Source: a virus. From it: a stretch of 58,610 nt of DNA. The stretch covers positions 1 through 58,610 of the IMG/VR virus record IMGVR_UViG_3300046007_005839; one strand, written 5' to 3'. This document shows, one piece after another, positions 1 through 58,610 of the stretch. The notes beneath the pieces were generated by a model. The model did not search any database. It was not told the origin of the DNA and worked only from the letters and a program-made list of their open reading frames with translations. Every line of letters begins with the position of its first letter. The first letter of the stretch is position 1. Position numbers and translations under genes: made by a program.

Positions 1-2517
1 GTCGGCAGTGTTGTAAGCACGATTCATTGCACGACCAACGGTCTCATAGATTCCGCCACGCCGTGTGATCTGGTCGATCTCGCCTAGGGTTTTGTCGATG
101 CGACCTTTGACTGCCTCGGCTGCTTTGCCAACAGGGCCGCGTTGGTAGCGAATGTTAGCAGCATCAGAAGGTTCACTCTTGGCAGGACCAAGTATTCTAT
201 AACCATCTTCACGATCGTTTAGAACGCCATCAACAATCTCGGCGTTGGGATACTTACGCTGCAATTCCGCTATGTAATCGTGAGGATAAGGTTCAAACGA
301 ATCAACATCATGGATAATTTTAGTAACTTGTTCAGGCTTAAAGCGTCCACGAAGAGCATTGTTATTAGCGTCTATGACACCGCGAGGTGATTCAATCTCC
401 ATTACGAATGCATCAGGCCAAATCTTTCCTTGCGCCATATGACGCAAACCAGTTTGATCATCAGCAGGATCTTGAAAGCTTCTGTAGTATTTATCTTCAC
501 TAGGCAAAAATTCCGGTGCATTTTCAATCCCAGGATATTTAGGATTTGCTTCATCCCAAGCGGTGTATTTTTCAAAGTAAGCATTCATAGCTTTCTTTGA
601 ATTCTCTTCTAAAGCTTTAATGCCTTCTCGATCATATGGATTTTGTTGCTTATAAGCTCTTTCAGCTTCTTGAGCTTGTTGTAGTTGAGCGTCTAACGCA
701 TTTAATTCAGCAGGCTTTTCACGGCGCTGTAGTCTCTCTTCACCCGGCTTCGCCACAGCAACACCCTTCCACGGCACAGCTTCAGTCGTTGCATAATCCA
801 TCCAAGCAAGAGCATCTTCAGGACTCATCTTGCCTGTAGTTATTCTCTTGATGTTTGCTTTGAATGCTGCAAACCACTGACGAAGCTCGCCGCGACTGAC
901 GTTCGGCAGCCTCTCACCAAAAGCCTGAATGAGCCCTTCCTCAAGCGCAATATCCCGAGCCTGCTGCTCAGTTAAACGCCCAGCCCTGACTTCATCTTGA
1001 CGCGCTGCGAGTTCTGATTTAAACGCAGGACTATCAATCGCAGTATCCATCAGCGACCGGCGCATTCCTTTACTAGTCACGCCTCTAAACACGTCATGAC
1101 CGATCTCATGAATAGCCGTATCAGCCGTGGCCATAAATGGATTGATACGAATAACGCGATTGCCTGTCTTCTTATCAACCAGAAACATACCACGCACTTC
1201 CTGACCGTCATCTGCGAAGGCGCGCTCTAGCTCAATCTTTAAGCCGCGACGATTAGCAATCTCATTCGCACGATTGATGTCTTCTTGCGTGATGCTATTC
1301 GATGCTTCTTCACCTGCGCGAGAGAATCGCTTAGAGATTTCATCATAGATCTCTTGCGCAGCTGCAATGTTTTCCTGATTACCAGTTTGCTTAGCCTCGT
1401 TCAACAAATCTTGAGCAGCCTTTGCATCTTCGGTAAGAGTTGAAGCAGCCGGACGATCTTCGGCAGGACCTTCAAGCTGTTTGAAAGCATTCTCCAAAGA
1501 CTCGTCAGCTTTATCTGCGATAAAAGCCTCACGTTGTTCTGGATCATACCCAAGCTGCTTACGACCTTCGTTAGGAAGTTGTCGTTGAGCAGACTCAGCC
1601 TCGATAAAGGGCCGCTCAAGAACACCAGGCTGACGACCAACACCTTCTGGGGAAAGATCAATTTCAACATCAGCAAAAGGTTGATTAAGCAAACGACCAG
1701 ACTCGTCAAACCTTGGAGCATTAAGAGCTCTACGCTGTTGTCCAACCCCAACACTTTCAGGGCTAAGCAATTCAGCCGTTTCAGTAGGTATAGTTTGCTT
1801 TCGCGCACGAGCTTCCGCGAGATCAGGATCGGGAAGACGAGCATTCTCAGGCGTATCCTGAAAGCCCATTGCACGACCCAATCTTGTAGGCTTGTTGAAC
1901 AAAGTTCCAAGAGCCACATCAGCAGCAAATCGAGGCCCAGAGAACTCTCCGCCTTCGCTCATGTTCACGAGCTGCCCAGCGGTTGAACCAGCTACGTTTG
2001 CAGCGACGTTCATAGCAGGCGCAAGGAACTCAGGTCTAGTCAAAGCTTCTCGCATAGTCGCAGCGCCTCCAGCAGTAGGTCTTAGCAAACTGCTCATACC
2101 TTGCAGCGACGGACGAAAAGCTAAAGCTGACGGCGCAAAGCCACCAACGTAAGAAGCAACAGGTTGATCAGTCTGGGCTCGTTGCATTTCTGCAATAGCC
2201 TCAGGAGCATAGTTCTCCAAGACAGCCTCTTGACCTTTACCTGTAAGATAACCTGCGCCGAGACCGCCACCGATTGCACCAAGTCCAACTCCGATAGGTC
2301 CGAATGGCGCGCCGGCCATCATGCCCAGCTTAGCACCACCAAGACCCGCCGCACTAGGCAATATGCTACCCGCAAACGAAGTAAGCCCCGCTCTAAGCGG
2401 CGACATTACTTCTGGCTTTTGTACAGGATTCTCAAAGATATTACCCTGATCATCTACATCGTAGACGGTCGGATCATATCCGTTATTCTTCAACCATTGA
2501 TATTGTGCTTGTGTCAT
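1..2517 (-). CDS. Large polyvalent/ejection-type virion protein with zincin motif, N-terminal part (left copy, cut by window edge)
   Basis: Reading leftward from the ATG at 2517, the frame is open to the window edge and gives about 839 residues matching the N-terminal half of the 1604-residue protein at 47006-51820. Both copies have a glycine/alanine-rich, possibly membrane-inserting segment near residues 40-95 and a TAIHEIGHDVF zinc-metalloprotease-type HExxH motif about 470 residues in. The gene begins one base after the stop of its upstream neighbour. The C-terminal half is missing only because the window ends. Role inferred: a large protein carried in the virion and possibly injected with the DNA, as for other podovirus internal proteins. 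Confidence 0.85.
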   Translation of the reverse strand, partial: MTQAQYQWLKNNGYDPTVYDVDDQGNIFENPVQKPEVMSPLRAGLTSFAGSILPSAAGLGGAKLGMMAGAPFGPIGVGLGAIGGGLGAGYLTGKGQEAVLENYAPEAIAEMQRAQTDQPVASYVGGFAPSALAFRPSLQGMSSLLRPTAGGAATMREALTRPEFLAPAMNVAANVAGSTAGQLVNMSEGGEFSGPRFAADVALGTLFNKPTRLGRAMGFQDTPENARLPDPDLAEARARKQTIPTETAELLSPESVGVGQQRRALNAPRFDESGRLLNQPFADVEIDLSPEGVGRQPGVLERPFIEAESAQRQLPNEGRKQLGYDPEQREAFIADKADESLENAFKQLEGPAEDRPAASTLTEDAKAAQDLLNEAKQTGNQENIAAAQEIYDEISKRFSRAGEEASNSITQEDINRANEIANRRGLKIELERAFADDGQEVRGMFLVDKKTGNRVIRINPFMATADTAIHEIGHDVFRGVTSKGMRRSLMDTAIDSPAFKSELAARQDEVRAGRLTEQQARDIALEEGLIQAFGERLPNVSRGELRQWFAAFKANIKRITTGKMSPEDALAWMDYATTEAVPWKGVAVAKPGEERLQRREKPAELNALDAQLQQAQEAERAYKQQNPYDREGIKALEENSKKAMNAYFEKYTAWDEANPKYPGIENAPEFLPSEDKYYRSFQDPADDQTGLRHMAQGKIWPDAFVMEIESPRGVIDANNNALRGRFKPEQVTKIIHDVDSFEPYPHDYIAELQRKYPNAEIVDGVLNDREDGYRILGPAKSEPSDAANIRYQRGPVGKAAEAVKGRIDKTLGEIDQITRRGGIYETVGRAMNRAYNTAD

Positions 2518-2518
2518 A

Positions 2519-3757
2519 TTAGTAGAACATCGGATCAGAGCCCATGGAAATATCACCGCTCTCACGTGCAGCTTGACGAGCTTTTATACGTTTAAGAACT
2601 TCAGGATCTTGTTGAGCGCCAGAGCTAAACAAAGCTTTATAGATATCAGTTCCAACAGATCGAAGAGGATCAGTCGCAGTTGTCGTAACACCTTTAAGAT
2701 ACTCTCCAGCTGAACGACCAAACCTTGGTAATAACGCAGTGTTAGGAACTTCAGGCGCAGGCGGAGGCGGTTTGACAATAGGTTTACTGGTAATGCGATC
2801 CACTTCTTCATCACCCACAGAACGAGCAGGCGGCTTAGAACCTTCGCCAGTAAGCATGCGGAATCTTGCAGGACGACCGGGCATTGCCTTAGAAAGACCC
2901 ATTATTTCAGGTTGAAACACAGCAAGATCTCCTTCAGGAGTTTGAAACAATCCATCGCCAATAGACTGATAACGAGGTTTTTTTACGGAAGCTTCTGTAG
3001 CAGCCACTCTTCGTTCTTCAAGAGCTAGTTTAGCAGCATCAGCAGCTTCCTTACGAACCATGTCTGCATCTTTAAGCACGGCTTCGTTGCCTTCTCTAGC
3101 AAGCTTAACAGCTTCGTCTTCGTAGCCTTTGATTTCATCTTGAATAGCTTTATCAGCTAAACGTTTCTGCTCTATATCAAACTGTCTAGCAGATTCTTTA
3201 TTGCGCGCAGCAATTTCATAGTCAAGATCTTCTCGTCTATTTTTTCGTTCTTTCTCGCTAGCAGCCTCAGCCTTCCACTCAGCACCTTGAGCCTGCTGAG
3301 CCTCAACGTTCATTCGATTAGCAGGATCTCCAAGGAAACTGCGAAAAAACCCAGCAGGCTTATAAGGCACATTCTCGCCACCGATAGCCTTGCTAGGATC
3401 GTAGGCAGTATTTGCACGCTCCGGAAAAAATCCACTAAGATCAATGCGTGGACCGCCACCTTGAATCATAAAGCGCGGATCAAAACCCGGTTGAGTGATA
3501 GGTTGTTGAGTCTCAACACGAGGCGCATTAGGATCTTCTCCGCTCTCAGCGTCAATGATAGGATTGTATTCCTGAGGCGACGGCAAAGCAGGACCGCCTT
3601 CGATCGGACGAGACGCCAGAGGCGCACCTTTAGCCGCAGTCTTACCGCTAAACAAAGAAGGATCAATCGTCGCACGACGTTGAGGCGCTCTATAAGACGG
3701 TGTCGCATAGCGAGCCTTCGCGATATTCTGCGCGTATTTATTTATCTGAGATGCCAT
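2519..3757 (-). CDS. Putative internal virion protein (412 aa, left copy)
   Basis: I do not recognise a family. The 412-residue protein is rich in Pro, Ala and Arg, with a low-complexity N-terminus and a charged central part (about residues 155-245, rich in Glu, Lys, Arg and Ala) that looks like a long coiled coil. The right copy at 51826-53061 (411 residues) differs most in this central part and at the C-terminus. It lies between the polyvalent protein and the 132/435-residue genes in the late operon, a place typical of podovirus internal or ejection proteins. The role is inferred from position only. Confidence 0.75.
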   Translation of the reverse strand: MASQINKYAQNIAKARYATPSYRAPQRRATIDPSLFSGKTAAKGAPLASRPIEGGPALPSPQEYNPIIDAESGEDPNAPRVETQQPITQPGFDPRFMIQGGGPRIDLSGFFPERANTAYDPSKAIGGENVPYKPAGFFRSFLGDPANRMNVEAQQAQGAEWKAEAASEKERKNRREDLDYEIAARNKESARQFDIEQKRLADKAIQDEIKGYEDEAVKLAREGNEAVLKDADMVRKEAADAAKLALEERRVAATEASVKKPRYQSIGDGLFQTPEGDLAVFQPEIMGLSKAMPGRPARFRMLTGEGSKPPARSVGDEEVDRITSKPIVKPPPPAPEVPNTALLPRFGRSAGEYLKGVTTTATDPLRSVGTDIYKALFSSGAQQDPEVLKRIKARQAARESGDISMGSDPMFY

Positions 3758-3762
3758 AATAT

Positions 3763-4161
3763 TTATTCCACAAAGTTCTCACCAGCACTTGTCACAGTGC
3801 CAGTATGTTTCTGAATGTTTACGAAAATCAAAGGAAGGTTGTCGTTTTGTAGCCAGTGTCTTTCGCCCTTCCGAATGTTATAAACTCGGAAATCAAAGAA
3901 AGGCCACACCTTTGTGATGTGACCTTTATTGATTATTCCTTTTCCGAAGAGCTTAAAGAACTTGCCATCAAAATCGTGATGATGCGGCGGAACGTATGTT
4001 AGCGCGGGTAAATGCCAAAATTCCACGGCCCACTGGCCAACCTTAAGTTGTATGCCTCGGCAGGAACGCCAGCGCGTGCGCCGTAATGTTCCCACACGGC
4101 TAGATAGGTTTTCTGGAGCGGACTGAAGATCCATCCAAATCCTTTGCCGTTGACATACCAC
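3763..4161 (-). CDS. Conserved protein overlapping the end of the 435-aa gene (132 aa, left copy)
   Basis: The frame is open from an ATG at 4161, inside the C-terminal coding part of the 435-residue gene, to 3763. About 163 bases are read in two frames. The non-overlapping part (LTYVPPHHHDFDGKFFKLFGKG onward, split here only by position) is almost unchanged in the right copy at 53067-53465, as are the ATG and open frame in the overlap. No other ATG lies in frame between 4131 and the stop, so the real start may be the early ATG, a non-ATG codon near 4010, or a frameshift out of the 435-residue gene. Function unknown. A His-His-His-Asp run could bind metal. Confidence 0.6.
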   Translation of the reverse strand: MVCQRQRIWMDLQSAPENLSSRVGTLRRTRWRSCRGIQLKVGQWAVEFWHLPALTYVPPHHHDFDGKFFKLFGKGIINKGHITKVWPFFDFRVYNIRKGERHWLQNDNLPLIFVNIQKHTGTVTSAGENFVE

Positions 4162-5306
4162 TCAGCATGTGAGGTCATCGGTTTGATCAGAAGGGCATTC
4201 ACGATAGCACGCCAGACTTTGGAGGTCTGCATCTTAGGTACAAGGAAACGGCTCATCATGCGATAGCCTTCGCGACGCTGAGGAGTATAGTGCAGATCAC
4301 GCGACACACGCACGCTATCAGGAATGTTGTCCCAGCCGTAGAACGCCTCAGCGAAAGTCCAGCAGCAAGACGGCAACGAACCCATAACCTGCGTAAACTG
4401 ATCGAGACCCGTCTTGCGCTGAGCATTAATCTGATTCTCTTGCTGTCTCATTTGCGAAGCATTGCCGAACAGATTCATGCCCATCGCGTTAGACTCTTGA
4501 CCAACCTCACGCGCAGGTCCAGTACGAGACTCGCCTTGATTAACAGACGGGCGACCAGTCGTGAGCTGGAAGGTATCAATGCGCGATGACAAAGGTTGAA
4601 CAGCCCCAGCCGCAAGCTGAGCCGCATTCGCAATAGCACTCTGTCGCTGCTGCTTACGAGCCTCACCTGCGCCACCAAACGCCATAGCATTCGAGACAGT
4701 CGAAGTCGCCGTGGGAGTAGCGCCAGTGCCGCGCGCATAGTTCTCACGCGCAAGAGACCTATCAATCTCAGCGCGCTCAGCCCCGCTCAGTCCAGCGTTG
4801 GGATCCGTGAGAGAACCCTGAAGCTGTTCAAGATTCTGCAGCGCAAGTTCACGCGCACGATAAGCTTCAGGATCAGCTTCTTTCTGCGTGCGCATTGCCT
4901 CACGGACAAGCTCACGGCCCGTCCCGCTCACGATCCCAAGATCAGTCTCGGCTTGAGCTTGAGCATTCTGCCGGGCAATCTGAGATCCGATGCGCGCAAA
5001 CTCAGGTCCAAACTGCTGATACAGCTGCGCATTCAACGCCTGCTCACGCGGCGAAATCTCTTCGCGCAGCTTCTGCATCTCAGGCTCATACTGCCGAGCC
5101 GCAGCAACCTGCTGCTGAATCATCGGGATAATGTTCTCCCGATAAGCCTTCATGACCTCAGCCATCGACTCTTGTGTTGTCGGTGCCGGTGAACCTCCAT
5201 TAACAAAGAATCCCTTAGGAATCCCGTTGTCAACTTCCAGTCGCGTAGATTCCCAGACCATCGAGTGGCCGAGAACTTTAGAGAGATTAATCTCAAATGT
5301 GTTCAT
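3999..5306 (-). CDS. Putative virion protein, Ala/Gln-rich N-terminal helix region (435 aa, left copy)
   Basis: The first two thirds are Gln-, Ala- and Arg-rich and strongly helical (for example QQQVAAARQYEPEMQKLREE), probably coiled coil. The last third begins with GSLPSCCWTFAEAFYG and is rich in aromatic residues. This resembles podovirus internal virion or core proteins, in which a helical part is followed by a small globular domain, but I cannot name a family. It overlaps the upstream 121-residue gene by four bases, so translation is probably coupled. The right copy is 53303-54610 with the same length. Confidence 0.75.
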   Translation of the reverse strand: MNTFEINLSKVLGHSMVWESTRLEVDNGIPKGFFVNGGSPAPTTQESMAEVMKAYRENIIPMIQQQVAAARQYEPEMQKLREEISPREQALNAQLYQQFGPEFARIGSQIARQNAQAQAETDLGIVSGTGRELVREAMRTQKEADPEAYRARELALQNLEQLQGSLTDPNAGLSGAERAEIDRSLARENYARGTGATPTATSTVSNAMAFGGAGEARKQQRQSAIANAAQLAAGAVQPLSSRIDTFQLTTGRPSVNQGESRTGPAREVGQESNAMGMNLFGNASQMRQQENQINAQRKTGLDQFTQVMGSLPSCCWTFAEAFYGWDNIPDSVRVSRDLHYTPQRREGYRMMSRFLVPKMQTSKVWRAIVNALLIKPMTSHAEWYVNGKGFGWIFSPLQKTYLAVWEHYGARAGVPAEAYNLRLASGPWNFGIYPR

Positions 5307-5668
5307 TGTTTGATAAAATCTGAAACTCTGTATTGTACGTTTTGCTTACTCTTGCGCCGCGCCCCACTCACGGTCCAGCCGGGATAAAGCGCCTGCCAAG
5401 CAGACACTGCATTAAACAGACAGCCTCGGTCGCCAAGAATATTTAAGATGTGAATGTTTTTGCGCTCAAGGTCTAACTCGCACCATAGCGCAACCAAAGG
5501 GGTTTCGTTCTCTTTCTCAAGAACAAAGAGTTCAGTGTTTTCGCTCTTGAGAATTCGATCACAATGCATGATTATATCAATGTCAGAAGCCTCTCCGAAC
5601 GTAGCCTCGCGGCCAGGATGCCGCAAGACCCATTCGAAAAGCTTAATCGCATTGATACAAGAACTCAT
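5303..5668 (-). CDS. Small GNAT-like virion-associated protein (121 aa, left copy)
   Basis: A 121-residue protein with an alternating strand/helix pattern (ELFVLEKENETPLVALWCEL, then IHILNILGDRG, then AWQALYPGW). It recalls the degraded acetyltransferase (GNAT) folds seen in small podovirus internal proteins. I do not see a clear acetyl-CoA loop, so enzymatic activity is doubtful. It overlaps both neighbours by four bases. The right copy, 54607-54972, has the same length. Confidence 0.65.
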   Translation of the reverse strand: MSSCINAIKLFEWVLRHPGREATFGEASDIDIIMHCDRILKSENTELFVLEKENETPLVALWCELDLERKNIHILNILGDRGCLFNAVSAWQALYPGWTVSGARRKSKQNVQYRVSDFIKQ

Positions 5669-8211
5669 ACTGGTTGAAAATACCTATCCAGAATTGAGCC
5701 AGTTGCGTTCTTGCACACAAACTCTACGCCTAGCTTACTCACAGAAGCTTCCCAATAGGCAGCTTGCGCGGCAGAAGCAAAGCGGGATTGCGCGATCGGA
5801 GGATTATGGACGGTAGTAAGAGCTTTGCCGCCAGCACCACTGATAAGAACGGGAAGCCCATTCCAATCAAGGCGTTCAACCAAAGCACTAGCTCCAGCCA
5901 ACAAGACAGTTGCGCCCCAGTTCTTAAAGGGCACAGCTTGGATAAAGGCCAACGCAGGGTTAAGATTTGTAGCGCTATAGTAGTCATCGCCGCTTGTGAA
6001 AGGAGGCTGATGCACGACAACCCATTTGTGTTTCTTCGTGCTATTCGCCAGCGCATTACGCAGCCATTGGAACTGAATGCTGTCGGCGATAGTCTGAGGC
6101 GGCACAAAAGCATTGTCGATCTCAGTCTGCATCAAAGCCGTGTCGAGGCCCGTGTTGATCAAGAAGATGTCAACATACTCGGTCGTGTGTTGGAAGTAAC
6201 GAAGATGTTGTTGATAGTTAAACAACGGACTTGCGGCCGCCGAGTCATTATCTTCGGTGCCGGGGACAAAGAGAAGCTTGTCTTTGATGCTATCCCAAAA
6301 CGGCGTGATCGTTTGAGCCAACGCGCCAACAGTCCCCGCACCGAATCCACCAAACGGCAATCCATAGTTATGATTGCCCGTGCCGATGACATTGGTTAGA
6401 CCACTCAGCGCCTTGATCTTTGCATTGATTGTCTTCCGTTGCGATACCTCAACGGCAGTAAACGTAGGCGGCGTAACTCCGCCGACGATATCAGGAATGC
6501 CATCGTTGCCAATGATCGCAAAGGTCTCATAAGAGACAGATCCAATCATTCCAAACGGATTAACCTTCGGCCACACGCCGCTTTGAGTAACCTCAGCGCT
6601 GGCCGAGATCAATGCGCCGTCTGTGTCAAACCTAACCATCACGCCCACGCGATCACCTTCGGGCGCCACGTCCATAAAATTGACTTCTGCGGTCGCAAAC
6701 ACGCCTTCAGTCAGCCCGCCATTATAAGGAATGCTGCCTGTGGATTTAGGATTGAATGGCAGCGGATTGATCGTCACGACTTTACGATTGCAGTATTGTC
6801 CGTTGACATACAGCGCCGCTTCTACAGTCCCACCTGCGGCCACACCATTAAAGCCAAGACGCAAAGTCTGCATCTTAACGCTCTTATGATCATCCGCCGG
6901 AACAACCTCAGATCCATACAACGTAACGGTCGCTTTTTGCGCAGAACCAAATAGGCGATAAATCCCGGTCGCCGTCATGAAATAAGTATAACGCGTACCA
7001 TTGTCTAATGTTGACGCGAACTTCAGTATGTTTCCGACGCCGGGATAAATATCAAGAGAGACAAACTTCTGCAACAGCATATCAAACCACAGAATGCCGT
7101 TGCCGTAAGTTGTCACCACAGAGAACAACGCATAGTTGTCGTGAGTGCCCGTGGCTGTGTTTGACTGCGTGACTCCGTCTATGAGAGAATTGATTGGGCC
7201 GCTAAAAGGTGCATTCCGACCCTCATATCGAAACTGCATGATCCCGTTAAAACTCCTAATTCCGGTGTCATGAACAAATGCCACATCCCCTAGCACGTCC
7301 ACAACAGAATCAGGATTTAGCGGCCCAATCGAAGAGATTACTTGATTACGGAAAGTAGGCTCTGCGTAGATAAGACTAGCTTGATCCGGAGATACAAGAT
7401 AGCCAGAGTTCTCAGTGCCTACAAAAAATGCTCCGTCAATGGAGTTAAGAGTCGAGAGCGCCGTGATGTTGTTATAGTCGACGTTAGTCGCCAGCGCCAA
7501 AGCTCCGCCCTCTGATTCAAGCGCAGATGTTTTGTCGCCCGAAGGATCGACGGCGATCACGAAGTTCAAAGGCGACCCAGTTACGGAGCGCACGATCTGA
7601 TTGCGCGTTGGGCGATTAAGCCAGAGAGCTGTGGGCGCAGCCGATGACGTGACGGCGTACAATACCCCGTTATAAAACATGGGATAATTCGCAACGGGGA
7701 CATACTCAGGAGTTTCTTTCGTCCACGTAGTGTATGACCCAACGACACGCGCAGAGCCATCGGGCAAGATAACCCAAGGCTGCAACACGCCATCCATCAC
7801 GATAAGTGCCGACGGGGAAGATCCAGCTGGACCACCAAGCGTAAGGCTGCCGGTCGACGACGTAGCAGAGCGGATAAAGTTTACAGTCGAGCCGGGAATA
7901 AGTGCAGTATAAACACGCGGCTGTAAGGAGTTCATTGTGAAAGTGGGAATCAACAGCCAATTTCCACTTGTGGTTTTATAGTACGCCTTACCGCCCACGA
8001 ACGCGATCAAGAGACCGCCTGCGGCCGTGATGTCTTGAAAGGTCTCGCCGACTGGCAAATCACTCGATACATTGAGCGGCAGATTCACAGCCTCTACGAC
8101 GTTCTTTCGAACGCGCGCATTGATCAGAATCCAATACTCGTTTTCGCCCAGCTTGCTAATGTCAGAAAGCTGATTGATTCCGCCAAGCCAATTAGTTTTT
8201 GTGACTACCAT
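5665..8211 (-). CDS. Tail tube/nozzle protein with degenerate metallophosphoesterase domain (848 aa, left copy)
   Basis: The N-terminal part (TNWLGGINQLSDISKLGENE onward) looks like a podovirus tail tubular protein B or nozzle: beta-rich, many Gly/Asn turns, directly downstream of the adaptor-like gene. The last about 290 residues resemble a calcineurin-type metallophosphoesterase: FAIIGNDGIPD, NVIGTGNHNYG, LLFVPGTEDND, WVVVHQPPF, then LISGAGG. The usual metal ligands GD, GNHD and GHxH are replaced by GN, GTEDND and GASA, so it is probably inactive and used for binding. Start 8211 is preferred to the earlier ATG at 8244 because it matches the right copy (57494) and its 7-base overlap with the upstream gene. 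Confidence 0.85.
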   Translation of the reverse strand: MVVTKTNWLGGINQLSDISKLGENEYWILINARVRKNVVEAVNLPLNVSSDLPVGETFQDITAAGGLLIAFVGGKAYYKTTSGNWLLIPTFTMNSLQPRVYTALIPGSTVNFIRSATSSTGSLTLGGPAGSSPSALIVMDGVLQPWVILPDGSARVVGSYTTWTKETPEYVPVANYPMFYNGVLYAVTSSAAPTALWLNRPTRNQIVRSVTGSPLNFVIAVDPSGDKTSALESEGGALALATNVDYNNITALSTLNSIDGAFFVGTENSGYLVSPDQASLIYAEPTFRNQVISSIGPLNPDSVVDVLGDVAFVHDTGIRSFNGIMQFRYEGRNAPFSGPINSLIDGVTQSNTATGTHDNYALFSVVTTYGNGILWFDMLLQKFVSLDIYPGVGNILKFASTLDNGTRYTYFMTATGIYRLFGSAQKATVTLYGSEVVPADDHKSVKMQTLRLGFNGVAAGGTVEAALYVNGQYCNRKVVTINPLPFNPKSTGSIPYNGGLTEGVFATAEVNFMDVAPEGDRVGVMVRFDTDGALISASAEVTQSGVWPKVNPFGMIGSVSYETFAIIGNDGIPDIVGGVTPPTFTAVEVSQRKTINAKIKALSGLTNVIGTGNHNYGLPFGGFGAGTVGALAQTITPFWDSIKDKLLFVPGTEDNDSAAASPLFNYQQHLRYFQHTTEYVDIFLINTGLDTALMQTEIDNAFVPPQTIADSIQFQWLRNALANSTKKHKWVVVHQPPFTSGDDYYSATNLNPALAFIQAVPFKNWGATVLLAGASALVERLDWNGLPVLISGAGGKALTTVHNPPIAQSRFASAAQAAYWEASVSKLGVEFVCKNATGSILDRYFQPV

Positions 8212-9194
8212 AGGTTTCGAACTCCTCCTTGCACGAGCGGCCACACTGGGAACATGATCGCAGCATCTTGCGCGGCATGACGCTCAGTCTGCACCATAAG
8301 CTCAGTGCCGCTTTCAAGATTCTCACACACGCCCTTACAGATCTCAGCCATCACTTGCTTGCTTGCCTCAGCGACATCCATCTTTTCTTTTTCGAAAGCA
8401 TAGATGTACTTAACGCCATAGACCAACGCTTGCACGAGACGCTCGTCAGTCCAGATCGAATTAAGGTTGGCAAAGGGCGAGAAGCGTTGCTTATAGAGAA
8501 CCTCTACGCAATCTTCGCCGAGAATAAACGGAGTGCCTGCATTCCAATCAAGGATCTGCACGCGGATGTTTGAGGCGTATAGTTGATTGTTTGCGATGCG
8601 TGCAACTTCAAGCTGAGTCGCAGCCATGCGCACGATCACGTCGCTGTTGGTGTAAGCTGACTTCTTGATCGACGTAATGCCGAACGGGCTTTCTGGCTCG
8701 AACAGATTGACGGAGGTCTTAACGAGATCGCCGGGCGTAAAGGTTATGACTTCGGTTGTGTTCGCCGCGAGAGAAGTCTGGCCGTTGATGATGATGTCAA
8801 ACGGCTGCGTCTCTATCGCATTGATCTGAAAAGTCAAAGGCCCCGCGTTGGTCAGCGGGGTATGTAGCGGCGTGGCTGAGATCTGTCGCCATTGTAGATA
8901 AGGCTGCGTCCAAGGCACACCGTGATAACGCGGCCTCATGTCTCGCGTGGTCACGAGGCGCGACGAATCATGCCAGCGAACGCCTCTTATGGCGCCCACG
9001 TACCACGGAAACGTGATAACGTGTTTGTTATTGTCTACGCAGAAAAACTGCTCAAACACAGAACCGGGCAAATCATATTGGTCATAGATCATTACGGCCG
9101 CGCGGTTTAGCCACGCGAGAACTTGAGCTTCTTTATCGCGAGAGTCTGGAAGAACTCCAATCGTCTCGGAAACTTGTTGGATGAGGGAGTTCAT
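8205..9194 (-). CDS. Tail adaptor, tail tubular protein A-like (329 aa, left copy)
   Basis: The 329-residue protein begins MNSLIQQVSETIGVLPDSRD and continues with ALAWLNRAAVMIYDQYDLPG-like helical text, as in T7 gp11-type adaptors that form the ring between portal and nozzle. The length is somewhat above the T7 protein (196 residues). It lies immediately upstream of the nozzle-like gene, as in other podoviruses. The first about 95 residues are nearly identical in the right copy (57488-58477), while the middle (about residues 110-190) has diverged. Confidence 0.7.
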   Translation of the reverse strand: MNSLIQQVSETIGVLPDSRDKEAQVLAWLNRAAVMIYDQYDLPGSVFEQFFCVDNNKHVITFPWYVGAIRGVRWHDSSRLVTTRDMRPRYHGVPWTQPYLQWRQISATPLHTPLTNAGPLTFQINAIETQPFDIIINGQTSLAANTTEVITFTPGDLVKTSVNLFEPESPFGITSIKKSAYTNSDVIVRMAATQLEVARIANNQLYASNIRVQILDWNAGTPFILGEDCVEVLYKQRFSPFANLNSIWTDERLVQALVYGVKYIYAFEKEKMDVAEASKQVMAEICKGVCENLESGTELMVQTERHAAQDAAIMFPVWPLVQGGVRNLW

Positions 9195-9197
9195 AGA

Positions 9198-10379
9198 TTA
9201 GGCAGCTTTCATGGCGTAAAGACGCAGACGCCATTTATTTGGTACATTGATCGCATGATACGCTCCAGTAGTTTTATCACGAATTACAACATGACCTCCG
9301 TAAGTTTTAGTAACTTTAACAAAAGTGCTGGTAACGTAAAACATAAAAGCTGTAGTAAAATCACTACTAGCATCTAATGCAAGTTCCTGAGCATCAATTT
9401 CATCACCGTTTACGTAGTTAGCGTCATTAGACTCACAACGCAATACAACACGAAACATTAAAGGCATTGCGCCCAGTGTATGATTTAATGTAGTCGAAGA
9501 ACCTGCAGTGTCTACATAAGTTCCTAATGACCCAACATCAGTAACATACTGCACGATTGTTCCAGCAACCGTCGTAGGCGCAACCCAATCAGGAACGCCT
9601 CCGACTTTACTCAACAAATAACCATCAGGAATTCCCGCAGATTCAATTTTAATGGGCGCAACTGTACCATTTTGCAACTTGCCGCCGCTCAGCGTGTCAT
9701 TGAGCATATCTACATTCGGCTCAAGAAAACGCCATCCTGCAAAAGTGTCACCTATACGGCCAGTAAGAAACTTACTACGCGTAGTAGCTCCCGGCGCAGG
9801 CGATAATAAATCAGTGGGAATTGAACCATCAACCAAATCATTGATGATAGTTTGTGACGTATACCAATTTGCCAAGCCTGGTCCAAACGTGCCTGCAAAA
9901 CGCCATTGCCCAACGGGAATGCCCGTCGTGATCAACGAACCAACTGGAATAGATCCCGCCGTAACGAGAGAAGAAAGAGAAACAAACTCAAAGCCAGTCA
10001 CACCTGCATTAACGCGAATGAGTTGATTCGCTGCGCCACCGGCGACAGACAACTTAGCCAACGTCACGGCGTTATTCTGAATCATCGCCGTCGTGATCGA
10101 GTTCGGGCTGATGATGTCGTTTATGTTGACCCAGCCCGGCGACGAAGTCTTGTAGACGTAAAGAGCTGGCTCAGCGGGATTCGCTAAACTCAACCACAGA
10201 CAAGTCTTACGCCACGCATTCGACCCCGTTACGTCGGGCGCCGTGGTGTCAAACAGGATCATGCCATACGTCGACGACGGAATGGCCTGTCGGATAAGTT
10301 GCAACAGCACGCTGGCATATCCGCCAAACGTACTCGTTGGGTCGATGCCTTCGACAAAAGGGTTAGTGTTTAGAGCCAT
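9198..10379 (-). CDS. Tail fibre protein (393 aa)
   Basis: The N-terminal part has PFVEGIDPTSTFGGYASVLL followed by LRQAIPSSTYGMILFDTTAP, a pattern of phage fibre proteins that attach to the tail, then repeats with SITTAMIQNNAVTLAKL and GGKLQNGTVAPIKIE typical of fibre shafts. The C-terminal about 110 residues form a beta-rich tip (GTYVDTAGSSTTLNHTLGAM). The stop is followed within four bases by the adaptor gene. A terminator-like hairpin lies upstream at 10390-10419. The C-terminal end reappears at the right edge of the window, 58481-58610. Confidence 0.8.
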   Translation of the reverse strand: MALNTNPFVEGIDPTSTFGGYASVLLQLIRQAIPSSTYGMILFDTTAPDVTGSNAWRKTCLWLSLANPAEPALYVYKTSSPGWVNINDIISPNSITTAMIQNNAVTLAKLSVAGGAANQLIRVNAGVTGFEFVSLSSLVTAGSIPVGSLITTGIPVGQWRFAGTFGPGLANWYTSQTIINDLVDGSIPTDLLSPAPGATTRSKFLTGRIGDTFAGWRFLEPNVDMLNDTLSGGKLQNGTVAPIKIESAGIPDGYLLSKVGGVPDWVAPTTVAGTIVQYVTDVGSLGTYVDTAGSSTTLNHTLGAMPLMFRVVLRCESNDANYVNGDEIDAQELALDASSDFTTAFMFYVTSTFVKVTKTYGGHVVIRDKTTGAYHAINVPNKWRLRLYAMKAA

Positions 10380-10384
10380 AAAGT

Positions 10385-10419
10385 AAAAAAGGGCTATCTC
10401 TTAAACAAGAGATAACCCT
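10385..10419 (-). terminator. Rho-independent terminator after the tailspike gene
   Basis: Read leftward, GGG-x-TATCTCTT-loop-AAGAGATA-x-CCC (arms 10391-10402 and 10407-10418) is followed by six T (10385-10390). It separates the tailspike gene from the fibre gene. Some read-through must feed the downstream virion genes, as I see no other promoter for them. Confidence 0.8.
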
Positions 10420-10438
10420 TAGGGTTGATTGGGATTAT

Positions 10439-12289
10439 TTAATCCGCAGCGCAAACGTAGAAGTTTTCAACCGGATAGACTGTCGGATATGGATTCGGCA
10501 GGGTTCCGATTTGACAAATACCGTTCGCAAGCGCGGTACCAACCTCGTCACAGCACGAGTCTGGCTTTTCTAAGATATCGGTTTCTAGCTCAAACGCCTC
10601 GGAGAAAGCTCTGCGCGCGAAAGATGTAGTCCAATACTCGAACTGTGCGCCTTCGCCGGGAATAATCTCGCCGTTGTACAGAGGATAACTCAAGACTTCG
10701 TGGCCATTCGACCAGAGCTTATAACGCCTCACGACGCCCTGAGCGATCCACTTTACAGTCATGACGTAAGTAGGCACCTTAAGATTTTGCCCGGGCCGAA
10801 TAGAGAAGTTTTGATTGGGAATGATGATATCCTGAACGGCAAAAATTCGAGACGCGCCAGCCCAAGCTTCTAAGTTTTGCGTAAACCCAGCCACCGTAAG
10901 ACTTTTGTAAACGAGCCTGTTCAAAACGACAGGCTTTGCACTCTTTGCGGGTTCGATGGTGACGGGTTTATAGTCCCAAGCGCGCGGCCCAGTGGGCGAC
11001 GTAGGGAGTTGGATGACACGAATGTCTGTGATGTTAGGCACTGGGCCAAAGGGTTCTCCGTTTTGGAAAGATCCCGTCGCGGGCCAATAGCCGCCGTTGT
11101 TGAATACGATATCGTTTCCTACAGAATTACTAATCGTATTGCCCTGAATGTTAATGTTCTTAAAGCCCGGAATCAGGCCGGGATTATAGAGAGCCGTGAC
11201 GTCGCGATCATACTGATAAAGCATGAAGGTCGCGTTATAGGGCGGCTGATTGTAGTCGTAGTAGAAGCTATTTGGTCCCGCGAGACCGACAGTGTTGCCT
11301 TGAATCGTCACGTTGACGTGCGACGAGATCAAAGGCGCAAAGGCTGGATTGCCTGTGAGGCGCGGCCAATTCTGCGTGACGAAGGAGATAAACTGCGGAC
11401 AGAGTGTCGCGCTGTTATCTTCGATTCGCAGCTCAAAGTTCTTATAGCTGTCGACGTAGATGTGTTGACCTTGAAAGTTTGTAAAGGTGTTATTCCTTAC
11501 GACACAACCGCGCGTCGTCGCTGGCGTAATGCCGTGCAATGGCGAGCGTTGATTTGCGCCGAAGGTGTTGTTTGTGAAGTCACAGCCCTCAACTACGCAG
11601 CCCGTGGCGTATTTGCCTGCGATGCCGTTGCCGCCAAAAGCAACCCACGTTACGGCCTCAGCGGTCGAGCCGGGCGGCAATGGGCGACTGTTTGCGCCCG
11701 GGGTGTTGAAGGAGCAATTGCGCACAGTCACACCCTTTGCGCCATCGGCGGCTGTCGAGGGTAGATAACTCTGCAGCGCAAAAGCTTCTTGATTGGCCAC
11801 GCCAATTCCTACACCTTTGAACTCACAATCTTCAATGAGGTTATTTGTGCCGACAAGGCGAACACCGCAGACTGTTTTGAAGAACGGATTGACGGGATCA
11901 TAGTTCTCGTCATAGTTGCCGTCGAAGGTGATTCCTGAGATCACACAATCACCGGCATCAAACGTATTGTCGTCGCCGATGTAGCTGTAGGTGTTGACGA
12001 GAAAGATTGCAGAGCCATAAGGCAACACGCTATGAGTGCCCGTTGAGGCCGCAAACTTAAGAATCGTCTTGCCTTTGCCTTTGCCAATGAGTTTGATTCC
12101 GCGCGTATAATTTGCCGGGAATCCCCAATAGATCGAGGCATCGAGCGGATTGCTAATCCCAATGCCACCGATCACGTAAGTGCCTTCGTCGAACTCTACA
12201 ACCCCAGTCTCTTGGAGACAGAGGTTGATCGCCCGAGCACAATTCGTAGAGCCATTAGCGATAGCTCCATAGTCTCTTGCTTTTGCCAT
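10439..12289 (-). CDS. Tailspike, right-handed beta-helix (pectate-lyase-like, 616 aa)
   Basis: It starts MAKARDYGAIANGSTNCARA, the DYGA-type opening of pectate-lyase-fold tailspikes, followed by repeated short strands with Asn and Gly turns (IEDCEFKGVGIG, VRNCSFNTPG, VEGCDFTNNTF, VRNNTFTNFQG), the mark of a parallel beta-helix from about residue 20 to 420. The last about 180 residues form a separate C-terminal domain. Such proteins bind and often depolymerise surface polysaccharide. I cannot assign catalytic residues. Two glycosyltransferase genes lie just upstream. Confidence 0.85.
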   Translation of the reverse strand: MAKARDYGAIANGSTNCARAINLCLQETGVVEFDEGTYVIGGIGISNPLDASIYWGFPANYTRGIKLIGKGKGKTILKFAASTGTHSVLPYGSAIFLVNTYSYIGDDNTFDAGDCVISGITFDGNYDENYDPVNPFFKTVCGVRLVGTNNLIEDCEFKGVGIGVANQEAFALQSYLPSTAADGAKGVTVRNCSFNTPGANSRPLPPGSTAEAVTWVAFGGNGIAGKYATGCVVEGCDFTNNTFGANQRSPLHGITPATTRGCVVRNNTFTNFQGQHIYVDSYKNFELRIEDNSATLCPQFISFVTQNWPRLTGNPAFAPLISSHVNVTIQGNTVGLAGPNSFYYDYNQPPYNATFMLYQYDRDVTALYNPGLIPGFKNINIQGNTISNSVGNDIVFNNGGYWPATGSFQNGEPFGPVPNITDIRVIQLPTSPTGPRAWDYKPVTIEPAKSAKPVVLNRLVYKSLTVAGFTQNLEAWAGASRIFAVQDIIIPNQNFSIRPGQNLKVPTYVMTVKWIAQGVVRRYKLWSNGHEVLSYPLYNGEIIPGEGAQFEYWTTSFARRAFSEAFELETDILEKPDSCCDEVGTALANGICQIGTLPNPYPTVYPVENFYVCAAD

Positions 12290-12292
12290 AAA

Positions 12293-13228
12293 TTAAAGAT
12301 TGAAAGCTTTTTTAACCGACACAGTCATCTGATCGAGCGTAAAGTTACGCGCTTTTACAAAAGCCCCGGTGGCTTTCTCCATGACTTCTTGCTTATTATC
12401 ATAAGCGTAACGCATAGCGTATGCAAGATCGTCAACATTTAGCCTGCCTATCTCGCCTACGTGTTCGTAAATGTGACCGGGAGCCTGAACCATTTGCACG
12501 GGCAAGAGCCACGCGCAGGTGTTATCAAGAAATTCTACAGGTCCGCCAAATCCAGGACAGATCACAGGACGCCCATGCGCGATTGCGTCTTGATGCGGAT
12601 AGCCCCAGCCTTCGGCACCACAGGCGGAAACAAAAACGTGATTTTCCCGATGCAGATATGCTACATCTGGCTGAGCTTCTCGAATTACTTTAACGCGACT
12701 ATCAAATACTTTAAGATGCGTGCAAGTCACACCTTGCTTCATGATCAAGCGCACGTTTTCTTGATGGGGAAATGCTCGCGGAAAAGCGTCTACAATATCC
12801 TGCGCGCGTTTGCGTTCAAAGAATGTACAATCTTGATAGATTGTGTAGAATGTAAAGGTGTTAAATGACGGCAGCGGCAGCGGCTCATACTCTGACGCCA
12901 GAATTATCTTATCTACTGGAAAATTTTCATTACGAAAGATCTTTGATGTCTCTTCGCATGTGACTACGATCTTTCTTTCTGGAAAATTCTTGATAATTTC
13001 AATATCTCGCGGCCGTAGTTTAGTGGTTTCCCAGAAACAAAGACAATATTCTGCATCTATTGACGACGCTGGGCCACCAATCTCTACAAAATACTTACCT
13101 TCTCTGTTTTTTGAGAGTTCTGTCTTATAGCCCAAGCGGCGCACACACTCAACAAAGCTATATGCTACTCGCCCAAAAGAATTCATTGGGTCGAGCGAGG
13201 GCGAATAGATTCTGATTAGTTTAGACAT
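12293..13228 (-). CDS. GT-B glycosyltransferase (GT4-like, 311 aa)
   Basis: Start 13228 (MSKLIRIYSPSLDPMNSFGR) is chosen because it overlaps the upstream stop by eight bases and begins with the typical first strand and Gly loop. The C-terminal half has VFVSACGAEGWGYPHQDAIA followed by GRPVICPGFGGPVEFL, which matches the nucleotide-sugar-binding E-x7-E-like and G-G-P-x-E region of GT4 enzymes. Substrate unknown. It probably works with the adjacent GT-A-type gene to glycosylate a virion protein or alter host surface sugar. Confidence 0.8.
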   Translation of the reverse strand: MSKLIRIYSPSLDPMNSFGRVAYSFVECVRRLGYKTELSKNREGKYFVEIGGPASSIDAEYCLCFWETTKLRPRDIEIIKNFPERKIVVTCEETSKIFRNENFPVDKIILASEYEPLPLPSFNTFTFYTIYQDCTFFERKRAQDIVDAFPRAFPHQENVRLIMKQGVTCTHLKVFDSRVKVIREAQPDVAYLHRENHVFVSACGAEGWGYPHQDAIAHGRPVICPGFGGPVEFLDNTCAWLLPVQMVQAPGHIYEHVGEIGRLNVDDLAYAMRYAYDNKQEVMEKATGAFVKARNFTLDQMTVSVKKAFNL

Positions 13229-13871
13229 CGAAGCTGGGGTGTTTGAGTTTGAAATACGCTTTGTCTTTTTGAAGCTGTAGCTTGTACAACTCGGCTTCAA
13301 GGCCTTCTAGCCGCTTAAGCACAGCACTTCCGATGTGCGTGGTCGAGGGCGTACACACGCCAAGTTGACTTTTGCCGTTATGAGCTTGTCGGATATGAAA
13401 GTCGATGTCGGCGTAGTAGATATGAAAGCCTTCATCATGTCCTCCAATAGCCCAATAATTCTTTGTGTTGATCAGCGCATAGATGTCTGCATTGATCTCT
13501 GGATGCTTGGGATTATTTGTGACAATCCAATAGATGTTGTCGCCCGCAGTCTTGCGCGCCTCAAGCATACTGTTAAAATCTTCGCGGCTAATTGTCGCGT
13601 CGTCGTGCGCATAACCAAACCATGCTTCTTGGGCCTCACGGGCCAAACGCGCACACATACGCATTTTTTGAATCCATGAAAGATTAATCGCAGGAACGAA
13701 AAAAACTTCGCAAGATCTACGAAGTTTTGTCTTATCGAAGTTATCACGAACCCAAATGCGGATCTTGATATCTTCTGGGATGTTTTCGATTGCGCTGTTT
13801 ATCAGCGTGTAATCTTGTAGATGTGTAAATACATTGAGGGTCACACTGCCAGAAAGCAATGAGAGGGCCAA
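13221..13871 (-). CDS. GT-A-type glycosyltransferase (216 aa)
   Basis: This short protein has an N-terminal beta-alpha fold (NVFTHLQDYTLINSAIENIP), an acidic AHDDATIS motif near residue 90 that fits the metal-binding DxD of family 2-like enzymes, and ADIDFHIRQAHNG later, where family 2 enzymes have an acidic acceptor-side motif. The length (216) is near minimal for the fold. It overlaps the next gene by eight bases, so the two are co-translated. Confidence 0.65.
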   Translation of the reverse strand: MALSLLSGSVTLNVFTHLQDYTLINSAIENIPEDIKIRIWVRDNFDKTKLRRSCEVFFVPAINLSWIQKMRMCARLAREAQEAWFGYAHDDATISREDFNSMLEARKTAGDNIYWIVTNNPKHPEINADIYALINTKNYWAIGGHDEGFHIYYADIDFHIRQAHNGKSQLGVCTPSTTHIGSAVLKRLEGLEAELYKLQLQKDKAYFKLKHPSFDV

Positions 13872-13874
13872 AAA

Positions 13875-14117
13875 CTACCAAGCCTTACAGCTCCAATACT
13901 TCGCGCTCAACTTTGAGCCGGGCTCTGCGCAGTTATGTCGCGCGCGGAAACTTTTGCGATTAGCTGGAATATGTTTTTTGATTGACATATTCGGATCGCC
14001 AAAGCGCACGAGCCTTACGACCTTACCTTCTTTCGCGAGCACAGCAGACTTCTTAGGTCCGCCCGGGGTTGATTTTGGGCTATTATAACCAGAGAATTTT
14101 TCGCCTCGATATTCCAT
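13875..14117 (-). CDS. Conserved basic phage virion-region protein (80 aa)
   Basis: From the ATG at 14117 it reads MEYRGEKFSGYNSPKSTPGG and later KEGKVVRLVRFGDPNMS and ANRKSFRARHNC. This pattern (YRGExFxGYNxPKxTP...KSxAVLAKEGxKxxLxRFG...RRKSFxARH) recurs in many tailed phages as a small protein near structural genes, in my memory without known function. It has four or more Cys/His residues and many Lys/Arg. The ATG at 14144 is less likely because the family starts at MxYRG. Confidence 0.7.
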   Translation of the reverse strand: MEYRGEKFSGYNSPKSTPGGPKKSAVLAKEGKVVRLVRFGDPNMSIKKHIPANRKSFRARHNCAEPGSKLSAKYWSCKAW

Positions 14118-14119
14118 AG

Positions 14120-14332
14120 TTATTCTTTGGGTAGGGCATACCATCCTTCCGGGATGGTAATTCTATTCTTTGATTTTACTTTCCGGCCGCTTGAATCTAA
14201 AACCCACACTCGGGCTTTTACTGACTCGGCCAATCTCACTGGCTGCCCGTTGGGCACGTAGATCACTCTCGATGAGCAACTCGCGCTCATGAGCGTCAAT
14301 GCGAGCACGCAGATCTTGTCTAAGCTTTTCAT
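14120..14332 (-). CDS. Outer-membrane spanin-like lipoprotein (Rz1-like, 70 aa)
   Basis: From the ATG at 14332 it reads MKSLDKICVLALTLMSASCS: a basic start, a hydrophobic stretch and a Cys at position 19 in a lipobox (MSASC). The mature part is about 50 residues. Most of it lies inside the neighbouring 86-residue gene in another frame, the arrangement of Rz/Rz1 lysis genes. It would tether the outer membrane during lysis, which implies a two-membrane host. Confidence 0.65.
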   Translation of the reverse strand: MKSLDKICVLALTLMSASCSSRVIYVPNGQPVRLAESVKARVWVLDSSGRKVKSKNRITIPEGWYALPKE

Positions 14333-14423
14333 CTTTTTGAGCGTCCTGTGAAATAGAATCTTTCTGCGACAGTTCATAGAACCATCGCAGAAGTTTCATG
14401 ATCAGATCGGAGAGAAAACTCAT
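14163..14423 (-). CDS. Putative inner-membrane spanin-like protein (86 aa)
   Basis: The N-terminal MSFLSDLIMKLLRWFYELSQ is an amphipathic or short membrane-anchoring helix. It is followed by a charged helical part (DEKLRQDLRARIDAHERELL) that could be the periplasmic coiled coil of an i-spanin. The lipoprotein gene lies embedded in another frame. The membrane segment is weak, so the assignment rests mainly on architecture and on the preceding holin-like genes. Confidence 0.5.
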   Translation of the reverse strand: MSFLSDLIMKLLRWFYELSQKDSISQDAQKDEKLRQDLRARIDAHERELLIESDLRAQRAASEIGRVSKSPSVGFRFKRPESKIKE

Positions 14424-14599
14424 TCTTTATTGGAGGCATCCTTCGCGAGGATCAATCCCACACCAGCACTCACGGCAGTGATTGTGGTGGTAAGGTCAAA
14501 AGTAGTCGCGGGGTCGCCATCAAAAATAGCCTTCAACGCGGTGCCAACGGCGACAAGAATAGCGCCGATGCCTGCGAAAGTAGTCTTACTGTTTTTCAT
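14420..14599 (-). CDS. Small holin-like membrane protein (59 aa)
   Basis: Translation from the ATG at 14599 begins MKNSKTTFAGIGAILVAVGT and has two hydrophobic segments, about residues 8-26 and 36-52, separated by the short DGDPATT turn. The stop overlaps the next start (ATGA at 14420-14423). This is the size and topology of small class II holins. It sits in a run of three small membrane-protein genes ahead of the spanin pair. Confidence 0.6.
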   Translation of the reverse strand: MKNSKTTFAGIGAILVAVGTALKAIFDGDPATTFDLTTTITAVSAGVGLILAKDASNKE

Positions 14600-14840
14600 T
14601 TGTATTTTTTACCTTACTGAGATGTGTGTCGAGATAAGCACGGATTGCAGTGAGGCCGCTGATGATTGAGCCAAGGCCGAGTGCTATCACTTCGTACCAA
14701 TTCTTTGGCCCATCTTGCGACGCCCACTCTACAAAAGCCGCGGACATTGGAGTCAATGCCGCGATTGAAAAATAAAGGGCACCTCGAAGATGCCCATTAT
14801 TTTGAAAGAAGTTTCCGACAAATTCAATTGCGCTTTTCAT
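14586..14840 (-). CDS. Holin-like membrane protein (84 aa)
   Basis: Eighty-four residues with hydrophobic segments at about 20-38 (ALYFSIAALTPMSAAFVEW) and 48-66 (YEVIALGLGSIISGLTAIRA) and a charged C-terminus. It overlaps the upstream and downstream small membrane genes by 17 and 14 bases. It is a likely holin or antiholin. Which of the three small proteins forms the lethal hole cannot be told from sequence. Confidence 0.6.
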   Translation of the reverse strand: MKSAIEFVGNFFQNNGHLRGALYFSIAALTPMSAAFVEWASQDGPKNWYEVIALGLGSIISGLTAIRAYLDTHLSKVKNTNEKQ

Positions 14841-15000
14841 TTCTGATTACTCGCCAGAGAATTATGCCTGAAGTGATAGCTGCAAAGATCGCTGCGAAAG
14901 GCGAGGCTATTTCGCCTAGAAGCTTTAGATGATTTATTACGGCGCCCATTATTCCGACTGTGGCGCCTACTGAAGCTTCTGTGGTGTTTGTTTGATTCAT
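14824..15000 (-). CDS. Small membrane protein, first gene of lysis cassette (58 aa)
   Basis: The reading frame from ATG at 15000 begins MNQTNTTEASVGATVGIMGA and ends in a basic tail (WRVIRNEKRN). A hydrophobic helix spans about residues 32-52 and a weaker one 10-28. It starts eight bases after a terminator-like hairpin (15011-15043) and overlaps the next gene by 17 bases. It is probably a lysis-cassette component such as a holin partner. Confidence 0.55.
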   Translation of the reverse strand: MNQTNTTEASVGATVGIMGAVINHLKLLGEIASPFAAIFAAITSGIILWRVIRNEKRN

Positions 15001-15007
15001 GAAGAAA

Positions 15008-15046
15008 GTAAAAGGGCTAGATATCTTAGATACCTAGCCCTTTGTT
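15008..15046 (-). terminator. Terminator-like hairpin before the lysis cassette
   Basis: A perfect ten-base inverted repeat, AAAGGGCTAG at 15011-15020 and CTAGCCCTTT at 15034-15043, with T-rich sequence downstream on the minus strand. The loop can pair further. It may reduce expression of the lysis genes relative to the fibre genes rather than stop it. Confidence 0.7.
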
Positions 15047-15235
15047 TTACTTCTCCAAAGGAAGCTCGGCCTGCGCTGGAGCTTGCGGGATTCCGGACGC
15101 ATTTGCAGCGGCCAGAATCTTATCAAAGATCGGCAGACCAACCTTGGCGTTGGCGATACCGCCAGCCTTAATTGCGATGTCGATCAGTTGCAGCACGCCA
15201 TTAGCTTCTTCCGGAGTCAGTTCGAGTTTGATCAT
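15047..15235 (-). CDS. Small conserved-looking protein (62 aa), unknown function
   Basis: Begins MIKLELTPEEANGVLQLIDI and ends in a Pro/Ala-rich tail. This type of short protein with an LTPEEANxVLxxLD motif is common near tail-fibre and lysis genes of phages, but its role is not known to me. It ends immediately before the hairpin at 15011-15043. Confidence 0.65.
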   Translation of the reverse strand: MIKLELTPEEANGVLQLIDIAIKAGGIANAKVGLPIFDKILAAANASGIPQAPAQAELPLEK

Positions 15236-15255
15236 GTGGGGATGTGTGTTGATGT

Positions 15256-15720
15256 TTAGCCGAGGATTGTAGTGGACATACCATCGACGCTCGGCGGAAC
15301 GTCGCTAGTAGGAAGGAGGAACGGATCGACGATTTGCTCGTCGCGCAGTTTGGGAGTTTGCTGCTCAACCAAAGGAGGAACCGGCGCCGCCCACGGCAGC
15401 GGCGGAGCGATGACCGGCGGGTTGATCTGGTCAGCGATCTGCGCGGAGACGTTCGCCTCAATCGCGCTCTGATCGACGCCATTGCTGAAGCACCAGTTCA
15501 GCACCTGCTGCTCGGTTAGATCCTCGTAAGGCGTGAAGTTCTCGGTCGGAGGAGCGAACGACGCGCTGCCGTAGCAGGTGCCGTTGTAGGTCTTTGCGTC
15601 GTCGCCGGTGCCGATGGTTTCAATGCCGTTGCACCTCCAGTCGGCGGTGATGACGACATCGGTGAGAGTGCCTTCGGTCGGTTTAACGAGAAGGCGTTCG
15701 ATGATCCAAGAGATGTTCAT
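15256..15720 (-). CDS. Tail-fibre-associated protein (154 aa)
   Basis: Begins MNISWIIERLLVKPTEGTLT and continues DVVITADWRCNG; this WIIERxxxxPxxGxLTDVVxTxxWRCN pattern is one I associate with small proteins next to phage fibre genes (DUF7936-like). The C-terminal half is Pro-rich. It starts one base after the fibre gene's stop codon, so it is probably translated with it. Confidence 0.65.
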   Translation of the reverse strand: MNISWIIERLLVKPTEGTLTDVVITADWRCNGIETIGTGDDAKTYNGTCYGSASFAPPTENFTPYEDLTEQQVLNWCFSNGVDQSAIEANVSAQIADQINPPVIAPPLPWAAPVPPLVEQQTPKLRDEQIVDPFLLPTSDVPPSVDGMSTTILG

Positions 15721-15721
15721 A

Positions 15722-17302
15722 TTAGGCGTTCTTCAGAGCGTTGACTTCAGCGGCCAGTTCTTTGATGGCGGCAACCAAGATGGGGACAACCTTAGATAGA
15801 TCTATCTGCTGAGCCTTAATGCTGCCGTCTTCGTTCACAGCATCTTTTTGTCCAACGACAGCAAGCGGGACAACAGCAGCAAGCTCGTGAGCAATGAAGC
15901 CTTCACCATCGGTTCCTGAATCTTTCCATTTGTAGGTAGAAGGTTTCAGAGCAGCGATTCGAGTCAACGCATTTGAAATCGGCTGAACATTTTCCTTCAG
16001 TCGATAATCCGAAACAGTACCATAAGTGATAGTAGTGTTGTTTGCATCTATTGAACCGCGAACAGTGCCGTTAGTGCAGAACGCAATGTGCGTATAAGCA
16101 GTTGCGCTAGAAACCGTCTGGTTAAAAGTTGAACCCCATTTTGCACCGCCGCTCCATTCATTAACAAACTGAGATTGGGTTCCTGCCGGAGCATTACTCG
16201 TCGTCCCCACCAACAGATTCCCGCTCGCGTCGAGCGTCATCGCTTGGGTGAAGGTGATGGCGTTTCCAGCGGTGCCGCTGGGGGCGTTTAGCCAAACATG
16301 AGAACCGGATGACTGCTCATAGGCAGTTGCTGCGCCAGTGATGATGTATTTGTTCGCTCCGTCATAAAAACGGTTGTTCGACAAATAAAGACCGCTCGAC
16401 AGGTTCCACAATGCGGCGGTGTTACCCACTTGGAACGCTTTTGTTCCAGCAGCCCACGCACTCGGCGTAACAGAAATGCCGACGTTGCCTCCAAGATCCT
16501 GAAGCACCAAGTCACGCGGACCATTTCCGGAGCCATTGTCGAACGAACTGATTGCAGCGTAGCGATTGGTAGCAGTCGCATCGGTCTTGATGCGGAAGAA
16601 AATGCCAAAATCGTCAGCATCGGTTGTGGTAATACCGCCAACAGTCGCAATCGCAGCGGTCGTCGCTTTAGTTCCCGACGATGCTTGGAAACGATACGAA
16701 GGAGTACGCCCCACGCCCAGCCCCGTGGAGTTCAGGGTCATGGCGGTGCCAGCGACTCCGCCGACGTTTGACCAAGTGGCTACGCCGTCGGAAGCGATGC
16801 GGTAGCGTTCAGTTCCGGCATTTGTGTTGAAAATAATCCCCTGCGATGTTCCTGACTGGAGATTCAGTATATTGCTTGCAACGAGTCCATCATAGGCTAA
16901 CGCAGTATTGACAGCGACGTTGTTGCTGTTGACTCGCAAAACAGGAGCCAGAGAAGTGTTGCTGTCGGAAACGATGTCAACCCTGCATCCGGGGGTCGTT
17001 GTTGCAACACCCACCCGATTGTTCGCCGAATCCACCTTCAGGGTCGACGTATCCACCGTCAGATCGCCGGTGATGGTGGCGGCTCCGACGGAAAGAAGAT
17101 CTGTAGTCTTGTTATACGTCAGACCAGCGTCGCCTCGCAAAGTACCCGCATCATTAAAAATGATCTGAGTGTTTGCACTATTGCCCGTCGTAGACGAGCC
17201 GATGTTAGTCTCTAGTACAGAGACTTGTTGCATGATCCGCTCAATAGCTTTCCTCAGAAGCCATGCGGAATCGCCTTTCGGCAATGTTGATAGAGAAGAC
17301 AT
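15722..17302 (-). CDS. Tail fibre with S74-type intramolecular chaperone (526 aa)
   Basis: A helical N-terminus (residues 1-40) probably binds the tail. A long Ser/Thr/Gly-rich beta shaft follows. The last about 100 residues carry SDYRLKENVQPISNALTRIA and IAHELAAVVPLAV, the signature of the peptidase S74 chaperone domain, in which the Ser at the start of the motif cuts the domain off after trimer assembly. It has its own sigma-54-type site upstream (17317-17330) and follows a terminator, so it can be expressed apart from the capsid gene. Confidence 0.9.
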   Translation of the reverse strand: MSSLSTLPKGDSAWLLRKAIERIMQQVSVLETNIGSSTTGNSANTQIIFNDAGTLRGDAGLTYNKTTDLLSVGAATITGDLTVDTSTLKVDSANNRVGVATTTPGCRVDIVSDSNTSLAPVLRVNSNNVAVNTALAYDGLVASNILNLQSGTSQGIIFNTNAGTERYRIASDGVATWSNVGGVAGTAMTLNSTGLGVGRTPSYRFQASSGTKATTAAIATVGGITTTDADDFGIFFRIKTDATATNRYAAISSFDNGSGNGPRDLVLQDLGGNVGISVTPSAWAAGTKAFQVGNTAALWNLSSGLYLSNNRFYDGANKYIITGAATAYEQSSGSHVWLNAPSGTAGNAITFTQAMTLDASGNLLVGTTSNAPAGTQSQFVNEWSGGAKWGSTFNQTVSSATAYTHIAFCTNGTVRGSIDANNTTITYGTVSDYRLKENVQPISNALTRIAALKPSTYKWKDSGTDGEGFIAHELAAVVPLAVVGQKDAVNEDGSIKAQQIDLSKVVPILVAAIKELAAEVNALKNA

Positions 17303-17314
17303 ATCCTTGAATTT

Positions 17315-17332
17315 TAGCTGTCAGGTTGCCAA
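17315..17332 (-). promoter_or_regulatory. Sigma-54-type promoter before the tail-fibre gene
   Basis: On the minus strand the site reads TTGGCAACCTGACAGCTA: GG and GC separated by exactly ten bases (GG at 17330-17329, GC at 17318-17317). Predicted start of RNA is about 17305, only a few bases before the ATG at 17302. It lies just after the terminator at 17341-17400. Confidence 0.6.
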
Positions 17333-17340
17333 TCCTAGAT

Positions 17341-17400
17341 TGGGTTGCTTTTTAGGGTCATGTTATAACTCCAAAAAGCAACCCACTCTTTCGAGTGGGC
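17341..17400 (-). terminator. Terminator after the Ig-like protein gene
   Basis: Read leftward, CCCACT/AGTGGG (17398-17393 with 17386-17381) forms a tight hairpin followed by TTGCTTTTTGG. A wider repeat, GGGTTGC at 17341-17347 with GCAACCC at 17377-17383, offers an alternative fold. It separates the capsid transcript from the fibre promoter. Confidence 0.75.
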
Positions 17401-17408
17401 TGGTTGTA

Positions 17409-17900
17409 TTACGGCAGAGGCTGACGGTCGATATTATAACCGCCAGCGCCAGTCGCGCTCAGCTGCAGACCAAAGGTCGTGCCTGCAGGATAAGTCGGCG
17501 TGAAGGTCACGGTGCCGTTGGCGGGCAATCGGAACGTAAACACGCGACGCGCCTGATTAGTGGCCGCAGCGACAGTGATGTTGTCAACCTTCAGCACGGT
17601 GTTAGTGTAGCTCTGAGCCACGCCGGTGAAGTTAGTGAAGGACATCACGACATTCGTGGTGTACTGCACAGCACCAGTGTACGCAGCAAACACACGATTG
17701 GTGCTACTAGCAGAGTCATTGTCATAGACAACGACAGTGTTAGCGGCGCCGCTGGTGTCAGTGAGCTGGATGTTGTTGATCGAGACACCAGTCGTAGAAA
17801 CGACGGTGATGCCCGAGCTAAACGTGCCAGAGATGACTTCAGCGAAGACCAGAGCGGCCATCGCCATGAACGAAACGAAGTATTTAAGGAACTGCTTCAT
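17409..17900 (-). CDS. Ig-like protein with signal peptide next to the capsid gene (163 aa)
   Basis: The first 20 residues (MKQFLKYFVSFMAMAALVFA) form a clear Sec-type signal peptide: two Lys, a hydrophobic core and Ala near the cut site. The rest is a Thr/Val/Asn-rich all-beta domain (about 140 residues) like an Ig-like or decoration fold. The gene follows the capsid gene by 34 bases and ends at a terminator, so it would be made in large amount. A signal peptide is odd for a head decoration. It may be exported and act at the cell surface, or the hydrophobic start may have another role in the virion. Confidence 0.7.
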   Translation of the reverse strand: MKQFLKYFVSFMAMAALVFAEVISGTFSSGITVVSTTGVSINNIQLTDTSGAANTVVVYDNDSASSTNRVFAAYTGAVQYTTNVVMSFTNFTGVAQSYTNTVLKVDNITVAAATNQARRVFTFRLPANGTVTFTPTYPAGTTFGLQLSATGAGGYNIDRQPLP

Positions 17901-17934
17901 TGTTTTGTGAGTTAGTTGTTGCTGTCGTTATCTA

Positions 17935-19233
17935 TCAGACGAAGAGCGACGGGGCGATCTGGCGGCGATAGATGATGGGGATGACGTTACGGTTGGTGTT
18001 GCCGATGATGCCGAGCACGGTGTCAGCGATCAGCTGCAAGAACTCACCGTACTTGTTGGTGTCGAGGTTGTTCGAACCGTAGTTGACCAGCACGTTGTCG
18101 GTCAGGCGCACTTCGCCATTCCAAGTGAGCTGGTTAAAGCGCTTGCCGTTGATCGAAGCGCCAGTGAACTCGCTGGGCGGCGGACCCACGTCGATCTGCT
18201 CATAGGCGTTATAGCCAATGAGGAACGCGACGCCGATCGGAGCAGCCGCATAAGCGGGATTGATGACGGTCTGACGCGTGGCATTCGGGGTCGAATAGCC
18301 GCTGTCAGGCAGCAACAGCTCGATCTCGGGCGCAGGCATCGTTCCGTCCTCAGCGAAGCGCAACGGATAGAACTCTTCGCGGAAGATGATGTTCGGCCCA
18401 ATAGCGCCCTGGAAGGAGCTATTCAGGAGGTTCATCGCCAGCGGCTTGGTGTTCAACACGTGAGTGTCGAAAGCGAGACCTTCATAGATCTCAGAGCCAC
18501 CGAGCAAAACGTACTTGCCCTTCGACATTTCATTGTCAGCCGGAGCGCCGCTCTGCATGCCTTCCATCGGCGGGATCATCAGGTAGTTCTTCGCGTAGGA
18601 AGCGACGGCCTGAATCTGTCGATAGGAGAGGAAACCGTTCTCATCGGAACCAATCTTGGCGGCCGCAGCGGCAACCCAAGCAGTGTCCTTGATCGCGCTG
18701 GTGTCGGTCGGCAGAGCAGCCGGGGCGTTCACCAAAGGCAGCTCGCCAGCGGTGGCATTGCCAACGATGTACACGAACGGCGAGTTCTGGAACACGTTGT
18801 CGCGCGTGAAGAAGTCGTAGCCGACAGCGATCTGCTTCGAGAGATCCTCAGCGGCAAACTTCAGCTGCTTCGTGCGGAAATCGCGGAAGCTAGGCAGGAA
18901 GTTGAACTGAGGAGATTCGAAGTTATGGCGCTTGACGCGGCTCTGATTCGTGCGCTCCCAAGTGCTCGCCACGGTCTTGAGCGGCAACTCGGTGATGTTC
19001 TTCGGGCGATGAACCTGATTGACGATCGGAGAGTTCTCCGCGATCACACCCTGCAGGATGTCACCCATGTTCTGTTTCCACTTGATCTTGGGAAACATGT
19101 CCTTCCAGCGCGACCACATCTGCATCTTCTTGGTCTGCTGGATCGCCATCCAGATCGGAAGGCGGTTGTAGTTAGCGATGTCTTGCTGATTCCAAAGGCC
19201 GCTTGAACGCGGCAAGTCCCATGTTGCTGGCAT
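17935..19233 (-). CDS. Major capsid protein (432 aa)
   Basis: From ATG 19233 it begins MPATWDLPRSSGLWNQQDIA. Text such as WKQNMGDILQGVIAENSPIV, TWERTNQSRVKRHNFESPQF and FFTRDNVFQNSPFVYIVG fits a large HK97-fold capsid protein. The position after portal and scaffold, codon use richer in G/C than neighbours, its own sigma-54-type site and a structured leader all fit a very abundant product. An earlier ATG at 19287 would place 18 residues of the hairpin region in the protein and is unlikely. Confidence 0.85.
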   Translation of the reverse strand: MPATWDLPRSSGLWNQQDIANYNRLPIWMAIQQTKKMQMWSRWKDMFPKIKWKQNMGDILQGVIAENSPIVNQVHRPKNITELPLKTVASTWERTNQSRVKRHNFESPQFNFLPSFRDFRTKQLKFAAEDLSKQIAVGYDFFTRDNVFQNSPFVYIVGNATAGELPLVNAPAALPTDTSAIKDTAWVAAAAAKIGSDENGFLSYRQIQAVASYAKNYLMIPPMEGMQSGAPADNEMSKGKYVLLGGSEIYEGLAFDTHVLNTKPLAMNLLNSSFQGAIGPNIIFREEFYPLRFAEDGTMPAPEIELLLPDSGYSTPNATRQTVINPAYAAAPIGVAFLIGYNAYEQIDVGPPPSEFTGASINGKRFNQLTWNGEVRLTDNVLVNYGSNNLDTNKYGEFLQLIADTVLGIIGNTNRNVIPIIYRRQIAPSLFV

Positions 19234-19378
19234 TGTTATACTTTCGTTTTTGTTTGATTCATCAGGGCAACAAAAAAGCCCTGACATCTCAAACGGTTAT
19301 TGGTTAGGTCTGTCCTAGCCGTAACCGCGTAGAGAGCAGAGCTTCTAGCGGAATCTCTCTGGGAGATTCGGTCTGACA
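19234..19378 (-). promoter_or_regulatory. Structured 5' leader of the capsid mRNA
   Basis: Between the predicted RNA start (about 19378) and the ATG are three stems in series: 19351-19357 with 19363-19369 (GAATCTC/GAGATTC), 19294-19299 with 19322-19327 enclosing a further seven-base helix (GGTTAGG/CCTAGCC, one G-T pair), and 19262-19268 with 19278-19284 (TCAGGGC/GCCCTGA). None is followed by a T-run on the transcribed side. I infer a role in mRNA stability or translation rather than termination. Confidence 0.55.
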
Positions 19379-19388
19379 TTCGTTGTTT

Positions 19389-19405
19389 TGCTAACGATAT
19401 GCCAG
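19389..19405 (-). promoter_or_regulatory. Sigma-54-type promoter of the capsid gene
   Basis: The minus strand reads CTGGCATATCGTTAGCAA with GG at 19403-19402 and GC at 19391-19390, ten bases apart. The -24 half TGGCAT is close to the sigma-54 consensus. The RNA would start near 19378, about 145 bases upstream of the ATG. Confidence 0.65.
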
Positions 19406-19426
19406 ACTTTATTTTATTCAAAAAGA

Positions 19427-20569
19427 CTAATCATCTCCGAACATTCCGCCATCAGACAGCGGGATATCATCGCCGCCTGTGGATTTGCCCATTGGGCCTG
19501 CGCTTGGCGGAGGGATCACGCCGGGCTTTTGTTTCTGCTGGGCGATGTAGGCTTGAAATGCCTTAGCCATACGCAGATTGCCGATCATTGCATAGTGGGC
19601 GATCTTACGCGCGTCGGCCGCAGTCACGCTATCGGGAATGATCTTCTCAAGCAATGGCACATAGGTTTGTTCTTCGGGCGTGAGCTTGTCGGGATCAATG
19701 TCCTTAAAGATCTTCTTGAAGCTGCTATTGATAAACTCACGCTCTTCTGCGATTTTTGATTTATATTTGTCCGGGAATGTCTTGAAGCCATTAAAAGACT
19801 TCTCGTAGTTTGACTGGGCGCGACGATAGGCTTCAGTAAGTTCCAATTCCAGCGCAGGATCATGTTGTCCGCCACGACCGGGCTGAATGGTCTTAAAGAC
19901 AGGATTGCCTTCAGCGTCATAACCCTCAAGAAGCTCAAACGGCTTATTCTGCTTGAGCGCTACGATAGCATTCTTCAACGAGCCAACTTCGAAGCGATCT
20001 GTTTCGAGCTCGGCTTGAATCTGATTGTAACCCGTGTCGAGTTTGTAAGCTTCCGGATGTTGAGTGTAATGCTTGGGAATGTCAGCTTGCTTTTTGAATG
20101 CTTCATACCACTTCGGCAACTGCTCACGGACGGCATTGTAGGTTTGATTGGGAAGCTTCTTTAGGACAGAGACGACTTCATCGGGCAGATTGCTATAGTC
20201 TCGGCCTTGTTGATTTTGCGTCGGAGTAGTTTCAGTCTTTGGCGCCTCTGTCTTAGAAGTCTCTTCAGTCTTCGGCTTTGTCGACTTGATCGCCTCAGTG
20301 ACATCTTTGGGAAGATCAAACGGATCTGCTTCGTCGCTTGAGGTTTCCTCTACAGGAGTTTCAGTCTTCTGCTCAGCGGGTTTAGCCTCCGCTTTAGGCA
20401 GAAGCTTATTGACATCGAATGACGTGGAATCTTCGCCATCAAAGTCAAACGAGATGTTTTCGTTTGGCAAAGACGTTGGCGCCGCTGGAGGCAAGGGCGC
20501 CGAGGAAGGTCCGGTGTTGATGTTGAACGGCGTTGAGGCCGCCGGTGCTGGGGATGCTGCGGAGTCCAT
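19427..20569 (-). CDS. Scaffolding protein (380 aa)
   Basis: A Pro/Ser/Thr/Glu/Lys-rich disordered N-terminal half is followed by a helical C-terminal half (NYEKSFNGFKTFPDKYKSKI to AKAFQAYIAQQKQK) and a short acidic tail. Low complexity, strong charge and position between portal and capsid genes are typical of podovirus scaffolds. No protease motif is visible. Confidence 0.75.
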   Translation of the reverse strand: MDSAASPAPAASTPFNINTGPSSAPLPPAAPTSLPNENISFDFDGEDSTSFDVNKLLPKAEAKPAEQKTETPVEETSSDEADPFDLPKDVTEAIKSTKPKTEETSKTEAPKTETTPTQNQQGRDYSNLPDEVVSVLKKLPNQTYNAVREQLPKWYEAFKKQADIPKHYTQHPEAYKLDTGYNQIQAELETDRFEVGSLKNAIVALKQNKPFELLEGYDAEGNPVFKTIQPGRGGQHDPALELELTEAYRRAQSNYEKSFNGFKTFPDKYKSKIAEEREFINSSFKKIFKDIDPDKLTPEEQTYVPLLEKIIPDSVTAADARKIAHYAMIGNLRMAKAFQAYIAQQKQKPGVIPPPSAGPMGKSTGGDDIPLSDGGMFGDD

Positions 20570-20574
20570 AGGAG

Positions 20575-20778
20575 TTATTGCGTGAGTTCTGCGATGTGTT
20601 GTTTAATGTCTTCGAACGTCTTTGCTCGAAGGAGATCTTCTTGTGTGGGCATAGAAGAACAGGCTTTGTGCATTGCTGCTTTAAGCCTTTTGTTTTGTTC
20701 TTCAGAGATCCAAGCGAGGAAATGTAGAGTCTCCGCGCTATTTGCCCACATAATCCAGTTAGCCTTGCTGGGTTGCAT
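20575..20778 (-). CDS. Small protein between portal and scaffold genes (67 aa)
   Basis: The protein begins MQPSKANWIMWANSAETLHF and is mostly helical. It overlaps the portal stop by 20 bases and ends five bases before the scaffold start. I do not recognise it. Its place suggests a head-assembly or assembly-regulating factor. Confidence 0.55.
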   Translation of the reverse strand: MQPSKANWIMWANSAETLHFLAWISEEQNKRLKAAMHKACSSMPTQEDLLRAKTFEDIKQHIAELTQ

Positions 20779-22558
20779 TAGGTTGCTGAGCTAGTCGCTG
20801 CTCGACGGCTTGTTGAAGTTGCTGGAAGGATTGCGCCTCGGCGGCAAACTCAGGCTTCAACTGACCCGTCGCTTCATCCGTGACAACGGCCTGAAGAGCT
20901 TGACCGAGACCTTGGATAAGCTGTGAGTCGTTGCCTTGGCTGAGAATCTTCGACCACTGATCATACTTCTCGGGATAACGAAGACGCACGTATTCCTTCA
21001 TCATCTCTTGGCCAATGGGCGTACCTTGGAACATCGGCAAATCTTGCTGGATGTTCGTAATGCGCTGCTGCTTTTCTACGAAATCAATGTCGCCCGCGGG
21101 CTTTACTTCGTATTGCTTGCTAAGAATCGCTTCTTTCTCAGCGGGATCAGAAACCTCAATCAAAAACTTGATCGAGCCTTTCTTTGCCTCACTCTGCACA
21201 ATCGGCCACGTCATCGTGAGGACATCGCGTAGGAAGATACTGAACACAAGCGCAGCTGTACCCGTAAGCATGCCTTGCTGCTGCTGGGCAGCCTCGATCT
21301 CGGTCGCAGTCTTACGAGAATCTTTGCGATTATTGACAGCCCACGCGACCTGATTGTTCTCCATCGCGTTCTGCTGCGTAATGGCTTCAATCCCCTTAAA
21401 GATCATCGGGTCGGGCCACGGCGCAGTGAAGGCCTTCATAGGAGTCTTCCAGATCGCGTTGTTCTTGATCTTATACTGCAACTGCGCAGGCGCTACACCA
21501 TCAAGATTAGCGCCATCGGGCGACCACATTGTGTTGGCTGCTTGCGTACAACCATTGACCGCCGCAGTCATCAAGGTCGTGGCGGCTTCTTGCTTATGAT
21601 AATCTTCGACCGCTCGGCCCTCAGCCTCATCGTGTTTGCGATTTTCTTTGATCTCTGAACGCTTGACCGCAATGGGATAATAGGTCAGATGAACGGGCTT
21701 ATTGACATAAGTCGGCTCAGAGGTCATTGCCATCGGGTCAATGTTGATCTCAGGCACAGACTCCTCAATGCCATTGCTAAACGGCAAAGGCTGCTTGAGC
21801 CACTGGCGCGAATCTTTATAATACCAGCCGCGATAGACGAAGCCGTTGACTTTTACAAAGGTCTCATAAATCACCAAGTCGTCGCCTATGACGTTGACTT
21901 CTTCCGAGAGCAAGCGTTTAGCGATAGCTTTGTATGCATCACTGCTCTTGTCAAAGTTTTCAAATGAGTCCCAGTGATAGAAACTCACGGCCGTGATCAC
22001 GTGCTTGATCAAGATCGCAGGGCTATCTTGCAGAGACTTTAGACGACGATCGTATACGATCTCGTTAAACGGAATCGTCTCCATCGAGACGCCGCCGAGC
22101 TTGGTGTTGTCGGCCTTGACCATCATGTAGCCAATGCCATTAAGCTCTGCGCCATCGAGCACTTCAATGTAAGGAATCTCCCAGCCGGGATATTGAAGCA
22201 CGCGTGTGAACTCTTGATCGAGATAAGAGTTGTCGCCGGGGACAAACGTCGCCATCCGTGGGGATTGCTTTAGGTAAGAAAGCAACGGAGGCAACGCTTG
22301 ATTGATGTTTTGGTTGATAAGACGAACACCAATAAAAGTCTGATTCTCCTGAAGAAGACCCGCCGAACGCATCTGTTCAACGTCAGCTTTATTCGAGCGC
22401 AGACGCCGATTGGTGACCGTGGTCGCCTCTACAGCACCGTGCGACGAAATATATTGGCTAAACAACCCATTGGCGGTATTGAGGTCCAATAGGTTCTTTT
22501 GCCCAGCTTGCGCTAAGATAGCGGATGTTTCTGGATTGGTTGCGGATTCTTCGTTCAT
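20759..22558 (-). CDS. Portal protein (599 aa)
   Basis: A 600-residue protein with the usual portal layout: helical N-terminus, mixed middle with GAELNGIGYMMVKADNTKLG and PFNEIVYDRRLKSLQD, a long helix rich in Gln (ENNQVAWAVNNRKDSRKTAT) and a Gln-rich C-terminal tail that would form the barrel. It forms the twelve-part DNA gate. Start 22558 leaves four bases after the upstream stop; a second ATG at 22579 overlaps it. Confidence 0.85.
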   Translation of the reverse strand: MNEESATNPETSAILAQAGQKNLLDLNTANGLFSQYISSHGAVEATTVTNRRLRSNKADVEQMRSAGLLQENQTFIGVRLINQNINQALPPLLSYLKQSPRMATFVPGDNSYLDQEFTRVLQYPGWEIPYIEVLDGAELNGIGYMMVKADNTKLGGVSMETIPFNEIVYDRRLKSLQDSPAILIKHVITAVSFYHWDSFENFDKSSDAYKAIAKRLLSEEVNVIGDDLVIYETFVKVNGFVYRGWYYKDSRQWLKQPLPFSNGIEESVPEINIDPMAMTSEPTYVNKPVHLTYYPIAVKRSEIKENRKHDEAEGRAVEDYHKQEAATTLMTAAVNGCTQAANTMWSPDGANLDGVAPAQLQYKIKNNAIWKTPMKAFTAPWPDPMIFKGIEAITQQNAMENNQVAWAVNNRKDSRKTATEIEAAQQQQGMLTGTAALVFSIFLRDVLTMTWPIVQSEAKKGSIKFLIEVSDPAEKEAILSKQYEVKPAGDIDFVEKQQRITNIQQDLPMFQGTPIGQEMMKEYVRLRYPEKYDQWSKILSQGNDSQLIQGLGQALQAVVTDEATGQLKPEFAAEAQSFQQLQQAVEQRLAQQPNATQQG

Positions 22559-22562
22559 AAGA

Positions 22563-22865
22563 TTATTCCTCTTCGTCAAACATGGCGTTTTCCTTCAGAG
22601 GCACGTCGCCTTGAGGAGCCATGGTCTTGCGCTTAGACAAAGCTTTCGGAACGGTAGCGTTGCTGTCGCCGCCCTTGGCTTCGTTGTTCGGGCCTTTGCC
22701 ATTGGTGTATTCGTCGCTGTCGGAATCGTTAGGCTCTTCTTGATCGTCGCCGATTTCGATCTCGACTTTCGGGCCACCTTTGGCCATCTTCTTCTGCGCG
22801 TAAGCCAACTCTTCCGGGCTAAGTGACGAGAAAAACTCGTCGATGTAATCCATTGATCCGTCCAT
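22563..22865 (-). CDS. Acidic protein between terminase and portal genes (100 aa)
   Basis: Begins MDGSMDYIDEFFSSLSPEEL and contains an Asp/Glu/Asn-rich middle (EIEIGDDQEEPNDSDSDEYT). Mostly disordered in appearance. Function unknown. Location suggests a packaging or head-assembly accessory. Stop and start codons lie within a few bases of both neighbours. Confidence 0.65.
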   Translation of the reverse strand: MDGSMDYIDEFFSSLSPEELAYAQKKMAKGGPKVEIEIGDDQEEPNDSDSDEYTNGKGPNNEAKGGDSNATVPKALSKRKTMAPQGDVPLKENAMFDEEE

Positions 22866-22867
22866 AA

Positions 22868-24640
22868 TTATTTAGAGGTTACGAATTTGTGATATTGCCC
22901 GCGCAATTGTTCACGCGGCTCAGCCGAATTTAGCGTTTCTTGTGCCGGTCTGTGAGTCATCTGACCCCATAAAAGCGTGAGTTCTGTCTTTTCATCAAAA
23001 GTTAACGCGCCTTTTTTATTCTTTTCAAGCAGCTCAGCAAACCTACTTTCGGGTTCTGTTGAGTGTAAAGTTTCTTCTTTAAAAACAGGCAACGGAACGC
23101 TGTCAAAACACAACGCCAACGCGTCTGCTCGATCGGGCGAAGATAAACCACGAGAGCGCATTTCGGGCTTGGGCTCTAAATACGTGACAATTCCCTTAAC
23201 CGAAAAGCCACGCGTGCAAAGTTGTTGGCGAGTGAGATCGTCGTTGATTGCAGGAAAGGCACGATCTTCAATAGCACGCTTAAGACGATTCCAGTTTTCA
23301 ACGCCTCTGTTCTTGTAGAAATTTGGGTTGGTTGAACGGGCTTCGTTTCGTACTGGCACGACGTCATAACCTGCATTTTGCACACGCTGCACGATGGGTC
23401 GTCCCAGACCGCCATCGTCAATACGTACTTCAGAGGGCGTAATGTTGAATTCCTTAATCCAACTGATGATCTGATTATGGAGAATTGCCTCGTTGCGAAT
23501 CTTTGTTGTTCGAAGGTGGAGTTTTCCATGGACAAAGAAGTACGCCACAGTCTCGTCGCCGCCGAGCGATAAGTCGATGCCCGCTCGATTGGGCAATCCA
23601 AACGTACGAGGTGAATTGTTTGGGTAATTCTCGAAGAGGGTGGATGGAATGAATGCAGCCTCGTCGAGTGAGGTAAACTCAGCCAAGACTTGGCTTCGAT
23701 AAATAAGGGATTGCTCGCCATGTTCGTCTTTAAGATGCTCGATGTGTTTGCCGAGAAGATGAGGACAATCGAATGCTGTGACACGGCGCCAATAGAATTC
23801 GCCTATTATTAAAGGATCTGGAAAGGTATATTTGGCTTTTGTGCAACGCTTGAAGAAATGGCCAGAGTTCTTACCGGGCGAAGAGATTTCAAGCCAGTAG
23901 TTATAACCTGTAAAGCGCGAGAAAGCTTGGAACATTTCGTCCGTGATTGATTTTGCCTCGTTGATGATCACAGCCATCTCGGCGCCGGGCTCGTCAAACG
24001 GGTGACGCCCTTCGGCTTTGCCGGGGTCATCTGTCACGAAGCATTTGATCTCGCTGCCTGTGTCATTACAAGTGATCAAGAACTCAACGATCTCAAAGAC
24101 CTTGCGGCCATACGAGACATTGATCTCTTCGCATATGTTTTTTATGTACTTATACGTCTGATCTTTAAGCTGCTCGTACGAAGATGACGTAATGACGCAT
24201 CGAGAACGGACTTTGGAAAGGCAAAACCAGACAGCGAAGGCGCTAATAACGACCTGATCTTTTCCGCTTCCGTTGGCCGCGACAAGATTGTAGTATAGCG
24301 GCGTCTTGTCGGTTGGTCGAGTTTTAGGCAGATCGAGATCATTGATGTCTGTGTATCCTGCGAGTTGAAATAGGGTTTCTGCTTGCCACTTGTAGAGCTT
24401 TAGGTCGGGCCGATGGGCGAGCAGAAGATCCGCGGGCGTGTCGATTTGATGCGCGATGTAGCGTTTGTTGACTGGAGTTTGCTCGGCTACAACGACAGCC
24501 TCAGGCGCCTTAGCCGGAGTCTCGACGGCTTTCTTTTTGGCGGCTTTTGCGCGCTCTTTTTCAGCAGCTTTTTCTGCCTCCAGCGAACGACGGGCCTGAA
24601 CGAGCTTTAGTGTGTCGGGCGAGATTGGGGCTTTGATCAT
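22868..24640 (-). CDS. terL: Terminase large subunit (590 aa)
   Basis: The ATPase domain has a Walker A-like ANGSGKD at about 122-128 and a Walker B followed by the catalytic Glu in AVIINEAK at about 223-230. The C-terminal RNase H-like nuclease has GIDLSLGGDE (first Asp near 356) and RIDDGG (second near 408). An extra Lys/Ala/Glu-rich helix of about 50 residues sits at the N-terminus. It drives DNA packaging through the portal and cuts the concatemer. The start overlaps the small-subunit stop by four bases. Confidence 0.95.
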   Translation of the reverse strand: MIKAPISPDTLKLVQARRSLEAEKAAEKERAKAAKKKAVETPAKAPEAVVVAEQTPVNKRYIAHQIDTPADLLLAHRPDLKLYKWQAETLFQLAGYTDINDLDLPKTRPTDKTPLYYNLVAANGSGKDQVVISAFAVWFCLSKVRSRCVITSSSYEQLKDQTYKYIKNICEEINVSYGRKVFEIVEFLITCNDTGSEIKCFVTDDPGKAEGRHPFDEPGAEMAVIINEAKSITDEMFQAFSRFTGYNYWLEISSPGKNSGHFFKRCTKAKYTFPDPLIIGEFYWRRVTAFDCPHLLGKHIEHLKDEHGEQSLIYRSQVLAEFTSLDEAAFIPSTLFENYPNNSPRTFGLPNRAGIDLSLGGDETVAYFFVHGKLHLRTTKIRNEAILHNQIISWIKEFNITPSEVRIDDGGLGRPIVQRVQNAGYDVVPVRNEARSTNPNFYKNRGVENWNRLKRAIEDRAFPAINDDLTRQQLCTRGFSVKGIVTYLEPKPEMRSRGLSSPDRADALALCFDSVPLPVFKEETLHSTEPESRFAELLEKNKKGALTFDEKTELTLLWGQMTHRPAQETLNSAEPREQLRGQYHKFVTSK

Positions 24641-25182
24641 AACTTAAAGGGCCGGGGTTTTTGCGCCGCAGGCTGTTCGGATGTTGGGGATTGAGTAGGT
24701 TGTTGAGGAGCTTCTACAGTCGCCTCTACGGTTATTGGGGCCTCGATGGTGATCTCTTTAGCGGTGAGACTTTGGCCACCTAATGCGGCCCGGGCGCGCA
24801 TAGAGGCAGACGTATAGGCTTCGTTTATTTTGAGAAGCAATTCGCCCGAGCCTACGTTAAGATCAAGATGCCGCTTATGATATCCGCGCTTGGCGCCGTG
24901 GGCATACTTAGCTGCGTTTAGGCGGGCATAGACGCCGCTTTCTTCATTACGGGCTATGTCCTTGATGATGCCCATCATCTCTTTAGCTTCTTGCTCAGAG
25001 ACATCGTCGGTGATGTCGTCTTCTTTGAGAGCTTCTTTTCTCAAGGCTACACTACCGCCAGTAGCTTCTAGCGCAAGTTTTACGACCATACTATCAACCT
25101 CCAGAGCCGCACTTATTTCTTCACAACTCATCCCGGCCCTTCTTAACCCCAAAATCTGATTTCTTAACATCAAGTTACTCAT
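24637..25182 (-). CDS. terS: Terminase small subunit (181 aa)
   Basis: The N-terminus (NQILGLRRAGMSCEEISAAL) is a helix-turn-helix of the type that binds the packaging site. It is followed by helices for ring formation (DVSEQEAKEMMGIIKDIARN, RLNAAKYAHGAKRGYHKRHL) and a Pro/Glu/Ala-rich tail. The gene overlaps terL by four bases. The start is 25182 or the Met four codons later. A sigma-54-type site ends only 15 bases upstream, so the mRNA is nearly leaderless. Confidence 0.8.
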   Translation of the reverse strand: MSNLMLRNQILGLRRAGMSCEEISAALEVDSMVVKLALEATGGSVALRKEALKEDDITDDVSEQEAKEMMGIIKDIARNEESGVYARLNAAKYAHGAKRGYHKRHLDLNVGSGELLLKINEAYTSASMRARAALGGQSLTAKEITIEAPITVEATVEAPQQPTQSPTSEQPAAQKPRPFKL

Positions 25183-25194
25183 ATAAAACGGTTA

Positions 25195-25212
25195 AAGCTT
25201 TTAAGATGCCAG
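25195..25212 (-). promoter_or_regulatory. Sigma-54-type promoter of the terminase/late operon
   Basis: The minus strand reads CTGGCATCTTAAAAGCTTT with GG at 25210-25209 and GC at 25198-25197, ten bases apart. RNA would start near 25185, at the ATG. It is the only good promoter candidate I see for the late operon on this side. The repeat array at 25313-25462 lies about 103-252 bases upstream. Confidence 0.65.
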
Positions 25213-25312
25213 ACTTAAATACACTTTTAAAGGCTAAAATTTTACAAAAATCTGTGTGCATGCATGTTCGGACATTCGCAAAAAAGTTCGGGTCTTTCTT
25301 GTGCGTGTCGGG

Positions 25313-25462
25313 GATACGTAGGAGTGTGATGCATTGAGCTGTGATGGGTAGAACATGGATGCATAGGAGTGTGATGCATTGAAGAGGGATGCATTGGAGT
25401 CTTAGGGATAGAAGTGCAAGGAATTGCGCTGTGATGCATTGCAGAGGGATGCATTGAGGTGC
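25313..25462. repeat. Ten 15-bp direct repeats upstream of the terminase promoter
   Basis: Units start every 15 bases: 25313, 25328, 25343, 25358, 25373, 25388, 25403, 25418, 25433 and 25448. Six begin GATGCAT (a palindromic ATGCAT core) and most continue TTGRAG. Two neighbouring units (25403, 25418) are degenerate. Distance and direction fit an upstream activator (enhancer) array for the sigma-54-type promoter at 25195-25212. The minus strand is also open across it as pentapeptides of the form (S/T)xMH(P/H), so a coding origin is an alternative. Confidence 0.75.
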
Positions 25463-25892
25463 TATGTAAATAGCGTTTGCTTCGTGAAGCCTCGAATACA
25501 CAAAACGGGGTCAGGCGATTTTGGGCTTCTTTCCTTTTCAGCCTCAATAACGTATTTCTGGGGGCGTTGAAGTTGTCATATGTTATTTTAAATATTTTTT
25601 TATAGTGTTAACTCCTTCATATTGTATTAAGTGTATTTTTTTGTTTTTTTTCTCTTAATATGGTATTTGACCTAAAACAAAGATAAGCACAAAATTATAA
25701 AACCCCATTTTGTGTATTTCCTACCCTTTTCCTAACTTTTAACTAAAAAACTACCTAAAGAATTTTCTTGCCTATTTTGAGAATTACAAGCGTTTTTTGA
25801 GATTTACAAGTGTTTTGCTGGCTTGTAGGGCATTAGAAAGTCTTTAGTGTTTTTTAGGTTAGATTAGAGTTTCTTATAGTTTTTCTTTAAGG

Positions 25893-25920
25893 TTGACTCT
25901 TTTGGAGTTTTCTTTAGTAT
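25893..25920 (+). promoter_or_regulatory. Weak sigma-70-like promoter candidate
   Basis: TTGACT at 25893-25898 and TAGTAT at 25915-25920 with a 16-base spacer point toward the early genes. The -10 matches poorly and the region is T-rich, so chance is likely. If the host uses a different housekeeping consensus this may be meaningless. Confidence 0.25.
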
Positions 25921-25980
25921 TCCCGTTTTTTACTTAAAAACGAGGCTTTTGGCGTACTTAAAAGGCTTGTCAAGTTAAGG

Positions 25981-26013
25981 TTAGGTTACGATTAGGTTAC
26001 GATTAGGTTACAT
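25981..26013. repeat. Three tandem 11-bp repeats (TTAGGTTACGA)
   Basis: TTAGGTTACGA at 25981-25991 and 25992-26002 and TTAGGTTACAT at 26003-26013. The 11-base period places equal faces of the helix together, as expected for a protein-binding array. They lie between the terminase operon and the early genes. Confidence 0.8.
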
Positions 26014-26210
26014 TTTGGGTTTTTGATTGACCGTTTTCGGCCCATAGAGTCTAGTCGTCACCGTCAGTCTTTGTTCTTTTCCGAAAACACGTTAGAGCCT
26101 TGTGGGATTCTTTCCCACCGGACTCGTTTTGTAGTGTTTTTACAGAATCCTTTGTTTTTGAATCTCTTTTGATTCAACGGGACAAGTCATATTTATTTGT
26201 GTGTGTTAGG

Positions 26211-26239
26211 TTCACTCTTTGATTTATTCAAAGTGTGAA
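26211..26239. promoter_or_regulatory. Inverted repeat, possible operator of the HTH gene
   Basis: TTCACTCTTTGA (26211-26222) and TCAAAGTGTGAA (26228-26239) form an inverted repeat of 11 matching bases with one T-T mismatch and a five-base centre. It ends 33 bases before the start codon of the small HTH protein, a good place for an autoregulatory operator or an mRNA hairpin. Confidence 0.5.
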
Positions 26240-26271
26240 GTTAAAAACTAAAACTAAAACCTAATACTAAA

Positions 26272-26643
26272 ATGCAAAACAAAAACAACACTACCGTCAA
26301 TGTCACCGTCATTCCTTTTGTGCGCGACTTGGTTTCTTTGTGCGCGATTCACCCTGCCGATTTTGTTAGAGAGATTGGCAAGGCTGAGAGCCTCAAGGAT
26401 ACAGCCAAGGCTGTTGGTATCAGCAAAGGCTCTGCGATTGGTCCTATCGTGCGTAATAGCTTCGCCAAGGGAACGCATAAGAGTGTGATTGAAAGCGAAA
26501 CTGCCCGATGGGAAGCCTTGAGCGGAATCGCCAATGCCTTTGGAGTGCGCTTAAATTCCTTGCTGCGGGCCTGCGAAGTTCAGACTGGTAGCAGCATGCA
26601 AGAACGCCTTAACGCTCTTCCTGAGGCTCCGGCAAAGGCTTAA
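26272..26643 (+). CDS. Small HTH regulator-like protein, first early gene (123 aa)
   Basis: After a short N-terminus, residues about 30-95 read as short helices including LKDTAKAVGISKGSAIGPIV and WEALSGIANAFGVRLNSLLR, the pattern of a Cro/C1-type helix-turn-helix with an extra loop. The first gene of the rightward block, it follows an inverted repeat that could be its operator and precedes the long structured RNA region. Probable transcription regulator of the early/late switch, inferred. Confidence 0.6.
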   Translation: MQNKNNTTVNVTVIPFVRDLVSLCAIHPADFVREIGKAESLKDTAKAVGISKGSAIGPIVRNSFAKGTHKSVIESETARWEALSGIANAFGVRLNSLLRACEVQTGSSMQERLNALPEAPAKA

Positions 26644-26650
26644 ACGGTAA

Positions 26651-27606
26651 CACTTCACACTCTCCCGTGTTATGCGGGAGAGTGAACCTAGCACACACAA
26701 GCCCGGTTTAGATAATACAAAAAACCGGATTCAATAAAAGCATAGCGTGCCTTTGTGACTAACACTCCAAAGGAACGGCAATAATTCTTTAGAAGTAGCG
26801 TGAAGCTATTAAGGCAAAGTGTAAATTGCTTTAAGAGTCTAGGTAAATCGGTAGAAACGCATTTAACCTAGTAGCGGGAAAAGCTAAAGTGTTAAGAGAA
26901 ACACTAGAGAATCGGACAAAGTAGCTTTGTGGACATTGAATCCCTTTTGTTAAAGTAGGAATATTAAACCGGTTTTCTTTGTTTAATGTTAAGACCTTAA
27001 AATCAAACGCATTTACCAAAGAAACGTTAGAAGTTCAACTTACAAATTGCGGGATTTACTCGCGATTCTTCCTTGCGTGAATAGGAAAGGCTTTTGTTAG
27101 TAGTCTTTGTGAGGTTGTCTAGGTTCTACGATAGAACGAACCGATTAAATGCGGGACAACCAACCAAAGAAACGAAAACAAAAGCCCAATAGTCTTTGAG
27201 ACTAGTTTGCTTGGCTAGGCAATAGACCGGAAGCAAACTAAAAACGTGTTAGGTGCAACGCCTAATGACGGCTCTTTGCGTTAACCTTCCTTTGGTTTAA
27301 GAAACTGTCTAAAGGATTTAACATGACAGAAACGCAAAAAACAAAAGACTCTTTGTAGGTTACCATTGGTAGCTTGCCCAATGAAATAACCTCAAAAACT
27401 AAATCAAAAGCCTTGCGCTATTGCCTTGTCTTTTACAAGGAACTACAATAGGTGACTCGCAAGGCTTTTGCATTTAGTCTTTGCTTTGTAGTGTTGCGCA
27501 TTATCCACAACGCAATATCCACGTTTATAAATAACTCTATTCGAGTCTTCTCTTTCTTCAAACTATCCACACACTACAAGGCAAAGACTAGATGCAAAGT
27601 CTAGTT
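26651..27606 (+). ncRNA. Large multi-stem structured RNA candidate (about 950 nt)
   Basis: There is no convincing gene here, but nested stems run nearly end to end. Arms: 26660-26667/26675-26682; 26703-26709/26722-26728; 26839-26848/26861-26871 (one bulge); 26961-26969/26981-26989; 27089-27098/27177-27186 enclosing 27104-27109/27165-27170 and 27113-27119/27155-27161; 27203-27212/27231-27240; 27249-27253/27261-27265; 27275-27282/27331-27338; 27357-27362/27387-27392 enclosing 27364-27369/27378-27383; 27399-27417/27458-27477 (19 bp, one bulge) enclosing 27418-27423/27446-27451 and 27424-27429/27435-27440; and 27475-27494/27571-27590 (one G-T). 27191-27197 pairs with 27344-27350 around several of these. 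Size and ornateness recall phage-associated GOLLD and ROOL RNAs; I do not recognise it as either. The strand is inferred from flanking genes. Confidence 0.65.
27501..27571. other. DnaA-box-like cluster, possible replication origin
   Basis: TTATCCACA at 27501-27509 is a perfect consensus DnaA box. ATATCCACG (27515-27523) and CTATCCACA (27563-27571) are partial matches in the same direction. The sequence between the last two includes AT-rich GTTTATAAATAACTC. Three boxes in 71 bases with AT-rich DNA fit an origin using host DnaA. They lie in the loop of the stem 27475-27494/27571-27590. Confidence 0.5.
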
Positions 27607-27613
27607 CTTTGTT

Positions 27614-27844
27614 ATGCCCAAAACATACACCCAGAAAAAATTTGACAGATTTAACTCTGTCAATTTAGGCAAATACTTTGCCTCGAAGCAATCCAAAATG
27701 CACAAGCAACTTGTGCCTTTGTCAAAGCGCAACGCCAAGAAAGACAAGCAATCTGTCCACAAGGCAAAGGCTTGGCTCTGCCATAAACCAAGTGTCTCAC
27801 GTATTGTGAGAGCGACTGAGAAAAGTAAAATTGATTGGATTTGA
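27614..27844 (+). CDS. Small very basic protein (76 aa)
   Basis: Begins MPKTYTQKKFDRFNSVNLGK; about a quarter of residues are Lys/Arg and there are few acidic ones. It ends five bases before the next ORF. No family recognised. Could bind nucleic acid, possibly the adjacent structured RNA. The ORF starts eight bases after the last stem. Confidence 0.5.
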   Translation: MPKTYTQKKFDRFNSVNLGKYFASKQSKMHKQLVPLSKRNAKKDKQSVHKAKAWLCHKPSVSRIVRATEKSKIDWI

Positions 27845-27849
27845 TATTT

Positions 27850-27957
27850 ATGAAACAAAGACAGAAAGATGAATTGATTCTTATTATCGTTGGCTCTGTC
27901 ATATTGTTGACAGCGCTTTATTACTTTATCAAAGCCATCGTGGGCTTTGATAATTAA
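27850..27957 (+). CDS. Tiny single-pass membrane protein (35 aa)
   Basis: The frame from ATG 27850 reads MKQRQKDELILIIVGSVILL then TALYYFIKAIVGFDN and stop. A charged N-terminus is followed by one hydrophobic segment at about residues 9-27. Length and topology are those of small phage membrane proteins that disturb or protect the host envelope. It is closely spaced with both neighbours. Confidence 0.5.
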   Translation: MKQRQKDELILIIVGSVILLTALYYFIKAIVGFDN

Positions 27958-27968
27958 ACAACAAACAT

Positions 27969-28283
27969 ATGAAAATTACACTAGACAAACAAGAAGCCGA
28001 AAGATTGTTGTCTCATTACTTCTATCTCAAGCTTGACGAAGATGTCAAAGTTGAGATCTCCGACATGGAGCCTATTCGTGAGGTTCACGCCGTAACATAC
28101 ACGAGCCTTATGGTGCAAGATCTCTGGTCTGACCTTATGCAGCCATCGGACAAAGACGAAAGACTTGGGCCTGTGAAGATTCGCATGATGAAGCTCTTCA
28201 TGGGCTTGCATCTCAAGCTAACAGGTTATCCTTGCAGTCTTATTAACGCCAAGAACTTTATTGAGAGTCATAAAGCTTTTTAA
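27969..28283 (+). CDS. Unknown protein (104 aa)
   Basis: Begins MKITLDKQEAERLLSHYFYL and looks like a compact alpha/beta fold with an acidic middle (DEDVKVEISDMEPIREV). The start has the A-rich AACATATG context shared with several genes here and no Shine-Dalgarno sequence. No family recognised. Confidence 0.65.
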   Translation: MKITLDKQEAERLLSHYFYLKLDEDVKVEISDMEPIREVHAVTYTSLMVQDLWSDLMQPSDKDERLGPVKIRMMKLFMGLHLKLTGYPCSLINAKNFIESHKAF

Positions 28284-28287
28284 TAAT

Positions 28288-28545
28288 ATGAACTGTGAAG
28301 ATTATCCATGCTGCGGCCATGAGCCGGGCGGTTGTCCTATTGTAGATCAGAATGGCGTTGCGCGTTATTCTTGTGCAACTTGTGGAGTTCTTATGCCTCC
28401 AAAGGCAAGGAGTGCCGTCTGTGAGCCTTGTCACAAGCGCTGGGCATTTGAGGAGTTCTCCGACGAGATGCCAGACAAGTATTATGAAGACGAGCCATCT
28501 GATTCTGACACAGGATGGGATTTAGGAAAGGAAGAAAGTTTATGA
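28288..28545 (+). CDS. Zinc-ribbon-like protein (85 aa)
   Basis: From ATG 28288 it reads MNCEDYPCCGHEPGGCPIVD. Later CATCGVLMPPKARSAVCEPC gives two CxxC pairs, a clear zinc knuckle/ribbon. The C-terminal third is acidic. An upstream ATG at 28261 lies inside the previous gene and is less likely. The stop overlaps the next start (ATGA). Confidence 0.6.
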   Translation: MNCEDYPCCGHEPGGCPIVDQNGVARYSCATCGVLMPPKARSAVCEPCHKRWAFEEFSDEMPDKYYEDEPSDSDTGWDLGKEESL

Positions 28546-28802
28546 CAAATCGTTGCTTACGTTGTTTACAAATCATCGACAGCGATCGCAAAGCATTAGG
28601 CTTTGATCGCTGTATCAAATGTGCGCCACAATGGCAATACAAAGGCGCTCTCAACTTCGGCCACAAAACAGGCGGCTCTGTGCAACCAATGCATCCTGAT
28701 GCTTTTAAGGTGCATAAGCGTGTGACACATCGTTCTGCAAAAGGTACGAATGGCCGTGCTTTTCAGCAAGGTACTTGCGTAATCACAATAAAAGATGCAT
28801 AA
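28542..28802 (+). CDS. Zinc-ribbon-like protein (86 aa)
   Basis: From ATG 28542, MTNRCLRCLQIIDSDRKALG and FDRCIKCAPQW give two CxxC pairs about 20 residues apart, a treble-clef-like zinc site. The rest is His/Lys/Thr-rich. Translation is probably coupled to the preceding gene by a four-base overlap. Function unknown. Confidence 0.6.
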   Translation: MTNRCLRCLQIIDSDRKALGFDRCIKCAPQWQYKGALNFGHKTGGSVQPMHPDAFKVHKRVTHRSAKGTNGRAFQQGTCVITIKDA

Positions 28803-28805
28803 CAT

Positions 28806-28979
28806 ATGATCATCATAATCCCATCACACATAAAGGGTTTCTACTCTTATTGTCTCGCGCCGGTTAGTTATACATTAGATGTTCATATCTACATACAGAA
28901 GCTCTTTGCAGAGAATCTTTTGTTTGTAGATTTCAACCTTACACAAGAAGAGATAGGCCAGATTCTCGGAGGTAATTGA
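28806..28979 (+). CDS. Small unknown protein (57 aa)
   Basis: Starts in the shared AACATATG context at 28806 and reads MIIIIPSHIKGFYSYCLAPV, ending QEEIGQILGGN. No motif recognised. The stop is three bases before a strong terminator hairpin, which supports it as the last gene of this unit. Confidence 0.45.
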   Translation: MIIIIPSHIKGFYSYCLAPVSYTLDVHIYIQKLFAENLLFVDFNLTQEEIGQILGGN

Positions 28980-28981
28980 GT

Positions 28982-29035
28982 CTCCACAAAGCACAAGCCC
29001 TTTAAGGAGGGCTTCTTTTTGTGGAGCTTTTTTTT
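28982..29035 (+). terminator. Strong two-part terminator
   Basis: Outer stem CTCCACAAA (28982-28990) with TTTGTGGAG (29018-29026), inner stem AGCCCT (28996-29001) with AGGGCT (29008-29013), then C and eight T (29028-29035). It ends the early unit before the sigma-54-type site at 29053. Confidence 0.9.
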
Positions 29036-29052
29036 GTTGTCAAGAAATAACT

Positions 29053-29068
29053 TGGCACTTCAAGAGCT
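29053..29068 (+). promoter_or_regulatory. Sigma-54-type promoter before the 215-aa gene
   Basis: TTGGCACTTCAAGAGCTT begins at 29052 with GG at 29054-29055 and GC at 29066-29067, ten bases apart. TTGGCAC is the consensus -24 half. The RNA start would be about 29079, 100 bases upstream of the ATG. Placed directly after a terminator. Confidence 0.7.
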
Positions 29069-29178
29069 TTATCCCTTTGCCGGTCCTGTTGGTGACTGTG
29101 CGATAATGTTAGCGGTTCAACGTAAAACCGTAAACATCCCAAAACAAACAACCAACAATTCAGAAAACATAAATCAAA

Positions 29179-29826
29179 ATGAGCACTAAGAACCTCGAAC
29201 TCGTCGCCTCCTTTGCCGGTAGCGTGTTCCAATCCGACGCCGACGGCAATCCTATCTTCGCCACGAGCGAGCGTCATGTCCGTAAGACTGCCAAGAGCGC
29301 AGAGCGCACCGTGTCGTTTCAGAAGCCCGTCTTGGCTGTGAGCGATCTCGCTTACTACATCAAGCGCGGCGAAGCTCTCGCTGAGATCCCGACCGAGCAC
29401 ATCACCAAAACCAAGAACGAAGACGGCTCGACGACCGAGACCAAGCGCATCTCGAATGCTCTCAGTGACTTGGTCGCCGATCATCTCAATGATATCGCCG
29501 AAGATGCTTCTGAGGCCTATCTCAGCAAGGGCAATACGCCCGATTACTTCGCCGCCTTTATCTACGGTGTCAGCGCCGACCGTGAGACTGAGAAGTCTGT
29601 CCTCAAGAAGATCGAGAGCATCCGCTCGGAGATAGGCTCCATTGTGTTCGCTCTCGCTGGCGAGTGGAACGACGACACTGCGCGTTCGTTGGGCGTGAGC
29701 GACAAGGACGCTGCGATCGCGAAGCAGTCCAACCTCATCGCCTCTCTGGCCCAGCTTCTCGCCAAGGCCAATGAGCTCAATGCCGCGAAGGCCAAGCGCG
29801 AGGCCAAGAAGACTGCGAAGGTGTAA
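29179..29826 (+). CDS. Probable highly expressed protein, single-gene unit (215 aa), unknown function
   Basis: The protein begins MSTKNLELVASFAGSVFQSD; it is Ala/Glu/Lys/Ser-rich and helical in its second half, ending in a Lys/Ala-rich tail (NAAKAKREAKKTAKV). Codons are much more G/C-ending than in nearby genes, as for the capsid gene and the gene at 40515. It has its own sigma-54-type promoter and a terminator right after it, so I infer an abundant product. It could be DNA-coating, but no family is recognised. Confidence 0.8.
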   Translation: MSTKNLELVASFAGSVFQSDADGNPIFATSERHVRKTAKSAERTVSFQKPVLAVSDLAYYIKRGEALAEIPTEHITKTKNEDGSTTETKRISNALSDLVADHLNDIAEDASEAYLSKGNTPDYFAAFIYGVSADRETEKSVLKKIESIRSEIGSIVFALAGEWNDDTARSLGVSDKDAAIAKQSNLIASLAQLLAKANELNAAKAKREAKKTAKV

Positions 29827-29863
29827 TTTGTAGGAGTAATCAAAATACTCAACAAACAACAGA

Positions 29864-29900
29864 GCCTCTGTGGGAGCAATCTCACAGAGGCTTTTTCTTT
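29864..29900 (+). terminator. Rho-independent terminator of the 215-aa unit
   Basis: GCCTCTGTG (29864-29872) and CACAGAGGC (29883-29891) form a perfect nine-base stem followed by TTTTTCTTT. Confidence 0.9.
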
Positions 29901-29913
29901 AAGGTGTTCCAAC

Positions 29914-29938
29914 TTTTGGCATCCCACAGGTGCCAAAA
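29914..29938. promoter_or_regulatory. Palindrome next to the rpoN promoter, possible operator
   Basis: TTTTGGCA (29914-29921) and TGCCAAAA (29931-29938) form a perfect eight-base inverted repeat with a nine-base centre. It ends two bases before the -24 half of the site at 29940. Each arm itself contains TTGGCA. It could be a binding site for a regulator or an extra contact for the sigma factor. Confidence 0.45.
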
Positions 29939-29939
29939 T

Positions 29940-29956
29940 TTGGCATACTTTAGGCT
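29940..29956 (+). promoter_or_regulatory. Sigma-54-type promoter of the rpoN operon
   Basis: TTGGCATACTTTAGGCTC has GG at 29942-29943 and GC at 29954-29955, ten bases apart. The RNA would start near 29967, 23 bases before the rpoN ATG. If real, the phage sigma-54 gene is transcribed by sigma-54 holoenzyme, a feed-forward loop that host RpoN could start. Confidence 0.65.
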
Positions 29957-29989
29957 CTATCGCAATAGTCTGCACCAACCATCAGACAA

Positions 29990-31282
29990 ATGAAATTCTC
30001 TCTCTCAATAAATCAAACTCAGAGTCTTATTCTGAGTCCACAACTCCAGCAATCTCTCGCGCTTCTACAAGCTCCTCTCTGTGAGCTTCATACCCTGATG
30101 GAGTCTTTCGTCGGAGATAATCCGTGCGTTGAACTCCTTGACCGAGAGATGCCTGAAGAAGAGATCTTGTTTAGGAATGACAAAGCAGAACTTCCACAAG
30201 ACATGCAGTGGACTTCTTCTTATAACCTTCCACCCAAGGAAGAATATCCGTTGGAGAATAACCCATCGCGCGGAGAGACTCTTGAAGAATACCTTGAGAG
30301 GGAATTGACAATCGCTTCTCACGATACGAGCATCATCCATCTACTCGACGAGCGGGGATTCTACATGGGCGATCTTGATAGCCTCACAACCCCACAAAGA
30401 GATGCTTTGCGTTTTATCCGCACTCTCGAACCAAAAGGCCTAGGCGCTTTGGGATTAGCAGATTGTCTTTGTCTCCAGCTAGATGAGAACTCACTAGCCT
30501 ATCGCATTCTTCAACAAGACGAAGACTTATTCACGCGCCGTCAGATTCCTCTCTTAAGCAAAAAATACAACGAGACCTTCACGACCATAGAGAATCTTTA
30601 CAAGTCTCTAGCAAAGCTTAAATACAACCCAGCCATAGAGTTCTCTGCCCCAACGCACACGCCAAAAGATCCAGAGATCTTTCTCGACAAAGATCTCACG
30701 ATCACGATCCCGAACGAGCGATTGCCTGTCTACAAAATCAATCAAGGCTATCTAAACTATCTCGATAAGCTCTCGCCGCAAGACAGAGAATACATCCGAG
30801 AGCGCGTAAAGCAGGGGAAGTTCTTGATTCGCTCGATCATGCAGAGGCAAAGCACTTTGTTTAATGTCACAAAGGCGATTGTAGATTATCAATCTGAGTT
30901 CTTCAAAACCGGAAATATCAAGGATCTCAAGCCTCTCATCATGGCGCAGATCGCCCTCGTGTGTGAGATCCATGAGACCACTGTCTCCCGCGCGGTCCAT
31001 AACAAATACATAAGCACACCAAAAGGGACATATGAACTTCGCTTTTTCTTCACCAGCGCAATCATCAACCATGAACAAAACACCATGCAGAGTAACCTAA
31101 GCATTAAGAATCAGATCGCAGAGATCATCTCGCGAGAGGACAAGTCTCGCCCTTTGAGTGATGAAGATATCGTTGTCCTATTAAAGAACACCATCGCTCG
31201 CCGCACAATCGCCAAATACAGAGCCGAACTAGGCATTCAACCATCTCACTTAAGAAAAGTCTATGCCTCCTCTTCAAAATGA
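29990..31282 (+). CDS. rpoN: Phage-encoded RNA polymerase sigma-54 factor (430 aa)
   Basis: All three RpoN regions are present. Region I: LSPQLQQSLALLQAPLCELH at about 15-34, the activator-responsive part. Core-binding domain: GLGALGLADCLCLQL at about 150-164 (bacterial form GVGA..L.ECLLLQL). DNA-binding part: HETTVSRAVHNKYISTPKG near 328-346 and the RpoN box ARRTIAKYRA at about 403-412 (bacterial ARRTVAKYRE). At 430 residues it is a little shorter than E. coli RpoN (477), mainly in the acidic Region II. It directs RNA polymerase to -24/-12 promoters, and opening then needs an AAA+ activator, encoded at 35089. First gene of an operon reaching at least 35937. Confidence 0.95.
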   Translation: MKFSLSINQTQSLILSPQLQQSLALLQAPLCELHTLMESFVGDNPCVELLDREMPEEEILFRNDKAELPQDMQWTSSYNLPPKEEYPLENNPSRGETLEEYLERELTIASHDTSIIHLLDERGFYMGDLDSLTTPQRDALRFIRTLEPKGLGALGLADCLCLQLDENSLAYRILQQDEDLFTRRQIPLLSKKYNETFTTIENLYKSLAKLKYNPAIEFSAPTHTPKDPEIFLDKDLTITIPNERLPVYKINQGYLNYLDKLSPQDREYIRERVKQGKFLIRSIMQRQSTLFNVTKAIVDYQSEFFKTGNIKDLKPLIMAQIALVCEIHETTVSRAVHNKYISTPKGTYELRFFFTSAIINHEQNTMQSNLSIKNQIAEIISREDKSRPLSDEDIVVLLKNTIARRTIAKYRAELGIQPSHLRKVYASSSK

Positions 31283-31940
31283 AAACGAAGAAACAATCAC
31301 GAGCGAAGCCCTCTGGGGATTGCTCTTCCCAGCCTGTGCCTGTCATGTCGATACAGAGCGAGGTCACTTCATCCGACGAACTGCAGGGAATAATCTTGCC
31401 CATGCGATTGTTGCTACAAATGAAACAGCGGAGTGGGTCAAGGCTCACTGCGCAGGTGAGCATATCCATATACAGAGAATCGACGAAGATGGTCTCAGCT
31501 ACAGCGTCATCTGGGACTCGACCGAATGGAACCTTTCCGACGAACGCAGAAGAACACTTCGTGCAAACCACCTTGCCTCTGACATATCATTCCTCCATAA
31601 AAAAGCGCAGGAACTCAGGATCGAAATGATCGCCGACGCTTTATCAAAAGCTAAGTTATTCAACAAACAAAAAGCCTTCGAAGTAGCCGCCGCGATCACA
31701 TCGCAGGGCGAAGAAGTCTATCTCAATAAATCCCGCCAGCTCAACGACGCCCTTCGCGGGGCATTCAACAATATCAACTGTTACTTTCCCATTGAAGAAG
31801 TTCTCCGTATAGTAGACACAAGAAACATCCTAACCTATGAACAAAGCCCTACAACAGAAGACAATCAAAGAATCACTGCGCTTGAGGAAGAAGATGGACG
31901 CGGCCACGAAGAAGAACGTCCTGTTGAGACAGAAACTTGA
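31263..31940 (+). CDS. Unknown protein overlapping rpoN end (225 aa)
   Basis: Begins MPPLQNENEETITSEALWGL, with a mixed N-terminal domain, a helical middle (NKQKAFEVAAAITSQGEEVY) and an acidic low-complexity tail. It overlaps rpoN by 20 bases and the next gene by 104 bases in another frame. No family recognised. The tight link to rpoN leaves open a regulatory role. Confidence 0.6.
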   Translation: MPPLQNENEETITSEALWGLLFPACACHVDTERGHFIRRTAGNNLAHAIVATNETAEWVKAHCAGEHIHIQRIDEDGLSYSVIWDSTEWNLSDERRRTLRANHLASDISFLHKKAQELRIEMIADALSKAKLFNKQKAFEVAAAITSQGEEVYLNKSRQLNDALRGAFNNINCYFPIEEVLRIVDTRNILTYEQSPTTEDNQRITALEEEDGRGHEEERPVETET

Positions 31941-32142
31941 AGATGAGATGCTTTCTCTCCAGAAAAAACTAACCCCACTTCTTAACAAACGCGACGCGAT
32001 CAACAAGTGCTACACGCAACTTGACAAACCCACCGCGGAGAGTATCGTGTTCGGAGAGTACATCTCTCTTATCTCCCGCACGCCACAAGCATACGGCTTC
32101 AAGAACGCCGAAGAAGTGATCGCGAAGTTGATGGACCTATAA
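31837..32142 (+). CDS. Coiled-coil protein (101 aa)
   Basis: The first 55 residues are Lys/Leu/Glu-rich heptads (KESLRLRKKMDAATKKNVLL). The end is a small fold with GEYISLISRTPQAYGF. It starts within the preceding gene and ends eight bases before the helicase gene. Function unknown. Confidence 0.55.
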   Translation: MNKALQQKTIKESLRLRKKMDAATKKNVLLRQKLEDEMLSLQKKLTPLLNKRDAINKCYTQLDKPTAESIVFGEYISLISRTPQAYGFKNAEEVIAKLMDL

Positions 32143-32149
32143 TAACATT

Positions 32150-34318
32150 ATGAACATATTCTCAACGCCAAGCGGAGTAAAGAAAGCTCCTGTTCAAACC
32201 GAACAATATACAAGCAAAGAGGACAGACTACAACAGACCGCCCTCACGACCGCAAGATCGCAGGCGAAGAAGCTCACTGACCTCTATCGCCGTGAGCCTT
32301 TTGAGTGGGAGTTTCTGCAGCGTGAATTGAATCTCGCCACTATCCCATCCATCAAGCTCGACTATGCCACGCTGCTGGGGTTTCTACAGGGCTGGGTTAA
32401 TCAAGCGCCCTTGCGCCAACAACGAGAAGCTATTCGCCTCGCCGAGGAGGCCGCTCTTCGAGAAAAAAGAACCTACAGCACAATCGACATCAAGCTCCCA
32501 AACGGCCTAGACTTCAAGCCCCAGCAGAAGAAAGCTATCGCGGCCTTGCTCGATGTCTTGTACAAAGACAACCTCAACGGCGCACTTGTCCCACTCGGCA
32601 CCGGCAAAGGTAAGTCATGGATCGCCGCTGGTCTCGCACTGTGGCTACAGAAGCATGATCCGCAGAAGTTCTGTAACTTTCTCGGTCTCTTTCCGCCCAT
32701 CCTAATCATCACCAAGAAGTCTGTGGTGCTAGACTTCAGAGACACTCTCAAAAAACTAGGCCTTGAATCTGTCGGACTCGCTGTCGATGTATGGTCATAC
32801 AACGAAGTCTTCTCTACGAAGAACAAGAACTTCTTTAAGGAAGAAACCACGGAGATCTTCGGTCAGTCCACAAAGGTCATTCGTTTCAATCTCCCAGAAC
32901 AAGCAGCACCAAGACTCATCATTCTCGACGAGTGTCAAGAGATCAAGAAGGAGAAGTCAAAGCGCACTAAATATCTCGAAGCATTCCTTCAGTTCCCATC
33001 TATCAAATGGGTCTTCACATCGGCCACGCCCGCGGTCACAGTATGGGACACGATGTTCATGACCCTCGCAATGGGTGTGACTTATGGCGCTCGCCATGTC
33101 TCACGGGAAACCTTTCCCGAATTTGCACGCACTCTAACTCTCGGAGCAGATCCCCGTCAAGCTAACGCGGCCGCCCTCGAACGCTGGGGCGCAGCGATTG
33201 GGGATCGCTTTGTCAAGCCGCCGGGCGATCCTCAAAAGGTCAAGGCTCTTAACAAAGTCAAACTCTTCGAGATCACCGACGAGGCCAACAAGAACATGCT
33301 CAAGAACGCGATGAAGAATTATCTTGAGGCATTGGAAAGAACAGGCCGCTCAATAGATCCACAAGGTCAAGTCATGGTCGCCTTCATGGTCATGGCCCGA
33401 GCGGCAGAGCTTGCGACCGTAGACACATGGGTCGCCGACGCAATTCATGCCCATCAAAACGGCTACGCGCCAGTCATTGCCATTCGTTTCGTCGAGACTC
33501 TGAAGGAGCTTGTGATGAAGCTCTGTGAGTCTGAGTATTTCAAGAGTAAGAACCTCACAAAACAAAAAATCTCTCTAATCTGGGGCGGCAATCGAGAGAT
33601 CAAGCCCGAAGAACTCTTGCCCGAGACACGCGCCGCAGAGATCGCTGCGAAGATGGGCATGTGGATTCTCGACAATCCAGACGAGGCCCGTAAGCCTAAA
33701 GCAGATGACATCGGCATCACGAAGGAAGAGTTCCGCTCATTCCATAAGGGCATCAAGTACACCTCGGAGAGAATCTTCCGAGAGATGACGAAGGATGCAT
33801 TCGCCGCGAGGAATGAGAAGCTTCGAGAGATGAAGCTACACAATCAGAACCAGAAAGAACGCCACGAAAACGTGCAAGACTTTCTCAACGGCGCGACTGA
33901 GTTCTGTATCTATACCTTGTCAAGCGGTGGCACAGGTATCTCGCTCGACCATCGCTACGCCCACACTCGGCCGCGTGATGTCATGAGCACGATGACTTAT
34001 TGGGCAGAGGAATTTGCACAGGCACTTGGTCGCTGCGTGCGTATCACCACACTCACCGACACACGACAGAGTATCTATGTTCCCGAAGGCACAATCCTCA
34101 GCGACCACATGGCGCCGAAGTTGGCGAGGAAACTCAAGTCAGTCGATGCCATTGGCTCATCGAACGTGGACCTTGCAGGCGAGCTAGAGAAAGCCCTGCG
34201 CGACAAGGCCACTGTGATTAAACTAACCGCCGAAGATCTTACAGCCTCCGAGTCTTCAGGCGTCGTCGAGGTGGAGGAAGAAGATGACGATGAAGAAGAA
34301 CTTGTAGAGACTAACTAA
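32150..34318 (+). CDS. SF2 helicase (strawberry-notch-like, 722 aa)
   Basis: Motif I PLGTGKGKS near residues 148-156, motif Ia LIITKKSVVLDF, motif II LDECQ at about 259-263, motif III TSATP at about 290-294, motif V SSGGTGISL and motif VI QALGRCVR in the last 130 residues. The DECQ/GTGKGKS forms and the GTGISLDHR motif resemble the large phage SF2 helicases related to strawberry notch. Predicted to move on or unwind duplex DNA during replication or transcription. The acidic C-terminal tail is unusual. It is in the rpoN operon. Confidence 0.85.
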   Translation: MNIFSTPSGVKKAPVQTEQYTSKEDRLQQTALTTARSQAKKLTDLYRREPFEWEFLQRELNLATIPSIKLDYATLLGFLQGWVNQAPLRQQREAIRLAEEAALREKRTYSTIDIKLPNGLDFKPQQKKAIAALLDVLYKDNLNGALVPLGTGKGKSWIAAGLALWLQKHDPQKFCNFLGLFPPILIITKKSVVLDFRDTLKKLGLESVGLAVDVWSYNEVFSTKNKNFFKEETTEIFGQSTKVIRFNLPEQAAPRLIILDECQEIKKEKSKRTKYLEAFLQFPSIKWVFTSATPAVTVWDTMFMTLAMGVTYGARHVSRETFPEFARTLTLGADPRQANAAALERWGAAIGDRFVKPPGDPQKVKALNKVKLFEITDEANKNMLKNAMKNYLEALERTGRSIDPQGQVMVAFMVMARAAELATVDTWVADAIHAHQNGYAPVIAIRFVETLKELVMKLCESEYFKSKNLTKQKISLIWGGNREIKPEELLPETRAAEIAAKMGMWILDNPDEARKPKADDIGITKEEFRSFHKGIKYTSERIFREMTKDAFAARNEKLREMKLHNQNQKERHENVQDFLNGATEFCIYTLSSGGTGISLDHRYAHTRPRDVMSTMTYWAEEFAQALGRCVRITTLTDTRQSIYVPEGTILSDHMAPKLARKLKSVDAIGSSNVDLAGELEKALRDKATVIKLTAEDLTASESSGVVEVEEEDDDEEELVETN

Positions 34319-34323
34319 AACAT

Positions 34324-34608
34324 ATGAGCTATGAATGGAAACCAACAGGTGGCCCTAAGTGCCCGGGCTGTGGCCAACTGGAAACAATAAATCAATACAA
34401 GCATATCCAATGGCGCTGTGGATCTCGATGGACTGATGACGAGAAGACAGACTTCCTACAATCAAACCGCTGTCAACGCTATGAACTCGACACCTTGCAC
34501 GCAAAGATAAAACAACTATCAGACAACATCGAATCATATCAAAAAGAAATCAAACGACAAGAAGCGTTCAAATATATACCTCCAGTCGGTATAAGATTAA
34601 AGGACTAA
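34324..34608 (+). CDS. Zinc-ribbon and coiled-coil protein (94 aa)
   Basis: Residues 12-50 contain CPGCGQLETINQYKHIQWRC and a later Cys, a probable zinc ribbon (CxxC...C...C). The second half is a helical coiled coil (LHAKIKQLSDNIESYQKEIK). It starts in the shared AACATATG context. Confidence 0.6.
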   Translation: MSYEWKPTGGPKCPGCGQLETINQYKHIQWRCGSRWTDDEKTDFLQSNRCQRYELDTLHAKIKQLSDNIESYQKEIKRQEAFKYIPPVGIRLKD

Positions 34609-34617
34609 CTAAAACAT

Positions 34618-34935
34618 ATGCCCCTAAAAAAATCAACACACATCACACGCAGCAACTATTATCTCACGCTCGAAGAGAAACTAAAGATTCGAGACTACAT
34701 CCACGCACATCCCGGCATGCCTTATCAAAAGATCGGCGATCACTTTGGGATCTCGCGGGGCACAGTATCAAACATCAACCGCATTCCTTATCATAAGGAA
34801 CACTACGAGAAGATGATCTTTCAGTTGACGAATCATAACAACATTATCTCTGCAAACATGGCGGCAATGGGTAGACAAATCATATTACTAAAAAGAAAGC
34901 TACAAGAATATGAGCAAGTTCCACCAGCGCGGTGA
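34618..34935 (+). CDS. HTH DNA-binding protein (105 aa)
   Basis: Residues about 16-52 read LTLEEKLKIRDYIHAHPGMP then YQKIGDHFGISRGTVSNINR, a standard helix-turn-helix of the kind found in HTH-only phage proteins and transposase N-termini. A helical tail follows. It lies two genes upstream of the sigma-54 activator ATPase, so it could supply the DNA-binding function the ATPase lacks. Confidence 0.65.
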   Translation: MPLKKSTHITRSNYYLTLEEKLKIRDYIHAHPGMPYQKIGDHFGISRGTVSNINRIPYHKEHYEKMIFQLTNHNNIISANMAAMGRQIILLKRKLQEYEQVPPAR

Positions 34936-35092
34936 ACAATACGTTAGTAAATACAAACTCGGCTCGCTCGACGAGGAGTATCTTAACAGAGAAGAGATGG
35001 CCGCCGCGCGCAAGGCTATCATGAATTACAAACTAAAAGATCCCGGGCCGTCTTTGTATAGAAAGAAACCTAAGAATAAAAAGAAAAAATGA
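34910..35092 (+). CDS. Small basic protein (60 aa)
   Basis: Begins MSKFHQRGEQYVSKYKLGSL and ends with a Lys-rich tail (KKPKNKKKK). It overlaps the HTH gene by 26 bases and the activator gene by four. Function unknown. Confidence 0.5.
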   Translation: MSKFHQRGEQYVSKYKLGSLDEEYLNREEMAAARKAIMNYKLKDPGPSLYRKKPKNKKKK

Positions 35093-35937
35093 ACATCCAC
35101 GCAAACGTCCTTAACACCGCAGCCGCCGACAGCTTCCTCGATAACATCCGCAAGGATGTCCTCAAGATCACAGGCGATGCGCTGAAAGATAGCAGTATCC
35201 ACAACGTCGCATCATGCTATGCCACGCAAGACCCAGCGACTAAGAGAATGCTCACGGCCGCAATAACCTACGCCGAAGAGAGCCTTCAGAAATATAACGT
35301 CTTGATTGAGGGACCTTCAGGTACGGGTAAGGAGTTAGTTGCAAAGATCCTTGCCCACAAACGCAAGCCTCTAAAGGCTATGAACATGGCTGGCTTGACT
35401 GATACACTCTTTCAAAGCGAGCTCTTTGGCTACATGCCCGGTGCATTTACCGGCGCTAAATCAAGAGGCGACGTGGGCTTTCTCCGTGCAGTCGGCAAGG
35501 GCACTGCTTTCCTCGACGAGATAGGCGAGTTGCCATTGGCACATCAAGCAAAGTTGTTGCGTGTGTTGCAGGATAAAACCGTATTGCCCGTCGGGGCTGT
35601 TGATCCTGTGCCGATTCAATGTAGGTTTGTCTTTGCGACAAACAGAGATCTCCTCAAGATGGTAAAAGAGGGGAGCTTCCGAGAGGATCTTTACTTCCGA
35701 ATCAACGAACTCGGACTGAAGACTTTCTCTCTACAACAAAGAGGTGTGCAGGAAATCCGCTGTGTCGCCTCGGCGATTATCACAGAAGAAAACTGGACAC
35801 CTCTCGGCGAAAGGGAACACTTCGGCGACGAGACATTCTCCTTTGGGAATGTACGGGCGCTGAGAAACTTGCTACTCAAACGTGAACTTGGGGAACTAGA
35901 ACTACCTGAATATGAAACCTTTAACAAACTTGACTAA
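35089..35937 (+). CDS. Sigma-54 activator AAA+ ATPase (282 aa)
   Basis: Walker A GPSGTGKE at 75-82, the sigma-54-contacting loop GAFTGA at 118-123 (in GYMPGAFTGAKSRG), Walker B FLDE at 141-144, sensor I FATNRD at 182-187, arginine-finger region FREDLYFRI at 197-205 and sensor II GNVRALRN at 253-260. These make it a bacterial enhancer-binding-protein ATPase that opens sigma-54 promoters. The protein has only about 60 residues before the AAA+ domain, with no recognisable receiver, PAS or GAF domain, and stops 22 residues after sensor II, so the C-terminal Fis-type DNA-binding helix-turn-helix is missing. Residues 211-250 are short compared with the usual lid. Confidence 0.95.
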   Translation: MNIHANVLNTAAADSFLDNIRKDVLKITGDALKDSSIHNVASCYATQDPATKRMLTAAITYAEESLQKYNVLIEGPSGTGKELVAKILAHKRKPLKAMNMAGLTDTLFQSELFGYMPGAFTGAKSRGDVGFLRAVGKGTAFLDEIGELPLAHQAKLLRVLQDKTVLPVGAVDPVPIQCRFVFATNRDLLKMVKEGSFREDLYFRINELGLKTFSLQQRGVQEIRCVASAIITEENWTPLGEREHFGDETFSFGNVRALRNLLLKRELGELELPEYETFNKLD

Positions 35938-36085
35938 AGAAAAGAGACCCGTCGCTAAGATGTTTGTAGTCAGTGATGAGACACATCGTAGGCTGAAGGA
36001 GTATGCAGTTAAGAAAGGTTACAAATTGCAGTACGTTGCGGACGAAGCAATTGCAGAATATCTAAAGAGACAGGAGGGGAAATGA
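35912..36085 (+). CDS. Ribbon-helix-helix DNA-binding protein overlapping the activator gene (57 aa)
   Basis: From ATG 35912, MKPLTNLTKEKRPVAKMFVV then SDETHRRLKEYAVKKGYKLQ and YVADEAIAEYLKRQEGK: a short strand followed by two helices, as in Arc/MetJ-type or plasmid ribbon-helix-helix proteins that bind DNA as dimers. It overlaps the activator gene by 26 bases, so the two products are probably made together. I infer that it may bring the ATPase to DNA, or regulate it. Confidence 0.65.
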   Translation: MKPLTNLTKEKRPVAKMFVVSDETHRRLKEYAVKKGYKLQYVADEAIAEYLKRQEGK

Positions 36086-36138
36086 CTAAAGAACAAAGCC
36101 AAGGAGGCCAAGCCGTGAACCCTAACAATAAAAACTAA
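36082..36138 (+). CDS. Possible 18-residue peptide
   Basis: ATG at 36082 overlaps the previous stop (ATGA) and follows AGGAGG (36072-36077), one of the few Shine-Dalgarno-like sequences here. It reads MTKEQSQGGQAVNPNNKN and ends two bases before the next gene. It may be a translation-coupling leader rather than a gene. Confidence 0.2.
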   Translation: MTKEQSQGGQAVNPNNKN

Positions 36139-36140
36139 CT

Positions 36141-36800
36141 ATGAACATATTCAATCCCTCAAATCAACAACCCCAACACGACCCAGCCGCGCTGCTCAAA
36201 CAAGCAGACAGCATTCTCAACAAGACAGAGCGCAAGCAAGGCTGGCCATACTACGACATCAAGCATGCGATTCAATTCGCGCAGTTGGTGATTAAGCTCT
36301 CTAAGATCCCTTCGAAGAAAGCCACCATCAATTCCCTAACCCTCAGACAACAACCTCAAACCATACGCGCTCGCCTCTCACAAGGCAAAGCATTCATCAA
36401 CGACAAGGGCGTCGGGGTTCTTCAAGGCACAATCGACCCTGATGATATTCCTATCGTCGATGAGCTGAAAGAAAAAGTGCACATCTCAGTGCGTAAAGTA
36501 AATCTTGTCATTGAGATTCTTGAACCAATCGAAAACATTCTCGACGCAATGACTCCGCTCTTGGGCGGCACAGACGAAGAACCCTTTACCTTCAACGAAG
36601 AAGTCTTCCGCGAAGAGATCATCTCATTCGTCAACAGTGGCGAGGTGGGAAGTCAGGCAAGCTGGCAGAATTACACAAGCAGCGCAGAGAAGTTCGCCCG
36701 GCAGCTCGCCATGCAAGACAACACAATCATCATCGAGACAACTCCCAACGAACTCATCGCGATGAAGATGAGCGAGGAGATGTTGAAAGGATTAGAATAA
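36141..36800 (+). CDS. Unknown protein (219 aa)
   Basis: The protein begins MNIFNPSNQQPQHDPAALLK and is mainly helical, with an acidic patch (GGTDEEPFTFNEEVFREEII). The MNIF opening is shared with the helicase (MNIFSTPSG), so a common short tag is possible. No family recognised. Confidence 0.65.
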   Translation: MNIFNPSNQQPQHDPAALLKQADSILNKTERKQGWPYYDIKHAIQFAQLVIKLSKIPSKKATINSLTLRQQPQTIRARLSQGKAFINDKGVGVLQGTIDPDDIPIVDELKEKVHISVRKVNLVIEILEPIENILDAMTPLLGGTDEEPFTFNEEVFREEIISFVNSGEVGSQASWQNYTSSAEKFARQLAMQDNTIIIETTPNELIAMKMSEEMLKGLE

Positions 36801-37003
36801 TGAAAGAAGAAACTAAATGGGTCATCAATCCCGAGTGGGAAAAACTTGGACCAGAACACGACATACACTTTCCATGCCTTGATCCAAACGAGTATCAAGA
36901 ATTTAACATAGGCCCCGAACCACAAAATCTACAGTGCAAATCTTCCTCCCATATCCCGACATCGAACAAAGCGCCCGCGTGCTCGACACCCAGCGCCTCA
37001 TGA
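36800..37003 (+). CDS. Small unknown protein (67 aa)
   Basis: Begins MKEETKWVINPEWEKLGPEH. It starts at the stop of the previous gene and its last 23 residues are read in another frame from the next gene, where the sequence becomes low-complexity Ser/Pro. The first 45 residues look protein-like, the last part less so. Function unknown. Confidence 0.45.
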   Translation: MKEETKWVINPEWEKLGPEHDIHFPCLDPNEYQEFNIGPEPQNLQCKSSSHIPTSNKAPACSTPSAS

Positions 37004-37347
37004 AGCAGCGCGTCGAGTCTCTTCAAATCCTCAACACCCTGCAAGGTAAGTCAACTGGCTGGCGCAGTCATCCCGCTGTGCGCATGGTAAAGAACTATCC
37101 CGCTTGGCTCTGTCTATACTCCATCAAGATCTGCCAAGAAGCTCGCCGCCGGGGCTATCAAGATAATCTACTTCCTCATTTCGAGAAAGAGATCCTAACA
37201 TATCCTTACATCATCCAGCCTCATTGGCTCGGCTCTTATCTACACAAGACACATCAGAGTAATCTGATCCGCAAGAAAGCAGACTATTACAGACCACACT
37301 TTCCAAATGTCCCCGATAACCTGCCATACTTCTGGCCACCGCTATGA
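36934..37347 (+). CDS. Pyrimidine-dimer-glycosylase-like protein (137 aa)
   Basis: MQIFLPYPDIEQSARVLDTQ then RLMKQRVESLQILNTLQGKS and WRSHPAVRMVKNYPAWLCLY match the phage/bacterial MSMEG_6728-type family (MQTFLPYPDF..SAxxLDxxRLxKQRVExxQIL...HPAVxMW) annotated as pyrimidine dimer DNA glycosylase. The role would be repair of UV damage. The family function is inferred by others from distant similarity to T4 endonuclease V, so activity is not certain. Confidence 0.75.
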   Translation: MQIFLPYPDIEQSARVLDTQRLMKQRVESLQILNTLQGKSTGWRSHPAVRMVKNYPAWLCLYSIKICQEARRRGYQDNLLPHFEKEILTYPYIIQPHWLGSYLHKTHQSNLIRKKADYYRPHFPNVPDNLPYFWPPL

Positions 37348-37790
37348 AATCTCTTATGCTCTCTATAGTATTTTTCACAGCAGAAACAACACTCATCGCC
37401 CTGCAGCAAGACTTCGACGCGAAGCTTCGGGCAATCAGTCAGATCGAATCTAACGACAACGACAAAGCGAAAGGCCGCAATGGTGAACTCTCAAGATATC
37501 AACTCAAGCGCGCAGTCTGGCGCCAGCATTTCCCTTCTGAAAAAGATAGCCGCCATATTCCAACCGAAGCGCGGCGCTGTGCTAAGGCGCATCTATGCTG
37601 GCTTGAACTCAGACTTTGCCTCGCCCAGCGAAAGAACACTCCAGATCCAAGGGATGTTTACGCCGCATGGAATATCGGACTTGAAGCTTTCGCCCGGCGA
37701 GATTACGACTTTGATAGACTCCCCGCTAACATCAGAAAAAGATCGGAAAGATTTAATAACTTATACGCAGAGTTCAGAAATAATCAATGA
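37344..37790 (+). CDS. Secreted lysozyme/transglycosylase-like protein (148 aa)
   Basis: A hydrophobic start (MKSLMLSIVFFTAETTLIA) suggests a signal or anchor. Then LRAISQIESNDNDKAKGRNG and ELSRYQLKRAVWRQHF follow the lytic-transglycosylase pattern (xxIESxxNxxAxGxxGExSRYQLxxxVW), with the Glu in QIES as likely catalytic acid. AWNIGLEAFARRDYDFDRLP fits the substrate-cleft end of such folds. It is a candidate endolysin, though it lies far from the holin/spanin cassette and on the other strand. Confidence 0.75.
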   Translation: MKSLMLSIVFFTAETTLIALQQDFDAKLRAISQIESNDNDKAKGRNGELSRYQLKRAVWRQHFPSEKDSRHIPTEARRCAKAHLCWLELRLCLAQRKNTPDPRDVYAAWNIGLEAFARRDYDFDRLPANIRKRSERFNNLYAEFRNNQ

Positions 37791-37791
37791 T

Positions 37792-38001
37792 ATGAGTGCC
37801 ACACCAAACAACGAAGGAGTTACATATGCAACCGCCAGAGAAGAAGCTAATCCTCCAAGAGAGTATTACTTCTATTGCTACAAATACAGCATGAATGGCA
37901 CATGGTTCTCGACCATGCTCTACGACAGCCCGGCAAAAGCAGCGGAAAGCATGACGGATAAAGCAATCATCCGAACAAAACTCTGCTGTGTTGTTCTATG
38001 A
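37792..38001 (+). CDS. Small unknown protein (69 aa)
   Basis: From ATG 37792 it reads MSATPNNEGVTYATAREEAN then PPREYYFYCYKYSMNGTWFS, an aromatic-rich, probably beta fold. The frame is open further upstream (from 37480), but that part lies inside the lysozyme-like gene and has no protein-like pattern. The ATG starts right after the lysozyme stop. Confidence 0.55.
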   Translation: MSATPNNEGVTYATAREEANPPREYYFYCYKYSMNGTWFSTMLYDSPAKAAESMTDKAIIRTKLCCVVL

Positions 38002-38004
38002 CTT

Positions 38005-38226
38005 ATGAGTAACTCCTCTCTTAATGAACTCGATCTCCTTCTCGGCCTCCCTAAACCCGTCGAAGAGATGACAGACAAAGAGCTTGAGAAGTTCCTGCTC
38101 AAGCATTTCCCTCACACGCGCCCAACCGGCACCGATCTCGCTTCCCTCCTAAACGACCCTCTGCTAAAAGGCATAGACGTTCAAGCCATCATCAATCAAA
38201 CTCAAAACTTCAAGCTGAAGAAGTGA
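38005..38226 (+). CDS. Small unknown protein (73 aa)
   Basis: Begins MSNSSLNELDLLLGLPKPVE; helical and acidic in the first half. It ends four bases into the next gene. No family recognised. Confidence 0.55.
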   Translation: MSNSSLNELDLLLGLPKPVEEMTDKELEKFLLKHFPHTRPTGTDLASLLNDPLLKGIDVQAIINQTQNFKLKK

Positions 38227-38411
38227 AAGTTTCAAAGAAAAAACGCCCCGGTAATAATGCATGTAAGCCAGTCATCTGTCTTGAGACCGGCAAAGAATAT
38301 CCTTCTGCCAAAGCCGCAGCCTTATCTCTTAAAGTAAATCCAGCCGCAGTGTCTCAGCAAATCTATCGCGGCCAGAAATGCCGGGGCTTTACTTTCAAAT
38401 ATAAAAAATAA
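38223..38411 (+). CDS. NUMOD1-like small DNA-binding protein (62 aa)
   Basis: Residues 17-60, KPVICLETGKEYPSAKAAAL then SLKVNPAAVSQQIYRGQKCR, match the NUMOD1-type motif (xVxxxxTGxxFxSxxxAAxxLxVxxxxIxxxxxG) common at the ends of homing endonucleases. Here it stands alone with no HNH or GIY-YIG domain, so it may be a free DNA-binding protein or a remnant of a homing gene. It lies directly upstream of the three-way-junction RNA candidate. Confidence 0.65.
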   Translation: MKVSKKKRPGNNACKPVICLETGKEYPSAKAAALSLKVNPAAVSQQIYRGQKCRGFTFKYKK

Positions 38412-38415
38412 TTTT

Positions 38416-38494
38416 GAGCTACTCAGTGCGTTCTGCAAGCTGTTCTTGCAGCAGGGTTTATAGGTTTCCCCTGGGACGGCGCGCTGGGTAGCTC
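38416..38494 (+). ncRNA. Compact three-way-junction RNA candidate
   Basis: GAGCTACTCAGTGCG (38416-38430) pairs fully with CGCGCTGGGTAGCTC (38480-38494): 15 base pairs, two of them G-T. The closed 49 bases hold two more hairpins, CTGCAAG/CTTGCAG (38433-38439 with 38445-38451) and CAGGG/CCCTG (38452-38456 with 38469-38473). That makes a 79-base three-way junction in a gene gap of 133 bases. A pyrimidine tract follows. Not a tRNA: the helix lengths are wrong. Could be a stable small RNA, a leader element of the next operon or a processing site. Confidence 0.65.
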
Positions 38495-38532
38495 TTTCTT
38501 TCTCTTTCTTTTCTTTCTTTTCTTTCTTTTCC
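38491..38532 (+). repeat. Polypyrimidine CTTT/CTTTT tract
   Basis: About 40 bases of almost pure C/T on the plus strand, mainly CTTTT and CTTT repeats, directly after the three-way junction and 13 bases before the nuclease start codon. It can act as a terminator tail after the strong stem, or as a ribosome- or protein-binding tract. Confidence 0.7.
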
Positions 38533-38544
38533 CTAAATAATATA

Positions 38545-39471
38545 ATGAAAATAACATACAAAGACTTGCCCCATGAAGGCATTCCATCCGTTATCCCAAT
38601 CAACGCAAGCGGCCTAAAGATCTCAGCCTGTCCGCGGCGCTGGTTCTTTACAGTCTTCCTCGGCCTTAAACCCGCCGAAGATATCACCGCCTTGACTGTC
38701 GGCAAGATTATTCACAAGTTCGCAGAGAACGTAGCCTTTGACCGGAGCGGAGAGAAGTGGCAAGAAGCCTGTCTCGAAGCCTTCAAAGCCGCGAAGGAAA
38801 AGAACCTTCCCACTAAAGATCAAGATCAGATTCGGAAGGCTTTGACTGCGGCGCCTTTGTCTTCTCTCCCAATGCCCCTCAAGTTTGGCGATAATCGCGG
38901 GGCTGAGTTTCACTTCAACATCCCAGTCGTCGACCGCCCGGGCTTCGCTTATGTGGGCACCGTTGACGTTCTCTCTGCCACGCCCGCCGGGATCGTGCAG
39001 ATCACAGACTATAAGACAACGCGCAAGTACGCGTTCAAAGACGCAGTCGCAGGCTATGAAGGCGACACGCAGTTCTCTTTCTACTACTACATCTTCCAGA
39101 AGTTCGCTTATGAGATCTTCAAAGACGACATCAACTATGCAAACTCTGCATGGTATCGTCGCATGGTCATAAGGACTCTCATTGTCCAGATCTCTCTTCC
39201 TTCTCCAGCATGGCGCCTTGGTCCAGACTGGAGCTTCACTGAAGAACAACTCGCTGAGTTCGATTCGGAAGTCAAAGATCGCATCGAGACTTTCTCCAAA
39301 GACATTAACGAAGCCTTGGCCCACGATAAGCTCCCGCCGCCTAGTGGCAAAGCGTGCAATGCCTGCCCGAGCTGTCCCTTCAAGCGAATCTGCTTTGCGC
39401 AGAACGCTGTGCAGCTTGAACTCTTTTTGTCGGAGTGCTCAATAACTAAGTACGAGCCTTTGACTTGGTAA
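38545..39471 (+). CDS. RecB/Cas4-like PD-(D/E)XK nuclease (308 aa)
   Basis: An N-terminal SACPRRWFF with one Cys, GKIIHKFAE, the nuclease core GTVDVL followed by ITDYKTT (Asp and Asp-x-Lys), and a C-terminal cluster ACNACPSCPFKRICF give the layout of Cas4/AddB-type exonucleases with an iron-sulfur site (one Cys early, three late). It would process DNA ends for recombination. The next gene is a Sak4-like recombinase, a typical phage pair. Confidence 0.85.
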   Translation: MKITYKDLPHEGIPSVIPINASGLKISACPRRWFFTVFLGLKPAEDITALTVGKIIHKFAENVAFDRSGEKWQEACLEAFKAAKEKNLPTKDQDQIRKALTAAPLSSLPMPLKFGDNRGAEFHFNIPVVDRPGFAYVGTVDVLSATPAGIVQITDYKTTRKYAFKDAVAGYEGDTQFSFYYYIFQKFAYEIFKDDINYANSAWYRRMVIRTLIVQISLPSPAWRLGPDWSFTEEQLAEFDSEVKDRIETFSKDINEALAHDKLPPPSGKACNACPSCPFKRICFAQNAVQLELFLSECSITKYEPLTW

Positions 39472-39482
39472 AAATAAAACAT

Positions 39483-40196
39483 ATGGCAATAGAAATACTA
39501 CAGCCTCAAATGCCTCAAGCAAAACCTCAATGGCCAAAGACCCTCATCGCACTCGTTGGCCCGAGTGGCTCAGGCAAGTCTACGTCCTTCCGCAACGTCG
39601 ATCCCGCACGCACCGTTATCTTCGACGCCGAGCGAAAGGGTATGCCGTTTCGTGTGCGCTCGGAAGGACTTGTCATCCCAATCGACAGCTACGATAAGCT
39701 GACTGTCGAACTGAACAAAGTCAAGAAAGATTCTTCTAAGGACCTAGTCGTCATTGACTCAATCACCGCCGCGATTGATCAGTTACAAGTTAAGTGCGAA
39801 CAAATCTACAAAGGCTTCGATATCTGGAAGAACTACAACGACGGCATCCAGACTTTGTGCACTAACCTAAAGTCTTTAGATAAAACCGTCATCATCACCG
39901 GCCTTGAGGAGATCGTCCCGATTCAAGGTCTTGACGGCAGTATGACTACGCGCCGCCGCCTCTATGTCCAAGGTAAAGAGTGGGCAAACAAAGGCATCGA
40001 GTCTGAGTGTCTCGCCGTGTGGTCTGTCTATGCGAAGAAAGAGAAAGGATCTGATACCATTCAATACTACTTCGCCACACAGACCGATGGCGTCACGACC
40101 GCGAAGACTCCTATCTTCTGGGGCTTGCCTAATCCCATGGAGAATTGTGTTGTGAAGGCATTGAATAAGATTGCCGCTGAACTCTCTAAACCCTAA
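39483..40196 (+). CDS. Sak4-like RecA-fold recombination ATPase (237 aa)
   Basis: Walker A GPSGSGKST at about 26-34, Walker B DLVVIDSITAAID near 85-97, and a RecA-type C-terminus. Length and motifs fit Sak4-type single-strand annealing/recombination ATPases. Start 39483 has the AACATATG context; an ATG at 39465 lies in the previous gene. Works with the RecB-like nuclease and the protein at 40515. Confidence 0.85.
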   Translation: MAIEILQPQMPQAKPQWPKTLIALVGPSGSGKSTSFRNVDPARTVIFDAERKGMPFRVRSEGLVIPIDSYDKLTVELNKVKKDSSKDLVVIDSITAAIDQLQVKCEQIYKGFDIWKNYNDGIQTLCTNLKSLDKTVIITGLEEIVPIQGLDGSMTTRRRLYVQGKEWANKGIESECLAVWSVYAKKEKGSDTIQYYFATQTDGVTTAKTPIFWGLPNPMENCVVKALNKIAAELSKP

Positions 40197-40200
40197 TACT

Positions 40201-40461
40201 ATGAGCATTGAAACTATCGCACCTGTCGCATCTAACTTACCTTTCGTAGAAAAGGAACGCATCGACATTCGACTCTGCCTCACAATCAAGCGTAACCCAC
40301 AGACGGGCGAGACTAAAGCATATGTCAATCAACTAGACCTCACTAACTATGATGGTCTTGTTGATAATGTTCCTGAGTTCCTTAACGCATTTGAATTAAG
40401 GTACGGTATAAATCAAATCATATCGGCCGCAAAGAATCATCTATCAAACGTGGCCCAATAA
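40201..40461 (+). CDS. Unknown protein between Sak4 and ssDNA-binding genes (86 aa)
   Basis: From ATG 40201 it reads MSIETIAPVASNLPFVEKER, then IDIRLCLTIKRNPQTGETKA. Its start is four bases after the Sak4 stop. The last codons overlap the sigma-54-type site at 40450. Probably a recombination accessory by context. No family recognised. Confidence 0.6.
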   Translation: MSIETIAPVASNLPFVEKERIDIRLCLTIKRNPQTGETKAYVNQLDLTNYDGLVDNVPEFLNAFELRYGINQIISAAKNHLSNVAQ

Positions 40462-40466
40462 AAGCT
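40450..40466 (+). promoter_or_regulatory. Sigma-54-type promoter before the probable ssDNA-binding gene
   Basis: GTGGCCCAATAAAAGCTC with GG at 40452-40453 and GC at 40464-40465, ten bases apart. The next bases are CCTCC, as at 45026-45046, where almost the same block stands. RNA would start near 40477, 38 bases before the ATG. Confidence 0.55.
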
Positions 40467-40514
40467 CCCTCCCATTTGTCGGTGCTAGTAAACAAAACAA
40501 AAAACAAAACAAAA

Positions 40515-41030
40515 ATGAAAAAAGGTACTGAAGTCAAGATCGGTTTCATCCCCGCAAACGTCTATAAGGTTCTGGTCCACAAGACCGAGACTCGGCAGAG
40601 CGCAAAGGGTTTCAAGATGGTTGTCTGTGAGTGCGAGATCATTGCGCCCGAGACCACTGTGGCCGCTGGCGTGACCTATAAGACGCTGGGCGCAAAGGGC
40701 AACATGTACATCATGCTGGAGAACAAGAACGGCGTTGACTCTGCGCTGGAGATTCTTGCCGGTGCGCTGCAGACTGTCGGCCTGTATGACGGATTGCCCG
40801 ACGACTATTCCGACTTGGATGTGGCCGACGCGTTGAAGTCTCTCGAAGGTCAGGCTTTCAACATGCTCGTCCAGTCGCAGCCTGAGTATGTCACCGACGA
40901 CCCATCGAACTCCCGCGATCTCAAGTTCGCCAAGCGCGATGAGAACGGCGAGGCTATCGTCAAGCGATACAACAGCCAGTTTGACTTCTCTCAAGTCAAA
41001 GGCCCCGCGTCGCCCTTGGCCGCCTTTTAA
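40515..41030 (+). CDS. Probable ssDNA-binding protein, highly expressed (171 aa)
   Basis: The protein begins MKKGTEVKIGFIPANVYKVL, a beta-rich OB-like start, continues FKMVVCECEIIAPETTVAAG and ends FSQVKGPASPLAAF. Codons end mostly in G/C, as in the gene at 29179 and the capsid gene. It has its own sigma-54-type promoter and two terminators behind it. Position between recombinase and DNA polymerase and the abundant-gene features suggest a single-strand-binding protein, but the family match (DUF669-like) is not sure. Confidence 0.65.
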   Translation: MKKGTEVKIGFIPANVYKVLVHKTETRQSAKGFKMVVCECEIIAPETTVAAGVTYKTLGAKGNMYIMLENKNGVDSALEILAGALQTVGLYDGLPDDYSDLDVADALKSLEGQAFNMLVQSQPEYVTDDPSNSRDLKFAKRDENGEAIVKRYNSQFDFSQVKGPASPLAAF

Positions 41031-41069
41031 GTCTCAGCGATAGAGTGGTTGCTATCACAGAGACACGCG

Positions 41070-41109
41070 CCTCTTAGAAAGACTGCGAGACTTTCTAAGA
41101 GGTTTCTTT
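41070..41109 (+). terminator. Terminator after the ssDNA-binding gene
   Basis: CCTCTTAGAAAG (41070-41081) and CTTTCTAAGAGG (41091-41102) form a perfect 12-base stem followed by TTTCTTT. Confidence 0.85.
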
Positions 41110-41136
41110 CCTCAGACATATCCCCATCGCACCGCT

Positions 41137-41168
41137 GGCAGACCGGAAATAGTCTGCCTTTTCTTTTC
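41137..41168 (+). terminator. Second terminator before the DNA polymerase gene
   Basis: GGCAGAC (41137-41143) and GTCTGCC (41152-41158) with an eight-base loop, then TTTTCTTTTC. Two terminators in a row insulate the unit at 40515 from the polymerase gene. Confidence 0.75.
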
Positions 41169-41187
41169 TCTTTAATTAACCATCAAC

Positions 41188-42618
41188 ATGATAGCCCTCG
41201 TTCTCCATGGACCTTCGCGATTTGATAAAGAAAACAACGGTATCCTTCTCGGACCCGCCGGAGATTTTGTTCGTTCTGTGTTGGCTAATTATAATATTGA
41301 CTTGGATAATCCATCTGATCTTTTTATAACATTCGCAGATGATTTTTTCAAAGGAGCCAATAAGCCAAGCGGCATCAAGAAGATAATCTTCGCCGGGGCC
41401 AAAGCCTTAGATTATCTCCCGCTTGCGAAAGGTAAATCTCTCGATGCTTTTCGCGGCGTCGTCTATCTCTCTCCAAACAAAACACAATACATAGTAACCT
41501 ATTGGCCCCAAGATTGTGTGGACGCGTGGGCTATGGAAGATTCTTTGGAAGATGCCTTAGAAGGCGAAGACATCCTAGATAAGGATGATGGAAAAAGCAC
41601 AAGCCCCACGAAGCGCAGTAACTACTCTTTCTGGTTCGCACAAGACATCAAGAAACTCCTAACTTATGACCCCGAAAAAGTTCAACCTGAACCCCAAACC
41701 GTCATCTGTCAACGCGCCGCCGAATGCACAAGTGTCTTCGACTTCGAAGGTCCAATCTTCTTCGACATTGAGACCCATCCAAAGACCAACACACTCACCT
41801 GCTTGGCCATTGCGTGTGGCGAGAGTCCTGTCTATTCTGTTCCTGTGTATGATTGGGGCGGCAATCTTAATGTCGGTGTGGTTTTCTTTGCTCGCTTCAT
41901 TAGAGAACTAAAGAAACGCCGTGTCGTAATCCACAACGCCCTCTTCGACCTATGCTTCCTCGCCGCCTTCTACAAGATCCCTTTCGGCCATGACATCTAT
42001 GACACCATGGTCGCAGGCCATCGAATCTTTCCGGAGGCTGAGAAGTCTCTGGCCCATCAAGCCACTCTTTACAGCAACAGACCCTTCCATAAAGATGAAG
42101 CAGGAAACTTTGATCCTCGCAATCGAGCACAATTTGAGCAGCTCCGCGCTTACAACGTTAAAGACGTTATTGTCCTCCGAGAAATTTACTATGGTCAAAT
42201 TAACCTCATCCGAAACGACGCTGGACTTCAAGACTCTGTCGATCAAGCCAGTCGATCTCTCGCAGACTACGCCTTCATGTCCCTCCACGGAATGCACTTC
42301 GATCCTGTCAAGCGCGGATACATCGTACGACGCTGCGAAGAACGCTATAAGCAGTTAAATAGAATCCTCAAAATCCTCGTCGGCTTCGACCTTAATCCCG
42401 GCAGCCCGGATCAGGTCGTGAAGTATCTGCATCAGCAGTTAAGATACAAGCCCGAGAAAACAACAGACAAAGGCGCGCCGAGTGTCGCCGGGGATGCGCT
42501 TTATAAGATCAAACTCAAGCATCCGAAGAACGTCGCCATCGACGTAATCTTCGAGATGCGTCGTATGGTTAAGCTGAAAGGTATGTTAGGATTTCAACAG
42601 TGGATTTGGGAATATTAA
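41188..42618 (+). CDS. DNA polymerase family A, N-terminal piece with UDG-like and 3'-5' exonuclease domains (476 aa)
   Basis: Residues about 1-160 resemble a uracil-DNA glycosylase superfamily fold (GPAGDFVRSVLANYNID, IIFAGAKALDYL, RGVVYLSP). Then the proofreading domain: DIET at 193-196 (Exo I), NALFDLCFL at 249-257 (Exo II), YNVKDVIVL at 322-330 (Exo III). The rest (SLADYAFMSLHGMHFDPVKR to MRRMVKLKGMLGFQQ) is the thumb start of a Pol I polymerase. The protein stops before the palm. The missing palm and fingers are in 44029-45021, after two unrelated genes. Probably the two pieces assemble. Confidence 0.9.
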   Translation: MIALVLHGPSRFDKENNGILLGPAGDFVRSVLANYNIDLDNPSDLFITFADDFFKGANKPSGIKKIIFAGAKALDYLPLAKGKSLDAFRGVVYLSPNKTQYIVTYWPQDCVDAWAMEDSLEDALEGEDILDKDDGKSTSPTKRSNYSFWFAQDIKKLLTYDPEKVQPEPQTVICQRAAECTSVFDFEGPIFFDIETHPKTNTLTCLAIACGESPVYSVPVYDWGGNLNVGVVFFARFIRELKKRRVVIHNALFDLCFLAAFYKIPFGHDIYDTMVAGHRIFPEAEKSLAHQATLYSNRPFHKDEAGNFDPRNRAQFEQLRAYNVKDVIVLREIYYGQINLIRNDAGLQDSVDQASRSLADYAFMSLHGMHFDPVKRGYIVRRCEERYKQLNRILKILVGFDLNPGSPDQVVKYLHQQLRYKPEKTTDKGAPSVAGDALYKIKLKHPKNVAIDVIFEMRRMVKLKGMLGFQQWIWEY

Positions 42619-42622
42619 GTTT

Positions 42623-43471
42623 ATGACAAAAGATACAAAAGAAAAAGACCCACAAATCGCCGCATCCTTTATGCGCGCTGGGATTTATGACGCCTCGAAG
42701 TTCGGCCACGTGGTCTCGATGCCCAAGCTGAATGGCCTGAGGTGCATGTACATTCCCGGTCAAGGGTTTTATTCAAGAGATGGCAAGCGGTGGAATGATG
42801 CTGTCTTGGAAGGTATCTTTCCGCCGCCGCTTAACGACTATATTATCGACGGCGAGCTATACTGCCATGGCATGAGCCTGCAGAAGATCAATGCCGCCGT
42901 GGGCGTAAATCGCATTCTGCCCGGCGAGGACGCAAAGCATATCAGTTTCTATGCGTTCGATATTGTAGAGCCGAAGTACAATGCTCTTACGAGAATGCTC
43001 TTGCTTGAGAAGATCATCAAGGAATCTACTGGCGTCGGCGTAGAAATGATTCCGTGGTCTATTTGCAAGACTCGCATTGAACTCGACGAGTGTTACGAAG
43101 AATATCTCAAGCAACAATTCGAAGGCCAAATGCTCAAGAGCGTCTTCGGTTCGTATATGCCTCAAGGCACAAAGGAACGCTCGACGATGAATCTCCAGAA
43201 GCGCAAAGCCTTCCTCGACGACGAGTTCCAGTGCATTGGGCGCGTCGTCTCTGACGAAGGCAAGTGCAAAGGCAAACTAGGCGCGCTTAAGTTCATCACC
43301 AACAGAGGCGTAAGCTTTGAAGTAGGCACAGGCTTCACCGACGAAGAGCGTGAGGAATTCATTACCCCAAATTATCACTTCCAAAAGAAAGCAACAATCA
43401 AATATCTAAACCTCACCGACGACGGTCGCCCGTTCAATGCGTCGTTTGTCGGATGGCGCGATGACGTTTAA
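42623..43471 (+). CDS. ATP-dependent DNA ligase (282 aa)
   Basis: Motif I PKLNGLRC at about 34-41 with the catalytic Lys, motif III IIDGELYC near 72, motif IV FEGQMLK near 165, and Lys-rich motif V (MNLQKRKAF) followed by an OB-fold region. A compact phage ligase sealing nicks in DNA. It lies between the two halves of the split polymerase. Confidence 0.9.
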   Translation: MTKDTKEKDPQIAASFMRAGIYDASKFGHVVSMPKLNGLRCMYIPGQGFYSRDGKRWNDAVLEGIFPPPLNDYIIDGELYCHGMSLQKINAAVGVNRILPGEDAKHISFYAFDIVEPKYNALTRMLLLEKIIKESTGVGVEMIPWSICKTRIELDECYEEYLKQQFEGQMLKSVFGSYMPQGTKERSTMNLQKRKAFLDDEFQCIGRVVSDEGKCKGKLGALKFITNRGVSFEVGTGFTDEEREEFITPNYHFQKKATIKYLNLTDDGRPFNASFVGWRDDV

Positions 43472-43483
43472 TCTCCCAAAAAT

Positions 43484-44026
43484 ATGTTCACAAAAAACCT
43501 ACCCAAGCATCTCTACCTAAACGTAGACACAGCTTTCACACATAAACATAAGCAAGGCTACATGCCTGCGATATGGTTCGCCATAACCTCAACGCCCGGC
43601 CGCGCATGGGGCTGTCATGTATTGCTAGAGAACGGAGCGATCTATCGCAACCTTCCGCTCCATGCGCTATACTTCGGCTCTGATATACTCCCCAGCGAAT
43701 GGCCTCTTGAACAATCTCAACGCTGGGATTGCTATGGTTGGAACTTCGAGACCATTGAGTACACTTATCTTCGCAGCCAGCGTTGTATGGCTAATTGCGA
43801 TGGTGACTATTATCACGGCGACTATCTCTTCACCGCCGCGCCCTTCGACGACGGCTTCAGTGACGATCCCGAGCAAAACAAAGAGTTCCTCTTTATCAAG
43901 CTCGACAACGGGCGCATCACCGCACAGCCCACGAATAAAGTCATGATCCTCGACGATAGCTTTCACAAAGCTATGGACTGGCCATCGGATCTGAAAGTCT
44001 CTAAAGAGGTTTATTCTTGCGAATAA
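43484..44026 (+). CDS. Unknown protein inside the split polymerase region (180 aa)
   Basis: Begins MFTKNLPKHLYLNVDTAFTH, rich in aromatic residues and Cys (RSQRCMANCDGDYYHGDYLF), with beta-rich character. It overlaps neither the ligase nor (with start 44029) the polymerase C-piece. No family recognised. Confidence 0.65.
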   Translation: MFTKNLPKHLYLNVDTAFTHKHKQGYMPAIWFAITSTPGRAWGCHVLLENGAIYRNLPLHALYFGSDILPSEWPLEQSQRWDCYGWNFETIEYTYLRSQRCMANCDGDYYHGDYLFTAAPFDDGFSDDPEQNKEFLFIKLDNGRITAQPTNKVMILDDSFHKAMDWPSDLKVSKEVYSCE

Positions 44027-44028
44027 CT

Positions 44029-45021
44029 ATGCCCACTCCACACATCCACTGCCTGACCTCGCTTAAGGTCGCCGGGACAGGAAGCTTTCGTCTAGCCTCT
44101 GGACAATTCCTAGGCGACTACGGAGCGAATCTCCAGAATCCCGACAAAGAAGCTCTCGATATCTACATCGCCCCGCCGGGGATGACATTCGTACAGTGCG
44201 ATCAAAGCGGCGCCGAGGCTCTTATCGTCGCCAACCTTACGCGACCGGGGCGTTATAGAGAACTCTTCAACGTGGGCATCAAACCTCATACCTTCATCGC
44301 GCTGCATATCTTCTGCGAGCAGATGCAGAACGAATGGCCTCTCGCGGGGAAGTCGCCGAGTTATTGGAAAAGCTTAAGTCCGACAGAACTCAAGAAAGAC
44401 CCCGATTGGAAACCTCTCGACAAAGCAATCAAATCCTCCGACAAGGAATACAAGATCGGCAAGATGGTCTGCCATGCTTCCTCCTACAGAATGCGTGAGC
44501 GGACCTTTCAACTTCAAACCCTCAAGCAGAGTCATGGCACTCTTACCCTCAGTCTCCAAGAATGCAAAGTCTTCCTTGGCTTCTTCGCGTCACTGTTTCC
44601 CGAAATCATAGAATGGCAAGATGAAATTGAATTTCAGATTAGAACTAACCGTCAGCTCCGTAATCTGTTTGGATATCCACGCAGGTTCGAGCGTACTATT
44701 ACTGACTCTTATATCAGGGAAGGCATCTCGTGGGTTCCTCAGTCCACCGTGGGCTGTATCACACACCTCGCAGTCAACCGCTATAACAACGAGCGACCGC
44801 TCAAAACATTACCGGCGATTAACAATAAACATGACTCTTTTCTGGCGCTGGTTCCAGATGGGATTGTCAACGACACGGCGAAGCTCATGCAAGAATGCCT
44901 CGCGATCTCACTTACCGGCCGAGACGGAGTGAACTTCACCATGAAATCTGAGGCCCAAGCTGGAAAGAACTGGGGTAAGTATTTAAAAGAGAATCCCAAC
45001 GGCATGAGAGACCTCGCCTAA
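44029..45021 (+). CDS. DNA polymerase family A, C-terminal palm/fingers piece (330 aa)
   Basis: The first residues hold GTGSFRLASG and GANLQNPDK, the counterpart of TGRLSSxxPNLQNIP in Pol I, so the break lies just before this element. Motif A is CDQSGAEALIVANL (Asp for metal), motif B KIGKMVCHASSYRM (O-helix), motif C INNKHDSFLALVP (usual form VHDE; here KHDS with Ser in place of Glu). ATG 44029 is preferred to 44017, which overlaps the previous gene. It needs the N-terminal piece for a complete enzyme. Confidence 0.9.
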   Translation: MPTPHIHCLTSLKVAGTGSFRLASGQFLGDYGANLQNPDKEALDIYIAPPGMTFVQCDQSGAEALIVANLTRPGRYRELFNVGIKPHTFIALHIFCEQMQNEWPLAGKSPSYWKSLSPTELKKDPDWKPLDKAIKSSDKEYKIGKMVCHASSYRMRERTFQLQTLKQSHGTLTLSLQECKVFLGFFASLFPEIIEWQDEIEFQIRTNRQLRNLFGYPRRFERTITDSYIREGISWVPQSTVGCITHLAVNRYNNERPLKTLPAINNKHDSFLALVPDGIVNDTAKLMQECLAISLTGRDGVNFTMKSEAQAGKNWGKYLKENPNGMRDLA

Positions 45022-45023
45022 AC

Positions 45024-45040
45024 TCGGCCCAAGAAAAGCT
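45024..45040 (+). promoter_or_regulatory. Sigma-54-type site before the DUF3987-like unit
   Basis: TCGGCCCAAGAAAAGCTC with GG at 45026-45027 and GC at 45038-45039, ten bases apart. RNA would start at about 45051, next to the ATG at 45052. The block GGCCCAA-x-AAAAGCTCCCTCC is shared with 40452. The first half (CGGCCC) departs from the TGGCAC consensus. Confidence 0.45.
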
Positions 45041-45051
45041 CCCTCCGCTTT

Positions 45052-45279
45052 ATGCGTCAGACGAACGACCGAATAACCCAGATCACGAATGCGATCCGGG
45101 AGAAGATCAAAGAGTGGCCGCCTAACCTGCCGCCGCCCTCGGTCGTTATTGTACATGAGACTCATCTTCCCAGCGAGTTCGATCCGAACCTTGAGAAGCT
45201 AGAAGGTTTCGACGTAATCACCACACTACAAATCCGCAAGAACTCTGTAAGACTCGCATACTTGCATGAGCCTATATGA
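45052..45279 (+). CDS. Small unknown protein (75 aa)
   Basis: Begins MRQTNDRITQITNAIREKIK; a helix, then a beta-alpha segment (SVVIVHETHLPSEFDPNLEK). It overlaps the next gene by 14 bases. No family recognised. Confidence 0.5.
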   Translation: MRQTNDRITQITNAIREKIKEWPPNLPPPSVVIVHETHLPSEFDPNLEKLEGFDVITTLQIRKNSVRLAYLHEPI

Positions 45280-46525
45280 AGACTGGTGCTTGTACACAAA
45301 AGACGTACAAAGCCCGCAGCCGTTTGTTGACGCTGCGTTTTATTTCATGATCGGCGCCGCCCTTCAAAGGCGCGTCTGGTTCGGTGACTTAGACTTCCAC
45401 GCAGTATTTCCGAATCAATACATCGCTTTCATCGGACCCGCTTCGGCGGGTAAATCTCTCATTACGAGTCCGATGAAAGAGCTCCTCGAAATCCCCGCAG
45501 AGATCAAGACTCCAGAGAATGATCTCGCCGCAGAACTCCTTGGCGAAGATGCCTCAGACAACCGCAAAGGCGCACGTCAGCCTCTTATCTACATCGCTCC
45601 GAACAGCACGACGTTCGAGCAATTCACGCAAGAGACTTCTCGCGTTGCGTATTTACATCGCTATGTTGATGAACAGAACAGAAGAAAAGCCTATCATCAC
45701 AGTTCCCTCGTATTCATCCTCGACGAACTAACCTCAATCTTTAAGAAAAATGCCGAACAACTTTCAGACTTTCTTCTCGAAGCTTATAACGGTGGAAGAA
45801 AGTACGTCCGAAAACTTAAGCATAGCGACACAGACTTCTGCACGAATATGTGCATCAGTCTCTTGGGCAACACAACGCTCGGAAAGTTCCAAAGTCTTCA
45901 GAATCAAGATATTCTCTCGGACGGTTTTATGGCTCGAACGATTATCGTTTACGGCGTTGAAAAGCGTTTCCATCTTTATTCTATTCCCCCGCTTAACGAG
46001 GAACAAAAAGCGGCTAAACTTCGCTTGCAATCTTACATTAGGGAACTATCGAAACTATATGGCCCTTTGGTTCTAAACGACGAAGCCAAAGAATACATCC
46101 ACCATCACTTCGAACTTCATCCTTCTTTAGTCCACACGAACAAACATCCAATGCTGGACGAATACTATGGCCGCAAGAATCTTCATCATCAGAAGATCCT
46201 CTTTGCCGTACACTTCGCGCGGACGTTGGATATGACCGTCACTCGCGAGGACGCAGAGAAAGCCACGGCGCACCTCGCCAATCTCGAAAAAGATATGCAT
46301 ATCCCATTCGTCGGCATGGGCCGCAATGAGAGTGCAAAGATCACAGAAGACATCTGGCGCTTTATCAAAACCTCACATAGATCTACAAAGAAATCTATCT
46401 TCGTTCGTTTCTATCAATCCCTCAAAACACCCGATGAACTCACTAGAGTCCTCGATGACCTCACCACAATGGATAGAATCTGCCGTGTCAAAGAAAACAA
46501 CATTGAATACTATGCTGCAAAATAA
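45266..46525 (+). CDS. DUF3987-like primase/helicase-type ATPase (419 aa)
   Basis: Walker A GPASAGKS at about 57-64 and Walker B FILDEL near 146-151; then a RecA-like core and a helical winged-helix-like C-terminus (SAKITEDIWRFIKTSHRSTK). N-terminal YFMIGAALQRRVWFGDLDF fits the opening of DUF3987-family phage and mobile-element replication ATPases. Likely the replicative helicase or loader. No DnaB homologue is visible elsewhere. Confidence 0.75.
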   Translation: MSLYEDWCLYTKDVQSPQPFVDAAFYFMIGAALQRRVWFGDLDFHAVFPNQYIAFIGPASAGKSLITSPMKELLEIPAEIKTPENDLAAELLGEDASDNRKGARQPLIYIAPNSTTFEQFTQETSRVAYLHRYVDEQNRRKAYHHSSLVFILDELTSIFKKNAEQLSDFLLEAYNGGRKYVRKLKHSDTDFCTNMCISLLGNTTLGKFQSLQNQDILSDGFMARTIIVYGVEKRFHLYSIPPLNEEQKAAKLRLQSYIRELSKLYGPLVLNDEAKEYIHHHFELHPSLVHTNKHPMLDEYYGRKNLHHQKILFAVHFARTLDMTVTREDAEKATAHLANLEKDMHIPFVGMGRNESAKITEDIWRFIKTSHRSTKKSIFVRFYQSLKTPDELTRVLDDLTTMDRICRVKENNIEYYAAK

Positions 46526-46961
46526 TAATAAAGAAGATTCTTTGCGTCAAGCAAAGATAGAAGAGATCCTGCGTCAAGCAACGATGAACGTAGGAATTGG
46601 TATCATCCCAACCACCAACCAACAAGCCAACAGACCAGAAAAAACCAACGCCGACCGCCGCGCAGAGTTTCTTGAGACTGTAAGAAACTTTGTCTGCAAA
46701 GACCGCAACGTGACCCATGGCGACGCTGAGGATAACTTCCGCGTTATCTCACAGCTTTGGAATGTCTATTTGCACAATAGCAAATGTGAGCCAGCCTCAC
46801 AAGACCTCAACTCCGTCGACGTTGCCATCATGATGTGCCTCTTCAAAACAGCACGCTTGATGGCCAATCCAAAGAACATGGAGAACTGGCACGATCTCGC
46901 GGGCTATGCAGCCTGTGGCGGCGGAATAGTAATGAAGAAACTTGAGGAAGAGAAACCCTAA
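46512..46961 (+). CDS. DUF6378-like protein (149 aa)
   Basis: From ATG 46512, after a low-complexity N-terminus, FLETVRNFVCKDRNVTHGDA and VDVAIMMCLFKTARLMANPK followed by WHDLAGYAACGG match the phage DUF6378 pattern (VxGDRxxxHGDxxxNF...DVxxMMxLxKxARxxxNPxxxDxWxDxAGYAA). It resembles MazG-type nucleotide pyrophosphohydrolases in helical layout. The start overlaps the previous gene by 14 bases. The last plus-strand gene before the convergent terminator. Confidence 0.75.
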   Translation: MLQNNNKEDSLRQAKIEEILRQATMNVGIGIIPTTNQQANRPEKTNADRRAEFLETVRNFVCKDRNVTHGDAEDNFRVISQLWNVYLHNSKCEPASQDLNSVDVAIMMCLFKTARLMANPKNMENWHDLAGYAACGGGIVMKKLEEEKP

Positions 46962-46970
46962 CAAAAAGAA

Positions 46971-47003
46971 AACCCGCTCTGCTTATCACAGGGCGGGTTT
47001 TTT
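46971..47003. terminator. Bidirectional terminator between early and late operons
   Basis: AACCCGC...CTG (46971-46981) pairs with CAG...GCGGGTT (46989-46999), with TTTTTT after it on the plus strand and a T-rich complement (TTTTCTTTTT) on the minus strand. It stops both the rightward early and leftward late transcripts. Confidence 0.9.
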
Positions 47004-47005
47004 AT

Positions 47006-50000
47006 TTATCTCAATCCACTCATTCCTTCTATCAAACTCTTTCGATACTTGTTCTCTTGTTCTCTCGTTAGATACCGTCTCATCGTCTCAGCCCCAGCGC
47101 CTTCCTCTGCGCCTTCGACAAAGCTCAGATATCTCGCTGCTTTCATCGGCTGCCTTTCCAACGAAGGCATGATCTGATTCTGACTTGTCTTATACTTCCT
47201 AATCCGGCTCGCATAATCTTCTCGTGATGTTGCGCTTTCACGGGCAGTTTTCACTAACTCAAATGCCTCTTCGCCGGTCTTCTCTGTCACAGAACCACGC
47301 TCAAACTCCTGCTCTGCAAGGTTCTCATAACTCACAGGGAACATTCCATTCGACCGACCAGTTCCACTCAGCTCTTCAAACAACCGCATCTTGCGCCGAT
47401 CAGCACTGCGTAGATTTTCCGTACCTTCATTCGCAATCTCGTCTACCCAGTTATTGGCGACGCGCAGCATCTGAGTCTTTCCGACAATAACATTCTCTCC
47501 AAAGCGTTGCAGCACAAGCCCAACATCTTCGCCCTTGTCAATCGCCGTTATGGCTCCAGCGAGATTCTTCGCAAGGTCTGTCGCCAATTCAGCGGCAGGA
47601 AAAACTCCCACTGCCGATTGAGTATCTCCAACCAAAGCATTGATTGGCATCATTGCAAGATCACCCGCAAAGCCAAACGTACCTGTCTTCTGGGCCATCA
47701 TCATCAATTTCTGTAGAAGCAATTCGCCACCATCAGTGCCGATAGTTCCTTCATTCTGCTCAGCCCAGCTTTGAAGCTCGCTCCAATTAACAGCCTTCGA
47801 TTCCTTGTTATTGAGCCATTCCTGAATCTGCTCAATAGCTCCGCCGCCAGCCATACCAACAAGCACTTGAGCAATCAGAGGCTTAAGGTTACCTTGCATC
47901 GCAGGCTCGACCGCAAACTTGCGGAAGTTATTCATCTGGCCCATGCTCCACTTGCTCCATGTCAAGTAAGGTGCGGCACCACCTTCAAGGAACCAAGCGG
48001 GCAACTGACGCATATCATAAGAACCTTGCATCATACGGCCAAACTGTGCCGCAAGATCCATGTCTGATTGTGTGCGCCAGTCGCTGTTGAGTGTATCCAG
48101 AAAGCGCACAGCGTCTTTGTCGCCCGTGGCTGCCTTACGCTTGTTAATGCTCACGATCATCTCGCCCTGTGCCTGAGCCAGCGTGCGTGCAACAGACTCT
48201 AGCTTGCTTGATCCTGTGATAAACCCAAGCCCGTCCAAAACTTTCTGCATATACTTACCAGCATCCTCACCCATACCAACAACTTGATGAAAGTTCTGAT
48301 GCGCATTAGGATTATTCAAACCAGACTCGATCGAGCGCGCCTGTAGTTTGCTCCAATTACTAAGCTTCTCAGCCATTCCACCCATGTAAGCACCGTAATC
48401 ACCAAGCCCAATATAAGCAAGAGGCTTCGTGATTGTGCCGCCCACGTCGCCGATACGCGAAATAGTCTGCAACGCAAGAGCACTAGCCATAGAGCCAAAT
48501 GAACGCACTGTTTTACCGGGCATCTGCAAAGGCTGTCCGCTAAACTCACGCATTACAGACTGCACGCTAGGATCAGGCGCAATCACATCCGTATTTTGCA
48601 ACACGCTTGCTGGGATATCTTGATCGTTAAAGAACTTCTTCGAACCCAATGCCGCCATAATTTCTGGCGACTTCTCGAAGTGTTCTTGTGAGGCATAGTC
48701 CTTAGCCGAACGTCGATTGTAATTCTCAAACACTTTCCGGAAGTCTTTCTCAATCCAGCTTTCCGGAAGCGGCCGACCCATAGGCTTACGAGCACCTGCA
48801 AATGTTGCCGGGGCAGAAGGATCAAAATTTTGATTTATAAGCGCACGCCTTTCTTCAAAGTCTGCAAGAGCTTTTTCTTGCGCCTTGTTCTGCTGCATTC
48901 CTTTAGACAGATAATCATCCGTCGCGTCGCGCAGATAGTCATCCTTGAGTTTCTGATATTCAGGAGTTCCAACTTTAGATGCTAGGATGTCTCGAACCTC
49001 GTCAGATTCCTTCTGACCAGGCAGCCAAAACTCGCTCTCAATACGATCACGCAAACCTTTGCCGCTACGAATCTGATGACCAGCTTTGTTGGCTTCATTG
49101 ACCCAGAAAGGCTTAGCCTGTGTGCGCCATTCATTATAAGCCGCCGCGATCGCAGGCGCAGGTGTAATCAACTGTTGATTCCTATATTCGTTATACAGAT
49201 GCGAAGTAAGTTTTGCCGCGTCGCTATAACTCAACTTGGAGATAGAAGTCCCAAGCGATCGAGCCTTACCGAGCATTGAGTCAGCGGTGTTATACGCACG
49301 AGTCATTGCGCGACCGACGGTTTCATAAATGCCGCCGCGCCGTGTGATCTGGTCGATCTCGCTGAGTGTTTTGTCGATGCGGCCTTTGACTGCATCGGCG
49401 GCTTTGCCGACAGGACCGCGTTGATAACGGATGTCAGAACTATCCGCAGAAGGCTCACTCTTGGCAGGCCCAAGTATTCTATAACCATCTTCACGATCAT
49501 TCAAAACGCCGTCAACAATCTCAGCGTTAGGATACTTACTCTTCAATTCCGCTATGTAATCGTGAGGATAAGGTTCAAACGAGTCAACATCATGGATAAT
49601 TTTAGTAACTTGTTCAGGCTTAAAACGTCCACGAAGAGCATTGTTATTAGCATCTATAACACCGCGAGGTGATTCAATCTCCATTACGAATGCGTCAGGC
49701 CAAATTTTTCCCTGCGCCATATGACGCAAGCCAGTTTGATCATCAGCGGGATCTTGAAAGCTTCTGTAGTATTTATCTTCGCTAGGCAAAAACTCCGGCG
49801 CATTTTCAATCCCAGGATATTTAGGGTTTGCTTCTTCGTAAGCTTGATATTTCTCAAAGTAAGCATTCATCGCTTTCTTTGAGTCAGCTTCTAAAGCTTT
49901 AATACCTTCTCGATCGTATGGATTTTGTTGCTTGTAATCTCTTTCAGCTTCTTGAGCTTGCTTTAATTGAGCCTCTAAAGTTTTTAATTCAGGAGGCTTT

Positions 50001-51820
50001 TCACCCCGCTGCATCCTTTCTTCTCCAACATCACCAGTCTTCGCCACAGCAACACCCTTCCAAGGCACAGCCTCAGTGGTCGCATAGTCCATCCAAGCAA
50101 GAGCGTCTTCGGGCGACATCTTGCCTGTGGCTATTCTTTTAATATTTGCTTTGAACGCAGCAAACCAAGCGCGCAACTCGCCACGATTAACATTCGGCAG
50201 TCTCTCACCAAACGCCTGAATAAGTCCTTCTTCGAGCGCAATGTCGTTAGCTTGCTCTTGCGTGATCTTGCCCGCCCGAACTTCATCCTGACGCGCTGCA
50301 AGCTCAGCCTTGTATGCTGGAGAATCGAGAGCAGTATCCATCAGCGAGCGGCGCATTCCTTTATTCGTCACGCCTCTAAATACATCATGACCGATCTCAT
50401 GAATAGCCGTATCAGCCGTGGCCATAAATGGATTGATGCGAATGACTCTATCACCAGTCTTCTTATCAACCAAAAATATACCACGCACTTCTTGACCATC
50501 GTCTGCAAAAGTGCGCTCTAGTTCAATCTTCAAGCCGCGACGATTAGCGATCGCATTCGCACGATTGATGTCTTCTTGCGTGATGCTGTTTGAAGCTTCT
50601 TCACCCGCGCGAGAAAAACGCTTTGAGATATCATCATAGATCTCTTGCGCGGCTGCTATGTTTTCCTGATTACCACTCTGCTTAGCTTCGTTTAATAGAT
50701 CTTGAGCAGCCTTTGCATCTTCTGTAAGAACAGTTTCACCGGGGCGACCAGAAACAACTTCACCTTCAGTAGGACCTTCAATCTGTTTGAAAGCGTTCTC
50801 CAAAGATTCGTCAGCTTTCTCGGCAATAAAAGCCTTACGTTCTTCTGGATTGTATCCAAGTTGTTTACGACCTTCATTAGGAAGTTGTCGTTGAGCAGGC
50901 TCAGCTTCAATAAAAGGTCGTTCAAGAGCACCTGGCTGACGACCAACACCTTCTGGAGAGATGTCAATTTCAACATCAGCAAAAGGTTGATTAAGTAGAC
51001 GACCAGACTCATCATACCTCGGAGCATTAAGAGCTCTGCGCTGTTGACCAACTCCAACGCTCTCAGGGCTAAGCACTTCAGCCGTTTGCGTAGGTACGGT
51101 TTGTTTTCGCGCACGAGCCTCAGCGAGATCAGGATCAGGAAGTCGTGCATTCTCAGGAAGATCCTGAAAACCAATAGCTCTACCAAGTGCAGTAGGTTTG
51201 TTGAACAATGATCCAAGCGCAACGTCAGCTGCAAAACGAGGCACAGAAAACTCGCCGCCTTCGCTCATGTTAACAAGCTGACCGGCGGTTGAGCCTGCGA
51301 CATTCGCCCCTACATTCATAGCAGGTGCAAGGAACTCAGGCTTAGATAAAGCTTCTCGTAGAGTCGCAGTGCCTCCGGTAGCAGGCCGCAACAAACCACT
51401 CAGCCCTTTAATTGACGGACGCATTGCCAGCGCATTCGGAGCAAAGCCGCCTAGATACGAATAGATAGGCTGATCTTGTTCTGCTTGAGCCATCTGCTGC
51501 AAAGCCTCAGGCGCATAGTTTTCTAAGACAGCCTGCTGAGCTTTCCCTGTTCCATAACCACCCAGAAGACCAGCACCCAGCATAACTGGAACGCCTACCA
51601 AAGGATTGGCTGCAGCAAGCGGCATAAACGGAGCACTTGCTGCCATAGCGCCACCAGTAGGCAACACACTACCCGCAAACGAAGTAAGCCCCGCTCGAAG
51701 CGGCGACATTACTTCTTTCTTTTGTACAGGATTCTCAAAGATATTACCCTGATCATCTACATCGTAGACGGTCGGATCATATCCGTTATTCTTCAGCCAT
51801 TGATATTGTGCTTGTGTCAT
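47006..51820 (-). CDS. Large polyvalent/ejection-type virion protein with zincin motif (1604 aa, full-length copy)
   Basis: Glycine/alanine-rich hydrophobic stretch at about 40-95, long charged and helical regions, a zinc-protease-type TAIHEIGHDVF with HEIGH at about 474-478 and acidic residues EEGLIQAFGE some 70 residues later, then a module FLPSEDKYYRSFQDPADDQT like those of phage large polyvalent proteins. The C-terminal part (PYLTWSKWSMGQMNNFRKFA and GMAGGGAIEQIQEWL) is a pattern I know from giant virion proteins of podoviruses. Probably ejected with the DNA, with the zincin acting in the cell or envelope. The last late gene before the terminator. Confidence 0.85.
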   Translation of the reverse strand: MTQAQYQWLKNNGYDPTVYDVDDQGNIFENPVQKKEVMSPLRAGLTSFAGSVLPTGGAMAASAPFMPLAAANPLVGVPVMLGAGLLGGYGTGKAQQAVLENYAPEALQQMAQAEQDQPIYSYLGGFAPNALAMRPSIKGLSGLLRPATGGTATLREALSKPEFLAPAMNVGANVAGSTAGQLVNMSEGGEFSVPRFAADVALGSLFNKPTALGRAIGFQDLPENARLPDPDLAEARARKQTVPTQTAEVLSPESVGVGQQRRALNAPRYDESGRLLNQPFADVEIDISPEGVGRQPGALERPFIEAEPAQRQLPNEGRKQLGYNPEERKAFIAEKADESLENAFKQIEGPTEGEVVSGRPGETVLTEDAKAAQDLLNEAKQSGNQENIAAAQEIYDDISKRFSRAGEEASNSITQEDINRANAIANRRGLKIELERTFADDGQEVRGIFLVDKKTGDRVIRINPFMATADTAIHEIGHDVFRGVTNKGMRRSLMDTALDSPAYKAELAARQDEVRAGKITQEQANDIALEEGLIQAFGERLPNVNRGELRAWFAAFKANIKRIATGKMSPEDALAWMDYATTEAVPWKGVAVAKTGDVGEERMQRGEKPPELKTLEAQLKQAQEAERDYKQQNPYDREGIKALEADSKKAMNAYFEKYQAYEEANPKYPGIENAPEFLPSEDKYYRSFQDPADDQTGLRHMAQGKIWPDAFVMEIESPRGVIDANNNALRGRFKPEQVTKIIHDVDSFEPYPHDYIAELKSKYPNAEIVDGVLNDREDGYRILGPAKSEPSADSSDIRYQRGPVGKAADAVKGRIDKTLSEIDQITRRGGIYETVGRAMTRAYNTADSMLGKARSLGTSISKLSYSDAAKLTSHLYNEYRNQQLITPAPAIAAAYNEWRTQAKPFWVNEANKAGHQIRSGKGLRDRIESEFWLPGQKESDEVRDILASKVGTPEYQKLKDDYLRDATDDYLSKGMQQNKAQEKALADFEERRALINQNFDPSAPATFAGARKPMGRPLPESWIEKDFRKVFENYNRRSAKDYASQEHFEKSPEIMAALGSKKFFNDQDIPASVLQNTDVIAPDPSVQSVMREFSGQPLQMPGKTVRSFGSMASALALQTISRIGDVGGTITKPLAYIGLGDYGAYMGGMAEKLSNWSKLQARSIESGLNNPNAHQNFHQVVGMGEDAGKYMQKVLDGLGFITGSSKLESVARTLAQAQGEMIVSINKRKAATGDKDAVRFLDTLNSDWRTQSDMDLAAQFGRMMQGSYDMRQLPAWFLEGGAAPYLTWSKWSMGQMNNFRKFAVEPAMQGNLKPLIAQVLVGMAGGGAIEQIQEWLNNKESKAVNWSELQSWAEQNEGTIGTDGGELLLQKLMMMAQKTGTFGFAGDLAMMPINALVGDTQSAVGVFPAAELATDLAKNLAGAITAIDKGEDVGLVLQRFGENVIVGKTQMLRVANNWVDEIANEGTENLRSADRRKMRLFEELSGTGRSNGMFPVSYENLAEQEFERGSVTEKTGEEAFELVKTARESATSREDYASRIRKYKTSQNQIMPSLERQPMKAARYLSFVEGAEEGAGAETMRRYLTREQENKYRKSLIEGMSGLR

Positions 51821-51825
51821 ATAAA

Positions 51826-53061
51826 TTAAAACATAGGACCGTAATCAACAACATTCTCAGTTCCTCGAGCAGCCTCACGTGCCTTCATACGTTTAAGAAC
51901 ATCAGGATCTTGCTGTGCTCCAGAACTAAACAAAGTCTTATAAATGTCAGTTCCTAAAGCACGCAAAGGATCTGTAGCGGTAGTAGCAGCTGAGCCAAAA
52001 GCTTCACCTGCACCACGCATAAAACGTGGAACAATAGCCGTGTTAGGAACTTCAGGTGCAGGCGGAGGCGGTTTGACAATAGGCTTACTGGTAAGTCTAT
52101 CAACCTCTACATCGCCAATAGAACGAGCCGGCGGCTTTGAGCCCTCGCCAGTAAGCATACGGAATCCAGCAGGCCGACCGGGCATTGCATCAGAAATGCG
52201 CATTACCTCAGGTTGAAATACGGCAAGGTCTCCTTCAGGAGTTTGGAACAATCCATCTCCGATACCCTGATAACGAGGTTTTTTTACGGAGGCTTCTGCA
52301 GCGGCTACTCTACGCTCTTCAAGAGCTAGTTTAGCGGCGTCAGCAGCTTCCCTACGAACCATGTCTGCATCTCTGAGAACATCTTCGTTACCTTCTTTAA
52401 GAAGCGCAAGATCAATGGCATTTTGTCGTTCAATCTCATCTTGAATTTCTTTATCTGCTAAACGTTTTTGCTCAATATCAAACCGACGCTGGGGACCTTT
52501 CTCACGCAAAGCAATCTCATCCTCAAGATCTTGCTTACGTTCAGCTCGCTCTTTTGCCGCCTTAGCATCCGCACGCCACTCAGCCCCTTGAGCCTGCTGG
52601 GCCTCAATGTTCATGCGATTCGATGGATCGCCTAGGAAGCTACGAAAAAATCCTGAGGGTTTATAAGGCACATTCTCGCCACCGATGGCCTTGCTAGGAT
52701 CATAGTTAGGATTAGCGCGTTCAGGAACTAATCCACTAAAATCAAGACGAGGACCGCCGCCTTGAATCATAAACCGAGGATCGACTCCCCGTTGAGTAAT
52801 AGGCTGCTGAGTCTCGACCCGCGGCGCATTAGGATCTTCTCCGCTCTCGGCATCAATGATCGGATTGTATTCCTGCGGCGAAGGCAAAGCAGGGCCGCCT
52901 TCAATCGGACGAGACGCCAGAGGCGCGCCCGCAGCAGCTTTCTTTCCCGAGAACAACGTCGGATCAATAGTCGCACGACGCTGAGGGGTAGTAGAAGGCC
53001 GTCTCGCATAGCGAGCCTGTGCAACATTCTGCCTAGCGTAACTCATGATGTCTTTAGCCAT
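51826..53061 (-). CDS. Putative internal virion protein (411 aa, right copy)
   Basis: Counterpart of 2519-3757. The N-terminal 150 residues and the stretch LALEERRVAAAEASVKKPRY are nearly the same; the central helix differs by substitutions and a short length change, and the last 50 residues are quite different (RFMRGAGEAFGSAATTATDP against RFGRSAGEYLKGVTTTATDP). Unknown function. Confidence 0.75.
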   Translation of the reverse strand: MAKDIMSYARQNVAQARYARRPSTTPQRRATIDPTLFSGKKAAAGAPLASRPIEGGPALPSPQEYNPIIDAESGEDPNAPRVETQQPITQRGVDPRFMIQGGGPRLDFSGLVPERANPNYDPSKAIGGENVPYKPSGFFRSFLGDPSNRMNIEAQQAQGAEWRADAKAAKERAERKQDLEDEIALREKGPQRRFDIEQKRLADKEIQDEIERQNAIDLALLKEGNEDVLRDADMVRREAADAAKLALEERRVAAAEASVKKPRYQGIGDGLFQTPEGDLAVFQPEVMRISDAMPGRPAGFRMLTGEGSKPPARSIGDVEVDRLTSKPIVKPPPPAPEVPNTAIVPRFMRGAGEAFGSAATTATDPLRALGTDIYKTLFSSGAQQDPDVLKRMKAREAARGTENVVDYGPMF

Positions 53062-53066
53062 AATAT

Positions 53067-53465
53067 TTATTCTACAAAGTTCTCACCAGCACTTGTCACA
53101 GCGCCAGTATGTTTCTGAATGTTTACGAAAATTAAAGGAAGGTTGTCGTTTTGTAGCCAGTGTCTTTCGCCCTTGCGAATATTATAAAGTCTGAAATCAA
53201 AGAAAGGCCACATCTTGGTGATGTGACCTTTGTTGATTACTCCTTTTCCAAAGAGCTTAAAGAACTTACCATCAAAGTCGTGATGATGTGGCGGGACAAA
53301 TGTCAGTGCGGGTAAATGCCAGAGTTCCACGGCCCAGCGGCCAACCTTAAGTTGAACACCGCGGCAGGAACGCCAGCGCGTTCGCCGTAGTAATCCCACA
53401 GAGCGAGATAAGTTTTCTGGAGCGGACTGAATATCCATCCAAATCCTTTGCCATTGACATACCAC
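53067..53465 (-). CDS. Conserved protein overlapping the 435-aa gene (132 aa, right copy)
   Basis: Same length, frame and overlap as 3763-4161. The segment from PPHHHDFDGKFFKLFGKG on is almost unchanged. Conservation of both the ATG and the length between diverged copies supports a real product, although the start is unresolved. Confidence 0.6.
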   Translation of the reverse strand: MVCQWQRIWMDIQSAPENLSRSVGLLRRTRWRSCRGVQLKVGRWAVELWHLPALTFVPPHHHDFDGKFFKLFGKGVINKGHITKMWPFFDFRLYNIRKGERHWLQNDNLPLIFVNIQKHTGAVTSAGENFVE

Positions 53466-54610
53466 TCAGCATGAGCGGTCATCGGCTTGATGAGAAGGGC
53501 GTTAACAACCGCGCGCCAGACTTTTGATTCCCTCATGCGAGGCACCAAGAAACGACTCATCATCCGATAGCCCTCGCGAATCCGCGGCGTATAGTGCAAA
53601 TCACGCGACACCTTCACAGCATCGGGGATATTCTCCCAGCCGTAATAAGCCTCTGCAAAAGTCCAGCAGCAAGACGGCAAAGAACCCATGACCTGCGAGA
53701 ACTGATCGAGCGCAGTTTTGCGTTGAGCATTGATTTGATTCTCCTGCTGACGCATCTGACTCGCGTTGCCAAACAGATTCATGCCCATCGCGTTAGACTC
53801 TTGTCCGACCTCACGCGCAGCGCCCGTGCGAGCCTCACCTTGATTGATCGAGGGGCGACCAGTCGTGAGCTGGAAGGTATCAATACGCGACGACAAAGGC
53901 TGCACTGAGCCAGCAGCCAACTGAGCAGCATTAGCAATCGCACTTTGACGTTGTTGCTTTCGTGCTTCTCCCGCGCCACCAAAGGCCATCGCATTCGAGA
54001 CAGTCGAAGTCGCCGTCGGGGTCGCTCCAACACCACGCGCAAAGTTCTCACGCGCCATTGACCTATCAATCTCAGCGCGCTCAGCCCCACTCAAGCCTGC
54101 ATTGGGATCAGTCAGCGAGCCTTGAAGCTGTTCAAGATTCGCCAGAGCCAACTCACGCGCACGATAAGCTTCAGGATCAGCCTCACGCTGAGTACGCATG
54201 GCCTCACGCACAAGCTCTCGGCCGGTGCCACTCACGATCCCGAGATCAGTCTCAGCTTGAGCCTGTGCATTCTGCCGGGCAATGTCAGATCCAATGCGCG
54301 CAAACTCAGGCCCAAACTGCTCATACAACCGTGCATTCAATGCCTGCTCGCGCGGCGAAATCTCTTCGCGCAACTTCTGCATCTCAGGCTCATACTGCCG
54401 TGCAGCAGCGACTTGCTGTTGAATCATCGGGATAATGTTTTCCCGATAAGCCTTCATGACCTCAGCCATAGATTCTTGAGTCGTTGCGGCTGGCGAGCCT
54501 CCGTTACGATAATATCCCAGAGGAATATCATTGTCGACTTCAAGACGAGAAGATTCCCAGACCATCGAGTGGCTGAGAACTTTAGAGAGATTAAACTCAA
54601 ATGTGTTCAT
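53303..54610 (-). CDS. Putative virion protein, Ala/Gln-rich helix region (435 aa, right copy)
   Basis: Counterpart of 3999-5306, equal in length, with scattered conservative changes and a divergent first 30 residues. Same four-base overlap with the upstream gene. Role as for the left copy. Confidence 0.75.
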   Translation of the reverse strand: MNTFEFNLSKVLSHSMVWESSRLEVDNDIPLGYYRNGGSPAATTQESMAEVMKAYRENIIPMIQQQVAAARQYEPEMQKLREEISPREQALNARLYEQFGPEFARIGSDIARQNAQAQAETDLGIVSGTGRELVREAMRTQREADPEAYRARELALANLEQLQGSLTDPNAGLSGAERAEIDRSMARENFARGVGATPTATSTVSNAMAFGGAGEARKQQRQSAIANAAQLAAGSVQPLSSRIDTFQLTTGRPSINQGEARTGAAREVGQESNAMGMNLFGNASQMRQQENQINAQRKTALDQFSQVMGSLPSCCWTFAEAYYGWENIPDAVKVSRDLHYTPRIREGYRMMSRFLVPRMRESKVWRAVVNALLIKPMTAHAEWYVNGKGFGWIFSPLQKTYLALWDYYGERAGVPAAVFNLRLAAGPWNSGIYPH

Positions 54611-54972
54611 TGTTTTACGAAGTCTGAAATTCTATACTGCACATTCTTCTTACTCTTGCGCCGCGCACCGCTCACAGTCCAGCCGGGATAAAGTGCATTC
54701 CACGCCCCGACGGCTTGGAATAAAGAGCCATGGTCGCCAAGAATATTCAGAATGTGTATGTTCTTACGTTCACTATCAAGCTCGCACCATAGTACGATCA
54801 AAGGGGTTTCGTTCTCTTTCTCAAGAACAAACAACTCATTGTTTTCATTCTTAAGAATCCGATCACAATGCATGACGATGTCAACGTCGGAAGCTTTTCC
54901 GAAACAACTCTCGCGCCCGGGATGCTGCAAGACCCATTCGAAAAGCTTTACGGCGTTGATAGCGCAACTCAT
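54607..54972 (-). CDS. Small GNAT-like virion-associated protein (121 aa, right copy)
   Basis: Counterpart of 5303-5668. Same length and overlaps; about one residue in six differs, mostly conservatively, as expected for a selected protein. Confidence 0.65.
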   Translation of the reverse strand: MSCAINAVKLFEWVLQHPGRESCFGKASDVDIVMHCDRILKNENNELFVLEKENETPLIVLWCELDSERKNIHILNILGDHGSLFQAVGAWNALYPGWTVSGARRKSKKNVQYRISDFVKQ

Positions 54973-57494
54973 ACTGGTTGAAAATACCTATCCAGAATTG
55001 AGCCAGTTGCAGTTTTGCAAACAAACTCAACCGAAAGCTTGCTCACGATAGCTTCCCAGTAAGCTCCTTCGGCGGCCGCAAAGCGCGATTGAGCAATGGG
55101 AGGATTGTGTACGGTAGTAAGAGACTTGCCGCCAGCGCCGCTGATAATAACGGGTAGCCCATTCCAGTCAAGCCTTTCAACCAAAGCGCTAGTTCCAGCC
55201 AAGAGGACAGTCGCGCCCCAGTTCTTAAAGGGCACAGATTGGATAAAGGCCAATGCAGGATTAAGATTCGTAGCGCTATAGTAGTCATTGCCGCTCGTGA
55301 ACGGAGGCTGATGCAGAACAACCCATTTATGCTTCTTAGTGCTATTAGCCAGAGCCAAACGCAGCCATTGAAACTGCACACTGTCCGCCAGAGTCTGAGG
55401 CGGCGTGAAGGCGTTGTCGATCTCAGTCTGGAAGAATGTAGTATCGAGACCAGTATTGATCAAGAAGATGTCAACGTGCTCGGTCGTGTGCTGGAAGTAA
55501 CGCAGATGTTGTTGATAATCAAACAACGGACTGCCCGCGGCCGAGTCATTATCTTCGGTGCCCGGTACGAACAAGAGCTTATTCTTCAAAGCATCCCAGA
55601 AAGGCGTGATGGTTTGAGCCAATGCGCCCACTGTGCCCGGACCGAATCCGCCAAACGGCAGACCATAGTTATGATTGCCGGTGCCGATGACGTTTGTCAG
55701 GCCAGTGATGCGCTTAATCGCGTTATTGAGAGCCTTGCGCCGCGAAACTTCTTCGGCGGTAAATGTTGGCGGCGTAGTTCCACCGACGATATCAGGAATG
55801 CCATCATTCCCAATCACGGCAAAAGTCTCATACTCGGTCGAGATCACAGCCCCAAGCGCATTAACCTTCGGCCACACAGTGCTTTCTTGCACGTCGCCCG
55901 ACACGGAGACCAATGCGCCGTCGGTGTCAAAGCGCATCATCACGCCCACACGATCGCCCTCGGGGCAAACGTCCATAAAGTTAAACTCGGCCGTGTTGAA
56001 CACGCCTTCGGTCAAGCCGCCGTTGTAAGGAATGCTTGAGCTGTTGGCTTTGTTATATGGCAGCGACGTCATATGCACAACTTTACGGCTGACATATTGC
56101 CCATTAACGAACAACGACGCCTCTACAGTTCCACCTTCGACGATGTTGTTGAAGCCAGCGCGCAGAGTCTGCAAGCGCACACTCTTCGTATCATCAGACG
56201 GCGCAACTTCTGATCCATAGAGCGTGACTGTGGCTCTTTCCGCAGATCCGAACAAGCGATAAATCCCAGTCGCCGTCATGAAGTAAGTGTATCTCTTTCC
56301 ACCATCCAACGTAGAAGCAAACTTAAGAATAGTTCCGACGCTGGGATAAATATCAAGAGAGACGAACTTATTCAACAGCATATCAAACCACAGAATGCCA
56401 TTGCCGTAAATCGTCGTGACGGCGAACAACGCATAGTTATCGTGCGTGCCTGTGGCCGCAGAAGTCTGCGTGATGCCGTCGATTAAGGAATTGATTGGGC
56501 CGCTAAAGGGTGCATTCCGACCCTCATATCGGAACTGCATGATCCCGTTGAAGCTCCTGATTCCGGTGTCATGAACAAATGCCACATCCCCTAGCACGTC
56601 CACAACAGAATCGGGATTTAGCGGCCCAATCGAAGAGATAACCTGATTGCGGAAAGTAGGCTCCGCATAGATCAGATTGTTATAGTCCGGATAAACAAGA
56701 TAGCCGGAGTTCTGTGTACCAACGAAGAAACCGCCGTCGATAGAGTTAAGCGTCGAGAGCGCAGTGATGTCGTTATAGTCAACATTCGTAGCCATCGCCA
56801 AAGCTCCGCCCTCGGATTCGTTTGTAGAGGTTTTATCCCCGGCAGGCGTGACTGCGATCACGAAGTTCAAAGGCGCTCCAGTAACTGAGCGCACGATTTG
56901 ATTCTTCTTTTGCGAAGTAGAAGATTCCGCCGCCACAGCATACAAAACACCGTTGTAGAAAACAGGATAATTGGCGACTGGAACATATTCAGGATCGTTT
57001 GAGAGCCACTGCGCATAGGTCTGTGTCACACGAGCAGAACCATCAGGCAGAATAATCCAAGGCTGTGCGACACCATCCATCACAACAAGCGCACTGGGTG
57101 ACGCTCCGACTGGGCCACCGAGCGTGAGTGTGCCGGTCGATGACGTAGCGCCACGGACGGCTCGAATCGTCGACGCGGGCACAAGCGCAGTGTAAACGCG
57201 AGGCTGCACTGAGTTCATTGCGAAAGTCGCAATAAGAACCCAATTACCGCTTGTCGTTTTATAGTAGGCTTTGCCGCCCACGAACGCAATCAGAAGATCC
57301 CCGGCGGCCGTAATGTCTTGAAAGGTCTGGCCGACGGGCAAATCCGCCGAGACGTTCAGAGGAAGCTGCACAGCCTCGACGACATTCTTGCGCACGCGAG
57401 CATTGATAAGAATCCAATACTCGTTTTCAGTCAGCTTCGTAATGTCCGAGAGCTGATTGATGCCGCCAAGCCAATTTGTCCTAGAGATTACCAT
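54969..57494 (-). CDS. Tail tube/nozzle protein with degenerate metallophosphoesterase domain (841 aa, right copy)
   Basis: Counterpart of 5665-8211, seven residues shorter through a small gap near residue 200. The degenerate phosphoesterase motifs are the same (FAVIGNDGIPD, GTGNHNYG, LLFVPGTEDND, VVLHQPPF, LISGAGG-like IISGAGG). Loss of the metal ligands is therefore shared by both variants and is not a sequencing error. Confidence 0.85.
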   Translation of the reverse strand: MVISRTNWLGGINQLSDITKLTENEYWILINARVRKNVVEAVQLPLNVSADLPVGQTFQDITAAGDLLIAFVGGKAYYKTTSGNWVLIATFAMNSVQPRVYTALVPASTIRAVRGATSSTGTLTLGGPVGASPSALVVMDGVAQPWIILPDGSARVTQTYAQWLSNDPEYVPVANYPVFYNGVLYAVAAESSTSQKKNQIVRSVTGAPLNFVIAVTPAGDKTSTNESEGGALAMATNVDYNDITALSTLNSIDGGFFVGTQNSGYLVYPDYNNLIYAEPTFRNQVISSIGPLNPDSVVDVLGDVAFVHDTGIRSFNGIMQFRYEGRNAPFSGPINSLIDGITQTSAATGTHDNYALFAVTTIYGNGILWFDMLLNKFVSLDIYPSVGTILKFASTLDGGKRYTYFMTATGIYRLFGSAERATVTLYGSEVAPSDDTKSVRLQTLRAGFNNIVEGGTVEASLFVNGQYVSRKVVHMTSLPYNKANSSSIPYNGGLTEGVFNTAEFNFMDVCPEGDRVGVMMRFDTDGALVSVSGDVQESTVWPKVNALGAVISTEYETFAVIGNDGIPDIVGGTTPPTFTAEEVSRRKALNNAIKRITGLTNVIGTGNHNYGLPFGGFGPGTVGALAQTITPFWDALKNKLLFVPGTEDNDSAAGSPLFDYQQHLRYFQHTTEHVDIFLINTGLDTTFFQTEIDNAFTPPQTLADSVQFQWLRLALANSTKKHKWVVLHQPPFTSGNDYYSATNLNPALAFIQSVPFKNWGATVLLAGTSALVERLDWNGLPVIISGAGGKSLTTVHNPPIAQSRFAAAEGAYWEAIVSKLSVEFVCKTATGSILDRYFQPV

Positions 57495-58477
57495 AAATTA
57501 CGCACTCCTCCCTGCACCAAAGGCCAGACTGGGAACATGATCGCGGCGTCTTGCGACGCGTGGCGTTCAGTCTGGATCATTAGCTCTTGGCCGCTTTCCA
57601 TGTTCTCACACACGCCACGGCAAATCTGCTCCATCATGTCTTTGCTGACAGATGCCACGTCCATCTTCTCTTTCTCGACGGCAAAGATATACTTTACGCC
57701 ATAGACAAGACCTTGCACGAGACGCTCGTCGGTCCAGATTGAGTCGATGTTGACGAACGGAGAGAAGCGTTGTTTGTATAGCACCTCAACGCAATCCTCG
57801 CCCAGGATAAAAGGCGTGCTTGCATTCCAATCAAGAATCTGTACGCGGATGTTTGAGGCATAGAGTTGGTTATTGGGAATGCGCCCAATCTCTTCTTGCG
57901 TCGTGCCTTGACGCACAACCACATCGCTCTTTGTGAAGATAGTCTTCTTGAGCGACTTAACGCCAAAAGGACTCTCTGGCTCAAACATGTTCACGGAGGT
58001 CTTGATCAGGTCGCCGGGCGCGAACGAGATGATCTCTGTGACATTCGCGGCCTGAGGAGTCTGGCCGTTGACGATAATGTCAAATGGCTCAGTCTCGGGC
58101 AGCGTGAGCTGAAAGGTCAACAGACCGCTATTCACGAGCGGGGTATGCAGCGGCGTGGGCGCAATCTGGCGCCATTGCAAATAAGGCTGCGTCCAAGGCA
58201 CTGCGTGATATCGCGGCCTCATGTCTCGCGTGGTCACGAGGCGCGACGAATCGTGCCAGCGCACGCCTCGAATCGCACCTACATACCACGGAAACGTGAT
58301 GACGTGTTTGTTGTTGTCGACGCAGAAGAACTGCTCAAACACAGAGCCGGGCAGATCATACTGGTCGTAGATCATCACGGCTGCGCGGTTTAGCCACGCG
58401 AGAACTTGAGCTTCTTTATCGCGAGAGTCTGGAAGAACTCCAATCGTCTCGGAAACTTGTTGGATGAGGGAGTTCAT
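57488..58477 (-). CDS. Tail adaptor, tail tubular protein A-like (329 aa, right copy)
   Basis: Counterpart of 8205-9194 with identical N-terminal about 92 residues (apart from single changes) and a variable middle (residues about 110-190, LTLPETEPFDIIVNGQTPQA against INAIETQPFDIIINGQTSLA). Start and stop context are the same. Confidence 0.7.
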   Translation of the reverse strand: MNSLIQQVSETIGVLPDSRDKEAQVLAWLNRAAVMIYDQYDLPGSVFEQFFCVDNNKHVITFPWYVGAIRGVRWHDSSRLVTTRDMRPRYHAVPWTQPYLQWRQIAPTPLHTPLVNSGLLTFQLTLPETEPFDIIVNGQTPQAANVTEIISFAPGDLIKTSVNMFEPESPFGVKSLKKTIFTKSDVVVRQGTTQEEIGRIPNNQLYASNIRVQILDWNASTPFILGEDCVEVLYKQRFSPFVNIDSIWTDERLVQGLVYGVKYIFAVEKEKMDVASVSKDMMEQICRGVCENMESGQELMIQTERHASQDAAIMFPVWPLVQGGVRNLW

Positions 58478-58480
58478 AGA

Positions 58481-58610
58481 TTAGGCAGCTTTCATGGCGT
58501 AAAGACGCAGACGCCATTTATTTGGTACATTGATCGCATGATACGCTCCAGTAGTTTTATCACGAATTACAACATGACCTCCGTAAGTTTTAGTAACTTT
58601 TTCTTCATCC
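58481..58610 (-). CDS. C-terminal end of a tail fibre gene, cut by window edge
   Basis: The last about 40 codons of a fibre gene identical to the end of 9198-10379 (GGHVVIRDKTTGAYHAINVP then NKWRLRLYAMKAA). The match to the left copy ends about 12 bases before the window edge. Only the C-terminal fragment is present. Confidence 0.8.
   Translation of the reverse strand, partial: DEEKVTKTYGGHVVIRDKTTGAYHAINVPNKWRLRLYAMKAA

Follow-up and report, generated by a model that had tools for sequence, protein, structure and literature searches.

Genome and gene content

The stretch of DNA analysed here, referred to as the window, is the full IMG/VR record IMGVR_UViG_3300046007_005839, a linear sequence of 58,610 bp in which two divergent gene arms can be distinguished. 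The plus-strand arm, at about 26–47 kb, contains a gene for a sigma-54 (RpoN) factor (29990–31282) and one for an AAA+ sigma-54 activator (35089–35937), together with genes for a helicase, a PD-(D/E)XK nuclease, a Sak4-like annealing protein, a family A DNA polymerase in two genes, an ATP-dependent ligase and a primase. The minus-strand arm contains the terminase large subunit (22868–24640), which was identified by tblastn to annotated terminases, with the best matches in Akkermansia phages, the probable major capsid protein (17935–19233) and a tail fibre with a Peptidase_S74 chaperone (15722–17302). The capsid protein was assigned by position and conservation: it is 93–100% conserved, its start codon was placed by comparison with relatives and it matched no family. 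The protein scans recognised no phage RNA polymerase.

The DNA polymerase is split into 41188–42618 and 44017–45021, with the ligase and another gene in between, and the split is also retained in a distant phage lineage, G404. A gene for the repair of UV damage lies at 36934–37347 and encodes a pyrimidine dimer DNA glycosylase (Pyr_excise, 1.7e-24). The terminal regions of the record, 1–9317 and 49280–58600, share six genes and show 81% identity over 9.3 kb. Since the relatives are 49–51 kb long and have a single copy of this end region, and one of them has a 127-bp terminal repeat, the end repeat probably arose where strain variants of a circular or permuted genome of ~49.3 kb were assembled with an overlap, and not by gene duplication.

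The sigma-54 gene

Searches with the Pfam sigma-54 models matched all three domains of the 430-residue product of ORF 29990–31282 (plus strand), namely Sigma54_AID at residues 4–49 (45.5 bits; Pfam cut-off 23.8), Sigma54_CBD at residues 89–254 (70.4 bits; cut-off 22.9) and Sigma54_DBD at residues 267–423 (164 bits; cut-off 22.8), and the NCBIfam RpoN equivalog model TIGR02395 was matched with 290.9 bits, above its cut-off of 277.35. The alignment to the solved E. coli RpoN runs end to end over residues 1–423 of the phage sigma (2e-42), and the RpoN box, ARRTIAKYR, lies at residues 403–411. With region I, the core-binding domain and the DNA-binding domain with its RpoN box all present, and with a dN/dS of 0.11, which indicates purifying selection, the ORF is, as judged from its sequence, a complete sigma-54, as the initial annotation had held, and its product is expected to bind the host core RNA polymerase.

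The sigma-54 family had no match in PHROGs, and only 15 INPHARED records matched the phage sigma by tblastn; these appear to be contigs of bacteria that were entered as phage. In IMG/VR, 21 further relatives were found at 75–98% identity. The pattern scans of IMG/VR may overlook divergent RpoN genes, so that further phage groups are possible. Bacterial contigs seem to account for most rpoN matches in 'phage' records, and host rpoN on bacterial or prophage-flank contigs for four other IMG/VR matches, as would be expected if the gene in the window were a bacterial contaminant or the product of a chimeric assembly. This explanation is given next to no probability: the same synteny recurs in more than 20 contigs, which also carry genes for terminase, tail fibre and replication, one of these contigs has a direct terminal repeat of 127 bp, and a second lineage has a 123-bp terminal repeat. 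These independent contigs led us to reject a contaminating bacterium as the origin of rpoN.

The activator and its neighbour

The 282-residue product of ORF 35089–35937 (plus strand) matches Sigma54_activat (2e-49) and solved enhancer-binding proteins (2e-35), and carries the motifs GPSGTGKE, GAFTGA, GTAFLDEIGE, FREDLYFR and GNVRALRN; the exact GAFTGA loop noted in the initial annotation is thus borne out. Within the AAA+ core, Walker A and B, GAFTGA, the arginine fingers and sensor II are intact, and the catalytic and sigma-contact motifs are invariant in 16 relatives. The dN/dS of 0.05 indicates purifying selection, and the activator is better conserved than the sigma. From its motifs and profile matches, the ORF is an AAA+ sigma-54 activator core.

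A DNA-binding domain was not found by domain searches, the protein stopping shortly past the sensor II helix, a feature that the initial annotation had overlooked; the protein P0004 is likewise without a DNA-binding domain. A C-terminal DNA-binding domain is usual, not universal, in bacterial enhancer-binding proteins. No known regulatory or sensor domain was found either; the N-terminal 48 residues are conserved, yet match nothing, and the lid is short. Predicted structures for the activator and the capsid-like protein were set aside (mean pLDDT 35.5 and 27.0, respectively).

Adjoining the activator gene, at 34618–34935 on the plus strand, is a small protein with a coiled coil and weak helix–turn–helix (HTH)-like matches. 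It is present in 26 of 27 records and is fast evolving, and might be a DNA-binding partner of the activator, a candidate role that we infer.

Pairing of the two genes across relatives

All of the main genes from the sigma to the activator lie on the plus strand, in accordance with the co-directional block described initially. Each of the 22 family contigs with at least 4 kb ahead of the activator carries the sigma gene as well, at a distance of 4.1–5.9 kb, and the five family contigs without the sigma gene have less than 3 kb of room there.

A second phage group (L203–L205) was found with mixed phage and bacterial sigma alignments. Its member G404, of 52,003 bp, has a 123-bp terminal repeat and is therefore regarded as complete. 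It encodes a full sigma-54, 33% identical to that of the window, and a 282-residue activator with GSFTGA, 43% identical to that of the window, in which again no DNA-binding domain was found; its sigma gene is placed differently, among Sak4-like and polymerase genes. On the basis of these genomes, the sigma and activator are under selection and conserved as a pair in phages.

Conserved -24/-12 sites

Sites of the form GG-N10-GC, typically TTGGCAY-N5-AAGCT, were found ahead of several genes in both arms. On the plus strand, TGGCATACTTTAGGCT lies ahead of the sigma-54 gene (29941–29956; conserved in 20/20 contigs) and TGGCACTTCAAGAGCT ahead of ORF 29179–29826 (29053–29068; 17/17 contigs). On the minus strand, TGGCATCTTAAAAGCT lies at the head of the late arm (25196–25211), where the strict form is present in five of 11 contigs and the GG-N10-GC form in all 11 (listing read by eye), TGGCATATCGTTAGCA lies ahead of the probable major capsid gene (19389–19404; 9/9 contigs) and TGGCAACCTGACAGCT ahead of the tail fibre gene (17316–17331; 9/9 contigs). 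The sites at 25195 and 19389 named in the initial annotation are the downstream ends of the minus-strand sites 25211–25196 and 19404–19389, and are conserved in relatives. Two further -24/-12-like sites on the plus strand have a GGCCCA...AAGCT version: TGGCCCAATAAAAGCT ahead of ORF 40476 (40451–40466; all 20 distinct upstream sequences) and CGGCCCAAGAAAAGCT ahead of ORF 45052 and the primase gene (45025–45040; all 16 distinct upstream sequences).

The pattern TGGCA-N8-GC occurs seven times in the window, which is about the chance number, and five of these occurrences are directly ahead of genes. When the spacing was varied from 4 to 13, no other spacing yielded a gene with the site in every contig, and of 420 permutations of the letters, 411 likewise yielded none. 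A scan with a generic sigma-54 matrix gave nothing above shuffled sequences, because the -12 element of the phage is mostly AAGCT, AGCA or TGCT as opposed to TTGCA, and the signal emerged only through conservation. In G404, TGGCATACTTCCAGCA lies 161 bp from the start of the homologous capsid-like gene, the same place as the capsid site of the window (171 bp, if the true start is 19233), and neither the head of the late arm nor the sigma and activator genes of this phage are preceded by a clear site. The conserved sites are best read as putative sigma-54-type promoters ahead of the structural genes, the sigma gene and some replication-side genes.

The sites at 17316–17331 and 25196–25211 are 28–30 bp ahead of the start codons as annotated; if these are correct, the transcripts would have little or no leader. 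The capsid gene is separated from its promoter by a leader (19240–19390) that shows strong conservation and seems to be structured. In the divergent region, ATGCAT repeats, often spaced by 15 bp, form an array at 25329–25454 upstream of the late promoter; some relatives have other repeats (AACGTTA or different) in its place. Considered as enhancers, the ATGCAT repeats proved to be present in some of the relatives only and to show no correspondence with the type of HTH protein, and they are kept as a candidate origin or enhancer.

Control of the sigma gene

The sole recognisable promoter of the sigma gene is of the sigma-54 type and is directly preceded by an intrinsic terminator (29861–29894, plus strand); intrinsic terminators also lie ahead of the promoter of ORF 29179 and the fibre promoter. 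A palindrome, TGCCAA-N3-TTGGCA (29931–29945, plus strand), covers the -24 element of the sigma gene promoter, is conserved in aligned relatives and is a candidate autoregulatory operator. Since both sigma and activator are downstream of a terminator-insulated sigma-54-type promoter, the loop needs priming, and the first sigma and activator molecules must arise by read-through, from a promoter that escaped recognition or through host sigma-54 acting with a host activator. The self-contained switch proposed initially is therefore upheld as regards the matched sigma–activator pair and the promoters ahead of late genes, but self-containment and independence from host signals remain conjectural in view of the required priming, for which the host sigma-54 with a host activator is one possible source.

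The insulated promoter could also indicate that host sigma-54 reads the phage promoters, with the phage activator as the main driver and the phage sigma merely boosting the supply. The better conservation of the activator and the resemblance of the phage HTH region to that of host RpoN point the same way, but the phage sigma is intact and under selection in two lineages whose sigmas are only 33% identical, and we regard this arrangement as unlikely.

Origin of the phage sigma and probable host

Of the bacteria sampled, Verrucomicrobiota reach the highest profile scores (as much as 258 bits, compared with at most 204 bits in Planctomycetota and 208 bits in Pseudomonadota). The phage sigmas form one clade (support 100/95), which is placed beside or inside Verrucomicrobiota RpoN with support of 98/99 in one tree and with the main Verrucomicrobiota group with support of 97/87 in a second; these trees and the profile comparison cover three phyla sampled by best hits, and the phage branch is long. 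In the HTH recognition region, the phage sequence IHETTVSRAVHNKY nearly equals VHETTVSRAIANKY of Verrucomicrobiota RpoN.

This near identity means that host promoters might be read, and the phage sigma-54 might chiefly redirect host transcription, by sigma competition or by takeover of the host sigma-54 regulon, with the phage sites being secondary. We consider this improbable, and slightly more so than reading of the phage promoters by host sigma-54, as the phage promoters ahead of structural genes are conserved in all relatives and the phage -12 element is mostly AAGCT. The pattern TGGCAC-N5-AAGCT is not enriched in Verrucomicrobiota genomes, in weak counts that are too small for a firm statement on the -12 preference of the host.

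The best matches of the terminase large subunit are mostly in Akkermansia phages, at 27–30% identity. Shine–Dalgarno sequences are nearly absent from the phage genes (6/61), the starts being preceded by an A-rich, G-poor stretch, and two sampled Verrucomicrobiota genomes are likewise poor in them (7/48). Taken together, the sigma phylogeny, the terminase matches and the scarcity of Shine–Dalgarno sequences suggest that Verrucomicrobiota are probably the hosts of this group of uncultured tailed phages.

A proposed late-gene switch

The reading that we prefer, with a probability of about 0.8, is that the late genes of this tailed-phage group would be switched on by the phage's own sigma-54 and activator. 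It is based on the complete domains and motifs, the conserved pair, purifying selection and the controlled conservation of the promoters, as well as on the distant complete lineage with a sigma, an activator and a capsid-gene site and on the fact that no phage RNA polymerase was recognised in the proteins scanned. Against it are the chance frequency of the window sites taken alone, the partial set of sites in G404, the lack of identified enhancer sites, and the short lid of the activator and its lack of a DNA-binding domain.

In such a switch, the phage sigma would take the host core RNA polymerase and hold it as a closed complex at the phage promoters; the GAFTGA loop of the phage ATPase would then touch region I of the sigma, and ATP would open the complex. 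The late genes would be transcribed next, and the sigma and activator, lying behind a sigma-54 promoter, would amplify their own production once host sigma-54, an unrecognised promoter or read-through of the terminator had primed a first round. The timing would be set by accumulation of the activator and not by a signal domain, and the activator, being without a DNA-binding domain, may act from solution or via a partner, for example the HTH protein encoded next to it. Late-gene activation, positive feedback and ATP dependence are all predictions from the DNA. A fuller version, in which an RpoN taken long ago from Verrucomicrobiota, a sensorless activator free of DNA binding and a distinctive -12 element together form a self-amplifying, ATP-dependent, phage-specific late switch that is largely orthogonal to host sigma-54, is put forward tentatively, with the odds lying slightly against it.

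Comparison with known systems

Phage phi1422 has a gene for a sigma-54-type regulator (PMC3391216); only this sigma-54-associated regulator, and no sigma-54, is reported there, whereas the phage of the window has both. Gp2 of Pectobacterium phage Q19 was named sigma-54-like on an HHpred E-value of 0.67 (PMC7693777), and this phage is absent from the 15 INPHARED records matched by tblastn. No phage sigma-54/activator pair was found described in the open-access literature (subscription papers and preprints lie outside this scope), in 50,697 phage records or in PHROGs. This type of switch appears to be known so far from bacteria, and was not found described in phages. If the late-gene reading is true, it would be, to our knowledge, the first viral ATP-driven promoter opening. 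The phages would offer biochemists and synthetic biologists minimal sigma/activator/promoter sets of natural origin, as well as a direct test case for the timing and targeting of an activator without a signal or DNA-binding domain, and a handle on viruses of Verrucomicrobiota.

The phage sigma is like bacterial RpoN of the Verrucomicrobiota branch in its three domains, RpoN box and HTH region, but differs in its identity of 33–36%, long branch and shorter region II, in being encoded by a phage and in the -12 element, mostly AAGCT and not TTGCA. The activator shares the AAA+ core, GAFTGA, arginine fingers and sensor II with the NtrC/PspF family, but is without a receiver or other known regulatory domain and without a Fis-type DNA-binding domain, and, unlike bacterial enhancer-binding proteins, is encoded by a virus near its own sigma gene; FlgR and CtcC are natural enhancer-binding proteins without a DNA-binding domain. 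As far as we found, the phage sigma factors described to date belong to or imitate the sigma-70 family. The phage late factors T4 gp55 and SPO1 gp28 and gp33–34 are related to sigma-70 or sigma-70-like in action. The likeness to these would be that a phage factor steers the host core polymerase to late promoters, and the difference is that the factor described here is of the sigma-54 class and that opening would be driven by ATP.
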